Source: Tachypleus tridentatus (lineage: Eukaryota > Arthropoda > Merostomata > Xiphosura > Limulidae). From it: a DNA stretch of 64,000 bases. Both the position numbers and the translations under genes were made by a program. Location of the stretch: assembly GCF_004210375.1 (NCBI RefSeq), contig NC_134837.1, positions 14,949,798 to 15,013,797 of the forward strand, read 5' to 3'. The notes beneath the pieces were generated by a model. That model was not told the origin of the DNA. It worked only from the letters and a program-made list of their open reading frames with translations, and did not search any database. This document shows positions 1-64,000 of this stretch, piece after piece; positions within the stretch are counted from its first letter, which is position 1, and every line of letters starts with the position of its first letter.

Positions 1-1294
1 AATGAACTACTAAGCTGTTTAGGACTATTTCATAACAACACATGATCATGAAAGTTTGAAAACAGACGAACAAAAGAAGGTATCATTCCTGTGTGCAGTC
101 AGCAGACGTGATACAATTTTGTTTTGTGGAAATAGTTAAATCGTTGCAGGTAATCATCAATAATAAATTATTACTTTCCGTGTATGACACTTTGAAACTG
201 ACGAATCTTATCAGAGAACAAATTTGATTATACATTCACACGAACTCTTAACTCTGGTTAAACCCTTTATGAACTTGCATTTGTGTTCGTAACTGGACCT
301 TAAAATGCTGCCTCCTACAAAAGATGCAGTACTGTACAACATGCTTACAGCTATCTTTCAGGCTACAATGTGGGTTAGAAATGATGTGACAATGCCAGAT
401 GTTTTTCTGATTGACTGAATGAACACAAACTGTATGTAGCTATTGTTGAAAATACCTTATCTGGTAACTGTAGAAAATGGTGGTATAAATCTGAAAAATT
501 ACTATTTTACAATGGTTCATGTAAATGTAGGAAAAATGTAGAAATGGTTGGTAAACCAGGACAGAAACAGATAAAGAACAATTTTAAGACAATCTTGTGT
601 TCATATTGATGAGCAAAATGTAAAACTATGGAAACAAAGAAACTGATTTGGTGAAATATGAGAAAAACTTGTATACAAGGAAGGACATAATGATTTAAAG
701 ATATCAAAAAATGTCATAAATTCAAGGACAACAGGCAATGAAAGCCTTACAATGTAGATAACATATGGTCCACGAGCCCGTAAGTGAAGACCACCATTAT
801 TGTCCTAGTGTCACAAGGTGTCTTAAGTCTTTTCAGCAATTGATGACAAACTCAAGTGTTTAGAATTCAAAAATGATTCTATATTAAATTCATACCTTCT
901 AGGATGAACAAAACTTTAAAATTATGAAATCTGACTAAATTTGATGGCCATTTTGGATTTTTAACCACTTTCAAAAGGACAAATATTTTGCCACTATTCA
1001 GATTCATAGCATATTAAAAAAAATTACATTTTGGTAACAAAGTAGTGGATATTTTTTCGAAGCAGGCTCCTAGACTATTTCTGTTAAGTTTCCATTGTTT
1101 CCCCAATCTCAATTTTTTGTGGTTAGAACAATAATACCCAACACTAAGACCAATAACTATGCATAACTGAGATTATTAGATATATATTTCAGAGACTCTA
1201 GAAAGAAGACTGTTCTTCAGTGAGACCAAATATGAAAATAAAAGCCAACAAGTTAGCTGATTATAATGTTGTTCCTACTAAATAAAGATTTATC
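1..1294. repeat. Left copy of a long direct repeat shared by both window ends
   Basis: This stretch is almost identical (about 99% by eye, a few substitutions and 1-3 bp indels) to 62709-64000 in the same orientation. Both copies run to a window edge, so the true outer limits are unknown. On the plus strand from about 304 a short reading frame begins MLPPTKDAVLYNMLTAIFQ. This resembles, from memory, a repeated arthropod transposon-like protein with an LPPT...AAL...Y motif. The frame is short and then closed, so it is a fossil at best. Whether this is a dispersed element or one end of a 62.7-kb duplication cannot be told from this window. Confidence 0.9.
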
Positions 1295-2825
1295 TTGTAC
1301 CATGCAGAAAACTACAAGCGACATGGTGAAGAAGGATGCACATATACACAGATTTTAACATTCAATTATTTTATAGCACAAAAGGCTACAAAAATCATGG
1401 TGTGATATACATAACCAGTTTTTAACATTCTGTTGGTCATGTTATCTAATATGAAAAACTAAAACAAACGTGCAATTTCTCGAAGTACTTCATTTTTCTT
1501 TCTGGTAGCAGTTTTTGATGGATGTAGCTATAACAAAAGTCATAAAACTACATAATTATGGCCTACACACAAACAGGGGGAAGAAAAGGAAAGCTAGTTT
1601 TGAAATAACTTGGTAATTTATATTGCTGAACATTAGATTAACTACTAAAAATACTGAATGATAAAAGAATGAAAATAAAAGCCCCAACCATGAATAAATT
1701 AAACAGACATAACAATACTAACTATCAAGTGAAACAATATTTGAAAAAGTTTGCCATAGCAGATACACCAAGTATTAACAAACTTTCTCAGTGATGAATG
1801 AAGGATTATTTATTAGTGATACAAATAACCTTAATCAAGTACACAACAGACAAGAAGTTTGTTTTGTTTACGAAGACAGTAATCTTTATTTAAAAAAAAA
1901 ACTACGACTTAATAATTGAAGGCAACACTAAAATGTTGACACATCTACAAAGTACAACTGATATGAAATGACGCAAGGAAAAAAAAAAGATATTCTAACA
2001 AGAAAAGCATTTCCAAAAACCAAATCCACTAAAAATCAAGACAACAGAAAGCTTATAGTATTAACGTTTTAATACACCAAGATCAAGCACTGACACAAAC
2101 AAAAATGTTCACCTTGTAAGTGAATTGTTTCTTTTATAGATACATAATTTTCAAGTTTAACAATAACAGCAGATAGTTAAACACCTACTAACACAAGACA
2201 CCTTAAATAAAGACTATACAGTTACAACATTTACTTTAAAGTGATACAAAGCAATCATACTCTAGGTGTCAAGACAAAACTGATATGTGAATTGTCCCAA
2301 CATGTTTTCATTACAACTACTATAATCCAGCATTCACAAAACATTTACTATAATGAATTTTGTTTTTACAGAAAGGCAACTAAAAACACCATCTACAATA
2401 ACAACTACCAGTGAAAAGTTTAGATTACAAGCTATATTAACTCAGTCACAAAAATTAGGATTATACACTACTAACAACTACAAAACTTGTACACGCCCAC
2501 TACATTTTAACCAAATTGCAACCTTGCTTCAATAAAATCCACTAACATCAGGTCTTCTAATCTTCCACAGGATGTTATTTAACAGTCTATGACAACAACA
2601 AAAATAATTAAAAGACCACAGCTAATTTTCAAACAGCTCCAATATGAAAACAGCCATTCTTTTCAACAATAAAATACATTTTAAAAAAAGGATCCCTTTA
2701 CTGGTGTTCAAATGAAAGAAGTTCCACAAACAAAAAGTAAACAAAGATGATTCCACGAATAAGAAAAATGCAACAGGTGTTAAAACCCTGGCAGTTTCAA
2801 ACCACTGAAATATGCAATAAGAAGT
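1295..2825 (-). other. Downstream flank and probable 3' UTR of the hnRNP M gene
   Basis: No coding potential is visible. The sequence is AT-rich, with many short A runs on the plus strand. The part next to 2825 must be 3' UTR because it follows the stop codon of the terminal exon. How far the UTR runs is not certain. A small plus-strand open frame at 2353-2535 looks like chance. Confidence 0.5.
1885..1890 (-). terminator. Candidate polyadenylation signal AATAAA for hnRNP M
   Basis: On the minus strand AATAAA lies about 940 bases after the stop codon and is followed within 30 bases by a T/G-containing stretch. Another AATAAA-like hexamer lies near 1809-1814. I chose this one only because it comes first after a long UTR, and transcript ends are needed to confirm it. 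Confidence 0.25.
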
Positions 2826-2881
2826 TCAGTACAAGCGAACCTGAATTGGGCGACCGTCGATGCGGATTCCATTCATTAAAT
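2826..2881 (-). CDS. HNRNPM: hnRNP M terminal exon with stop codon
   Basis: The coding part is 56 bp, with acceptor ...cataaattcag. With the split Asp codon it gives DLMNGIRIDGRPIQVRLY and TGA. This is the last helix and strand of RRM3. hnRNP M homologues end at about this point, so the C-terminus is complete. Confidence 0.88.
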
Positions 2882-5800
2882 CTGAATTTATGTCAAGAAA
2901 TTTTCACATTTTACATTAGATATATTAATCTTAATGAAATATATTACAGTTTAATACAGATGATGTGATATAATTTCACAAATAACAATATTTTCAACTG
3001 AACCTTAATGTTTTAACAAAAAATAACAAGAATGCTCATCTTATGCAATGACATTTGACTTCAGACACAAGGTATCAGCAAAATCTAACTCAAATACTAA
3101 AACTGACATCTTATACAATTTTATAAATGTAATATAAATATTTATTACAATATGAAGTTTTGAATTATTTTATTTTTAGAACCTATCTAGTAAAAAAAAA
3201 AAAAAGTACTACAATCCATATATGTACCAAAGACTTTAGATAGGTATAATATATTATCCACTCCTGTTTTTCTACATTCATAAGTAGGGCTATTTCAAAT
3301 AGTCATCCCTAGTTTTGGACTAGTAAGGAAGCAGCTAAGTCAAGAGCACCCACCATTAATTCTTGTTCAACTCTAATAATAGTGAGAACTGACCATCACT
3401 CTCTTGAAAAATGCAAAAGTGCACAGAATAATAACTAGACCATGTGCAGCCTTTAATGGCTAAATTTCTTTAAAATGGATGGACTATGACTAAAACTTCA
3501 CATTCTTGTTTAAAATCATTTATTCAACATCAAACACTCAAAACTAGCTGTGATTTTTTTTTGTTCCATGCATTAGTTTTAATTTGAACTATTATTAGAC
3601 AGTGATATAATACATAAAATGCAGTTATTTCACACCAGTTTCTAACCCATAAAATTACTAGAAGATGACAGTATATGGAATATACTTTCTATACACTTGA
3701 ATTCAAGATTTTCAGGATAGAACATGCCTAACACTACATGTCACAAGCACTGCTGAAAGCAAAATATTTTTACATAATAAGTGGGACAAAACAAAACCTC
3801 AAACAAAGTCAATACTTCTGTATCGCTGTAAGCTTTTGTATCACTGTTTTAACATCTTTTGCATTTCCAAAGCAGAACATTATGACCAATATTTACTGGA
3901 ATGAATTGTTCCAAAAACTACATATGACAACAACTCAAAACAATTCTACTTACAGTAGCCTAATAAGAATATTGCTAAAATATTACAGTAAGTAACTACT
4001 ACAAGATAACTGAAGTTTTAATATTTTACAGTCTTTTATCTTTCATCTAGTCTATATAACAAATTGACTTAGGAGAGTAAAAATTATGACCAATCAGTAA
4101 TAAAATCCAAAAAATATCATTTATGTCTACATGGCTATGACCAATAAATTATGAAACGTAAACAACCATAGTTTGAAACTTTCACATACTAGTTAAAGTT
4201 CTACACTATATATCTCTACTCAATATGCACATTGGTTGGTTGATATAGTGTTTTATGACACAAAGCAGCTAGGCTATCTGCACCAAACGCCCAGTAAAAA
4301 GGTAAAAATAAAGTAAATGTAGTAAAATTCATAAAAGGAAATGAAGGTAAAACAAAACATCATTGAAAAACAGAAAAATCATAAAACCAATGTTGACACC
4401 TAGTCTACAATGTTAAGAGAGAAAGCAGAGTAAGAGAAGTTGTAAAGAACTTTCTCTAGCATAATGGTAATGATCATAACCCACCAGGAAGACTAACAGG
4501 TAAGTACAAGAACCACAGTCACCTGAAGTTGGCCTTTCCAGTCCTGGTTTTGGATTATGTGTCATTACAGCCATTATCAAAAGGTAAAGTAATAAAAGTT
4601 TTAAAAGACATGTAGCAAAATTGTAATAATCATTTGCGAAATGATTTTGGTAAAAGATATACTAGTTGTGAACTTTTATCCAAGATTCCTTCTGGCTTTG
4701 ACGTCTTACCCACTTAGCATGTGCATGAGCCTGTTGGAAAGATATACGGTTTGAAAGTGTGGGATATCTACGAAAAGTATCCCAGGCCCGCTTTTGAGCC
4801 TTCCGTGCTAAGTGGCAAGCAGGATTCCACCACGGACGAGGATATCGTGGAAAACGTGTCGAGGTTTTAGGAATACATTGAGCAGCTACTTGTATGATAG
4901 TCAATAACAGCACTTCCCCCAGAAGGGATAACGTCCATTTAAGTCCTCCAGGATTAGAAAGGGAGACGGCAACTGTTCAATGAGAACATCAAGGTTTTAT
5001 TGATCATATGTCTCTCCAGGTGACAGGTAGAGAGAACAAACAATGAGTTTATGACCCAAGGAAACACGAATGGCTATGGCCTCCAAGGGTGTGTTGAGTG
5101 ACAAAGACAGGGTGGGCACATGCTGATCAACAAACAGAGCCACCCCTCCATGTACTCATGCATCACACAGCCTGTGATTTTTGTACAGAGAAAACTGCCA
5201 AAAGGTGACTGTATTGGCAGGTTTCAGAAATGTTTCTTGTAAGGAAAGACATGCAGGATGGTAGGAAGCAATCAGTGTTTTGATGTCATCCAGATTAGAA
5301 CGTAAACCTCGACAGTTCCATTGTGTCAAGGTGGGCATTTTTAATGATGGGTAGGCAAAGTGGCTGGAGAACCCTTCTGTTTACTATCACGTCTTTTTTC
5401 CTTACTGTCCTTATTCGGAGGATCCTGCCCTGAATCGATTGGGCAGGTCTTTGCTGTTGGAAGGGGTTTCCAGTGACTGAGGACATGAACGAATGATTGT
5501 TTTGCATCTTGGGGTGGGAGAAAAGATGTATCTTAAGAAATGCCTGTATCTGAAACCAAAGGATGTGGATCTTTGGGTTCGGTGGAATGTATGGGAGGAA
5601 CAGAGATGGGTGTAGAAGTTGATTCATCAACCTTTTTAACCATGGAGGTCAAAAGGCTTTTCATTTGTTTTGAAAACGATTCTTTTGAAGACACAGATAG
5701 ATATGTCTGCACTCCCACTGTAGTTGTGGAACAAAGTGCAGCAGCATATGTCCGAGATGAAGTGGCAGACAGCAATTTTCAAGCCTCAGGATAAGTAATG

Positions 5801-8800
5801 ATATGAGTCGTTTTCAAATGCTGCACCTCTTTTTTCCTCCAACCATTTAGGGCAAGAACAAAAGTAGGAAGGGTGAGAACCATTGCAGTTGACACAATGT
5901 GGGTCTGTTTCACACTCATAGGCATCGTGGTCCTTGCCATCACAACGCACAACGAACATATATCAGGGAACCAAGACATGACGTCTTTGAGTGACCGAAC
6001 CTCTGACATTGGAAACATCGGAGGGTTTGGAATGTACAGCCGTACCCTGCAATTTAGATAACCTGCCTTGATAGTGATGTAAATGTCAAAACAAGGATAT
6101 TTGTCGGCAGTGTAACTCCATCTTTGTGGGTGGAGATGCACCTCACTGCAGAAACTTGAGTGGAGAAACCAGAGAAAATCTCTGTCTTGGGGACGTTCTT
6201 CAAATTCCTCTCAACAATAACTCCTCGTGATGAATTCAAGGTAGCATGAGGGGTAACCTCAATAGGTACATCCCCAAATGTCTTTGAATTCAAGAGGAGT
6301 TCACTGTGTTGGGATGTGGATGTTTCAACCAATATGTCTCCAGATCAAAGCTTCTTTACTGACTTTGGAAAGCCAGCAAGTCCCTCTGGTCTCTTCTGAA
6401 TAAAAAAGGGGGACATTTGCCCTAAAGGTTTTTCTGAAAGAGAATGTAATATAAGAAAATGGGGTACGTGTGTTACAGATGTTGAAGATTGCTGCTCAGA
6501 GTCTTCAAGACGTGGTTATTTACTTATTGACTGCTTTTTCACTATTTTATTTAAATTTTTCGTAGGGGATCCATAGGAAAAAAGGAAAATTTCGGTACAC
6601 ACTGACCCCACCCACCATGGAGCCCTAGAAGAGGATGCACTACAATGTCATGCAAGGACATTGCAGCAATGCCAGGGTTTTGTGAGCACTATACCCAAAC
6701 ACCAGCATCAGACACAATGTCCACAACACCCATTTAGAACTTCCAACAGTGGTACTTGGTTGACTAGTCCAAGTGGACCAGCCGATTGACCCAAGGAGGC
6801 CAACCCAAAGGCTGCCCGTCTACAGGAATTCAAGGCCAAAGTGGTGTGTTAGAGTTGGATCCCTCAACCACCAGGATCCTCTCCTTCTCTTCATGGGTTG
6901 CCATGCACAGCAAACATGTGGATGGATGTTTAGATCCCAGAAAGAACAGAACCTTCCCTGGGAGATCCACTCAACACGTACAGGAATCCACACCAAGAGG
7001 CAATATGCACATAACTATAAACTTTTAATTATGAAATGTACACAACCCTAATTTAAAACTCACACACTACAGTTCTACAATATGTATTTGTATTCAATAT
7101 CCACATAACTATAAACATTTAATTATGAAACATACATAACTCCAGTTTGAAACTTTCATAGCTAAGTTAAGAGTTCTACAATATGTATTTCTACTCAATA
7201 TGAACACAACTACAAACATTTAATTATAAAACCAGAACCAAATCCATCAAACACTAAAAGGATACCAACAGCCCTCTGAGCATTTCGTTCAGCTTTAAAT
7301 CTAATAAGGCCAGAGCCACGTCCCTTCATCTCGGCAAACCTTACATCACCTAGGCAGACACATGTCAACAATTACAATGGAACCTAACATTAATATCAAT
7401 TACTAGAGACATCAATAAAACAATTCTCTCTCTAAGTATAAAAAATGTACATGACATAACCAAATTATTTACAGAATCACACAATCACGTAATCATAGTA
7501 AAACATAGTATACATTCTGCAGAGCTTCAGGTGTCTTTACAAAATTGGGTAAGTTTCACTAAACATTGTCTTTTATTTAAAAGAAATAAGGTTTAATTAA
7601 ATATCTCTACCATTGTCCATAATTATATTTTACCAGAATTTTCACTATTGAGTGCAAAGTAGTTTTCATCTTAAGATTAAAACACTTTTCTTCCTCTGAA
7701 CATTTTCATATTTCACTTGTGCAATCCCTAAAACCTCCTTAGTAAATATATTTTTTTCATAACTAAAATGTAAAAATTCAGTGTTCTTGTTGCAAAAGTA
7801 ATTTGAAAGCATAATATATAGATAACTACACAACCACATTTCAAACTAACTGAATTACTCACCCACATCCCTGAAACGATCCCTCAATGCTTGCCATGTG
7901 TATGATGCAGGGAGCTATCATTAAACAATACTGTATTAGTTGGAGAATAAAGTGCATCATGTTTTCTTGAATGTGCTTTAACCCTCAGTTAAATCAAACA
8001 ATATATAGTAGATTTACATCAACAAGTTTTTAATTTATTAACCATTTAGCACAAAAAAAAACATTAAAATCATTCAAAATTTGATACAAAAAATACAAAA
8101 TGGGGAGCATGTTCTTTTAAAATAACTGAACATATTTCTAAGCACTATCCAAATCTATCTTAAACATTTAAAATAGCTTATGAAATGGAACTTCAGCCAT
8201 ACAGGTCTGTATACTCAAACAGTTTGCATATACTGTTTTTGCAACATCAGAGAAAAAAACTACTTCCACATAAAGTTTCAATTAATATGTGATTTTTGGT
8301 TTTATACTCTTGAAATTCATTTTTACCACTGAATGTTTTAAAAAACTATACAATTGAATCAACATATTAGGATAAATATTGTTTCTGTGGCTGTTAAAAA
8401 TTAATTCCAAATTGTTAAGCATTTGAGATTTTACCACGATTATGGACCAGGTTCACAAGCAAGAACAAAGTTTAGATAAAAAACAACATATTATGCTTCA
8501 ACAGCACTTCTATAAACAATACACCACTTGTACAGGAGGAAAACAAAATACTGTTTGAGAAAGGTAACTCACATTTTCAACCATAACTGTGTCTGAACTC
8601 TGTGTGGACTGGTTAAAACTTAATCTGTTCATGTCTCCAAAAGATCCTCCAGTGTTGGGGATTCCAGCCCCAAGTCCTAGAGCTGTACCTGCCCCCATAC
8701 CTGTTGCCCCACCTCCCATAGCTGCCATCATGTTAGTGTTGGTAGCTAAACCCATGTTAGCTCCAGTTGCTCCAATTCCAAGTCCTGCAGCAGCACCCAT

Positions 8801-8994
8801 GTTCCCAGTAAAACCAGTACCCATGGCTGCATTCATACCCATATTACTCCCCATAGCTGTATTTAATCCCATTCCACTTACAGATGCCATGGCATTCATA
8901 TTATTTGCCATCATGTTACCCATATTACCCATGTTACCAGCCCCCATTCCCATTCCCAAATTAGTTGCACCTCCTGCCATTGCTCCTAAACCAC
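2826..8994 (-). CDS. HNRNPM: hnRNP M homologue, C-terminal part (four exons)
   Basis: This is an RNA-binding splicing regulator of the hnRNP M / MYEF2 / Drosophila Rumpelstiltskin family, acting in the nucleus on pre-mRNA. Exons in transcript order are 8994-8573, 7914-7863, 7349-7266 and 2881-2826. Joined they give 203 residues plus a TGA stop, with no frame break. The first exon is a low-complexity Gly/Met/Asn/Ala-rich linker ending SSDTVMVEN. The next three complete the last RRM: LPASYTWQALRDRFRDVG, then DVRFAEMKGRGSGLIRF (RNP1-like GRGSGLIRF), then DLMNGIRIDGRPIQVRLY and the stop. The TWQ-LRDRF, FAEMKGRGSG and MNG-RIDGR patterns are what the hnRNP M RRM3 shows. Upstream exons with RRM1 and RRM2 were not found in the window. 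The last intron (4.4 kb) holds a LINE. All donors are GT and all acceptors AG. Confidence 0.88.
3262..3400 (-). mobile_element. Much decayed tRNA-derived SINE (family A)
   Basis: Words such as GGGCTATTT..., CATCCCTAGTTT, AAGGAAGCAGCTA and CACCCACCATTAATTCTTG line up in order with the body of the better SINE copy at 16098-16377. The tRNA-like head is not recognisable. It lies in the last hnRNP M intron. Confidence 0.45.
4131..4232. repeat. One unit of a ~100-bp minisatellite, left of the LINE
   Basis: It matches the units at 7001-7230 (shared AATTATGAAAC, GTTTGAAACTTTCA, AGTTCTACA and CTACTCAATATG). It was separated from them by the LINE inserted at 4233-7000. Its last 12 bases, CAATATGCACAT, are the left copy of the LINE target-site duplication. 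Confidence 0.75.
4662..4913 (-). pseudogene. LINE ORF2 linker before the reverse transcriptase
   Basis: The 83-residue frame contains RPWWNPACHLARKAQKRAWD and QSQKESWIK, typical of the segment between endonuclease and reverse transcriptase in Jockey-like ORF2. It is joined directly upstream to the broken endonuclease and downstream to the 3' UTR. The catalytic reverse-transcriptase domain is therefore absent from this copy. Confidence 0.75.
4920..5338 (-). pseudogene. LINE ORF2 endonuclease fragment
   Basis: The frame starts MPTLTQWNCRGLRSNLDDIK and continues with SLQETFLKPA. This is the amino end of an apurinic-endonuclease-like domain of Jockey LINEs (WNCRG and QET motifs). It continues past a stop at 5156 with HGGVALFVDQHVPTLSLSLN and LYLSPGETYDQ. 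It breaks off after FLILEDLNGRYPFWG, where the family continues to the catalytic His. The rest of the domain is deleted. Confidence 0.8.
5540..6410 (-). pseudogene. LINE ORF1 (gag-like, zinc knuckles), broken
   Basis: Pieces in neighbouring frames read as a Jockey-family ORF1. They include PEGLAGFPKSVKK, then GDVPIEVTPHATLNSSRGVI, then an amphipathic stretch, then cysteine-rich knuckles such as CDGKDHDAYECETDPHCVNC, and a Ser/Thr-rich tail ending DPHPLVSDTGIS. At least three frame changes are needed along its length, so it cannot be translated. The Cys spacing is that of nucleic-acid-binding knuckles of LINE ORF1 proteins. Confidence 0.75.
7001..7230. repeat. ~100-bp minisatellite, about 2.3 units, right of the LINE
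   Basis: Units start at about 7008, 7102 and 7205 with CACATAACTATAAAC-like words (spacings 94 and 103). They share AATTATGAAA and TTCTACAATATGTATTT. Together with 4131-4232 this was a single small tandem array before the LINE inserted. It lies about 35 bases inside the intron from the RRM3 exon. Confidence 0.7.
7266..7349 (-). CDS. HNRNPM: hnRNP M exon: RRM3 RNP1 region
   Basis: This 84-bp exon has acceptor ...tctgcctag and a weak donor GTATCC. It encodes DVRFAEMKGRGSGLIRFKAE then RNAQRAV, with the next codon split. GRGSGLIRF is the RNP1 octamer region. Reading through the donor gives a short non-homologous tail, while splicing to 2881 restores the family sequence, so the weak donor is likely used. 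Confidence 0.87.
7863..7914 (-). CDS. HNRNPM: hnRNP M exon: RRM3 helix 1
   Basis: This 52-bp exon has acceptor ...atgatag and donor GTGAGT. It encodes LPASYTWQALRDRFRDVG, with the last Gly codon split over the next junction. The TWQxLRDRF pattern is the helix-1 signature of the last hnRNP M RRM. It is too short to be found by ORF length alone and is recognised by sequence and by phase. Confidence 0.88.
8573..8994 (-). CDS. HNRNPM: hnRNP M exon: Gly/Met/Asn-rich linker and start of RRM3
   Basis: This exon is 422 bp, with acceptor ...ctcattgcag and donor AAT|GTGAGT. It enters in phase so that the first codon is split G|GT and it leaves at a codon boundary. It encodes about 140 residues rich in G, M, N and A, with repeated MG, GMG and NMG motifs. 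It ends with SDTVMVEN, the first beta strand of the last RRM. hnRNP M proteins carry a Met/Gly-rich repeat region at this place, between RRM2 and RRM3. Confidence 0.88.
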
Positions 8995-10865
8995 CTGCAA
9001 TGAGATAAAAAATTATACATACATAAATATAAAAAATGGTTTATGGAAAGGAAAAAAAATTGTACACTAAACAAATAAAGGAAAGTTAATGCCCAATAAC
9101 AAAACAACACTTTTAAATTAACATTTACTGGATCAAGAACTTTGGACAAATAAAAACTCAAAGAAGTATTAGTTAGTACCTGAGAAGAAATGAACTAAAA
9201 TACAATAAATGGTTACTGATAGAACAATTTTACAGGGGTCAGGGGTCAAAAGTTAAGGCACCACATTTATGGACTCACACTCAAAATTTTACCCAACCAC
9301 TGTCTTATAAATGTATGTCAGTAAGTTTGATATCAAATAATAATTCAAATTTTAGTATTATACACAAGTTACTTTCTTAATTTCAAAGTAAATATTAAAA
9401 AACTGACACCAAAGTATCAATGTGTGTGGGTCATTTGGTATGTCCAATGTAACATTGGTTTGAATTAATGTTCACGTACAATGTATAATTTCTCATGAAT
9501 TCAAGACAAATTACCAACAGCGATAAGTTTGACATAGAATAAGAATCTACCACCTTTTCTATTTGCCAAAATACTACTATATTTAGCAAATCAAAGCAGC
9601 CCTACCCACTTCTTCCACTTCTTTGGAAATAATTCCTTACATACACTGCTTTGCTACTTTATGGCCTTATGTATAAACAATCAAAAGCTCAAAACTCCTC
9701 TCATGAATTTTTTTTTTTACCTTGTTGAAGGTTCCTAAGATTTGTTCTTTTTGTCTTGTATTTAACAAAGAAATAGTAAATGAAAATGTCTGAAATTTCA
9801 TAACATTTAGAATCAAATACAACTTAATTTCTAGACCTAAAAATTACAGTAGATATCTGTCATTCATATAGTAATTGATTTTTTGTTACTTTAAAATTGA
9901 TATATAAAAAAACCGAAACAAATTACTTTGTTTCACATCCACTACATGCAAAACATGACAAGACTGTGCACATAATTGTAAGCAGCAAATTATTATAAAG
10001 TTTGTAACTTGAAGAGACAACTGTTTTCTATACTTCTTTACTTTGTGATCTATATTTTAAGAAAAATATCTAGAATTTAAAAATTTGCTTTCATGTTACA
10101 CTGGAACATTACATGTATACGTATGTGTGATGTATAATGTTAAAAAATTTAAGCTATTTAGACCAAATATTAGTTGTAATAACTTGTCTCTTTCTTTATG
10201 GTGGTTACAGGTAATATCAACCAAACCCATACAGAAATATAATATTGAAAATAACAAAATATAGTTTTTTCTAAATAAATGTGTTCAATAATTATCCACA
10301 AATTATAAATATTTTGCACGTGAAATTTGACACTTTTCTAAAAGTATTTTTAATCTTAAAAGCAAAATTACTACACATGTTGGACAATCAACATTTCAAA
10401 AGAAATAAATACGTGAGTAAATCATTATTTCACCCTTTCACAACAGGTTCGGTATGATACACGAGTTCATCTACACATATGCATATTATGTATTTGCACT
10501 ATAACTTTTGATACAGCATGTGTATCTTCACAACATTTGGTAGACTTTTAGTAAAGATTACACATTTTTATGTTCTCAAAAGAACGTATTTTTTTTCTTA
10601 AGTATTTTTATTTTAGATTTGTTTGTGAAAATAGTTGTATTACCAGTCCAAGTGCAAAGTAATTTCATGTTATAATTAAAATCTATCATTTGTCACCAGA
10701 ATCTCAATTATTATTTCTGTAATCTCTAAAACCTCCTCAGTACATCTCAAATAATTGTTTTCAACAAGACTTTATACTGTATTTTACATACTCAACCATG
10801 TGGAGTCTGTCAACTAATCAACCTCATAACCACCATAAAAAACTAGAAATATAACATAGGTTAAC
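8995..10865. other. hnRNP M intron, no gene seen
   Basis: This is AT-rich sequence upstream of the Gly/Met exon. No further RRM exon could be recognised on the minus strand. From about 10440 there are stretches similar to the old long repeat family (see 43106-44290), such as the words around TAATCTCTAAAACCTCCTCAG. Confidence 0.4.
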
Positions 10866-10970
10866 CTGAAGATGACCTAAGGTAGAAACACTGTTCTCTA
10901 CTTTACTTTAATAAAAGTTTTAATACCCTAACCAGGCACCTTGATGTACATCTTTATTTCAAGCAAGTTT
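10866..10970 (+). mobile_element. Penelope-like 3' end with hammerhead-like core
   Basis: The sequence CTGAAGATGACCTAAGGTAG is followed by AAAC and then TGTTCTCTACTTTA. It matches 26524-26620 over about 100 bases and 60895-60921 over the core. CTGANGA, a short stem (ACC/GGT) and GAAAC are the conserved core of hammerhead ribozymes, which Penelope-like retroelements are known to carry near their ends. It is a short remnant. Activity cannot be judged by eye. Confidence 0.5.
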
Positions 10971-11375
10971 CTCATCATCATGAAATTTAAATTATTTTTT
11001 GTTCTAGAACGACTAGTTATTATAACAGAATTGTTTAGTCTAAGTCTCATAACACTAAAATTTATATACATTTCTTATTTTTTAATATACTAACCTTTCA
11101 GTAAACCCTAGCTAACATAACTTGCATTGATGTGGTGCACATTCACTGATGTTACTGTATTCAACAATATAATGACTACTGGTCTTGCCTGTCTTTGTTC
11201 TTTTAGTGGACCAGTATTTTGTATTTTACAGTAACATTTAAATTATTACATATATGTACACAGAGTAGAAACAGATTAAACTTTTCTTAAATATATAACA
11301 ATAAATAATGGAATAAAACAATCATCTCTTCTAGCTACAACTTCTGAACATGGATGCTGCTAAACACAGAGGTAA

Positions 11376-12850
11376 GTTGGTTGGTTTGATGGTGCAAAGC
11401 AACTAGGCTACCTGCACCAAACATCCAGCAAAAAAGTTAAAAATAAAATTATTAAAATTTGTAAAATGAAATCACAGTAAAACAAAAAGCTTAATTTTTG
11501 AATTAAAAATATAAATAGCATTAAATCCAATTCTAATATCTAGTTTAGAACAGTAAGAGAGAAACTACAAGAATGAAAGTTTTAAAAGACTTTCCATAGC
11601 ATAATTTTAATTATCATAACTCACTAGCATGACTAACAGGTCAGTTCAAACATCAGCATTAGATACCCAAACTTAACCTTTCCAGTCCTGGTTTTCAGTT
11701 ATTTGATGTTACGGCCATTTTGTAACTTCAAATTGAACTAGTTGTACCTTTAATTGTTAAAAAAGGTCTAATTTATAAATCAAAATCTTAAATAGTATTA
11801 AAATGATGAACAGTCTTTAAAAAACTAAAAAACATTTGTAAAGTGGACAGTGTCACCGTCACAAATGACAGTAATGTCATGGATAAACCTTGGAACAAAA
11901 CATGTTTAAAAAGGTGTCATCGTTGAGAGCAGTAACTATGGCAAGATAGTAAAATGCGACTTATTGTAACCTGCGTGTCACACAGACAACATATTATTGA
12001 TGCATCAGTCCAGGTTAAAAAAAAAAAAAGTTGAAAAACTGTGACCAATGCGTAGTATAGTTAGGACAACTTCCTCTTTCCGATTCTTACGTAAGCAAGT
12101 CAGCCAAAGTCTAATAAATGGTTTTATTTGGAAAAGCTTGTTTTCACATTGCTCACTTCAAGTCAACTGCAAACTGGCATTGAGCCAAGCCTTGAATACA
12201 GGACCATAGTCCATGTATAGAACAGGTACAGCAGTGATAGTACCAGAGCAGACTGCTTTAGCTGCTGTGTCTGTGAGCCTGTTCCCAATAATACCAACAT
12301 GGCCTGGCATCCAGAAAAACTGCATAGAAGTAGATAATAAAAAAAAAATGGGCCAGTCAGTTTTGAGTATCGTTGAGAACAGGATGAGAACTAACATGAA
12401 GTGATTCCAGGGCCAGTAGAGAACAAAGCAAGTCAGCATAAATAGTGCAGTTTGAGCACTGCTTCACTTCTATGTGATCCAGTTCAGCAGTGAATGCACA
12501 AACTGTAGAGGGGATTCTGTGCACAACCACCAAACCACAATAAATCATTGGAGAGCCCACAGCCACCAGATTTAAAACCATCTGTATAAATAGGAATAGA
12601 AGGATGGTTTGAAAGATGTTCAAGAAATAAAAGACCCTACTTCCAACTGGGAGTATCTGCTTTTCTCAGACAACTTAAACAAAGGACACATTTGGAGACT
12701 ATAATAAGCCATGGTGGGATGGGCTGACCAGAGAATACAGCAATGTTATCCAAAACAGACCCAAGTCACCCAACTGCAGCTGGATACAAAGGCCAAAAGG
12801 AATAATGGCAGAACATCTGTTCTGAAAAAGCATGGCCCACTGAATTTTAT
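11376..12850 (-). mobile_element. Jockey-like LINE, 5'-truncated copy with RNase H and 3' UTR
   Basis: The 3' end at 11376 (TTGGTTGGTTTGATGG... on the plus strand) and the 3' UTR words CCTTTCCAGTCCTGGTTTTC and ACTAACAGGTCAG match the LINE at 4233-7000. Upstream on the minus strand lies a decayed RNase H domain and more ORF2 tail up to about 12850. It is 5'-truncated. No clear target-site duplication was found. Confidence 0.75.
12158..12623 (-). pseudogene. LINE RNase H domain fragment
   Basis: Two overlapping frames read as the RNase H part of a Jockey ORF2. An upstream piece contains STVCAFTAELDHIEV (TAEL motif with catalytic Glu) and LLALESLHVSSHPVLNDTQN. A downstream piece contains QFFWMPGHVGIIGNRLTDTA, the PGHxGIxGNxxxDxxA signature. 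The frame changes between them and stops follow, so it is non-functional. Confidence 0.8.
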
Positions 12851-14739
12851 TATTTTATTGGACTTTAACAACTAATAATGACGTGAATATTAGTTAGACA
12901 CACTTTAATCATTGGGAAAATGTGGAGCTCACATTACACTATCAAGTTACATTACCAATGAGCTACTAATGTAGCACACGAGCAGAAATTCAGGTTCTAT
13001 TTTTTTAAATATTGTCTTAACAGTATTTAAGATTAAATTCTTAAATTTAAAATATGGATTATTAGCAAACATTTTATGCCATACTAATTGTTACAACACA
13101 AAACTGAATTAAAAATTTTTGAACATAAGTCACTAAAACTTTGTGATGTGCAGTAAAAGTTACCTATGACAGAATTAAAGAATACATAGGTCTTACAGTG
13201 TCTGAAAACCTTTTAAAATACTAAATGTGACAAGTAAAAGTACTATATTATAATGAACTAAGTTCTGTAGAATCAAATAATGGTATATATTTCAACCATT
13301 ATTTTTCACTCCTTCAATCCAACAACTGAGGATAATCTATTATATTCATAAGAAAAATTACTTTGATGTAAATTACTTGTGGATTCTTCTGTTGTACTTA
13401 ACCAAAAAAATTTTATACCAAGCTCTTTCTTCTATACTGCCTGCGTCATTTGGCTGCAATGAGCATCTGTTTCATGCAACAGCTAAAACTAAGAACTGAA
13501 TTTCACAATCTAAATGAAGTTTGTTTTTTTCCCTAAAAAGCTGGTTTTAATAATTTGCTTGGAAGCCTACACAAAGCAGTGCTTATCTTATCAATGCCAA
13601 ATTTCCATATTTTAACAAAAAACATGTATATATAATGAAATAAATAGCTTCAATACTATTAATAACATTAATTGTTAATAGCTGATTAAAATCAGTACTA
13701 TAAAACAATAACAAACTCAATACAAAACAAGCATAAAGACGTTTAGCAAAAGCCATTGTTAATCCCAGTCCTCACCTTAAAGTCATAACAGATAACAATA
13801 ATAGCTCTCAAATGCATTGGGAATATCCCATCAACTAGACAATCCAAATATTGATATTAAACTAGCCAGCAAGCATTGAAAATCAATTAAGGGTATGGCA
13901 CTGAATGTTTACACTCACTCTGTGTCAGCTCCAGTCTCTGTCTCCAGTCAGCTGTGGGATGGCAGTTATTCTTAAATCTTCTTATAATTCTTATAGCAGA
14001 AATGAAACAACCCTAATATTTCTACTAATGTAACTTCCAACTTCTATCCTTAAATAATAACAATAAAAAAAATTTAAACCCAACTGCAAGATCTACCTCA
14101 ATATTTCTTATGTAGTTCATATTTTCAACATTCCTTCTTTCTCTTGAAAACTTATCCAAGTACAACATGAGAAAGCCAAGACAAGCCCAGCTACTTGAAG
14201 ATGTTCTTTCTATCACAGTACACTAAATAAAATTATAAATTCAATATTAGCTACTTAGAAGTAGCTAATGACCTCAAGAGAAAAAGAAAAAGGTATTTTC
14301 CTAATCAAACATTTTACAAAATATTTTCATATTTGTTATAAAACAATGTGAAAGCTTTTCTTGACTGCTAGTATTTCTAGCCATTATATTCTAGTTTATT
14401 CAATATATTATTCAGTTAATATAAAAGGCTGGGAGTAGCATAGAATAGAAATATTGTGATGGTTGGTTTCATTTCCATTTTGAAATGTTGTGGGGGTAAG
14501 CATCTACTTTCATACCATTAATTGAGCTTCCATACCTGCTGACTAGTTTAATATTAATGTTTAGATCTTGTCTGGTAAATGGATATTCCCAATTCATTTG
14601 GGAGCTATTACCACAGGCATAATCCATCATGATTTTAAGGTGACAAATGGAATTAACAAATAGTTCTTATACAAACAATTTTCTAATTCAAGTCTCCTAA
14701 ACCTATTCCAAAGGGTATCCTTTATTGTGACCTACATTT
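12851..14739. other. Non-coding AT-rich stretch
   Basis: No gene is recognised. The start (about 12900-12970, GGGAAAATGTGGAGCTCACA...ACATTACC) resembles segments at 23630-23700 and 43225-43290 and so belongs to the old repeat family. A splice-flanked 33-bp segment near 13925-13957 was considered and rejected as an exon. Confidence 0.35.
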
Positions 14740-15529
14740 AAAATTTTATTAATATACTTCTTGTTTATGTTATAACAATTAGTATAGCATAAAATCTTAA
14801 TAATCCACAATTCAATAGTATACAAGATTTAAGTTCTTAATTTTATAAAGCAATATTTCAAAAGATCCTAAATTTCCCATAGTGTGACACTTTCACTATG
14901 CATCTTTTCTATTTTATAAACCATCCCTCCCAAAAACTATGAAACTGAATGTAAATTACTCAATATACAATCATCATTAATCAGACAAACCATCATTTTC
15001 ATAGACTTCAATTCTGTTTAGTTACAAAACCATCAAATAGAAAAATCATGCACTTCTTGCCACACACACACACATCTATTGTATCCTCTCATTTGGAGTT
15101 TGTTAATGGTTCTCCTTTACATTTAATTCTTTATTATATAAAACCAATTGAAAGCCAAGGTTTTTATCTATCAAAGGACATGTTATATAACATTGTTTTC
15201 CGAACTATAAAAAAAATAATTGTCGATTTCGATGTCAGTATAAACTTCCCTACGATAGGAATCATAACTAGTGTGGATGATTTTATAACGGCTCTTGTTG
15301 CATTGTTGCAAAGTTAGAAAAATTGTCTACTTTTTGAATGTTATTATGTAACATTCTTTGATAGACTATTTACTCAGAGAACAAAAAAACATTTAGTGCA
15401 TTGCCACCATTAAATATTTAGGGTTAAGGGTCATCAACAACCAACAACAACCTGAGAGATTAGGGCAAGTTCTTTCTTGTCTTTCACATTAATTCCTTAT
15501 TTATCATTATAAAAGTAACTTAAAAAAAA

Positions 15530-15533
<4 letters not shown>

Positions 15534-15561
<28 letters not shown>
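15534..15561. repeat. (AG)n microsatellite
   Basis: Fourteen AG dinucleotides in a row, followed by a short G run. Confidence 0.95.
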
Positions 15562-15564
<3 letters not shown>

Positions 15565-15682
15565 GTCCCTTTTGGTTAGGTACAGAAAAGTAATAATAAA
15601 AACTTTTAACAATGCATAAACGTGAGCTCCATGTTCAAGTGAGTTACAACTTAAAATGGCATGAATAGTAGTTTCTTGAATG

Positions 15683-15775
15683 ATTTCTTATAGCAAAACC
15701 ACATTGGGCTATCTGCTGTGTCCACAGAGGTTAATAAAATCCCGAATTATAGCATTTTAAATGTGCAACACTGGA
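15683..15775 (-). mobile_element. tRNA-derived SINE, family B, fragment
   Basis: Plus-strand words TTTCTTATAGCAAAACCACA, TTGGGCTATCTGCTGTGTCC, AATCCCGAATTATAGCATTT and CAACACTGGAGGAC match the copy at 17688-17790 and a remembered arthropod SINE. Read on the minus strand its head is tRNA-like (CAGTGTTGCAC... then a B-box-like stretch). Confidence 0.65.
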
Positions 15776-16097
15776 GGACAATAGGAGTTAGACACAAATC
15801 AAAGGGATATAAAACAAAATTTAATTATAAGTAGATGTGGTTTTAATTTGTTACAATCTAAAGTTATTCTACAAAGTAATTTATATTTATTCTGATGTGT
15901 GTGCATGTGTGGTTTAAGAAACCTAACACTATAGTTATGGTAGAGAAAATTAATATATAAAGTTTTAGTCGAAACAAATATTTGAAATGTGTTTTAGGGA
16001 TTACAGAAATCAACTGTGAACAATTGTATTAGTACACATCAGGATATATAGAACACAGTATTGTGTAAAAGTGTAAGTGAAGACAAGATAATATTTT

Positions 16098-16379
16098 GTT
16101 TTGTGTTTGTTTTGGAAATTCGCACAAAGCTACACGAGGGCTATCTGTGCTAGCCGTCCCTAATTTAGCAGTGTAAGACTAGAGGGAAGGCAGCTAGTCA
16201 TCACCACCCACCGCCAACTCTTGGGCTACTCTTTTACCAACGAATAGTGGGATTGACCGTCACTTTATAATGCCCCCACGGCTGAAAGGGCGAGCATGTT
16301 TGGCGCGACGGGGATGCGAACCCGCGAGCCTCAGATTACAAGTCGCACGCCTTAACGAGCTTGGCCATGCCGGGCCTGA
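16098..16379 (-). mobile_element. tRNA-derived SINE, family A, best copy
   Basis: The element is read on the minus strand. It starts GGCCCGGCATGGCCAAGCTC, continues with an A-box-like TTAAGGCGTGCGAC, a loop CTTGTAATC with a TGT-like anticodon, and a B box GGGTTCGCATCCC, all in tRNA order. A tRNA-unrelated body follows. The tail ends CAGATAGCCCTCGTGTAGCT then TTGTGCGAATT. It is flanked by an imperfect duplication (GATAATATTTT at 16087-16097, GAGAATATTTT at 16380-16390). Confidence 0.9.
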
Positions 16380-16744
16380 GAGAATATTTTATCATTCATT
16401 CCATCTCATTGGGCTGATTCTTCCACGCCATTATAGAATGTAAATTTCGATACTGTGGTAATGCTTTGCTGATCCCTGTTGACAAGTGAATGAGCCAGGG
16501 TGAGAATACTTATCATTCTTTAGAATTCCCATATAATTATACCAAGGGCATCTTATAAGTGTTCTGCTTGAATGAACATGCTGATTAAATTTAAAGGTCT
16601 GAATAAATGTCATGGTACCCCATGCAGTGTCTTAGCTGTACAGCAAGAAGAGAGCATATAGTAAATGTTAGAATAAATCAATTTAATAGCACTCCACAAA
16701 TAAACCTTTATAAAAATAGTATTTAACACTATACATTAAATTTT

Positions 16745-18020
16745 GTTGTCATGCCACAACCCAAAGAGTGTAGAAAATTGTCAGAAGAGCAGAGTTTACA
16801 TAAAAGATTTGTGATGCTGTTTGGACAGTTTGATAAATTGTTGCAGACTTAAAATGCTCCACCAACACTGTAAATTACACCCTCTATCATGAAACCAAAA
16901 CAGGTAAATTTAAAAATAAGAAATGATGAGGCGCAACACCTAAACTCAGTAATACTGATGTTATCTTTGTTTATGCAGCCTTTGGGACAGAAGGAAGACT
17001 GTTACTGATCTCAAGCATGAAAGAAAATTGTCAAGATCTGTAGTATTAAGAATACTTAATGAAAATGGAATATTTAGTTGTGTAGAAGTTAAGAACCTTT
17101 ACTTCAATCTCCAAATATTGACAAGAGACTGATATTTGCTAAAAAAAAAAAAAACTGAACTATTAATCATTGGAAAATGGTGTTATAGATGGAGGAATCC
17201 AAGTCTAAAGTATATGGTTCAAAGCACAGTTTGTACATCAAGTGAAAAGGCAAAAAATACCTCAATACATATCACCTACCCTGAAGCATGGGGGGGGAGG
17301 CAGTGTGATGGTTTGAGGTTTATTTTCTGCAGTAGTGATAGGATATGCTTGCAAAAAAAAAAAAGAGAGAAGAAGAAGAACAAAGTAAGAAAGAGAGATA
17401 CCAGCTCAAGTATTACCATCATGGCATATCAAGTTGTTTGTGTATTATTGGTAAAGGATTCTACTTGTAAGAAGATAATAACCCCAAACACTCATCCAAC
17501 CCATACAGAAATTACTTAGTTAAGAACGAAACTGCTGGAGTCGTTTAAATGATACAATGGCCCCAATTTGACAGATCGAAAACTTGAAAAAGTAAAAGTT
17601 ACTTCCCATGACACTTGATAGGAGTAAATAAGGCATTTTGAGTATAATCCAAAAGATACTTTGTTTAAATATGTTGCATGTGTGTTTCTTATAGCAAAGA
17701 CACATCAGGCTATCTGCTGTGTCCACAGAGGGAAATTGAAACCCTGATTTTAGCACTGTACATTCAAAGACTTACTGCTGTCCCAGCAAGGAACAAATAT
17801 GTTGCAATAATGCCTGAATGACTTTCTGAAGTAATTAAAAGCAAAAGGAGGACACAGAAGATGTTAACTGTTTGCTAAACTCAAGCACTTACACTGGAAT
17901 TTCTATAGTAATAAATATGCACACTAATAAAATTTTCATGTTTCACCCACGATTTACTTTAAATCATCCTTTGAAAGTAGCCTGAAATTTAATTATTGAC
18001 TTTGTCCTAACACTTTTGAA
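16745..18020 (+). mobile_element. Tc1-like DNA transposon remnant
   Basis: Conceptual pieces on the plus strand follow the order of a Tc1 transposase. They are MPQPKECRKLSEEQ at the start; RKTVTDLKHERKLSRSVVLR then ILNENG; EAWGGRQCDG in place of the family's KHGGGSVMVW; QDNNPKHSSNPYRNYL around 17465-17515; and EVIKSKRRTQKM near 17830 as the C-terminal end. Stops and frame changes are frequent, the catalytic triad is not fully readable, and no terminal inverted repeats were identified. A family B SINE is nested at 17688-17790. Confidence 0.75.
17688..17790 (-). mobile_element. tRNA-derived SINE, family B, nested in the Tc1 remnant
   Basis: The plus-strand sequence TTTCTTATAGCAAAGACACA then TCAGGCTATCTGCTGTGTCC, GAAACCCTGATTTTAGCACT and CTTACTGCTGTCCCAGCAAG matches the family B copy at 15683-15775. 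It interrupts the transposase remnant and so is younger than it. Confidence 0.75.
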
Positions 18021-18179
18021 CAGTAATATATGTAAGCTTGTGAGATCATCTCCTTACAAAATATTTTATGTTCATTTTCTGCAAACTCAAATAATCATTG
18101 AAATGATACATTTGCTACCCACAATGCAAGAAATAAATGAACAAATCTAAAATTCTAACTTTTTAAATTACCAACTTCT

Positions 18180-21100
18180 TTTTATACCTTTCACTAGTTG
18201 TAGCAGCCACATTTCACCCTAGTAGTACTCTTGATGAGTGATGCATTCCCAGTCAAAGGAATCATGATAAGAGGCTATGAAACACTGAAGTGGAACCTTC
18301 ACCTCAAGCTGAACAAGTTCAGAAGGCAACATCCCAGATATGGAATAATGGGATATGGTATGCCTTACTCAACCTGAAGAAACAGAACTCATCCTCCATG
18401 TAGGCAAGGTCAAGTCCACAAGATGGAACTATTCTGCATTTAGAATTATGAGAAGGCAATGGATCCTCTTCCACAAACCACGTATTGAAAAAATATTGAT
18501 AAAAAATAAGAACCACATTCAACTTAAACCTGATAACCAAGCATCAAAGATAAACCAGTATTACAAATAGCTTCCTGCTTGGGTTGATGTCTTTGCTACT
18601 GACATCTGTGGAAAAAAAAAAAATCAGGGAATTGGATAGAAGGGCCCTTTTCTTTGCTCTCTTCTCCAAGTGTGGATGAACTCACTCTTACATACTGGAG
18701 AAAAAACCTCTGTACACCACTCCAATGACTGGAAACCAAGTGTGGTAAGAATGCTCCAGCTCTACTAGTAGAATCTGGTGGAGGGGGTAATGCACGTTGG
18801 ATAATCATGTGAAACAGAGTTTTGGAAATAGTGCAATAGGTGTACCAAACTCCTCAAGTTTTCAAAAGCAAAATAAACCCCAATTTATTCAATCCAATGA
18901 TCAGCATGGATATGTTTCATTAATGTTGTCAATGAGTGACAGTCCAGCATGGTACAGTAATATCACCTGTTCAGCCTCTAAGAGGTCTTATGAAACACCT
19001 CATTCCTACAAAGCCTGTTGCAAGCTAGATAAAATACACTGAATAAGTGGTTGTTAGTGCAGTTGGAATCCTGTGAAAATGAGGTAGGGGACCCCGAAAG
19101 GTAGCAATAACAATACTTACCCTTCTGTAAATCTAGCAGACGTGGTTAAGATAACTACAGGGAATAAGCAAAAACTCGCAGATGAAGATACTTCCAAATT
19201 ATATGACAGTCAAAGTACTGGGAGAGATTCACACATCACTCCACAAATTTTCTCCGGCAGGTAATTCAACTAGGATACTAAGGACATAGAAACGTGATGA
19301 ACCTGATTAGACAGGACTCGCAGAAGATTCCTTTGACTTCAAAAAGAAAACTCAGTGATCTCAATAAATAAGAAGTTGTCTAACATTTTTAAAGGCATTA
19401 ATGTGGGAAAAAAAACCTTCACTAAACATTTGAGATCTGATTGGTCACAGAAATGAGTGATCAGAGGAATTGGTGAAAAGGATTTACTCTCTTCCTTGTT
19501 TTAAGTAAGAAGAAATGTCTGAGGATGTTGATAGAATGAAAAAACATCTTGTGAACAAACAGTGCAAATCACTCAGACTGGTGATGACTGTAGGTCAGTA
19601 GCAACAAAAAATTAAAATCAAGCTAAAGTGATAGATGGCATATGATAATAAGGTTACAAATAGGTGTTGAGAAAGGGCATTTAATGCAACTTAATACCCC
19701 AGTTAAGTAACTGGAATGGTTGTTAAGTATAAAGGACTCAAAGCAAGTTAAAGAATCCAGAGTGTACAGGTGACTCAAAAATTACATTTTGTGATGAGTA
19801 TTAAAGGGTATTTGGCAAGGCCACGTTACACAGGTTGATTGTGGAAGATGCTAGAACCATTTTCAATGAGTGAGGTTAAAAAAAGCTATGGTTGGTACTT
19901 TTGACTGAAGTAGGTTCAACCTCCTTTCAATACACTGTTGCCAGTAAGTTTATTTCCAATGATATATGTCTAACAACAGGCTGAGCAAAGACTGAGATGG
20001 ATACAATGCAACTTTAAAAATTAAACCCTGCTGCTGTGCAAACGATTGTATAACCTCCATGCCTAAAGCTAGAGCTTCTGTACAGCTGGGAGTACCATTT
20101 CAGATCACTGCTATCTCCACAGAGATGGCCAAAGATGGCCACTCCAAAGGTACAACAAAAGCAAAGACCAGGATTTAGCTGTCAGTCCAGTTTTATCAAC
20201 AGGATTTGACAACAGTTTGGAACAAAACATAGTTAGTACCTTGGGTAACATGAATTAGAGGGAAGGCTTGGAGTTGCAATCCTATCCCATCCTGATGGAA
20301 CACAGAATTGCCAAAGCTTGAAGGTGAGATACTGAAAACCAAATTGCCAGTAATTGGATGTTCCAATAAACAGATAACCCACCAATCATGAAAAATAATT
20401 CAATAGAATTTTGTGATGCAGCAACTTTTTTATTGGGAGAATCTGTCTGGGAAAAGAAAATTAATCTGTCATCACAATTATTACTGATATAAGATGGTAA
20501 GTTATTAAAGGTGATATGATTATTAGTGGTCCTGAGGAAGGAGGTCAAAGTGCCTCCTCAATGGGAAATGAAAGACATCACCAGAGAATTTTCACTGATG
20601 CCTTATGATATTCCCCTTTATAGGATCAAGAAGGAATAAACATTGTGTAGGGAAGCCTCATCGTCCATGCACAGACCTTGAAAATCCTAACTATTGGTAT
20701 ATGCACCCCATCCCTGAGTGAGACATTTATGAAGAGATAGAATTCTGGATGAGGTGACACCAAAGAACCCATATCTCAGTAATCCAAACTTAACAATCCT
20801 TCAAGATCAAAGAATGATTCCAAGGAAACTAAAGAATTCAGTCAATGTTTATGATCACTTTGTCACACTAAGACGGCTGAAAAGATATCTCGTGTTATTG
20901 TCCCAAAGGCACGATGGATTTGAGTGACACCAATATTCCTAAAAGAAAAAGAACTATCTGTGTAGTGAGAGAAGGAGAAGTAAAAATGAGCTTCTTGTTC
21001 CATAACATGGAGTATGATAAGATGGGATTTAAAAAAGGTCATCTACAGTATGGGGTTTGCACAGCGCAAGAGAATAAGGATAAGAAAAATCTTGCATGAT

Positions 21101-23455
21101 TTGACAAAATCCATGTGAAAGCTTATTCTGAAGGTAAAACCCTGAACTGCAATACCTGACCTTTGTGCACAAAAAATGCTGATACTGATGGGATGCTACC
21201 ACTGTGACAATGTGAAGACAGGAGCTGACCATAAAACTTGGATATCCACATTACCAGTAAAAACAAACACAAACTCAGGTTGAGAAAAAAGTAACTTGTG
21301 AACCTTGAAGATTTTAGGGACTGATATGCACAAGAAAAATCAGTGACTGGACACCAATCAGAGACTTACTGCTGTCCCACTAGGAGATATTGATCTATTA
21401 AGATTAACAACAAACTCTGCCTTAGAACCCGTAATTTCAAGGAGCAGATTTATTACTTGAGAGTCGGAATATGCTTACACTTGGAAGTGGTAGATTAAAC
21501 CTTATAGTTTTGATAAATGTGGTAGAGAAGGTTTAACTATCTCACTCTACCAAATAGTCCTTGGCTGCAGGAGAAAGACACATCAGTTATGTCTGCAGAG
21601 GATGACTTGCAATACATTGACAATGTTGCCAAATTCTCATTTCTCATCATAATGTGCTAAGCTAAACCAGCAGAGATTCTCTCTTGTATACTACCCCAGT
21701 GGCTAGGAACTGATAAATGGGAATGGTCTTCTGTGCTCCATATGAAGAAGAGGGGAGGAAACATTTGTGTTGGGAAAACCTGAAATGCCTAGATACTCAG
21801 TCACCTGCTAGAAAGGTCTTTTACTGTGGAAAGTACGACAGGTAACTGCAAAAGCACGAGTCAAATAACTTTATAGTCATTTCTTTAATGCTGGCTTTTT
21901 CAAAATACTTCATGAAACTGATATAGTCGAGATCAGACAACTGAACACATACATATACCACAAGGATACCTCACATGGCCTCGCAGAACACTTTATCTCC
22001 CATTTGGTAGAGCCAAAGCAGATGGATTGAGCATCTTCTGGATCAATGTGGATTTTGGGAAAAAAAAAGTATATGCTGGGAGGTAACACCAGCCACCTAG
22101 TGTAACAAATTGGAAAAGAAATAAATAATATATGGCCCCATCACTAAGACAGTGGATTGACTGAATTATGGTGACTGGTGGAAGTCAAAACTTGTGAAAT
22201 ATTAAAAAGTTAGATGTTGAAGAGATTGAGCAACAAATGTGTGAGGAGCTATCCACATGTCCACCTGGAGGACCTTGTCCTAAGGATAGCAAAGATGGGA
22301 AGCAAGAGAAAAGGTGTCAAATTAGATACAAAATGTAAAATAGCTTGGTATTACTTTCAGAAGAAAGTAACAACCTAAGTAAGGGTAGAAGAGGGGTCTC
22401 AAAGTAGGAACAGACAATGATGGAGTCCTAGTAATGAAGAAGTCCATGATAAGTAATGCCAAGCAGCACATGGGAATAGATATTGATTTAAACAATCATA
22501 GAAGTGAGAGAAAGTAAGTAAGAAAAAACAGTTATCCTCCTGAACAGTAGTGGGCCAAAGAAGGAAAGACTGGTTTTGGTAGAGGTGTATATAAGAACAG
22601 TGGAAGAGGGTGCTCTAAGCATCTACAACACAGACAATCAAATGCAGCCAATCACAAGCAATAAAAAGTATGAAATAAGAAGAGGGCACAGATGAGAGAA
22701 TGCAAAAACCATGTTACAGATCCAGACAGGCACAGGAATCTGTAAACAGAACGGTGAAGAAGGAATGAACAGAAGAGAGTGGAGAAAACAAGAGAAAAAT
22801 ATTCCATGGTACCATGAAAGATGAAATGAAGTGGACAATGTCACCTAACAACCAGTAGAAACAGGAGTTAAAGGAAAGAATAAAAACCTAAGAAGATAAT
22901 GTAAACTGAAAATTTACAAATTCAGTCTAAGTCTCCAATGAACTACATGAAATACATTCAGGTGAAAAGGGGAGAGCTTGATGAAGATCATGTACACAAG
23001 AAGTCAGAAAGTTCCAAGGTAAAAATAAATGGAACTCAACCCAACAGCAAGGGAACAAAGGAAGGAGGAACTGAGCAAAAGAAGTGGAACAAGTTAAATT
23101 GGCAAAAGGAAGGAAATCATCTTCTACATAAAAAATGAAGTGTTTTTGACAAAATATGACAGGACAAGAAGGAACATAGGAGGGTGGTGAGTAAAAGGCA
23201 AAGGCACAGACATGGGAACTAGAAAGTGAAATAGAATACAAAGAGCCCAATTCTCAAGCAGGCATAATAGATATAAAAAACAGAATTGACAAAGAAAGGG
23301 AAGAATGTCTAAAAGTCTGGAAAAAACAGTCACAAATATGAGGTAGAGAAGGTATTTGGGTGTGAGATAGGAGCTGTTAGAGAAAGGAAACAGCAGATGC
23401 CTAACAGCAGCAAAATTAGGTAGAAACAAAGGGGGTAGAAAAAAAACACGAAATA
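18180..23455. other. Unidentified, less AT-rich and purine-rich stretch
   Basis: Composition changes here. The plus strand is richer in G and in A/G runs than the flanks, most strongly at 22450-23450. The only open frames are short, lie on both strands, and match nothing I know. The minus-strand frames in the purine-rich part are Phe/Leu/Ser-rich, as expected from antisense polypyrimidine. Small family B SINE scraps occur (ACTTACTGCTGTCCCACTAG at about 21365). It could be a single large decayed insertion, but no ends were recognised. Confidence 0.35.
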
Positions 23456-23459
23456 AATT

Positions 23460-24957
23460 TTTTTTTCTTTCTATAATGACTTCAAACTAATATGAAACTA
23501 CATTTGTTTATCCTAAGTAGTTTTGAATGCATAACAGTATACATGTATTTATAATCATGTTTTTTTGTTTTATTACCCTTTGAACTTTGTCGAAACTACT
23601 ATCTGTGTAATTATAAATTGTAAACCACAAGGGGAATGTGCAGCTCATGTCATCAAATTACATAGCCCATGAACTACTCTAAGCTGCTTGCATGAGTGAC
23701 TCATGAAACATTTTTATTATATTGTTATTATTTATTTTACTTAATCTAATCTTAACTAATCTAGAAATCTCTATTTTTACTTTATAGATTTGTTTACAAT
23801 AATAAACAATTAATGTGAAAAACAAGACAAAGTATTAACCTAATCTTCTCTTTTCTTGCTCGTCGAGGACACAAACCTACTTTGTTTTATGCTAATGGTA
23901 ATAATGTATGAAATTTTTATTTAATTACATAATGCATAGATTAACAGCATGTTAAAAGTAGACCATTTAACCTAACTCTCAACATTTTCCTGCTTTCTAA
24001 CTATGCAACAAGAGCTGTTAAAATCCATTCAAGCTAATTGTTAACTTTCTTATGGGAATAAAGGTAGTACTTTGAGTGAAATTGATAATTTTCTGTTTAG
24101 AATACAATGTTATAAGTCATTTGTTAGATGAAAACATGGACTTTCTATAGCTAAGAAAGTAATACACAATTAAATGTTAGAGAAAACTCCTAAAACGGGG
24201 ATAAAAAGGTGGGTGGCAGGAGAGATCTAAGGTTTTATTTGATAGTTCTGTAAGGAAACAAAATTGAAGGATATAAAAATATAGTTTAAGTAATGAGGAT
24301 TTCATAGTGAGTAATTTATGTTAATTTTGTACTGGATTATTAGCTAAAATTTGATGCTACACTAAAACTGTTATGCACCAGCAAAGGATACCTGGGGAAA
24401 TAAAGTAGTGTGAGCTATACATTCACCAAGTAATTTACAACTTATGTGATACGATTATATTGGTTGAACATACATGAAAATGGCAATAAAATTAAAAAGT
24501 ATAACCAGATGAAAACTGTTACAAACTTTAAACTACTTAAGATAAACGTCTGTAGTTTTCTGCAAGAGTCTGCATTTGTTGCTGTTGCTTTTAAAAATGA
24601 CACTTTATATTTGTTGTTTGTTTTAATGAAAGAAGTAAAAATGTTTATTTAGGAGACTACAGAGATTTTAGAAATGAATTTGACAATTTTGAAATGGAAG
24701 CAAAGTATTTTTAACCTTAACTTGAAACATTCTTTAACTTACATACTCATTCATGTTGTTGTCATTTTTACGGATTGTAAGATCAACGTCTGCTAATAGA
24801 CTTATCTTGATAGATGAGTCTGCAAATTGTTTTCTGGTTCATGAAGTTAAAAAATTTACCAACACTGATCTAGCTTTTAGTATTCATCAACAAACCAACA
24901 ATTACATTTTATATGTGTATTTCTTGTTTCAACAAAAACACGAATGAACAGCCACTT
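23460..24957 (+). repeat. Old long AT-rich repeat family, copy at 23.5-24.9 kb
   Basis: Segments at 23630-23700 (GGGGAATGTGCAGCTCATGT...TTACATAGCCCATGA), at 23985-24070 (TTTCTAACTATGCAACAAGA) and at 24415-24460 (CCAAGTAATTTACAACTTAT) match, in order, parts of the copies at 36.5-36.9 and 38.9-44.3 kb. No coding capacity is recognised. Confidence 0.5.
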
Positions 24958-24978
24958 TGTGTGTGTGTGTGTGTGTGT
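24958..24978. repeat. (TG)n microsatellite
   Basis: About ten TG dinucleotides in a row. Confidence 0.95.
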
Positions 24979-25099
24979 AAATAAAATTCGAGAAATTAAC
25001 TGTGAAATATTGGTTTAATGATACAAGCCAAGTGTTCTACAGCAATGTTCTGAGACTTGCCACTTTTCATTTTTTGCCTCTTGTTTTCTGGTTATTGTT

Positions 25100-26523
25100 A
25101 TATAATTTTCAGTGCTTAGGATAAAATGCAAGTGGAGCAAAATGAACATAAATTCACTTTGACCATCAAGACTTCAAGAATTAAGAGAAAGCAATGCACA
25201 AAACTGAAAACATTTAACACAATGTTACCAACGTACTGGGATCCAAACCCTCATAAAGCCAGAAGAGAATCAAGCTACTGGAGGTCCAAGAAAGACAATG
25301 CAGACCTGCGGGGAGCCATAGCATGAGCTTCCATATTACATGGGGACTGAGACATACTGAATATAATTGGTCTATTAATCTATTGGCACTGAGCCCAATA
25401 TCCAGCAAGGGGAAGGAGAGAAGAAGGTGTCTCATTTAAAATTTTGGAAAGGGAAGGAGTTACAGGAAATGAAAACAAAGATAAAATGTATACCTAGATT
25501 ATTAACTCCAGAAAAAAAAAAAAAGAAGAGGCCTGGGTACTTCCAATGGAGGTAAACATGACTGTAGGGGAAGGAAACAGAAGAATGTCAACATCTTCAT
25601 CCTCTTGTTCAGGAATGAGAGGATAATCAGGAGTCTGGATGAAGATGGACAACTGCTGGCAAACCAAAGCAGTAACACCTTTTGCCAACAATTGTGGGCC
25701 AGCCTGAAGCAAGTTAATTGTAATAGGAACAGCAGAGGTAATAGAAAAGTCTGAACAGGGTGATCCGAAGAATTACATATTAAAATAAAAGATTTGTAAT
25801 GCTAATGTGTAGTAACAAAAATTTCAGAACCCAAGTGTAACAAATGTAAAGTACACTAAGTTTCCATTTAAAAAAAAACTGGGAAAAAAAACTTATTGAA
25901 AATTCTGAAAAGTAAAGCATGAATGAAAATGCCTTAACATTATTCCAATCAGAAAGTGAATATAGACTAACGTGCATAGAGGTATTCAGCTGTTCTAGGG
26001 TTTTGTCACACAGCAGATTCTAGTGAAGGCACATGAGGGTAAGTAGGAGTATCAAGGCTTCTGTTGAGCAAACATCTGGTCATATAGATGGCAGCACAAG
26101 TCAGGGAAATCTATTCTGTGAGAAGAGGCAAGATACTTTATTGGAAACAATATGTCTAACTTCTGATAATTGAAAGCTTAATTTTTTCTAGCCAGATTAT
26201 GTTGCCTTTAGCCTCTTTCTTTCTTTTGATAATCTTCACCTTCATCTTTTTCTCAATTTGTCAGTGCGAATACATTCTGTTCTACTGCAACTGAAGCAAT
26301 GCCAGAGGTTGAATATTGTAACACTGGCAGAAAACTAAATACCATTTAAATAAAACTCAATTATTTTAACATAAGTTTATTTTTATTAACTAGATATTCT
26401 GACTCACGATGGAACGAACGTACTCCAAATTTTCTTGTCACGTGTTTTACTTATTTCTCAAGAGGTCAATGATTTAAATAACTAAACCCTTATACTTTCT
26501 AATTCTTGAAGACAAGAAACCCG
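25100..26523. other. Unidentified stretch without recognised gene
   Basis: Composition at 25100-25760 resembles the unidentified 18.2-23.5 kb region. Short open frames occur on both strands (for example minus 25494-25712 with PDYPLIPEQEDEDVDILL). None shows a domain I know. The remainder is AT-rich. Confidence 0.3.
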
Positions 26524-26620
26524 CTTGAAGATGACCTAGAAAGGTCAAAACGGTGTTCTCTGCTTTATTAGTAAGCGTTAATACACACACCAGCCATTCT
26601 GAGATACACTTTTCCTCTCA
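26524..26620 (+). mobile_element. Penelope-like 3' end with hammerhead-like core
   Basis: CTTGAAGATGACCTAGAAAG then GTCAAAAC is a slightly degenerate version of the core at 10866. It is followed by the same downstream words: TGTTCTCTGCTTTA, TTAATAC, ACCAGCC and TGAGATACA. The shared extent is about 100 bases. Confidence 0.5.
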
Positions 26621-26954
26621 TTTTCACACACACACAAAGATAACAGTTTTTTAATTCTAGGATTCATGAGCCCTTCTAATATTATTAAAATTTGCTGTGG
26701 CAACTAATGCTTATTCCTTCGTTACAGTTATACTTAGCTGGACTTCATCTTGAAAACATACCAATAATGCATAGAAATGTTTACATTAAACTTCAGTAAA
26801 TATATTTCATTCCTTTAGTGATGCATCTCATTAAGAGTTTCAAGTGCACACAGAGCAGCACTTATTCAAACATTCCTGTATGAGGTAACTAAAAGTTCTC
26901 ATATGCTTGATTCCATGATTTCTGAATCTCATTAAAGTACCAGATACATTTTAC

Positions 26955-27168
26955 CTGTATTTCAAGTTTTGCTATTTGTGCCTTCAATTTCTCTGTATCA
27001 TCAGACATAAAATCAATTTTATTTTTTCTTCTGGAAGACCTGGTAGCAGAAGCTGATTCGTTAGCCTCTTCTGTGGAAATAGTAGCCATTTTGGCCTCCA
27101 GTTTTGAAATACATTCATCCTACTTTTTCTAGTCTCTCTTCCAAGTCTTTTACGTAGTTTAAATGTAG
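26955..27168 (-). pseudogene. KIF20B: KIF20B-like exon after the long coiled coil
   Basis: This 214-bp exon has acceptor ...ttcttatttag and donor GTAAAA. It starts in phase with the previous exon: LHLNYVKDLEERLEK. One extra base near 27125-27135 then shifts the frame to DECISKLEAKMATISTEEAN, SASATRSSRRKNKIDFMSDD and TEKLKAQIAKLEIQ. Later exons and a stop codon were not found at lower coordinates. Confidence 0.62.
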
Positions 27169-27531
27169 CTAAATAAGAAAACACTCAGAAAGATGAGTGA
27201 GTGACAAGAAAACAAGAAGATCAACTGAATGGTAACATATACAGATAATTTGAATTAAAAGTTGAAATTAGTAACAAAAAAGGCAGCCAGACTGAAAGAC
27301 AACAATAGATAAAGATAAGCTAACTGATAATAAGATAAGCTGAATGAAAATAAAATGTGAAGATGAGCTGAGTGAGAGGAAGAAAACTAAATGGAAAGAA
27401 AACAAAAATAAGATGACTTACAATAATATAAATTAAGTGAAAGGACAACAGAAATGTAAGTTAAACAACATAAAACACAACTATACTGTAAACAGTACTT
27501 GTGTATCAACCTACAGAAAATAAGTAAATAA

Positions 27532-27806
27532 TCGTTTGTTTTTTAATTTTGTGCAAAGCTACACGAGAGCTATCTGCACCAGCCATTCCCAACTTAGCAG
27601 TGTAAGACTAGAGGGAAGGCAGTTAGTCATCATCACCCACTGCCAACTCTCGGGCTACTCTTTTACCAACGAATAGTGGAATTGACTGAGCACATTACAA
27701 TGCCCACACGGCTGACAGGGTGAGCATATTTGGTGCCATGGGGATTCAAACCCGTAACCCTCAGATTACAAGTAGAATGCCTTAACACATCTGGCCATGC
27801 TGGGCC
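27532..27806 (-). mobile_element. tRNA-derived SINE, family A, with perfect target-site duplication
   Basis: It has the same structure as the copy at 16098. It is flanked by an exact 12-bp duplication ATAAGTAAATAA at 27520-27531 and 27807-27818. It sits in a KIF20B-like intron. The head on the minus strand starts GGCCCAGCATGGCCAGATGT. Confidence 0.92.
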
Positions 27807-28524
27807 ATAAGTAAATAAGCACTGAAGAAAAGTATGATAGTTTGAGAATATACAAAGGAAAGAAATAACATTTTAATTAATGAATTCCTTAAACAGTTTG
27901 AAAATTTACACGATTACACTTATATCCTCCTAGATGGATATTAAACCCTCCTTGAATCTTCACAAACAGAATCAGATATCAGCCAAAACGCAAGATATGA
28001 AAAACACAGTAATTACTATCTAACAGATAAAAATGAAAACTGTTCTCAGATTCCAAAATAGACATAATTCTACCAGTCTTAAGCATTAATTTAACTCACA
28101 AGTTTTCTAAACTCATAACAACATATTGATATACTGCTTGAATATAGTTCAAGTTAAGAACTGGCCCTTTTTATACCTAATGGTTCAACACTAAATATTC
28201 TTCTTTTACAATTATATTTAATTAATAAGTAATAAATTACATGAATAATTACTAAGAGATCAAATAATTTACCTCTTGTACTTCAGCTGTTTGACATTTG
28301 GTTCCAAAACTGTTCCTTTCAAGTAAATTATATGGGATGTAACTATAGTAATAGTGGGGTGTGTTATAAATTATCAACACACTCAAGCGTGACACGTATA
28401 CTCACTGTATGAATACGATACATGATGCAAATAGTGAAATGTAATATAATATGAAAAGTTTTTATAGCATTACAACTGCTGCCTAACACTTCAGAAGAAG
28501 ACTTAGTTAATTATGAAAATAATA

Positions 28525-28570
28525 GTATATATATATATATATACACACACACTATTATATATATAAATAT
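28525..28570. repeat. (TA)n and (CA)n simple repeats
   Basis: TA dinucleotides, then CACACACA, then more TA-rich sequence, in the intron next to the long coiled-coil exon. Confidence 0.9.
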
Positions 28571-28587
28571 ATACTGAGTTATATGAG

Positions 28588-28619
28588 TTTAATGCAATAT
28601 ATATATATATTGCATTAAA
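28588..28619. repeat. 32-bp perfect palindrome
   Basis: TTTAATGCAATATATA is followed immediately by its exact reverse complement. It can form a cruciform and is embedded in TA repeats, so it probably arose from slippage plus inversion. Confidence 0.9.
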
Positions 28620-28761
28620 ATACCATTAAAAATTACTTGATTGGTCATTTTAAAGACTTGACATATTTAAACATACACAGATTACTTATTACTTTATGTT
28701 ACTGACTTTTTACCCTTCACTAAGCATATGAATGTAAAGGTAGAAACTCAAAATTACTTAC

Positions 28762-30719
28762 TTCTTGTTGCTTTTGAGTCATTTCATGATGTTGAATTTT
28801 TTCTGACAAACATTCACACAAGACTGTTTTTTCTTCTAGTATTTTCTCAACATCTTTTAAATTTGTTTCTAGATTTTTCTTATTTTTCACAATATGCTGA
28901 ATATTTGATTTTAATTCCCGAGACTTTTCCACAATAATTTTTTGTGATTCGTCCTCTAATCCTATTTCAAATGCTAATCCATTAAACACTACCTTAACAT
29001 TATCCAGCTGGCATTTCAGATATTTATTTTCACCTTTTAAATTCTCCACTTGAGAACTGACATCTTGAAGATACTGTTTTGTTACTTTCAATTGGGACTC
29101 AATATCTTCTTTATTTTTGGTCAAGTGTGAGAGAAATTCATTATTTCTTGCCTTTTCAATTTTCAGATCCTCCTTCTCAGAAATCAACATATTATTTTCT
29201 TTGTTAATTATTTCAATATTTTCTTACGAACTGGTTATATCTAACTGCAATGTACTAATCTTATCCATAAAATATACTTTCTCACTTGATATCTCTTCAG
29301 CTTGCTTAACTAAAGAGCTTTTTTCTTTCTTAATTGTTTCAATCAATTTTTTTAATTCCATCATTTCTGTGTGAATGCTTTCTTTTTCTTCTTAGAGCTG
29401 CTGTTTTTCTAACTGATAATTCTTAATTTGAAAAGAAAGATTTTCAACATCAGCAGACTTATTCTGAAGCTCTATGCTGCATTTTTCCATTTCCAAATAA
29501 ATTCTTCTATTCTCTTTGCAGACCATTTCATGTTCAGTTTCTAAATCATATAATTTAGCTTTCAATTTATCTTTTTCTTCAATCAGACAACTTTTATTTT
29601 TAACTTCTACAATTAACTTGTAATTAAAAGTATCATTTTTTTTCATTTAATCTTGCAACTTCCTCTTCAAGATGAGTCATCTGAGAAAGTAATGTTTGTT
29701 TTTCACAGATTAATTTATCCTGGGTTGTCTGCATTTCTTTGACACTGGACTGGAACATTTCATTTTCTTTTTGTGCAAATGAAATTTTATTATTTTCATC
29801 ACAGAGCTCTACTTGTAATTTTTTTCTTTGCATTCAAAAGCAAAACTATCTCTTTTTTTAGATTTCCTACAATTTCCTGAACAACACTATACTTTTTTTT
29901 ACGAGGTCTTCATTTTCTCTCTGTAAGGCTGCAATTTTAATTTCAAATTCACCATTTGCAAGGTATTCTTTTCAATTCTCCACTTGATCACTCAATAAAT
30001 TATCTTTTTGTTCATTTTCTGACAAATCTTTATTTCCTTCAAAACATTCTGCATTTCTTAAATGTAATAGTTTACTTTTATCCTTCTTAAAGTTTTCTAA
30101 AACTTCTTGAATACTATAAATTTGTTTCGTTATTTGTTTATTTTTTCTTTGCAAATCTTATTTCAAGTTTATATCTTTTATTTAAAATAAGTTGTTTTTG
30201 ATTTTCAAGATCTGACAGTTTCTCCTTTATTAATGAACCTGTTTCATTTTTCCTTTCATTGTTCATATTTTCTAGTGACTTGTACTGTTGATATAAAACA
30301 CTTTCTTCTTTCAAAACTTCATCCAATTCTTGCTCAATTTCCTGATATTTCCATTTCCATATTTCCTTTTCATTTAAAGCATTTTTAAGTTCTGCAGAAA
30401 TCTCTTCTATTTTACACTCTAAAGCAATTAAGTCTATTTTTTCATATTCTTCTTTCAGCTTTGAATAATTTTCATTCAATGTTTCCTTTTCACTGATCAA
30501 AGTAGAAACACTGTTTTCTAATGTTGCCACCTTAGAATTCATTAACTCTTGTTCTTGGATAACACTTAATAGATGAAACTTGTCTCTTTCTTTTTATTCT
30601 TTTAAATCATGGTTTTCACCAACAATACTTGAATTTTGTTTTAAGAGTTCTGCATTTTCTTTTGTTACACACTCAAATTTAATTTCAAGTTCTTCAAGCT
30701 GCTTTTTAAGACCTTCCTC
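28762..30719 (-). pseudogene. KIF20B: KIF20B-like long coiled-coil exon, about eight breaks
   Basis: This is a single exon of 1958 bp with acceptor ...tttactcttttag and a strong donor GTAAGT. It encodes about 650 residues of Glu/Lys/Leu-rich coiled coil from EEGLKKQLEELEIKFECVTK to SEKIQHHEMTQKQQE. The longest open pieces are 30138-30542, 29392-29646 and 28720-29190. Stops lie at 30594, 29972, 29392 and 29224. Single-base shifts lie near 30150, 29885, 29830 and 29640, each in an A-rich run. The net excess of two bases over a multiple of three agrees exactly with those shifts. Confidence 0.7.
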
Positions 30720-31771
30720 CTAAAAGAGTAAATGATATCACAGTTAGTATAAAAACCCCAAATATTTGCTTGATATTTACTAGTATAAAATACAAAACAC
30801 CTAGTATTCTATATTTAAAAAAAATAAGACGGTTAACCAGAAAAGATTTTACCCTAACATCGTATATTTTGGAGCAGCTGGTGATATCAACTGAGATGAA
30901 AATTCTTTATAATGTAAGGTTCAACAAAATGTTCAAAAAACTTTTTCTTTGAGGGCTCTTATTTAGTCTCAAACACATTATGGATTTTTTTAATCTTCAA
31001 ATTTCATTAAATAATACAATTTAGTACAAATAATTGAATGTTATGCTACTATTAAAAAAATCACTATTCTATAAAATTTGAAATAAAATATACAAGTTCT
31101 CTATAACTTTCTGAATTTACTAGTGTGACTTTGCCTTCACGATAAAACAAAATGGCTCTGGTAGGTAAGGGATTAAAACAGAACACTGAAGAAAAATTAT
31201 AACGACATTTTAATATCTTAAGAACATGTACAGCAATTCTTCAATTAAGTATCACTGCAAAAAAAAAGATTGAAAATTATCTCTTTATATTTGTCATATT
31301 CAATCTTTGAATCATGTCAAGTTTAGTATTAAACCTGGTTGTAAACTATTCACAAAACTTTGTGCTTTATTCCAAAAACAACAGCTGCATACACATGCTT
31401 AACTACAATGAGTGCTCAATTTTCAAGTAATTAAAACTATTTGTTTTGTTTTTTCTTTCTTTTTTACAACTGAAGGAGCATCTTTTTACACTCCATAATT
31501 TAAAACCTATCCATGTCACACAACTTTGTTCTCTATTCACTTTCACAAGCCCAATAGAAACTGTTGGAAATTAACACAAGACCAAGAAATATTTTTGACA
31601 AATTACCAACTTAAAAATAAATATTATTAGGCAGAATAAAATATTATTATGAAACTGAACTCTTATTCAATTTTTATATTTGCACTCAGATGGTAATTAA
31701 CCATTTGAAACAAAAACTACCCAAAAGTTTACATAATTTACATGTTTTATAACAACAGTGATCACACTAAC

Positions 31772-31915
31772 TTTCTCAATCTCCAAGTTTAAATTATGTT
31801 TTCTTGCCTCTTTTTCAAATTGGATACGAGTATTATCCTCAGTTAGGTTTTGGTTTTCCTTTCTAATAGTCTGCAATTACTCCTTTAGCTGCTCCAGTTT
31901 AAGAGCTTCTATCTC
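31772..31915 (-). pseudogene. KIF20B: KIF20B-like coiled-coil exon with one stop
   Basis: This 144-bp exon of 48 codons is phase 0 on both sides, with a polypyrimidine tract before the acceptor and donor GTTAGT. It encodes EIEALKLEQLKE, TAA at 31877-31879, then LQTIRKENQNLTEDNTRIQF and EKEARKHNLNLEIEK. The heptad pattern is clear. Confidence 0.65.
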
Positions 31916-32986
31916 CTAAAAAAAACGTTTTTTTTGTATCATTATTTTGTCTTCTGTTTTTCACAATGAGAGAAAATATATTTTAATTTTTATGATCTGA
32001 TCATTAATCTAGAGTAATTGATATGAACCACATTTCTGATTCAATTCATGTGCTTCATATTAATATAACAATAATCAATACCCTTAAGACTTAGATTTTA
32101 AGGTATTTTTTTGTTTTACTCTAGTTAAATTTGTTGTTTATATAATTTAGTTTGATACATTTCCTTAAAAGCTAACTTAAGATGTTAGAATATCAAAACT
32201 ATTGTCAATGGTTACTTGATTTTTGCCAGGAAAACAGAAGTTAATTGTATGCCTAAAACCAGAGTTAACCTCCATGCATACAGAAGGTTACCAAAGTGCA
32301 CATGCCCTACCTTTGTACAGAGTGCCATTCAACATATGCTACAGAAGCAATTTTGTAACAGTTCACAATAGAGTAAACAACATACAAGATACATAACAAA
32401 ATATAGCAATTATATTAACAAAATTATTATTATTAAGCTAGAAATTAAATATTATCATACAAGGGGATCAAGAATACTGAATAATATTTCAATCAGTTTT
32501 CAAATTTTGCTACTTAAATGAGAACTATGAACATAAAAGTAATACAACTGAGGATTTACATAACTGACAAAAAGACTAGTTAAGAACTCAAGAATCATTA
32601 CAATATGATCAGCAGAATACTTCATACAAAATGTTTTGCCATAACAATATACACTTGCATTCTCTCACAATAGCACTGAGGGTGTTACTGAAGGTCAAAA
32701 GCATTAGCATCTATGGCCTCATTCGACACGATATACAGAGAATCTGTTTATTACTATAAAAACAAGGTCTCTCTCTAACTGCAACCAAACTTTGGTTTTA
32801 GGGTTAAAACAAATTTAAGCAAGAAAGTTATTCAATATTCTTTAGTGTCTCAGATTACTAAGGTGAACAAACATCTTGTTATTTTTTTACACTTTCCACA
32901 AGTGCACGCACACTTGTTTATACTAAGTAATGTTTTAACTTTTCATTATAATAACCAAGCTTTAAACTTTGAGGAAATGATCATAC

Positions 32987-33144
32987 CTCAGAAGGATCCT
33001 AATCACTTTCAAAAGATTCACTAGCTTCAAAATCATCTTCCATTTTGGCCCTCTTCCTTGAGTTAAACAGTGCTTTTTGCATGATCTCCAACCTTTTTTT
33101 CTATCAATTCTTCTGCATTTTCTTCTGCTTGTCTTAAATGTTCG
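32987..33144 (-). pseudogene. KIF20B: KIF20B-like exon with one frameshift and one stop
   Basis: The acceptor is ...attgttgtgcag and the donor GTATGA. Its first base completes the codon split from the previous exon. It encodes EHLRQAEENAEELIEK. An extra A in a 7-A run then shifts the frame. The continuing frame gives RLEIMQKALFNSRKRAKMED and DFEASESFESD, a TAG at 32999-33001, then DPSE. Human KIF20B has LEENAERRLAIFKDLV at this place. Confidence 0.68.
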
Positions 33145-33854
33145 CTGCACAACAATAATTTAAAACTTAATAATTATTCTAGATATCTGCAGAAGTAACC
33201 TCTGGCTTGAAATTATATCATAAAAAAAATATTAACTACAAAGTATCAATTCTTTGGGTGAGATTCTATCTGTATTTACTATTAAACAACATATCAATAA
33301 TACTACAAAAAATAATCTCTAGTCAAGCTCAACCTGCTCATTTCCTTTTTACTAGAAGTTATTTTAAAACATAAGTGATAAGATTTTACAACTATGGTTA
33401 AATAAACTGTTGTTAATGGTAGAGAAAGCTTGCACTTGTGAGTTTTGATCATATTATGTACTGAAAATGTTTCACTTTAAGGGAATTAACAAGAACTATT
33501 CAATATAATTTTATGTTTATAGTTTTTAATTAATGTATAAAATTTGCAAAATGAAAGACAAATTCAAAACCTAATAATTGGATACTTACATATCAGAACC
33601 TAAATAAACTACATAATTTTTTTTATACATAAAAGTGTTTAAACATCTATCAATTGAAAGAAGCTGATGAAGTCCTTTAACTAAACCAAAAATATTACAT
33701 TTCTCTCCCTGGCTTGTTTGTATATTCAAATGTTTCTTATTAAGTAGTCATAATTACAGATAATACCTTAAGTGAATCTTTGAGAGCTATAAAACTGTTC
33801 AAAATTGCCATTTTTTTTTTTTTTAAGAGATATCCAAAATAAGGCACAGCTCAC

Positions 33855-33994
33855 TTATACGTGTTCTCTATCTTAACAAACAACTCTGAGTACTCTTGGC
33901 ACACTTCTTCTCTTATGCCAATTTCCATTCGAGCCATCTGACGTTTGGCATCAATCAATTCTTGTTCAAGGAATTTCACTAATTGGATAAGCTT
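33855..33994 (-). pseudogene. KIF20B: KIF20B-like exon: start of stalk
   Basis: This 140-bp exon has acceptor ...attattattacag and donor GTGAGC, and ends with two bases of a split codon. It encodes KLIQLVKFLEQELIDAKRQM, ARMEIGIREEVCQEYSELFV and KIENTY. The IREEVxQE motif is the clearest KIF20 family signature in the window. It is undamaged. Confidence 0.72.
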
Positions 33995-34400
33995 CTGTAA
34001 TAATAATAAATGTAATACAATAAACAGTGGTAAAATTTCATGTTTATTACCAACAATTCTATGTGGGTAGAAGCAATGGCTCTATTTTCTTGTGTATGTG
34101 GTACAATGATATACAATACATCTATTTAATTCTTTCCTAAGTGTCAGTACAAAAATTTACACACATGAAGTGTCACAGACATAATGGTTAATGTATAAGT
34201 AGTTTAAACTATTACACTTCATCAATTCAAATTTAATTTTGAAAATTATGAAAGCTGTTACTCAATGCGTAAAAATACGAGCTGGTAAACATGTCTATTA
34301 CTGGTGTAAAATCAGTTTGTTCTGATACATTTTCTGAATGTTGCAATTTAATTTCTACACACAAGATTAGAAACGACAAGAAATGCTAAATGCACAAGTA

Positions 34401-34531
34401 GGTTGGTTGGTTGATTTAGTGTTTTATGGCACAAAGCAGCTAGGCTATCTGCGCCAAATGTCCGGTAAAATGGTAAAAATAAAGTAAATGTAGTAAAATT
34501 CATAAAAAGGAAATGAAGGTAAAAAAAAAAA
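34401..34531 (-). mobile_element. Very short LINE 3'-end copy with target-site duplication
   Basis: This 131-bp piece matches the 3' end of the Jockey-like LINE (GGTTGGTTGATTTAGTGTTT then TATGGCACAAAGCAGCTAGG on the plus strand). It ends in an A run. It is flanked by an exact 9-bp duplication GCACAAGTA at 34392-34400 and 34532-34540, so it is an extreme 5'-truncated insertion. It lies in a KIF20B-like intron. Confidence 0.9.
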
Positions 34532-36559
34532 GCACAAGTAAATTATATCTCAACACAAACAACACTGACAAAAGAACATATGGTCATATGTTAGTGTTCA
34601 TGGGGGTTGCTGCGCATGGAAGTTGTACAACTCTCCTACTGATGAACTGCAACATTATGATGCTTCTGTTACAGGGCTAGTGCAATTTACACAGACCTGT
34701 GTAAGGGTGGGAGTTTATTCAAGACTTATGGTATGCATAAGAAATTCCATGGCAGTTGCATGTGAGGTAACAGCTCTCAGTGGGGTAGAGAGATGAGTAG
34801 TGTTTCTTAGCTAACTTATAAAAAAGATGTATAATCTTTAACAATAATAATAACAAGCAACTTATATTAACTTCTTTATCAATTGAAGCACATTTAACAA
34901 ATATCTCTAAGTACAAATGTTTCTCAATTAGTCCTTTAACACTAGTACTGCCATACTAAAATAAATTTGATCACTGCATTTTCAATTTGTCAGATAAAAC
35001 TCAGAAGTTATAGTTGGGCACATTAAATCAAACATTGTTACAGTCAAAACACCATATAAAAATGAACAATTATGCATAAAACACTTCAATAAATTAAATA
35101 TTATAGTAAAATATCAAAATAAACTAGCGGGTAAACAAGTGTAAATAAACACAGAAAATTAAATAAAATGGAGAAGTTTTTTTCCCCCTAAACAGTACAC
35201 ATTTGTAAAGATTATAAACATTTTTGCAACTGTCATTTTGTAATGTGAGTGCACTTTCATGTAAATAAACTTCAAAGTAACCAAATTAGCACAATTCATG
35301 GACATGAAATGGTTTTCACCTTCAGCCGTGCATCTACTACACTAAAGTATTTCACACAGGACACATTTATAAGATGTTTGGCTACTGTATTTATATATCT
35401 GGTATTGTTTTGTTTTGCATGTATCACTGAGTTTCAGTTGAGGTGCCTGCGTAGTTCTCTCACATTTTTGTAGAGCTCTGGCTAGCTTCAAGGTTACCCA
35501 CTCCTACTGGTATTTTCTCCAATGCATTTCTTGTACTAAAATCAAAAAAGTAACAGCTGCCAAGCAAGGATATTGTAAAATATAGAAACTGGCCAATAAC
35601 GAGAACCAGCTTTCAGTTTAGTTACTGATGTGCCATCTGATCTACAACGTCTACTCCATACTTTGTTTAGTTATATAAAAGTACATGCTCTGGCTTTTCC
35701 TTCTTATCATTCTTGACACCAAATGACCTGTAAATAGTTGGTATAACACAGTCACTTTTACAAAACAGTATTAAGGTATAGCTGTAGTTGCAAGTTTTGT
35801 ATACATGGAAGTTCTCTTGCTGTTTTGTTCATTATTCCATCAAAGCTAGTTTTTTTTCCTGCAATTTTTTTGCCAACTGCATTAAAGTAACAAAATTGTC
35901 TGTAGCCACATTCCTTCCTTTTTCTAAGTACAGTATCATCAGCACGAGTATCACACTGTCAACCAGTCTGTTTGAAACTGTGAGAGTTATAACTTTGCAG
36001 GTACAAATAATTTTTAGTTAATGTCCAATGCCAACAAAAACTGATTTCTTCAAATTTATGCAGTTTGTTTGCCATGTATTCTATCCAGAGATGTCATACT
36101 TTTCTAGGAAACAAAATTTATCACACATAAAATGTTCACTTACGTTTTCCCACTACTTTTCTCTCTTCTCACATCTTAAAGAAAACAGTCTTTTGAATGC
36201 TTGCATAATTTTTGACAGAGACCAGTACTATGTACATTAACATATATGTTATCCATAGCATGTTACTATACATTTTCTCCTAGAAATAACATAAGAACAT
36301 GACATCATTTTCAGGTACTTGAACCAAGTATTAAACATGCAAGTCTCTAAAAACGATACACTATTAAAGTACAAGGAACCTGTCTAAGCTGTTCAATCCA
36401 CTAAACTTAAAAAATACAACTCAAAGTCAGGCTTTATCATTTAAGTACTTATCATACTTTCTTTAATAGTTAATGTATCTCTTCTGAAGGAAAACCATTC
36501 TAAAGGTTTATCACCCTGCTGAAGAAATAAAAAAATTGTTTTAACAGAAGATGACTAGT

Positions 36560-36960
36560 ATCTTGCATAGATTGTCCTAACATTTTCACTATTAAGTGCA
36601 GAAAAAAAAAATGATGCACTGATACCAGTAGTTTTTTTAACCATCTTATGTAACTCAGTTGAATCACTGTAACTAGTTTTTTTTTAAATTTCTGAAATAT
36701 TTTTCATTGTGCAACAACCAACCTTTATGTCCGAGGTATAGTAATGTTTTTACTAATGATACCACTGTAATATAACAGTTTTTCTGGCTTCCTAACTGTG
36801 CAATAAGAACCATTAAAATCAGCTAAGCTTGTGAATGTTTTCCCATGGAAATAGTTTGAACATGGAAAATTCAGAATAATAAATGCAACATATTCTTCAA
36901 ATGCTATAAGAAAAGGTTCATTGTGGTAAAAAACTAAAAACTTCTACGTCTGTAAGAATA
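36560..36960 (+). repeat. Old long AT-rich repeat family, piece in a KIF20B-like intron
   Basis: Words such as TTTTCACTATTAAGTGCAG and TTCCTAACTGTGCAATAAGA then ACCATTAAAATCAGCTAAGC line up with 7650-7700 and 23985-24050. No coding capacity is seen. Confidence 0.45.
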
Positions 36961-37251
36961 GGTTTTGTAATGTTTTGTACATTAAATTTATATTGTACAA
37001 GGAGCTTAAATTATACATACACAATATAAATTATACATATACAATATATATATTAACTTTCTGAAATCTTGAAACATAATTAGTAATTTTAGTTTTATTT
37101 AATATAAATTTTTAATCTTTATGTAACATGCATTTCCAAATAATTTAACATAAAGCTTTTTTACTGTTTGATACATCTATTGCTAAATTATTTTCTGATA
37201 AATGTAGAATATCCCAAATTTTAAATAAACATTCAAAACCAAATTTCTAAC

Positions 37252-37476
37252 CTGATATACATCATCAGCTTTGGACTCCTCTGGATTACCAGTGTCTTCT
37301 TCCTCCTCTACAAGACTTTCTTCTTCCATTATTGACATAGAAGCCTTAGCCACTTGCCTTCCTCGACTAAAACTGGACCAGCGATGACTGGACATAGCCC
37401 AAGCTTCTGTTAACCTGCTAACAACATTGCTCACCACTGACAACTTTTGAGGATCATGCCAGTCAGTAGTCACAAT
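37252..37476 (-). pseudogene. KIF20B: KIF20B-like exon: acidic segment after the motor
   Basis: This 225-bp exon of 75 unbroken codons has acceptor ...atcttttcag and donor GTTAGA, phase 0 on both sides. It encodes IVTTDWHDPQKLSVVSNVVS ... SFSRGRQVAKASMSIMEEES then LVEEEEDTGNPEESKADDVY. Human KIF20B has a similar LMEDEDLVEELENAEE stretch between motor and stalk. This exon itself is undamaged. Confidence 0.65.
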
Positions 37477-38939
37477 CTGAAAAGATGGGTATTTCTTCAA
37501 GTAGATGTATGAGAGACATCCCAAAACAAACCATTTATATAAATGTTTCTAATGTTCATGATAATAGTCATCACAATAATTAAGCAAAGAAACTAACTTG
37601 TCATCATAATGCATTTTCCAATTTTGAAAAAGTTAATATCATAGCTTTAACCACTGTTTACTCATATCTAGAACCATACTTTATAGAGGTGAATTTTAAG
37701 AGAAATTAGGAAAGTTGTACAGTTAACAGTTACCCTTAGTTCCTTCCTCCTGCAAATATAAAATGGGCAAAACTCAAAAGATTTAGGAAATTAGTCCTTT
37801 CAATCTTTATGTGACAAAAACCTGTGTACAACTGAATTTTTTTCAGCTATTTCACATACTTTGCACAGTTTGTAAAGAACAGTGTTTAATTACCAATATT
37901 CATTTTTATATCACCCAAAATACACTATATTCATAACCATTTTCACAAAATTAGAATTATTTTTTTCTTTTATTTTGAAATTTTTTTTCCCACAACTGGA
38001 GCTAAACAAGCTGTAAAAGTGTAAGTGTGGGGGGGTAGGAATTCTTAACGAGCAAATAACTTGTGTATAAAGTAAGTTAAACATGTATAAGATAAAATTC
38101 AAAACATACAAGTTATAAAAAATTTACAACAAAAATTGTGGTTTCTACAGTACACAATCATACTTTTCACAATACTCTGCACCTTCCTCCACTCTCCGAT
38201 TTGCCTGTGCAGTTCTAAGTCTACTAGCACTTTAACATGCAAATTTTGTATTTTCTGCATAGTTCCCATAGTTAATTAATTTAACTTTCAACTTATTTAA
38301 TTTGCAAAGGACCAGAGCATGTATTAAGTCAGTTTGGTTTTATACATTAATGACCACTTCATTCAGAGTTATTATGATCATACTCATACACATAAAGGAC
38401 TAAGGCTTTTGCAGTTGATTAAAAGATTAGATCTTCTTACTAATGAAACAGTACTTGCTTGGGACAGAAAGTAAAATAACAGAGGCATGCATATATATTA
38501 TTCTTTTATATTTGTTCAGAAATACTATTTTCCACATTTTTAAATGTTACTTTAAAAAACAATTTTTATCTCCGTCATTTACTGAACAAACTGGAATAAT
38601 TATACCCATATGGTATTAATCACTTACAACAAATCTGACTGCATAATTTATTTTCAAGCAGAATGACAGGAATGAAAAACTGTTTAACTCTCACTTCAAG
38701 CTCAAGCAAATTGACCAAATTTGGACACAAACATAACAATAATTTCCATAATATATCTTTTAAAATGTTTGTGTATCTTTTGAATATACCTTCTGAAGAA
38801 TGTTTAATATAATTATTTTCATTATCTTACCTAATTTAACCAAACAAGTTTCTAATTTTTTACATGTATATCGATGAGAAAAGTTTTCAAACTGAAGACA
38901 AACAACACAACAAACAAACAATGCTCTACATAGAATACA
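37477..38939. other. No gene recognised
   Basis: AT-rich sequence upstream of the first recognised KIF20B-like exon, where motor-domain exons would be expected. I looked on the minus strand for P-loop, NxxSSRSH and DLAGSE coding and saw none. Confidence 0.4.
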
Positions 38940-41250
38940 ATGTGATATAATACACCATTTGAGGTATTAAAACCTTGGATTTCTATTGGTTAAAAATAAT
39001 AGTTTACAAAATCATAGAGTACTACTGACAACTGAAAGAGAGGATGTGACAAGGAGGCATGGGAAGTGGATCTAATTTTACAGTTTATGACTCTGTAAAC
39101 AAAGAAGGTTGAAAGTTATAAAAGTTATACATTCCCTACGTGACATCTATATTATAAAAAATAATTCACATTCAATCTCATACTTCTCGGAAAGGTGTTA
39201 AATTAATTACAAAAGAAAACCTACAAACCAAATATCACAATCCTCATACCACGAAAGACTGAAGTTTTTTAAACATTCCATTATAAAACTAAAAACTTAA
39301 AATTTATTTAACATTAAAATTTGACTTAACTATATTTTAATGCCAAGTTTATTCTTATATAATTATAAAGTAGTTTAATTAAAATGTTGAATATCACTAA
39401 GTTTTGACATGCACACTGTGACATACCCAAAGGAGGGAGGTTAAATATAATTATAGTTCCCTGAATTTAGTTTATATATATAATTTTTTTTATATAAAAA
39501 GTCTGGACTTAGTTTGCCTAGATTAATAACCCAAAAGTTAATGTGGCAGTTGTAAACAATACAGCATAACAATGATTCTTTGTATTAAAATGATAAAAAT
39601 GGTCCATTAAATAACATTACATAAATGACTTATTGCCATTATTAGAAAATTATAGTTTACAATAATTCTGAATTTATTGAGTACAACTTCACAAAATTTA
39701 GCAAACTTCAGAATTTTTAATGAAGTATTTTTACTGAAGTTGTCTGTGAATCTTAATTCTGAGTTGGTCTGACTTAAACTAGTTTGTGTGTAAAAACATT
39801 TTCTTTAATCTTTAAGATTTTATATTTCACTTGTATGACTTCTAGAACCTCATAAATTAATAGTTTTTTCAGTAGAATGTTTATACTTTTTCTGCTGTTT
39901 TTACCTAACATAATAGATATTGTGAATTTAGAATTATATGGTACAGTGAAAAGTTAAAAGCATAAAATAAAAATAAATTGTCCATTTTTCTTTGTAGAAT
40001 GATTTCATGTTGCAACAATTACACGCTATTTATTCTTACAGCTAAACCTAATCCTTTTGAAATTTGGGTTCATTTAGTTTTACACTACTGCATTTAGTCC
40101 ATCCCAAAGTACATCCAAAACCATTTACTACAGTGGACCAGCTTTGTGTATACAAACACAATTGATTACAAAAAAAAAACTATGCTGTGTCCCTCGCACA
40201 AGTATGTGCTAAGACAGAAAAGAACAAGCAATGTTTTTTTTCATTTTTATATTCTAGTTAATCTTGTAACAATAAATACATAAATATAAAACAACAAGGA
40301 ATTTAGTACTTACATTCAAAATATTAAACTATTATTTTATGTTATATCAATTAGTATAGCATATAAAAATAATCTTGGCTAATAATCAATATTTTAATAA
40401 TATATGTTTTAAGTTCCTAATTCTAAAAGGCAATATATTTTTTTAAAATCCTGAATTTCTCCTATGTTACACTTTCTCTCTGAATCTTCTCCTTTGCATC
40501 CACCACCCCTCCAAAAAGTATGAAATTAAATGTAAAGTACTTATTATAAAACCATCATTGCACAGACAAACCATAATTTTTATACTGTTTGCATGTTATT
40601 AGTTTGTGTTCATTGATGCAATATGTAATTAAATAAAAATTACTTATTGCATTAGTATAAAGAGTAGGTTTGAGGGTTCTTGACAATTGACAGCAAGAAA
40701 AAAAGAAAATTGGATACTATTTCTTTCTATTCATGTTGATTATTTATTATTATAAAAGTAATTACAAAGTAAAAATAGGAAACATTTTAGGTTAGTTAAG
40801 ATTAAATTAGTTAAATTAATAACACTAATACTATAATAAAAACATTTCATGAGGCATGCATGCAAGCACACTAATGGGTAATGTAATTATGTCAATAGTG
40901 TAATACAAACTGCATGTTCCCCAAGTGATTTACAGCTTATGGCATAGACTATAGACAGAAATGGTGCAAATGGCAATAGAAAAATAAAAGTTAATTATAA
41001 ATAGATATATATACTATTATGAGCTTAGAATAAAGGAATTCAGTTATGGTATAATTAAGCCCTTCTAGAAACAAAATTGTGTGTGTGTGATTAACAGATC
41101 AGTCAAATTGACTGATACTGTATAGGTAGGGTAGTGAAAATAACAGATAAAATATAAACGATTTACTGGAGAAAAAAAACTGGATTACACAAAAGAAATT
41201 GATGTGAAAAAAGTACTTTTAATCTCAACACAAACATTACTTTGCACCTG
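38940..41250 (+). repeat. Old long AT-rich repeat family, copy at 38.9-41.2 kb
   Basis: The part about 38990-39250 (CTGACAACTGAAAGAGAGGA, GGAAGTGGATCTAATTTTAC, GAAAACCTACAAACCAAATA) aligns with about 43440-43640. The part 40330-40930 aligns with 14740-15660. The family therefore spans more than 2 kb. Identity looks low (roughly 70-80% in the better blocks, judged by eye), so it is old. Confidence 0.55.
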
Positions 41251-41407
41251 TACTATCCAAAACTAATACTCTGTATATTCATGGTCAAATCTAAACCTGT
41301 GTTTTAGTTTATTACAAATACTTCACTGAAAAATATATGATTTTTGTGTGTGAAAAACTTAGTGTTAACTACAAGGCCACTAAATTCTATGAAGACACTT
41401 TTCTGAA

Positions 41408-41655
41408 AAGGTGGCACTCTACTTGTAATCTGAGGGTCGTGGGTTCAAATCCCCATCACACCAAACATTCTCCCCTTTTAGCCATGGGGGAGTTATAATG
41501 TGATGGTCAATCCCACTATTCATTGGTAAAAGTGGCCCAAGAGTTGGCACTGTTTACTAGCTGCCTTCTCTCTAACCTCACACTGCAAAATTAGGGACAA
41601 CTAGCACAAATAGCCCTCAAGTAGCTTTGCACAAAATTTAAAACAAAACAAACCA
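41408..41655 (+). mobile_element. tRNA-derived SINE, family A, plus orientation
   Basis: It starts inside the tRNA-like head (CTACTTGTAATCTGAGGGTC, B box GGGTTCAAATCCCC) and continues through the body to the tail AGCTTTGCACAAAATTTAAA. The first part of the head is missing or too diverged. Confidence 0.85.
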
Positions 41656-42419
41656 AACACTGTATAGAAAGTACTAAATCTATAGACTTTAAATTGAGCC
41701 CATGTTGAGATTTAACCAACTTTATATCCAACGTATATAATTAAACATAGCATCATAAAGTAGGCCACAATTCAGATACTGTTTAATGTCAAAAGAAAAT
41801 ATTTTTAAAAATTCTCAGTCTTACCTTGTGTTTGTCATATCATATTTAAACACTAGTCACCTTTACATTTACTAGATATTAATATATTTTCTATCCTTAA
41901 CTTTTAAAGTTGTTTTCAAACCATATATTCTTATTGGTTGCACATTTATAACTGTTGAGCTTATTTTTGAATTTCATGACCACAACAATCCTTTTGAATT
42001 TTGAAGCAAAAAAAGTAAGAAGCGAAATGTGCGTGTAGGTGGAGTTGTTACCCATAGCAGAAACAAAATTTTTTATACCCTATTTATCACTTAAAGCCAG
42101 TTATATAAATGTTACTTTGAGGCATTCTATTCTTGTAGGTTACATATTTTTAAGTTATAAAAAGAATACATATAAGGTACACAATGTTTTTATTTGTACA
42201 ACATATATATAGATAAAATAAAACAAAATCTAAGCCCATTTTAACAACACCCTGAAGTGCACAATTTCACGTAATGCAGTACACATCAGTATATACGAAT
42301 CTCTACTGTGTTCGAACTGTGAAGTGTAAGCATTCACGAAAGAATAAAATATAAATTTCTTACCAGGCACATGAGAGGCAATAAAACAATCAAATTACAA
42401 TGATGTGAAGATTTAAAAA

Positions 42420-42865
42420 TGTGATCATCATTAACTCTCTTGCTACTCACTCAGTTCATGATCCCAAATTAACATTTATAGAATTTCCATACTATACCAT
42501 TTAATGTTTTGTGTATTTTCTCAAAATTTTGCAAGCTTTCACTAAATATTACAAATCTTTTGTAAACAAAATAAATCAGAGCACCAAATGATGTATTTTC
42601 AGTAAAAATTCTCAGTGGTCTTCATGTTAAGATTATAAATGCTTTCTTTATCTGAAATTTCTAATTTCCTTTGTATAATCACTAAACAATCTCAGATAAT
42701 CAAACATTTTTCCAGTAAAACTTTATATTTTATCTGTTATTTTTTCTACCCAATTCTATATTCATTTAATAAATCTGATTTACCTTGTAACCACCATAAA
42801 AGAAAATACAAAATAAATCTAAGCTACTTCCTTCTGGTATGACTGCAGATTATAACATGAAACTA
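42420..42865 (+). repeat. Old long AT-rich repeat family, partial copy left of the TIR element
   Basis: GTTCATGATCCCAAATTAAC then TTTCCATACTA and TTATCTGAAATTTCTAATTT align with 43786-44010. The same 3' part of the repeat therefore occurs twice about 1.35 kb apart, with a 240-bp DNA element between. Confidence 0.55.
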
Positions 42866-43105
42866 CAGGGTGTCCTGAAAGTCAATGTGCACTTATATAT
42901 TTATTAACAGACATGTTTCAATATAGAATACAGGAGGTAAATATGAATGACAATTATAAACAATGTTGAAAGTGATCCCCGGTGGCATCAATACAGGCCT
43001 GGATCCTTCTTAGTTTGTTTCTAAACACCGCTATCAGTTGCTGGCTTGAAATAGACTGAATAAAATATGATTACAAAACTGCACAGTGACTTTCCAAACA
43101 CCATG
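42866..43105 (-). mobile_element. Short TIR element (mariner/IS630 superfamily) keeping the transposase C-terminus
   Basis: The ends are inverted repeats: GGTGTCCTGAAAGTCAATGT at the left; on the opposite strand at the right, GGTGTTTGGAAAGTCACTGT. TA dinucleotides flank both sides (42864-42865, 43106-43107), the usual target duplication of the superfamily. Inside on the minus strand, 43043-42954 is an open stretch of 29 codons plus TAA. It reads QQLIAVFRNKLRRIQACIDA then TGDHFQHCL, which looks like the C-terminal end of transposases of this type. The rest of the transposase is gone, so it is a deletion derivative moved in trans. Confidence 0.8.
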
Positions 43106-44290
43106 TATATTTGGTTAACTTAAATAGCTTAATGCTTGCAATAGTATACACCTGTTTCAACTTAAATGTTATTTTATTGATTTATGAGCCATGTACAATT
43201 AAAAATCCCACCACATAAGTTTTAAATCAATTGGCAAATGTCTAGCTCACCTCAATGTATCAAATTAAATAATGCATGAGCTAGTTATAACCACACCCCA
43301 TTAGGAAGATTATTATTCTTTGTCTAACCTAACAAGTTCCTAATTTTTATAATTCAGTTACTTTTGTAATAAATGTAACATGTCATTTGATAGATTAACA
43401 CTTTGGTCATTAATTGTTTATGAAAAATTCGGTACAAGACATCAGTGAAGTGTTGGCAATTTGTTAAAGAGAATGTGACAGCTGTGTGTGGAAAGTGGGG
43501 TCTGATTTTCCAGTTTATCACTCCATAAACAAATAAGACTGACGGATATATATTGTAATGAACAATTTACGTTAAATTCTGTACCTGTTTCAGAGGTGAT
43601 AAATTAGAGAAGAGGGAAAACCTACAGAGCAAATGTTACAAATTTTTATAACAGGATAGATTGAGAATTTTTTCAAGCATCACTTTCAAACATAAATAAT
43701 ATTAAACTTTCATTTATTAACTATGCCACATTTATTCATACACAATAATAAAAATTTAACTCTCATTACAGATCCCATCCATTTGACCAAGTTCATGACC
43801 CTAAATTGACGTTTATAATTTCCATACTAAAACTTGAAAAATTTTGTCTATCTTGTAGAGGGAGAAGAAAAACGTTAATGAGGTATTTTCACTAAAGATT
43901 TCTCCATTACTATATGGAGTCAAAGGGTTAACTGTTTTAGTAATTTTTATATTAATATTAAAAATACATTTCTTCTTCACCTGAAAAATCTAAAATTTCA
44001 TTTGCATTATTTCTAAAATCTCCAAAATAGTTTTAAAACTGTTGTTCCTGTAAAACTTTATATATCATTATTTTCTCTACTTTCACACAATTTGAGGTTG
44101 GTATTTCACATACCTTGTGACCATCAAAGAACATATTTAAATTACCTTTTGTCTTTTCAAAATGACTTCAGATTATAACATGAAACATTCATTTCACTTA
44201 AATAGCTTTAATTTCATAACAATATACATCTGTTTATACCTAAATGTTACTGTTTCATTGCTTTTGAACCTTGACTAAATTATATTAAAT
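43106..44290 (+). repeat. Old long AT-rich repeat family, best copy
   Basis: It contains, in order, the blocks seen singly elsewhere: TCTAGCTCACCTCAATGTAT (43240), CGGTACAAGACATCAGTGAA (43430), GTCTGATTTTCCAGTTTATC (43500), GGAAAACCTACAGAGCAAAT (43620), TTCATGACCCTAAATTGACG (43793), TCATTTGCATTATTTCTAAA (43998) and GACTTCAGATTATAACATGA (44164). No protein domain was recognised in any frame. Confidence 0.55.
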
Positions 44291-44298
44291 TACATTGT

Positions 44299-45455
44299 GC
44301 TCAAGCTGGTTGATTAATTGATTGATTTAGTGTTTTATGGCACAAAGCAGCGAGGCTATCTGCGCCAGACATTCGGTAAAAATGTAAAAAAAAATAAAAA
44401 TAAATAAATAAATGTAGTAATAGACATAAATGGAAATAAAGGTAAACCAAAAAAGTATAAAACCAATGTTGACACCTAGTCTACAATGTTAAGATAGAAG
44501 GCAGAGTATAAGAAGTTGTAAGGTATTTACTCTAGCAAAAAGGTAATGATCATAACCCGCCAGGAAGATTAACAGGTAAGTTCAAGAACCACCGTCAATC
44601 ACCTGAAGTTGGCCTTTCCAGTCCTGGTTCCGGGTTATGTGTCATAGCAGCTATTATCAAAATGTAAAAGAATAAAAGTTTTAAAAGACACTCCGCAAAA
44701 TCGTAATAATGAGTAGCCAAATCTCCAGTAAAAAGATAAAGTCAAGTAAATGGAGTAAAATTTGTAAAAGTAAATGAAGGTAAAAACAAAACAGCAATTA
44801 AAACAGAAAATGGTGTAAAAACCAATGGTGACATCCAGTCTTCAAATTTGTAAAATATTTACTCTAGCAAAATGTTAATGATCATAACCCACCAGGAAGA
44901 CTAACAGGTAAGTTCAAGAACCACCGTCAATCACCTGAAGTTGGCCTTTCCAGTCCTGGTTCCGGGTTATGTGTCATAGCAGCTATTATCAAAATGTAAA
45001 AGAATAAAAGTTTTAAAAGACACTCCGCAAAATCGTAATAATGAGTAGCCAAATGTCCAGTAAAAAGATAAAGTCAAGTAAATGGAGTAAAATTTGTAAA
45101 AGTAATTGAAGATAAAAGCAAAATGGCAATTAAAACAGAAAATGGCGTAAAAACCAATGTTGACATCCAGTCAACAAAGTTGTAAAGAACTACCTGTAGC
45201 AGAATGGTAATGATCGTAACCCGCCAGGAAGACTAACAGGTAAGTATAAAAACCACCGTCAGTCACCTGAAGTTGGTCTTTCCAGTCCTGGTTCCGGGTT
45301 ATGAGTCAATATGGCCAGTACTTAAAAGTTAAGTAGTAAAAGTGTGAAATGATATGCAGCAAAAGTATAATAACAACTCGCCAGGATGACTAACGAGTAG
45401 TTCAAACGGATAGTTCAAACAGGAGCGTTAGTCACCTGAAGTTGGCCTTTCAAAT
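44299..45455 (-). mobile_element. LINE 3' ends in tandem, 332-bp period, about three units
   Basis: The left end (GATTTAGTGTTTTATGGCAC, AAAGCAGCGAGGCTATCTGC) is the LINE 3' terminus seen at 4233 and 34401. The 3' UTR block starting AATGATCATAACCC recurs at 44545, 44877 and 45209, spaced 332 bp. A last, more diverged piece ends at GTTGGCCTTT near 45450. Here the first unit of the tRNA array follows directly. No ORF2 sequence is present. Confidence 0.85.
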
Positions 45456-47754
45456 GAAGTAGATAACGGCAAGAGCGACAGAGGAAACATAAGGAAAAGA
45501 ACATCACGTTCACGGTTTATAAACCTTCGTCGACATTTTTAAATTTGATTTTGAAACGCAGTTACTTTTTAACTAACGATATAACTAACTATTCTTTTTT
45601 CATATTTGAAATGCGACTGAACTGTTTTGGAGCAATTAACATATATTTTCCTTTTTTTCTTTATCTTTGTTTTCTATTCTTACTTGTTTTTACCAGAGCT
45701 GTTAGACAGAATGATTCAGAAGTAAACAATCAAAAAGTACGGTAAATTTTGTTACGATTTCTTGTACAATAAAACTTTCCTCTATTCCTTTGGCTTTGTG
45801 AATAAAACGTAATTAATTTTTGTGCAGATTAGTTCAAACTTAAAAAATCTATAACTTCCTGATGAATGAGAGAGTTCAAATAGATACGTATGGCACACTA
45901 CTCAAATAAAGAGTTTTCAAAACGTTTCTTTTCCTTTTTTGACACAATTCGACGATGTTATTGTTTACCACGGAATAAAACTCGTAGTGTGAACTCTTGG
46001 GACATTAACGAAATGTTAGTTGGAAACTTTGGACGAGTCAAAAAAAAGTCTTACAATTCTCGGTAAACTTATGATTACATATTTTGTATACATTATGAAT
46101 AATTTAATTTGCTCGTGTTATTTTGTTGGTGAACGAAACTGTAAGTTTAAGTGGTTTAATGACAAAAAGGTTTGATTATTCCCTTTGAAAACGTAAGGTA
46201 TTTTGTAGACACCTGTCACATGAAACGTCTCTAATTTTAGTAACTTTGTAAATACTCTGTCAACAATATACGATATTTGACTTAAGAGTGAAATTTCCGT
46301 GTAATACAGTAAACGAACTAAAGAATGACGTTTTGAAACTTCCTATTAAATTCGAAAAATTTGTAATAAATTATTACCATTTTTTTCTATAAAGAATGAT
46401 AATGTCCTACTGAGAAAAGTGTTGCGATTCTTTGTGTTTACTGTTTCGCTTGTAAAACTACGTTAAATTTATAGAAATTGTCATATCATCCAGAGGAATG
46501 CCGTTGAACATAAAATCAGCGTTACTTCTATAATACATTTACAAGTGAACTTGTATTGTGAATATATTTTATTCGTAAATTATGTAGGTTCACAGAGAAA
46601 ATCATACAAAGTTAGTTAACGTAATTCACACATTCCCAACTTAGATTATTGAAACTAAACGCATTCCTTACTTTCCTTGTTTATCACTATTTTCATCATA
46701 ATATAATTTCGTATATTCACCTTTATATTCTGATTTCTCTAATTTGTGAAAATGACATTTTAATAGCCTTTATTCTCACACATCTATAAGGCGAAAAACA
46801 TTCCTCGGTGAAACTAAACAGTTTATACATTTATTGTATGGAAGTGTATATTAGTTTTGATTGATACAGAAACATCTTCGTTTCACCTTGTTTTCTTGAT
46901 ATTTCTTCTAACTTTGAAATTTCACTGGGATCTCTCAATGGAGTGGAACAAAGAGTAATGATTTACAAGCTTTATGTGAAACCGCAAGACTATAGTTTAT
47001 GGAATTTCACACGTGCCTTTCTTTGCGATGTTAAGTGAAAAGAAAAACATTGTAGCAGAGCGTGGTTTCGATCCACGGACCTCTGGGTTATGGGCCCAGC
47101 ACGCTCCCACTGCGCCACTCTGCTTCGTTTTTCTATGTCTACTATAAAGGTTCATAAAACAAATACTTAATGTTATAGAACATTTATTTTGGTTCTCCAT
47201 AACAACTACGTGTTTCGAACGTGTAAATTGTTGTATTCATAAATTTTGTATCCTATCGAAATAACTTCAGAAATAATTATCGCTATCGGGATATTTCCGT
47301 ACTCTTCTACTCACATCGTTGTTTAATTTTCTGGAAACGGTCAAAAGTGTTGACATAATGAAGAAACGACAAAATTTTGGCTTTCCCATTATACGTCTAT
47401 TTGACCTATTTCAAGTCCATCAAACATCCAATACTTGTTATTAAACGAAATTTAAAATAGTGTGATTTTTTTATATTCAACGATATCTGCGTTACAAGCG
47501 ATTTCGAAACTGACGACAAACACGCATTTCAAGGATATTTAATATTCTGATATTATATTGATGTGTAAGAAATAGGGAGAAAATTCCATACGAATATCTT
47601 TTTTCAATATGTCAAAAGTCCCGCTAGGTCTGAACTTTATGAAGTGTGATGCTTTCTTGAAAGTGTTGAGATGTCGTCGATTAAAAGTTTAGAAGTAAAA
47701 CAAGGTAGAGTAAAAGCAAAGAATGAAGATTTGTTTTTCAAATAATACGAAAAT
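45456..47754 (-). repeat. Array unit 1
   Basis: This is the first complete unit. Its left edge touches the LINE fragment with shared TTTCAAAT, and it lacks the 11 bases that precede GAAGTAG in the other units. Confidence 0.94.
47053..47124 (-). tRNA. Initiator tRNA-Met (CAT), copy 1
   Basis: The 72-nt gene starts AGCAGAGTGGCGCAGTGGGA and has the anticodon arm CTGGGCCCATAACCCAG. Its three G-C pairs and CAT anticodon are the initiator hallmarks. The T arm loop is ATCGAAA, and the acceptor AGCAGAG/CTCTGCT starts with the eukaryotic initiator A1-U72 pair and ends with discriminator A. There is no intron. The internal A and B boxes (TGGCGCAGTGGGA, GGATCGAAACC) are intact. TTTTT lies about ten bases after the 3' end as RNA polymerase III terminator. 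Confidence 0.97.
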
Positions 47755-50053
47755 GAAGTAAATAACGACAAGAGCAACAGAGGAAACATAAGGAAAAGAA
47801 CATCACGTTCACGGTTTATAAACCTTCGTCGACATTTTTAAATTTGATTTTGAAACGCAGTTACTTTTTAACTAACGATATAACTAACTATTATTTTTTC
47901 ATATTTGAAATGCGACTGAACTGTTTTGGAGCAATTAACATATATTTTCCTTTTTTCTTTATCTTTGTTTTCTATTCTTACTTGTTTTTACCAGAGCTGT
48001 TAGACAGAATGATTCAGAAGTAAACAATCAAAAGTACGGTAAATTTTGTTACGATTTCTTGTACAATAAAACTTTCCTCTATTCCTTTGGCTTTGTGAAT
48101 AAAACGTAATTAATTTTTGTGCAGATTAGTTCAAACTTAAAAAATCTATAACTTCCTCATGAATGAGAGAGTTCAAATAGATACGTATGGCACACTACTC
48201 AAATAAAGAGGTTTCAAAACGTTTCTTTTCCTTTTTTGACACAATTCGACGATGTTATTGTTTACCACGGAATAAAACTCGTAGTGTGAACTCTTGGGAC
48301 ATTAACGAAATGTTAGTTGGAAACTTTGGACGAGTCAAAAAAAAGTCTTACAATTCTCGGTAAACTTATGATTACATATTTTGTATACATTATGAATAAT
48401 TTAATTTGCTCGTGTTATTTTGTTGGTGAACGAAACTGTAAGTTTAAGTGGTTTAATGACAAAAAAGGTTTGATTATTCCCTTTGAAAACGTAAGGTATT
48501 TTGTAGACACCTGTCACATGAAACGTCTCTAATTTTTAGTAACTTTGTAAATACTCTGTCAACAATATACGATATTTGACTTAAGAGTGAAATTTCCGTG
48601 TAATACAGTAAACGAACTAAAGAATGACGTTTTGAAACTTCCTATTAAATTCGAAAAATTTGTAATAAATTATTACCATTTTTTTCTATAAAGAATGATA
48701 ATGTCCTACTGAGAAAAGTGTTGCGATTCTTTGTGTTTACTGTTTCGCTTGTAAAACTACGTTAAATTTATAGAAATTGTCATATCATCCAGAGGAATGC
48801 CGTTGAACATAAAATCAGCGTTACTTCTATAATACATTTACAAGTGAACTTGTATTGTGAATATATTTTATTCGTAAATTATGTAGGTTCACAGAGAAAA
48901 TCATACAAAGTTAGTTAACGTAATTCACACATTCCCAACTTAGATTATTGAAACTAAACGCATTCCTTACTTTCCTTGTTTATCACTATTTTCATCATAA
49001 TATAATTTCGTATATTCACCTTTATATTCTGATTTCTCTATTTTGTGAAAATGACATTTTAATAGCCTTTATTCTCACACATCTATAAGGCGAAAAACAT
49101 TCCTCGGTGAAACTAAACAGTTTATACATTTATTGTATGGAAGTGTATATTAGTTTTGATTGATACAGAAACATCTTCGTTTCACCTTGTTTTCTTGATA
49201 TTTCTTCTAACTTTGAAATTTCACTGGGATCTCTCAATGGAGTGGAACAAAGAGTAATGATTTACAAGCTTTATGTGAAACCGCAAGACTATAGTTTATG
49301 GAATTTCACACGTGCCTTTCTTTGCGATGTTAAGTGAAAAGAAAAACATTGTAGCAGAGCGTGGTTTCGATCCACGGACCTCTGGGTTATGGGCCCAGCA
49401 CGCTCCCACTGCGCCACTCTGCTTCGTTTTTCTATGTCTACTATAAAGGTTCATAAAACAAATACTTAATGTTATAGAACATTTATTTTGGTTCTCCATA
49501 ACAACTACGTGTTTCGAACGTGTAAATTGTTGTATTCATAAATTTTGTATCCTATCGAAATAACTTCAGAAATAATTATCGCTATCGGGATATTTCCGTA
49601 CTCTTCTACTCACATCGTTGTTCAATTTTCTGGAAACGGTCAAAAGTGTTGACATAATGAAGAAACGACAAAATTTTGGCTTTCCCATTATACGTCTATT
49701 TGACCTATTTCAAGTCCATCAAACATCCAATACTTGTTATTAAACGAAATTTAAAATAGTGTGATTTTTTTATATTCAACGATATCTGCGTTACAAGCGA
49801 TTTCGAAACTGACGACAAACACGCATTTCAAGGATATTTAATATTCTGATATTATATTGATGTGTAAGAAATAGGGAGAAAATTCCATACGAATATCTTT
49901 TTTCAATATGTCAAAAGTCCCGCTAGGTCTGAACTTTATGAAGTGTGATGCTTTCTTGAAAGTGTTGAGATATCGTCGATTAAAAGTTTAGAAGTAAAAC
50001 AAAGTCGAGTAAAAGCAAAGAATGAAGATTTGTTTTTCAAATAATACGAAAAC
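47755..50053 (-). repeat. Array unit 2
   Basis: Complete unit. Its first bases (GAAGTAAATAACGACAAGAG) carry small differences from the others. Confidence 0.94.
49352..49423 (-). tRNA. Initiator tRNA-Met (CAT), copy 2
   Basis: Identical over its 72 nt to copy 1, with the same T-run terminator. Confidence 0.97.
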
Positions 50054-52354
50054 AAAGTAGATAACGGCAAGAGCGACAGAGGAAACATAAGGAAAAGAAC
50101 ATCACGTTCACGGTTTATAAACCTTCGTCGACATTTTTAAATTTGATTTTGAAACGCAGTTACTTTTTAACTAACGATATAACTAACTATTCTTTTTTCA
50201 TATTTGAAATGCGACTGAACTGTTTTGGAGCAATTAACATATATTTTCCTTTTTTCTTTATCTTTGTTTTCTATTCTTACTTGTTTTTACCAGAGCTGTT
50301 AGACAGAATGATTCAGAAGTAAACAATCAAAAAGTACGGTAAATTTTGTTACGATTTCTTGTACAATAAAACTTTCCTCTATTCCTTTGGCTTTGTGAAT
50401 AAAACGTAATTAATTTTTGTGCAGATTAGTTCAAACTTAAAAAATCTATAACTTCCTCATGAATGAGAGAGTTCAAATAGATACGTATGGCACACTACTC
50501 AAATAAAGAGGTTTCAAAACGTTTCTTTTCCTTTTTTGACACAATTCGACGATGTTATTGTTTACCACGGAATAAAACTCGTAGTGTGAACTCTTGGGAC
50601 ATTAACGAAATGTTAGTTGGAAACTTTGGACGAGTCAAAAAAAAGTCTTACAATTCTCGGTAAACTTATGATTACATATTTTGTATACATTATGAATAAT
50701 TTAATTTGCTCGTGTTATTTTGTTGGTGAACGAAACTGTAAGTTTAAGTGGTTTAATGACAAAAAAGGTTTGATTATTCCCTTTTGAAAAACGTAAGGTA
50801 TTTTGTAGACACCTGTCACATGAAACGTCTCTAATTTTTAGTAACTTTGTAAATACTCTGTCAACAATATACGATATTTGACTTAAGAGTGAAATTTCCG
50901 TGTAATACAGTAAACGAACTAAAGAATGACGTTTTGAAACTTCCTATTAAATTCGAAAAATTTGTAATAAATTATTACCATTTTTTTCTATAAAGAATGA
51001 TAATGTCCTACTGAGAAAAGTGTTGCGATTCTTTGTGTTTACTGTTTCGCTTGTAAAACTACGTTAAATTTATAGAAATTGTCATATCATCCAGAGGAAT
51101 GCCGTTGAACATAAAATCAGCGTTACTTCTATAATACATTTACAAGTGAACTTGTATTGTGAATATATTTTATTCGTAAATTATGTAGGTTCACAGAGAA
51201 AATCATACAAAGTTAGTTAACGTAATTCACACATTCCCAACTTAGATTATTGAAACTAAACGCATTCCTTACTTTCCTTGTTTATCACTATTTTCATCAT
51301 AATATAATTTCGTATATTCACCTTTATATTCTGATTCCTCTATTTTGTGAAAATGACATTTTAATAGCCTTTATTCTCACACATCTATAAGGCGAAAAAC
51401 ATTCCTCGGTGAAACTAAACAGTTTATACATTTATTGTATGGAAGTGTATATTAGTTTTGATTGATACAGAAACATCTTCGTTTCACCTTGTTTTCTTGA
51501 TATTTCTTCTAACTTTGAAATTTCACTGGGATCTCTCAATGGAGTGGAACAAAGAGTAATGATTTACAAGCTTCATGTGAAACCGCAAGACTAGAGTTTA
51601 TGGAATTTCACACGTGCCTTTCTTTGCGATGTTAAGTGAAAAGAAAAACATTGTAGCAGAGCGTGGTTTCGATCCACGGACCTCTGGGTTATGGGCCCAG
51701 CACGCCCCACTGCGCCACTCTGCTTCGTTTTCCTATGTCTACTATAAAGGTTCATAAAACAAATACTTAATGTTATAGAACATTTATTTTGGTTCTCCAT
51801 AACAACTACGTGTTTCGAACGTGTAAATTGTTGTATTCATAAATTTTGTATCCTATCGAAATAACTTCAGAAATAATTATCGCTATCGGGATATTTCCGT
51901 ACTCTTCTACTCACATCGTTGTTTAATTTTCTGGAAACGGTCAAAAGTGTTGACATAATGAAGAAACGACAAAATTTTGGCTTTCCCATTATACGTCTAT
52001 TTGACCTATTTCAAGTCCATCAAACATCCAATACTTGTTATTAAACGAAATTTAAAATAGTGTGATTTTTTTATATTCAACGATATCTGCGTTACAAGCG
52101 ATTTCGAAACTGACGACAAACACGCATTTCAAGGATATTTAATATTCTGATATTATATTGATGTGTAAGAAATAGGGAGAAAATTCCATACGAATATCTT
52201 TTTTCAATATGTCAAAAGTCCCGCTAGGTCTGAACTTTATGAAGTGTGATGCTTTCTTGAAAGTGTTGAGATATCGTCGATTAAAAGTTTAGAAGTAAAA
52301 CAAAGTCGAGTAAAAGCAAAGAATGAAGATTTGTTTTTCAAATAATACGAAAAC
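50054..52354 (-). repeat. Array unit 3
   Basis: Complete unit, and the one whose tRNA gene has lost a base. Confidence 0.94.
51654..51724 (-). tRNA. Initiator tRNA-Met (CAT), copy 3, one base short
   Basis: It is 71 nt and identical to the other copies except that the A before GCGTG in the D arm (position 21, a conserved purine) is absent: GCAGTGGGGCGTG instead of GCAGTGGGAGCGTG. The base lies at the edge of the A box. The anticodon and T arms are intact. It may be a damaged gene or an assembly error. Confidence 0.85.
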
Positions 52355-54652
52355 AAAGTAGATAACGGCAAGAGCGACAGAGGAAACATAAGGAAAAGAA
52401 CATCACGTTCACGGTTTATAAACCTTCGTCGACATTTTTAAATTTGATTTTGAAACGCAGTTACTTTTTAACTAACGATATAACTAACTATTCTTTTTTC
52501 ATATTTGAAATGCGACTGAACTGTTTTGGAGCAATTAACATATATTTTCCTTTTTTCTTTATCTTTGTTTTCTATTCTTACTTGTTTTACCAGAGCTGTT
52601 AGACAGAATGATTCAGAAGTAAACAATCAAAAAAGTACGGTAAATTTTGTTACGATTTCTTGTACAATAAAACTTTCCTCTATTCCTTTGGCTTTGTGAA
52701 TAAAACGTAATTAATTTTGTGCAGATTAGTTCAAACTTAAAAAATCTATAACTTCCTGATGAATGAGAGAGTTCAAATAGATACGTATGGCACACTACTC
52801 AAATAAAGAGTTTTCAAAACGTTTCTTTTCCTTTTTGACACAATTCGACGATGTTATTGTTTACCACGGAATAAAACTCGTAGTGTGAACTCTTGGGACA
52901 TTAACGAAATGTTAGTTGGAAACTTTGGACGAGTCAAAAAAAAGTCTTACAATTCTCGGTAAACTTATGATTACATATTTTGTATACATTATGAATAATT
53001 TAATTTGCTCGTGTTATTTTGTTGGTGAATGAAACTGTAAGTTTAAGTGGTTTAATGACAAAAAAGGTTTGATTATTCCCTTTTGAAAAACGTAAGGTAT
53101 TTTGTAGACACCTGTCACATGAAACGTCTCTAATTTTTAGTAACTTTGTAAATACTCTGTCAACAATATACGATATTTGACTTAAGAGTGAAATTTCCGT
53201 GTAATACAGTAAACGAACTAAAGAATGACGTTTTGAAACTTCCTATTAAATTCGAAAATTTGTAATAAATTATTACCATTTTTTTCTATAAAGAATGATA
53301 ATGTCCTACTGAGAAAAGTGTTGCGATTCTTTGTGTTTACTGTTTCGCTTGTAAAACTACGTTAAATTTATAGAAATTGTCATATCATCCAGAGGAATGC
53401 CGTTGAACATAAAATCAGCGTTACTTCTATAATACATTTACAAGTGAACTTGTATTGTGAATATATTTTATTCGTAAATTATGTAGGTTCACAGAGAAAA
53501 TCATACAAAGTTAGTTAACGTAATTCACACATTCCCAACTTAGATTATTGAAACTAAACGCATTCCTTACTTTCCTTGTTTATCACTATTTTCATCATAA
53601 TATAATTTCGTATATTCACCTTTATATTCTGATTCCTCTATTTTGTGAAAATGACATTTTAATAGCCTTTATTCTCACACATCTATAAGGCGAAAAACAT
53701 TCCTCGGTGAAACTAAACAGTTTATACATTTATTGTATGGAAGTGTATATTAGTTTTGATTGATACAGAAACATCTTCGTTTCACCTTGTTTTCTTGATA
53801 TTTCTTCTAACTTTGAAATTTCACTGGGATCTCTCAATGGAGTGGAACAAAGAGTAATGATTTACAAGCTTTATGTGAAACCGCAAGACTATAGTTTATG
53901 GAATTTCACACGTGCCTTTCTTTGCGATGTTAAGTGAAAAGAAAACATTGTAGCAGAGCGTGGTTTCGATCCACGGACCTCTGGGTTATGGGCCCAGCAC
54001 GCTCCCACTGCGCCACTCTGCTTCGTTTTCCTATGTCTACTATAAAGGTTCATAAAACAAATACTTAATGTTATAGAACATTTATTTTGGTTCTCCATAA
54101 CAACTACGTGTTTCGAACGTGTAAATTGTTGTATTCATAAATTTTGTATCCTATCGAAATAACTTCAGAAATAATTATCGCTATCGGGATATTTCCGTAC
54201 TCTTCTACTCACATCGTTGTTTAATTTTCTGGAAACGGTCAAAAGTGTTGACATAATGAAGAAACGACAAAATTTTGGCTTTCCCATTATACGTCTATTT
54301 GACCTATTTCAAGTCCATCAAACATCCAATACTTGTTATTAAACGAAATTTAAAATAGTGTGATTTTTTTATATTCAACGATATCTGCGTTACAAGCGAT
54401 TTCGAAACTGACGACAAACACGCATTTCAAGGATATTTAATATTCTGATATTATATTGATGTGTAAGAAATAGGGAGAAAATTCCATACGAATATCTTTT
54501 TTCAATATGTCAAAAGTCCCGCTAGGTCTGAACTTTATGAAGTGTGATGCTTTCTTGAGAGTAGTGAGATATCGTCCATTAAAAGTTTAGAAGTAAAACA
54601 AAGTAGAGTAAAAGCAAAGAATGAAGATTTGTTTTTCAAATAATACGAAAAT
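52355..54652 (-). repeat. Array unit 4
   Basis: Complete unit. Its far end (GAGAGTAGTGAGATATCGTC) begins to differ from the inner units. Confidence 0.94.
53951..54022 (-). tRNA. Initiator tRNA-Met (CAT), copy 4
   Basis: Identical over its 72 nt to copies 1 and 2. The downstream T run is one base shorter (TTTT). Confidence 0.97.
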
Positions 54653-55126
54653 GAAGTAGATAACGGCAAGAGCGACAGAAGAAACATGAGGAAAAGAGCA
54701 TCAATTTCACGGTTTATAAACCTTCGTCGATATTTTTAAATTTGATTTTGAAACGCAGTTACTTTTTTAACGAACGATATAACTAACTATTCTTTTTTCG
54801 TATTTGAAATGCGACTGAACTGTTTTGGAGCAATTAACATATATTTTCCTTTTTTCTTTATCTTTGTTTTCTATTCTTACTTGTTTTTACCAGAGCTGTT
54901 AGACAGAATGATTCAGAAGTAAATAATTAAAAAGTACTGTAAATTTTGTTACGATTTCTTGTATAATAAAACTTTCCTCTATTCCTTTGGCTTTGTGAAT
55001 AAAACGTAATTAATTTTTTGTGCAGATTAGTTCAAACTTAAGGAATCTATAACTTCCTGATGAATGAGAGAGTTCAAATAGATACGTATGGCACACTACT
55101 CAAATAACAAGTTTTCAAAACGTTTC
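54653..55126 (-). repeat. Array unit 5, truncated, without tRNA gene
   Basis: The first ~474 bp of the unit, with visibly more substitutions than units 1-4. It stops at AAAACGTTTC, where SINE sequence takes over. Confidence 0.93.
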
Positions 55127-55303
55127 CATCACCTCCTGCCAACTCTTGGGCTACTCTTTTATGAACGAAGACTGGGATTGAACGTCACTTTATAACTACC
55201 CCACGGCTGAGAAGGTGAGCATGTTTGGTGCAACTGGGAATCGAATCCACGCCCCTGAGATTACGAGTCGAACGCCTTATCCCACCTGGCCATGCTGAGC
55301 CAA
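55127..55303 (-). mobile_element. tRNA-derived SINE, family A, cut at the array edge
   Basis: It has the body and tRNA-like head (minus strand: GGCTCAGCATGGCCAGGTGG, B box GATTCGATTCCC-like). The tail half is missing, because the sequence changes directly into array unit 5 at 55126. The head is well kept. Confidence 0.88.
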
Positions 55304-58300
55304 GGTAAGTAATGTTTAAATCATTTTCAAACATTTTCATTTTTCACTGACCACAAACACCTAAATGTAGTATGCGATTTCATATTAATTCCAACTGAAA
55401 ATTGAAAGTAGGCATAGCATATAAATTGCGGTTTTATTCACTGTTAACGTACACAGAAATAAGCTACAAATCTTCCATTTAGTAGGTAGAGAAATTATTT
55501 ATTATAAACCACTTAATGTTTTAGTAAGAGATTATGACGGGACACGATGCCCATTGTAAGAGAAATAAAACTAACATTTTAACAGAAGCATCATGTCAAA
55601 TAATCAGTTTCAATTACATTTATATAAGTATTCCAATGATTTTCATACAAAATAATAAAAATTACGCATAAATTTTTGCAAAAGTATTCAAGCAAATTAT
55701 GAAGAATTTACAAGTTAAAGTGTATAATTGTTTATTATTTACTGATCAGATTGATGCAGTCCTGCCACCTAGTATTTAACAAAAGCTTCATCAGTTTTTA
55801 TATATATATATATACTCTCGTTCACAAATGTTTCGCGACATCACCACATTCTTGTACTAAATTTTACTTTGAACGTTTACAATAAAAATATTAAAAACAC
55901 TATATCAGCGTCATTTACACAAACATTTTATTAGTTAAACGCAACTTTACTGCAATCGAACTAAGTCTGAAATGTAAACACTATTCGAAGAAGCTTTCTG
56001 CGCAAGAAAACTCGCACATTTTAAAGATGGCGGAAATTCTTTTCTGTAGACTTTACATTTCACGCATAGCACGGTACAAGACATCAGTAATGCAGCATTG
56101 TTAACTATCAAAGTTCCCTTAGATACAGTTTTATTTTTTTAATTATTTTCGTGAGGGAATATTGCATTATCTCTCTTGAAACTGTTCAAGGCCTGAGTTA
56201 TCCTGTTACTACTCCATCAATTATTTTCCCCCCAAACAAACAGGTTTTGTTTTTATCAAGAACGGAATTAACAACTATATTTAACAGTTCGTGTTCACTT
56301 TATACAGAACATTGATGAATATAAATACTGTTTTATTAAGTGTGACCTACTTCAAACGCGAAGGCATACGAATAAAATTCTTCTCAGACTAATTACAAAT
56401 ATTAAAATAATTCAGTCCAAACCACCTTAAACAAAACATTTTATTGTCAAAAACACCGCCTACATTTATATAAAGAAGCAAGTAGTTAAAACCGCATGGG
56501 CGACAATGATATCATAATTTATGTTGAAGAACTACCAAGTTTTAGTTGTTTTTTTAAAGGATGACGTTTGGAGCTAGCGATATTTATCAGATCGGACAGT
56601 TTACAACGAAACGTTGTCCTTCTTTTAAAAAACAACAAAAAGAACTTGGCGATTGTTCAACCTACATTAACACATCCAAGCTTCACGATCGGAACACAAA
56701 TGTTTCAACAAATGTTCTTCTTGCACAAACAAAGCTTCTAAATTATCGTTATTAAAACAAGATCATGTAGTTACGTTGGTAATTCCTGAATCTAACGTTA
56801 TTTCCTCACAGCGCTTTTAGAACAGAACTAATAACAGTATCCTGAAAAATACTCAAATAGAGGTTATTTTATGCATTATAAATTATTACGTTTGATAATA
56901 TTAATTAAATGCATGAAATTACATTAAGCAACGACTACAGTTATGTAATGTACTTCTACTTATAGAAAAAAACAGTAAAAACGATCAAATTCAAACTAAT
57001 ATATCACTATGTCACACAACAAAAGTTGACAATACTTTTCCTCGTTCTTCAACATACATACATGAAGATATTTTTCTCACCTAAAATTGTTTAATTAGGC
57101 TTAATTGCTTATGTTTACAGCTTACAGCGGAATAATGAACCCATGATTTTGAGACTGTATGTACGTAAACTACATCTGCCCCTTTCACTAAATAACTAGG
57201 AAACATAACCAATCAGGTACACTTTAACCCCCCCCCAATTTAATTAATACCTAATGTTAAAGAACTTTTTAACTGCCATAACACCAAATATCTTTATAAA
57301 CCATTAACAATTACAATTTATACGAAATAATTTCAATTGACTGTTAGACTAAATAAAATCCAGACGTTGAACAACAGGACGATTTATTAGTTATGAGCCA
57401 ATCCACAGAAAATGTAAAGCCCGACTTTACGCCATCAAGCTCAAAATAAACTGATCAAAGTCGTATCCTTTACTACTGGCACACTACACAATATAATAAA
57501 TCAAAATACTTTACTACTTTATCGTTTAACGCTTACCAATATGCTAACAAAATACACATTGTAACTAACGTTACTCAACAGATTATGCTCGTATCGTATT
57601 CAAATCGTGTCTTAACAAACTAAATTACATGAAAAAATAAATTTCACATTTTAATCAATCTTTTATATTTAATTATCCTTTAATTTAATTAGTTACAGCG
57701 CTACGAAAATCTCATTTACACAAAACGTCTACTTTTGGTAGCAATAACACAAACACGACTTTAAAGTTCATATTTTTAAATAAGAATATATGGAACATTA
57801 AAATATGTTAAAATTTACTTTTAACGTATGATACTAGTTCCATCTGGTGGTCAAATATAACATGAAGAATTCGGTAAATTTTTCAATTTTTAATTGCATA
57901 AGGCGTTTAACATTTCAGAAGACGCAAGCTTTAAAATAACAAAATGTAGATTCAAACACATAGAAACATTGTATACAATGTTAAGTGATACGCCTACAAA
58001 TCAGTTCATTCTTAAAACATTTTCCTTTTCGCAATCTATTCATACAACTTTAATATACATCGGTATAAAAAGTTTTCAATATTATTTTATAAAGCACAAA
58101 ATAATCTTTTAAACATTTTACAGAAATTTTTTTAGAATTTTCTCCATGTGATGTGGACATTGTTGCTTGCCGAAACCATTTTTGTTTTAATGACTGTGCT
58201 GCCACCTAAGAGAAACTTCAAGCAAGATTTTTCAAACAGTCCAGACTGTAAAATCTTTCATTTATATAATTTTAATATTGAATAATTGCGACCTTCAAAC

Positions 58301-59329
58301 TCAGCAATGAATTTAATATGACATTACTGTGAAAATTAAACCTGTAAACACACACACACAGAAATATTAATACAAACAAAATAATCACATGCAAGTTAAT
58401 TCTCAATTCATTCGAAAATATACTTTAACTGAAAATTAAATTACGTAATAATATACAAGTGCTATAAAACTATTCAAACTAAATAAGTTCGAACGAAGAA
58501 CAAAAATTTATTCTTAGGTGGCAATTTTTTTTAATCAAATTTGCAGTTAGCGACAAGAATGTTGATTAATTAAAGTATATGATTACGCTTGTTACTACGA
58601 GCTGTATTACCGCTCTTACAAAGTTCTTAGAAACTTGTTGTCAAAAGAGCAACTTTTTTTTGCCAAGAACAAAGCTACACAATAATCTAACACCGCGAAT
58701 ATCGAAATCTAACTTTCCACTTTTGCAACTCCTTTGAATGAGCAATCTTCTCTAAGACTATACAACAAGATAGAGAAAACAGTGAAAATAACTTACCTAA
58801 TCACTTACCTATTTTTATCTGCCCATCCGTGAACTATATTTTCCTTGTGAAGAGACGAATCCTTAGGCAACCAGTACAATGGGTTGAAATTGTTTTCCAA
58901 AATCAAAACAGCTTTCGAGTGCAATTTTTTTAAATTCCCACACAATACATTAAATAACCTTACGCTTCACACTGACAGCAGTAAGACCAACTACTGTTAG
59001 TGCGATTTCCAATATCCAAAGCAACCAATTCAAAACTTCGTCACGAGTAACAACCCCTTCGTATTATTTAACAAAAAAAAATTAATAATGACAGTCCGAT
59101 AACAGCGCCACAGAACTGAATTATTTAATAGAAGTCACTGCTTTTCTTCTAGGTTAAAAAAAATTCTTTTAAACGCTACAACTTCAAAAACCAATAATGA
59201 ACGATATAGAATTTAATATTTGATAAAAAGTATTCTTGTGCAAATAAAGTTGATACAACCTATCCAAAGACAACGTTTAAAAAAAAAGCTATATATACAC
59301 AATTATCAAACCAAAGAAAATCTTAGCGC
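55304..59329. other. No gene recognised; CpG retained
   Basis: AT-rich sequence with noticeably more CG dinucleotides than the left half of the window. Small open frames (for example 56561-56755 and 57894-58112, plus strand) have no recognised homology. AAGATGGCGG at 56024-56033 resembles a YY1-type site around an ATG, but nothing else supports a promoter. Confidence 0.35.
55799..55814. repeat. (TA)n microsatellite
   Basis: Eight TA dinucleotides. Confidence 0.9.
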
Positions 59330-60960
59330 GTGATGTTACAAGGTCACATAAAATCGAGCGTATTCAACACAAGGAAAATGATTATAAGACCGGACAAAGC
59401 AACCACAGTGGTTGTATATGTAGTACAATGTAAAGAATTACAAATTCTTAGCATCACATACAAACTAATGACTTCTCTTGTATCAACTACTGAAAAACTA
59501 CATCAAGTTAGCAAAAATAATTCCTCTCAGAAGTCTGGGGTTAAGTGATCCGTGTTTAAAATATGTTATATTTGAAGACGTGATATATCATTGTAATGTT
59601 ATTTCAATGGAAGGCTTTTGAAGCATTCTACATGCATCACTAAACAGAATATCTTAACTTTTTTTAAAAGAAAATGTGATGTATTTTAACCAGTAAATAA
59701 AACGAACCACAACAATAAGCCAATCTCACCAGCGGTTTTTTAAGGTAAAATTTAAAAATGTCTTCAGAAATTTATGAAGTCACCTATCCTCAAACAGAAT
59801 TCAATCAGTCAAAAGTATATCAACCTGGTTGGTAGTAACATTCAGCTACAAGTTGACTTGTCAGTCTATTAAAACCAGACTCGCACTTTTGAAACAAGAA
59901 ACCTTATAACAAACAATTGTATCCAACTTTTATGTAAACTCATTAAACGTCAATGTTTATTTTATGAACCAAATTCTAATTGTTCATACGAGGTGTTCGG
60001 AAAGTCACTGTGCACTTATATGTATATGATTACAAAACTGGAACTGCAGACTTTACGAACACCCTGTTTTACAAGCATCCTGCAAAAAGGCATGTCAAGT
60101 GTAACATTACATTAATTTTTAACAAAACATCACAAATTAAAAATTTACTTTTAAAATTTCTAACTAAATATCTTTATTTACAAAAGGTAGTTCTAAACTA
60201 CAGTTTGTATTTCGAAATACAGGGTACGTGAAATGGTTAAATCAAAGTGCTAACGCCTCAAACTCAGCTTATGGCAGTTCTGTCAAGAAACTAGCAACCC
60301 AAAATTAATTCCAAAAAGCTCTGAAACACTCACCTACAATTCCTTCTAAAAACAATTTATATGGTTAAAACAGTAGAAAAATTTCATTAAACTTCCTCAA
60401 CGTTTTGCAACAAAAACAAACTCCCAAAAAGTTTGAAACCCAAGATTTGGGTATCAACACACATATGGTAAACACGTAGAACTTGGTTATCTATTCAAGA
60501 ATTATTGATTCAAAATTAATTGATACACAAGAGTAATAAATTTGGAAATAAGTGTAAATAATGTCTTTCTTTTCACCATAGAAAATCAATAGTATTTTTT
60601 GAAGTGCAAATTTCAAAATATATTGACCTAAACTACCCCGTCTTCAGTCTGGGATAGCCATTCTGACAAGTTCATCAAAATAAGATATTAACTCTACACC
60701 AATCTGATTCTACAATAACTTCACAATTTTCACACCTTACAAATAAGAAAATGGGTAATGATGAGAAATCTGAGCTGGGAAAAAATTTTGAAAGTAGCCT
60801 TTCAAGTCTCAATTGTTTTTACATACTTCTACAGTATTCACGTTTAAACGAAATTATAATCAATGATGTCGAGAAAACCCACTTGAACAGAAACCTGACG
60901 ATTACCGAAGTAGGTCGAAACGTTGTTCGCTTCTCTACGTAAAATATTTTCTCAATCCAT
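59330..60960 (+). mobile_element. Penelope-like retroelement remnant
   Basis: At about 59375 the frame reads KMIIRPDKATTVVVY. This resembles the IIRPDKG-TVVM motif before the reverse transcriptase of Penelope-like elements, though the rest of the 72-residue frame is degenerate. At 60895-60921 the hammerhead-like core CTGACGATTACCGAAGTAGG then TCGAAAC appears, as at 10866 and 26524. Both lie on the plus strand in the expected order, with a small DNA element inserted between. The linkage of the two parts into one copy is inference. Confidence 0.4.
59989..60066. mobile_element. 78-bp TIR element related to the one at 42866
   Basis: The left end is GAGGTGTTCGGAAAGTCACT then GTGCACTTATAT. The right end is CTTTACGAACACCCTG, its imperfect inverted repeat. 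The interior (ATATGATTACAAAACTG) matches the right part of the 240-bp element. TA precedes the left end, but the right flank is no longer TA. Confidence 0.7.
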
Positions 60961-62708
60961 TATTATTATTAAGCCGTTATTACATATATATTTTAATCAT
61001 TTTACTTTTGCACTTTACAAACAAGCTGCATGTTGAAATTGTGATTGTAGGGCAATATTTGCGTAAAACAAATTAAAAATCATTGATCACAATACATTGA
61101 TATGCCAGTCCTAAACTCTTAATTTATTTTAGAATATTATAGACATTTTTTCGTTGAATATTGTATTTTAAATAGTCTATACATCTTAGCAATACAAAGG
61201 ACCTAAGGACTTTCAAAATTCTAAGTTATGAGCATATTATCTTTGAAATTGAAACTGTTCGCTTTCTCCTTCTGAGCAACATAACTTCAATCATAACTGA
61301 AAGGCATCCTTAGGTTCCTTCAGGAAGAATAGAGATGTCATATTTTACATAACATACAATTTACCAGAATCAATCTACAAACATTAAAAACGTTTTGAAA
61401 CAATTAGCCAATGTAATACGATGCAAACTCATTTAGTTGCTAAGAGTTAAAGGTAGAAGCCTGAGATATACCTCTCAATATTTCTGACAAACCAGTGTTA
61501 CAAAATCCATCCTGCACAGTTCATAAGGGAGAGAAGATTTAGATGAATTCAAACAAGAAAACTGCTTAGTTTCTAAACAGCTTGTAATTTATGGAAAGGA
61601 AAGATGTTACACAACAACAGGAATGAAACTTTACAGTTCAAACATGTGAAGTTTAAAACACAAGAAACAAGGATGCAAAAACCTTTCAAAATGATCTGAT
61701 GCGAGAGTATATGAACAAAAACATTTCAACTGATGTGGTTACCTTGGAAACACTACTATAGATTGTGACCAAACATTTTAGCTAAAGGCAGAAAATCTAC
61801 ACATCCTTTCAGATATTCCACGTCTTACAGGATTCCTTTATTTAAAATTTCTTGTGGTCTGTTGGAAAGGTGACTGAAGAAAAAATACTGAGACATCCTA
61901 GTTAATGATACCATGATGGCTGATGGTAATAACATTATGACAAAAATCATTACCAAGAATAGAATGCGCACTAACACAGATATTGAAACAATTAAAATAT
62001 ATCAAGAAAGGCCACTATGAATACAAAAGGCAACCAAACACAATGACGTACAAACTTGTATGATATCAAAACTGTACAGTTTAATCAAGAAAATACAATA
62101 ATAAAAAGTTTGAAAGTTCCAGAAGCAGCGTGACACCCATAAATATGCCAGCTACATGAAAGATGGTTGAACTGACTGCAGAATCTTGTGATTTTAAGCA
62201 CATGAATAACACTTGTTTGCTTAGAAGATTACCAGAAACACCACCTGAAAAAAATTACATAAGGCATGCCATTAGAAAGTTGATGCAGACAGAAAGTCTT
62301 CAGAAAGTTTGCAAAATTACAACTGCCTGAGCTCACCATGAATAACAAAGAAAAGAAGGTTGCAAAAAAAAAAAAAAGAGAGAGAGTACAACAGACTTTT
62401 AAGGAAACAAGTGGCCACTACAAAAGAAGGCAAAACTGTATCAAGTGTTAGCTGGACAACTGCTTCACCACAACAGTAACTTGATTTCAATGTTGTTTTT
62501 GTTTGAAAACTGGTCAGAAATGAATAGTAAACTTTCTTTAAATAATAATACATGTCACAGTGTAAAGAGTACACTTTTGGTCTTTGGTATCACTGTAAAT
62601 GTTAATAATTTGGATGAAGTTGTATCATAGTCGCGCATGCATGAGTAGTTAGGTTATACATACACAAACAACAGCATCACTTAAATACACGTGAATTAAA
62701 GGTATGTA
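60961..62708. other. No gene recognised; flank of the right direct repeat
   Basis: AT-rich sequence. The last kilobase (about 61500-62700) may belong to the same element as the direct repeat that follows, but the left copy is cut by the window start, so this cannot be compared. Small open frames at 60751-60942 and 62317-62630 are unconvincing. Confidence 0.3.
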
Positions 62709-64000
62709 AATGAACTACTAAGCTGTTTAGGACTATTTCATAACAACACATGATCATGAAAGTTTGAAAACAGACGAACAAAAGAAGCTATCATTCCTGT
62801 GTGCAGTCAGCAGACGTGATACAATTTTGTTTTGTGGAAATAGTTAAATCGTTGCAGGTAATCATCAATAATAAATTACTTTCCGTGTATGACACTTTGA
62901 AACTGACGAATCTTATCAGAGAACAAATTTGATTATACATTCACACGAACTCTTAACTCTGGTTAAACCCTTTATGAACTCGCATTTGTGTTCGTAACTG
63001 GACCTTAAAATGCTGCCTCCTACAAAAGATGCAGTACTGTACAACATGCTTACAGCTATCTTTCAGGCTACAATGTGGGTTAGAAATGATGTGACAATGC
63101 CAGATCTTTTTCTGATTGACTGAATGAACACAAACTGTATGTAGCTATTGTTGAAAATACCTTATCTGGTAACTGTAGAAAATGGTGGTATAAATCTGAA
63201 AAATTACTATTTTACAATGGTTCATGTAAGTGTAGGAAAATGTAGAAATGGTTGGTAAACCAGGACAGAAACAGATAAAGAACAATTTTAAGACAATCTT
63301 GTGTTCATATTGATGAGCAAAATGTAAAACTATGGAAACAAAGAAACTGATTTGGTGAAATATGAGAAAAACTTGTATACAAGGAAGGACATAATGATTT
63401 AAAGATATCAAAAAATGTCATAAATTCAAGGACAACAGGCAATGAAAGCCTTACAATGTAGATAACATATGGTCCACGAGCCCGTAAGTGAAGACCACCA
63501 TTATTGTCCTAGTGTCACAAGGTGTCTTAAGTCTTTTCAGCAATTGATGACAAACTCAAGTGTTTAGAATTCAAAAAATGATTCTATATTAAATTCATAC
63601 CTACTAGGATGAACAAAACTTTAAAATTATGAAATCTGACTAAATTTGATGGCCATTTTGGATTTTTAACCACTTTCAAAAGGACAAATATTTTGCCACT
63701 ATTCAGATTCATAGCATATTAAAAAAAATTACATTTTGGTAACAAAGTAGTGGATATTTTTTCGAAGCAGGCTCCTAGACTATTTCTGTTAAGTTTCCAT
63801 TGTTTCCCCAATCTCAATTTTTTTTTGGTTAGAACAATAACACCCAACACTAAGACCAATAACTATGCATAACTGAGATTATTAGATATATATTTCAGAG
63901 ACTCTAGAAAGAAGACTGTTCTTCAGTGAGACCAAATATGAAAATAAAAGCCAACAAGTTAGCTGATTATAATGTTGTTCCTACTAAATAAAGATTTATC
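62709..64000. repeat. Right copy of the long direct repeat
   Basis: Matches 1-1294 throughout, with a handful of differences such as a 3-bp deletion in the ATTATT run near 62875 and a longer T run near 63825. It continues beyond the window. Confidence 0.95.

Follow-up and report, generated by a model that had tools for sequence, protein, structure and literature searches.

A 64,000-nt stretch of the Tachypleus tridentatus genome (NC_134837.1; hereafter the window) holds near-identical 2.3-kb units set head to tail, each with an initiator tRNA-Met gene. This raises the question of whether these units stand alone in the genome, and of what keeps them alike. The reading favored here, to which we give a probability of about 0.8, is that the window array belongs to a family of initiator tRNA-Met arrays found at several loci of one large chromosome, of which it forms a single block.

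Organization of the array

The initial annotation, made from the letters of the window, had described four near-identical 2.3-kb units with one initiator gene each, and this tandem array is real, as ARAGORN, Rfam and the alignment of the units all confirmed. It occupies window positions 45452-55126 and consists of four full units of 2298-2301 bp, followed by a 478-bp partial unit. The full units, of type A as defined below, are arranged head to tail, each with a single initiator tRNA-Met gene on the minus strand: unit 1 (45452..47750, 2299 bp), unit 2 (47751..50049, 2299 bp), unit 3 (50050..52350, 2301 bp) and unit 4 (52351..54648, 2298 bp). Partial unit 5 (54649..55126, minus strand) lacks the tRNA gene and is 95.4-96.6% identical to units 1-4. 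Among the full units, pairwise identity over aligned bases was 99.2-99.6%, with 10-18 substitutions per pair. Their alignment contains 36 variable columns, 13 of them indel-related and many of these at homopolymers; copy number and single-base indels depend on one assembly.

Identity of the tRNA genes

ARAGORN, run on the whole window, detected four tRNA-Met (CAT) genes, all on the minus strand and all with the anticodon and the tRNA fold, and no other tRNA gene. Copy 1 (47053..47124; ARAGORN 47052-47124) is 72 nt long, carries G at position 20 (G20), and is identical in sequence to copy 2 (49352..49423; ARAGORN 49351-49423) and copy 4 (53951..54022; ARAGORN 53950-54022). Copy 3 (51654..51724; ARAGORN 51653-51724) is 1 nt short in the D loop, the absent base being A21 by our reading. 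The initial description thus stands as to the four genes, but has to be corrected in that copy 3 lacks one nucleotide and in that the array is not isolated in the genome (see below). All four copies were placed by ARAGORN, Rfam and the sequence itself. Rfam scored copies 1, 2 and 4 at 57.7 bits and copy 3 at 41.7 bits (gathering score 29), and a faster Rfam run over the whole window returned three tRNA matches, copy 3 being absent. Minimum-energy folding gave no cloverleaf for copy 1, with z-scores of -1.6 (copy 1) and -1.5 (copy 3).

An A1:U72 pair and a GGG:CCC anticodon stem are features of eukaryotic initiator tRNAs, and the sequences of the window genes carry both, together with the T-loop residues A54 and A60. 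The latter two residues are likewise initiator features, and A20 of the D loop is reported for the eukaryotic initiator elbow, in the accessible text of the sources (PMC10602860, PMC9362929). The window genes have G20 at this position. Since all the remaining sequence features examined were present, the genes are still called eukaryotic initiator tRNA-Met genes on the basis of sequence, with G20 as an exception.

A T run follows each gene on the minus strand: T5 after copy 1 (47043..47047), T5 after copies 2 and 3, and T4 after copy 4 (53942-53945). The annotation had assigned a pol III terminator to each unit; the T4-T5 runs are indeed there, and their role as terminators is putative. Upstream of copy 1, at a distance of 16-24 bases, lies TTTATAGTA (47140..47148, minus strand), a candidate element that recurs in the remaining three window units; those units of types B and C that were read have it too. 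No RNA family other than tRNA was detected by Rfam up to E = 1 in window positions 44000-56500, and no non-tRNA RNA gene at gathering thresholds in the window and in loci L015, L047, L048, L049, L050, L052 and L053. Ten ORFs yielded no Pfam match above the curated cut-off, one ORF had no PDB match, and for one a search of 742 candidates at E 0.001 gave no relative.

A family of arrays on one chromosome

The assembly from which the window derives (2.17 Gb) was searched for exact matches to a 35-nt pattern, the reversed pattern giving 0 matches as a control. The search identified 84 initiator genes, 72 with G20 and 12 with A20. All 72 G20 genes, a minimum since only exact matches are counted, map to contig C13, at 9.5, 14.8-15.0 and 170 Mb, and the 12 A20 genes map to contigs C1, C8 and C11, with none on C13. 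Array blocks occur in both orientations at several places on C13. The four units of the window are thus a small part of a larger family.

Forty out of 40 scored matches (138 candidates) were 100% identical. In another set, a mismatch was found in 14 of 100 among the matches listed, with 17 further matches beyond the list. Damaged copies include an anticodon-stem change common to three units, as well as other one-base changes, and three units of locus L015 scored 57.7, 54.6 and 45.3 bits in Rfam. Intact G20 genes and A20 genes score alike, at 57.7 bits.

Unit types and the contrast between gene and spacer

Three unit types, A, B and C, of 2.30, 2.34 and 2.82 kb, were distinguished on C13, with type C homologous over nearly the whole length of A and B. 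Identity was mostly 97-99.9% within types and approximately 72-90% between them, varying with copy and aligner. In a comparison of 30 tRNA-centered copies, drawn from 40 matches, type A comprised 10 copies (98.6-99.7% identity) and type B 20, of which 18 were 98.3-99.9% identical. The two outliers matched the rest of type B at 96.4-97.8% (L028) and about 90% (L046), perhaps because their flanks run out of the array. Identity between A and B was 87.4-89.9%, save for L046 (about 82%).

When one unit per type was compared, the spacers differed at 255 of 2199 (11.6%), 565 of 2156 (26.2%) and 533 of 2198 sites (24.2%), whereas the gene differed at 0 of 72. At those spacer rates, the probability of 72 unchanged sites would be 1.4e-4, 3e-10 and 2e-9, respectively, assuming independence of sites. 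This contrast, as read from the sequence, suggests that selection keeps the gene but does not act to preserve the spacer as such. The earlier statement that the gene is no better preserved than the unit around it therefore holds inside one array but fails between types. Three diverged unit types with one constant gene provide an internal control that separates homogenization from selection. Two blocks of at least 90% three-way identity over 40 columns were considered as conserved non-tRNA elements; since 29% of permutations equaled this result, no such element is claimed.

Units are alike within a type but not between types, which points to local exchange that homogenizes whole units, as the initial annotation had proposed, and the site patterns in the window agree with it. 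Eight substitution columns in units 1-4 divide the units two against two, five as 12|34 and three as 14|23, alternating along the unit; column 742, one of the eight, adjoins an indel, and columns 4 and 5 possibly record a single event. In simulations on a strict tree, with branch lengths of our choosing, three conflicts arose in 0 of 20000 runs and two in 13. Such conflict points to exchange among the window units. Over about 475 sites, the partial unit at the edge shows 16-22 differences from each of units 1-4, and units 1-4 differ from one another at 2-8. Head-to-tail likeness of whole units, and likeness greater within than between loci, with exchange, are the marks of concerted evolution, and the arrays show both. 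Type B is common to two regions separated by 5 Mb, which resemble each other in their flanks as well.

Alternative explanations

The 10-18 substitutions that separate full units could simply reflect recency, the array being a young tandem duplication with no ongoing exchange. This is highly improbable given the conflicting site patterns and an edge unit more diverged than the inner ones; besides, blocks of one type are rather uniform, for A and B even when they lie in opposite orientations, yet the spacers differ between types by 11.6-26.2%. It is very unlikely that unresolved haplotypes or misjoined repeats have inflated the copy number. Loci L015 and L016 lie 5.3 Mb from each other and yet align colinearly across 10 kb, flanks included, with 98.7% identity; homopolymer indels between units are frequent, and window segment 28720-30593 is duplicated on C13 at 97%, all of which would fit an assembly artefact. 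However, three types with such spacer divergence are poorly explained as alleles, units carry private substitutions, one contig has blocks of either orientation at several positions, and five of five stretches checked were free of N.

Whether the G20 arrays are decaying satellites carrying a former tRNA gene is a question raised by the damage in window copy 3, the shared anticodon-stem change, the 45.3-bit copy in L015 and the departure from A20. Decay is nevertheless unlikely: the 72-nt gene is identical in the compared A, B and C units despite spacer divergence of up to 26%, the 40 scored matches are all identical, and intact G20 genes score as A20 genes do. Moreover, according to the accessible text of the yeast work, exchanging residues 20 and 60 left m1A58 formation unaffected.

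Proposed origin and maintenance

For a maintained family of arrays, the order of events that we infer would begin with the tandem multiplication of an ancestral unit, about 2.3 kb long, that had a single G20 initiator gene. Copies of the array would then have reached three or more regions of the same chromosome, some blocks being inverted, and the copied blocks would have diverged into types A, B and C. Within a region, units may be kept alike by unequal crossing-over and gene conversion, while purifying selection on the initiator tRNA would hold the 72-nt gene constant across types as the spacer drifts. Pol III probably transcribes most copies from their internal A and B boxes. The arrays may supply initiator tRNA dosage, and would tolerate some defective members, copy 3 among them. 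It is rather doubtful that there is a dual initiator system, in which the few dispersed A20 genes would serve general needs while at least 70 arrayed G20 genes would be regulated separately, perhaps as an oocyte or early-embryo supply, the two gene forms differing at position 20 alone. The restriction of G20 to arrays allows tRNA sequencing to ask whether arrayed and dispersed initiator genes differ in use, and G20 itself allows one to ask whether the need for A20 suggested by the yeast structure holds elsewhere.

Comparison with known tDNA arrays

The 3.18-kb tDNA repeat of Xenopus laevis is a tandem animal unit that includes initiator tRNA-Met genes, and it carries several different tRNA genes, in contrast to the single gene found here. 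The human tDNA variable-number tandem repeat at 1q23.3 (7.3-kb units) and its mouse counterpart (7.6 kb) are a further parallel of long tandem units in animals (PMC4041453). As described in the available part of that report, the human units are 98% alike, GC-rich and CTCF-bound, with five tRNA genes of several kinds, and human-mouse conservation is limited to the tRNA genes and the CTCF site. Here, by contrast, every examined A, B and C unit has one tRNA gene instead of several kinds, the units are AT-rich and of three types, their blocks are spread along a single chromosome, and apart from the gene no element was conserved among them beyond what chance would give.

The same report considers homogeneous tDNA repeats uncommon outside Entamoeba, in agreement with the rarity asserted in the initial annotation (PMC4041453). 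Almost all tRNA genes of this protist lie in tandem arrays, with up to five genes per unit, versus one here, and short tandem repeats between them, and concerted evolution was regarded as the most likely cause of their homogenization (PMC2652664, in the part available). In a survey of animals, whose accessible text names Entamoeba as the sole case of tRNA tandem repeats then reported, tRNA gene clusters were common in some species, e.g., zebrafish and Nematostella; clusters were defined there by genes less than 1 kb apart, so the present units would not count (PMC2888827). No tandem array of single initiator genes in an animal was found in the tRNA-array literature, judged by title and start of abstract and with incomplete coverage. 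Tandem tDNA arrays are thus known, and what is unusual here is that each unit has a single initiator gene, that the copies are so many, and that G20 is confined to the arrays.

Edges and flanks

Near the left edge of the array lies a 332-bp tandem repeat (44513..45308, strand undefined), and a 40-bp stretch 82.5% like it terminates at that edge. The right edge cuts a SINE-like element (55127..55312, end approximate, minus strand) with a tRNA-like head by eye, in which ARAGORN called no tRNA. Target-site duplication was considered at the edges; the longest word common to the compared stretches had only 6 bases. Beyond, a segment at 57356..59270 (plus strand) has an 89% relative adjoining a type B array at C13:9.457 Mb. 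As sequence neighboring the arrays is also duplicated, part of the spread of the family would be segmental duplication. Further SINE-like copies occur in the window at 16202, 27631 and 41549.

The initiator tRNA-Met array of the window

ARAGORN, run over the whole window, detected four tRNA-Met genes, all on the minus strand, and no other tRNA. The genes are carried by four units arranged head to tail (2299, 2299, 2301 and 2298 bp), the first starting at 45452; a partial unit of 478 bp, devoid of a gene, follows and ends at 55126. The full units are 99.2-99.6% identical to each other, and the partial unit is 95.4-96.6% identical to them; the unit was not found elsewhere within the 64-kb window by BLAST. 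Thus, the array proposed in the initial annotation, with one initiator gene in each of four units, was confirmed by ARAGORN, Rfam and unit alignment. The Rfam tRNA score was 57.7 bits for three genes and 41.7 bits for copy 3 (gathering score 29), which was absent from a faster whole-window Rfam run. The D loop of copy 3 is one base short (A21, as read from the sequence), which may reflect either damage to the gene or an error in sequencing. The window genes carry A1:U72, the GGG:CCC anticodon stem and A54/A60, as read from the sequence, with a T4-T5 run downstream and TTTATAGTA upstream, at 16-24 bases.

A G20 gene family on the contig carrying the window

The window corresponds to C13:14949798-15013797 in an assembly of 2.17 Gb and 205 contigs. 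A search with the unit, in which the best 3 of 70 candidates were scored, returned at least 14 matches: four inside the window, plus ten of 86% identity that fall in C13:9.459-9.467 and 14.799-14.807 Mb. With the 72-nt gene, at least 40 matches were obtained (best 40 of 138 candidates scored), all on C13 and 100% identical. Genome-wide, 84 sites fitted an exact 35-nt gene pattern in which positions 16 and 20 were free to vary, and none fitted the reversed control. G at position 20 of the tRNA (G20) was present in 72 of the 84. These 72 all lie on C13, where 32 fall at 9.461-9.770 Mb, 18 at 14.801-15.004, 12 at 170.183-170.217 and 10 at 170.677-170.703; one of them has A at position 16. The window array is not isolated, with at least 72 G20 copies on C13 that fit this pattern exactly. 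The remaining 12 matches carry A20 (10 on C1, one on C8 and one on C11).

A search with the last 50 nt at the 3' end of the gene, allowing up to three mismatches, yielded 117 matches. Among the 100 listed, 86 were exact (12 on C1, C8 and C11 together; 30, 19, 13 and 12 in the C13 regions) and 14 had one mismatch (C1 three, C4 one, C13 ten); among the matches found with this 3' part only, position 20 was read in window copy 3. The C4 match (C4:64314199-64314248) is an initiator-like sequence outside C1, C8, C11 and C13.

Full-length reading of four A20 genes (two from C1 and one apiece from C8 and C11) showed identity to the array gene at 71 of 72 positions, the sole difference being position 20. 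According to BLAST, the similarity of their loci to the array units does not extend beyond the gene and a few dozen bases next to it. The two C1 genes (L048, C1:33007500-33013999) are 5.3 kb apart and the 1203 bp around them are 96% alike, so that these A20 genes too lie within a longer duplication; in this pair, local multiplication thus extends to ordinary initiator genes. In the available text of PMC10602860 and PMC9362929, the unusual residues in the elbow of the initiator are given as A20, A54 and A60, and one of the two describes that m1A58 formation in yeast tRNAs is unaffected by the addition or removal of A20/A60. G20 may accordingly be tolerated.

Gene and spacer among unit types

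Of the 40 gene matches, the 30 with flanking DNA were compared. Type A comprises 10 copies, 98.6-99.7% alike, from the window array and an inverted array at 14.913-14.938 Mb. Type B comprises 20, of which 18 are 98.3-99.9% alike; the single copies L028 and L046 are 96.4-97.8% and about 90% identical to other type B copies, respectively. Identity between types A and B is 87.4-89.9% (about 82% for L046). Type C, found at 170.18 Mb (L047, C13:170182000-170189999), has a 2.82-kb unit with copies 99.3-99.5% alike; its homology with A and B covers nearly their full length, and it carries an extra 0.47 kb or so, absent from both. A shorter form of 1.82 kb, with copies 97.3% alike, occurs at 170.68 Mb (L051, C13:170683500-170688499).

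When one unit per type was taken and the three were aligned together, the spacer differed at 255/2199 (A-B), 565/2156 (A-C) and 533/2198 (B-C) sites, whereas the gene differed at 0/72 in each pair. Taking sites as independent, the probability of an unchanged gene at spacer rates is 1.4e-4, 3e-10 and 2e-9, respectively. No further conserved block beyond chance was detected in this alignment, the two blocks observed being reached in 29% of permutations. The initial claim that the spacer is kept as well as the gene thus holds inside one array, but not between types, where the gene alone stands out. Since the gene is unchanged between types with diverged spacers, equal conservation within an array reflects homogenisation, or youth. 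That G20 is preserved in all three types hints at a use of the arrayed genes.

Signs of exchange between units

Eight substitution columns split the four full units two against two, with the pattern 12|34 in five (columns 4, 5, 742, 1292 and 1688) and 14|23 in three (413, 466 and 2263), and the two patterns alternate along the unit. All four combinations are present among conflicting columns, so duplication without exchange would need repeated mutation. Simulation along a strict tree with self-chosen branch lengths gave three conflicts in none of 20000 runs, two in 13 and one in 523. Of the eight columns, 742 adjoins an indel, and 4 and 5 possibly represent a single event; taken alone, the case for exchange among the window units is therefore good without being overwhelming.

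Against units 1-4, the partial edge unit shows 16-22 differences over about 475 sites, compared with 2-8 among these units themselves. The same trend was found in the inverted type A array (L052), where identity to unit 1 falls towards the array end from 98.3% to 92.1% and then 84.6-89.5%. Greater edge divergence would be the expected outcome of exchange within an array. The left neighbour of the window array is a 40-bp stretch 82.5% like the 332-bp tandem repeat at 44513-45308; on the right the array meets a SINE-like element that is cut at 55127 and has further copies at 16202, 27631 and 41549. One-mismatch copies at C13:9587475, 9589811 and 9758264 have an identical anticodon-stem change in all three, and hence defects may also spread between units, as if by exchange.

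Duplicated surroundings of the arrays

The window flank at 57356-59270 has an 89% relative adjoining the type B array near 9.457 Mb (L015, positions 1-1975). This relative is itself similar, in inverted orientation, to parts of L052 that lie next to the inverted type A array (88.8% and 90.7%). Window positions 57251-57600 match L052 in direct orientation (91%), and a coiled-coil coding segment at 28720-30593 (minus strand) has relatives at C13:14898669-14900511 (97%) and C10:41313931-41315799 (95%). Colinearity at 98.7% over 10 kb, flanks included, links the stretches at 9.457 and 14.798 Mb. The array thus lies in segmentally duplicated surroundings, which accounts for some of the dispersal of blocks. 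A duplicated neighbourhood also leaves room for assembly error behind some blocks, above all at 14.8 Mb, but neither assembly error nor segmental duplication would readily explain three unit types.

Comparison with known tDNA arrays

Tandem tDNA arrays are already known, the Xenopus tDNA repeat reportedly among them. The present case is set apart by having one initiator gene in each unit, by three unit types spread over several blocks of a single chromosome, and by a G20 form confined to the arrays. In the available text of PMC4041453, each 7.3-kb unit of the human 1q23.3 array holds five tRNA genes, and alleles have 9-43 units that are 98% alike; between this array and its mouse counterpart the genes are kept and the spacer is not, as occurs here between unit types. 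According to the same text, homogeneous tDNA repeats are uncommon except in Entamoeba, which the accessible part of a 2010 survey gives as the sole reported case (PMC2888827).

Other features of the window

A Gly/Met-rich open frame at 8510-9040 (minus strand), which by eye we take to resemble the hnRNP M repeat, had no relative at E 0.001 among 742 candidates. Broken open frames at 4662-6210 (minus strand) resemble a non-LTR retrotransposon, and their endonuclease-like piece (5156-5380) scored 22.2 bits with Pfam Exo_endo_phos, under the cut-off of 24.5. Near-identical open frames at both window ends, 248-804 and 62953-63508 (minus strand), are probably a repeat.
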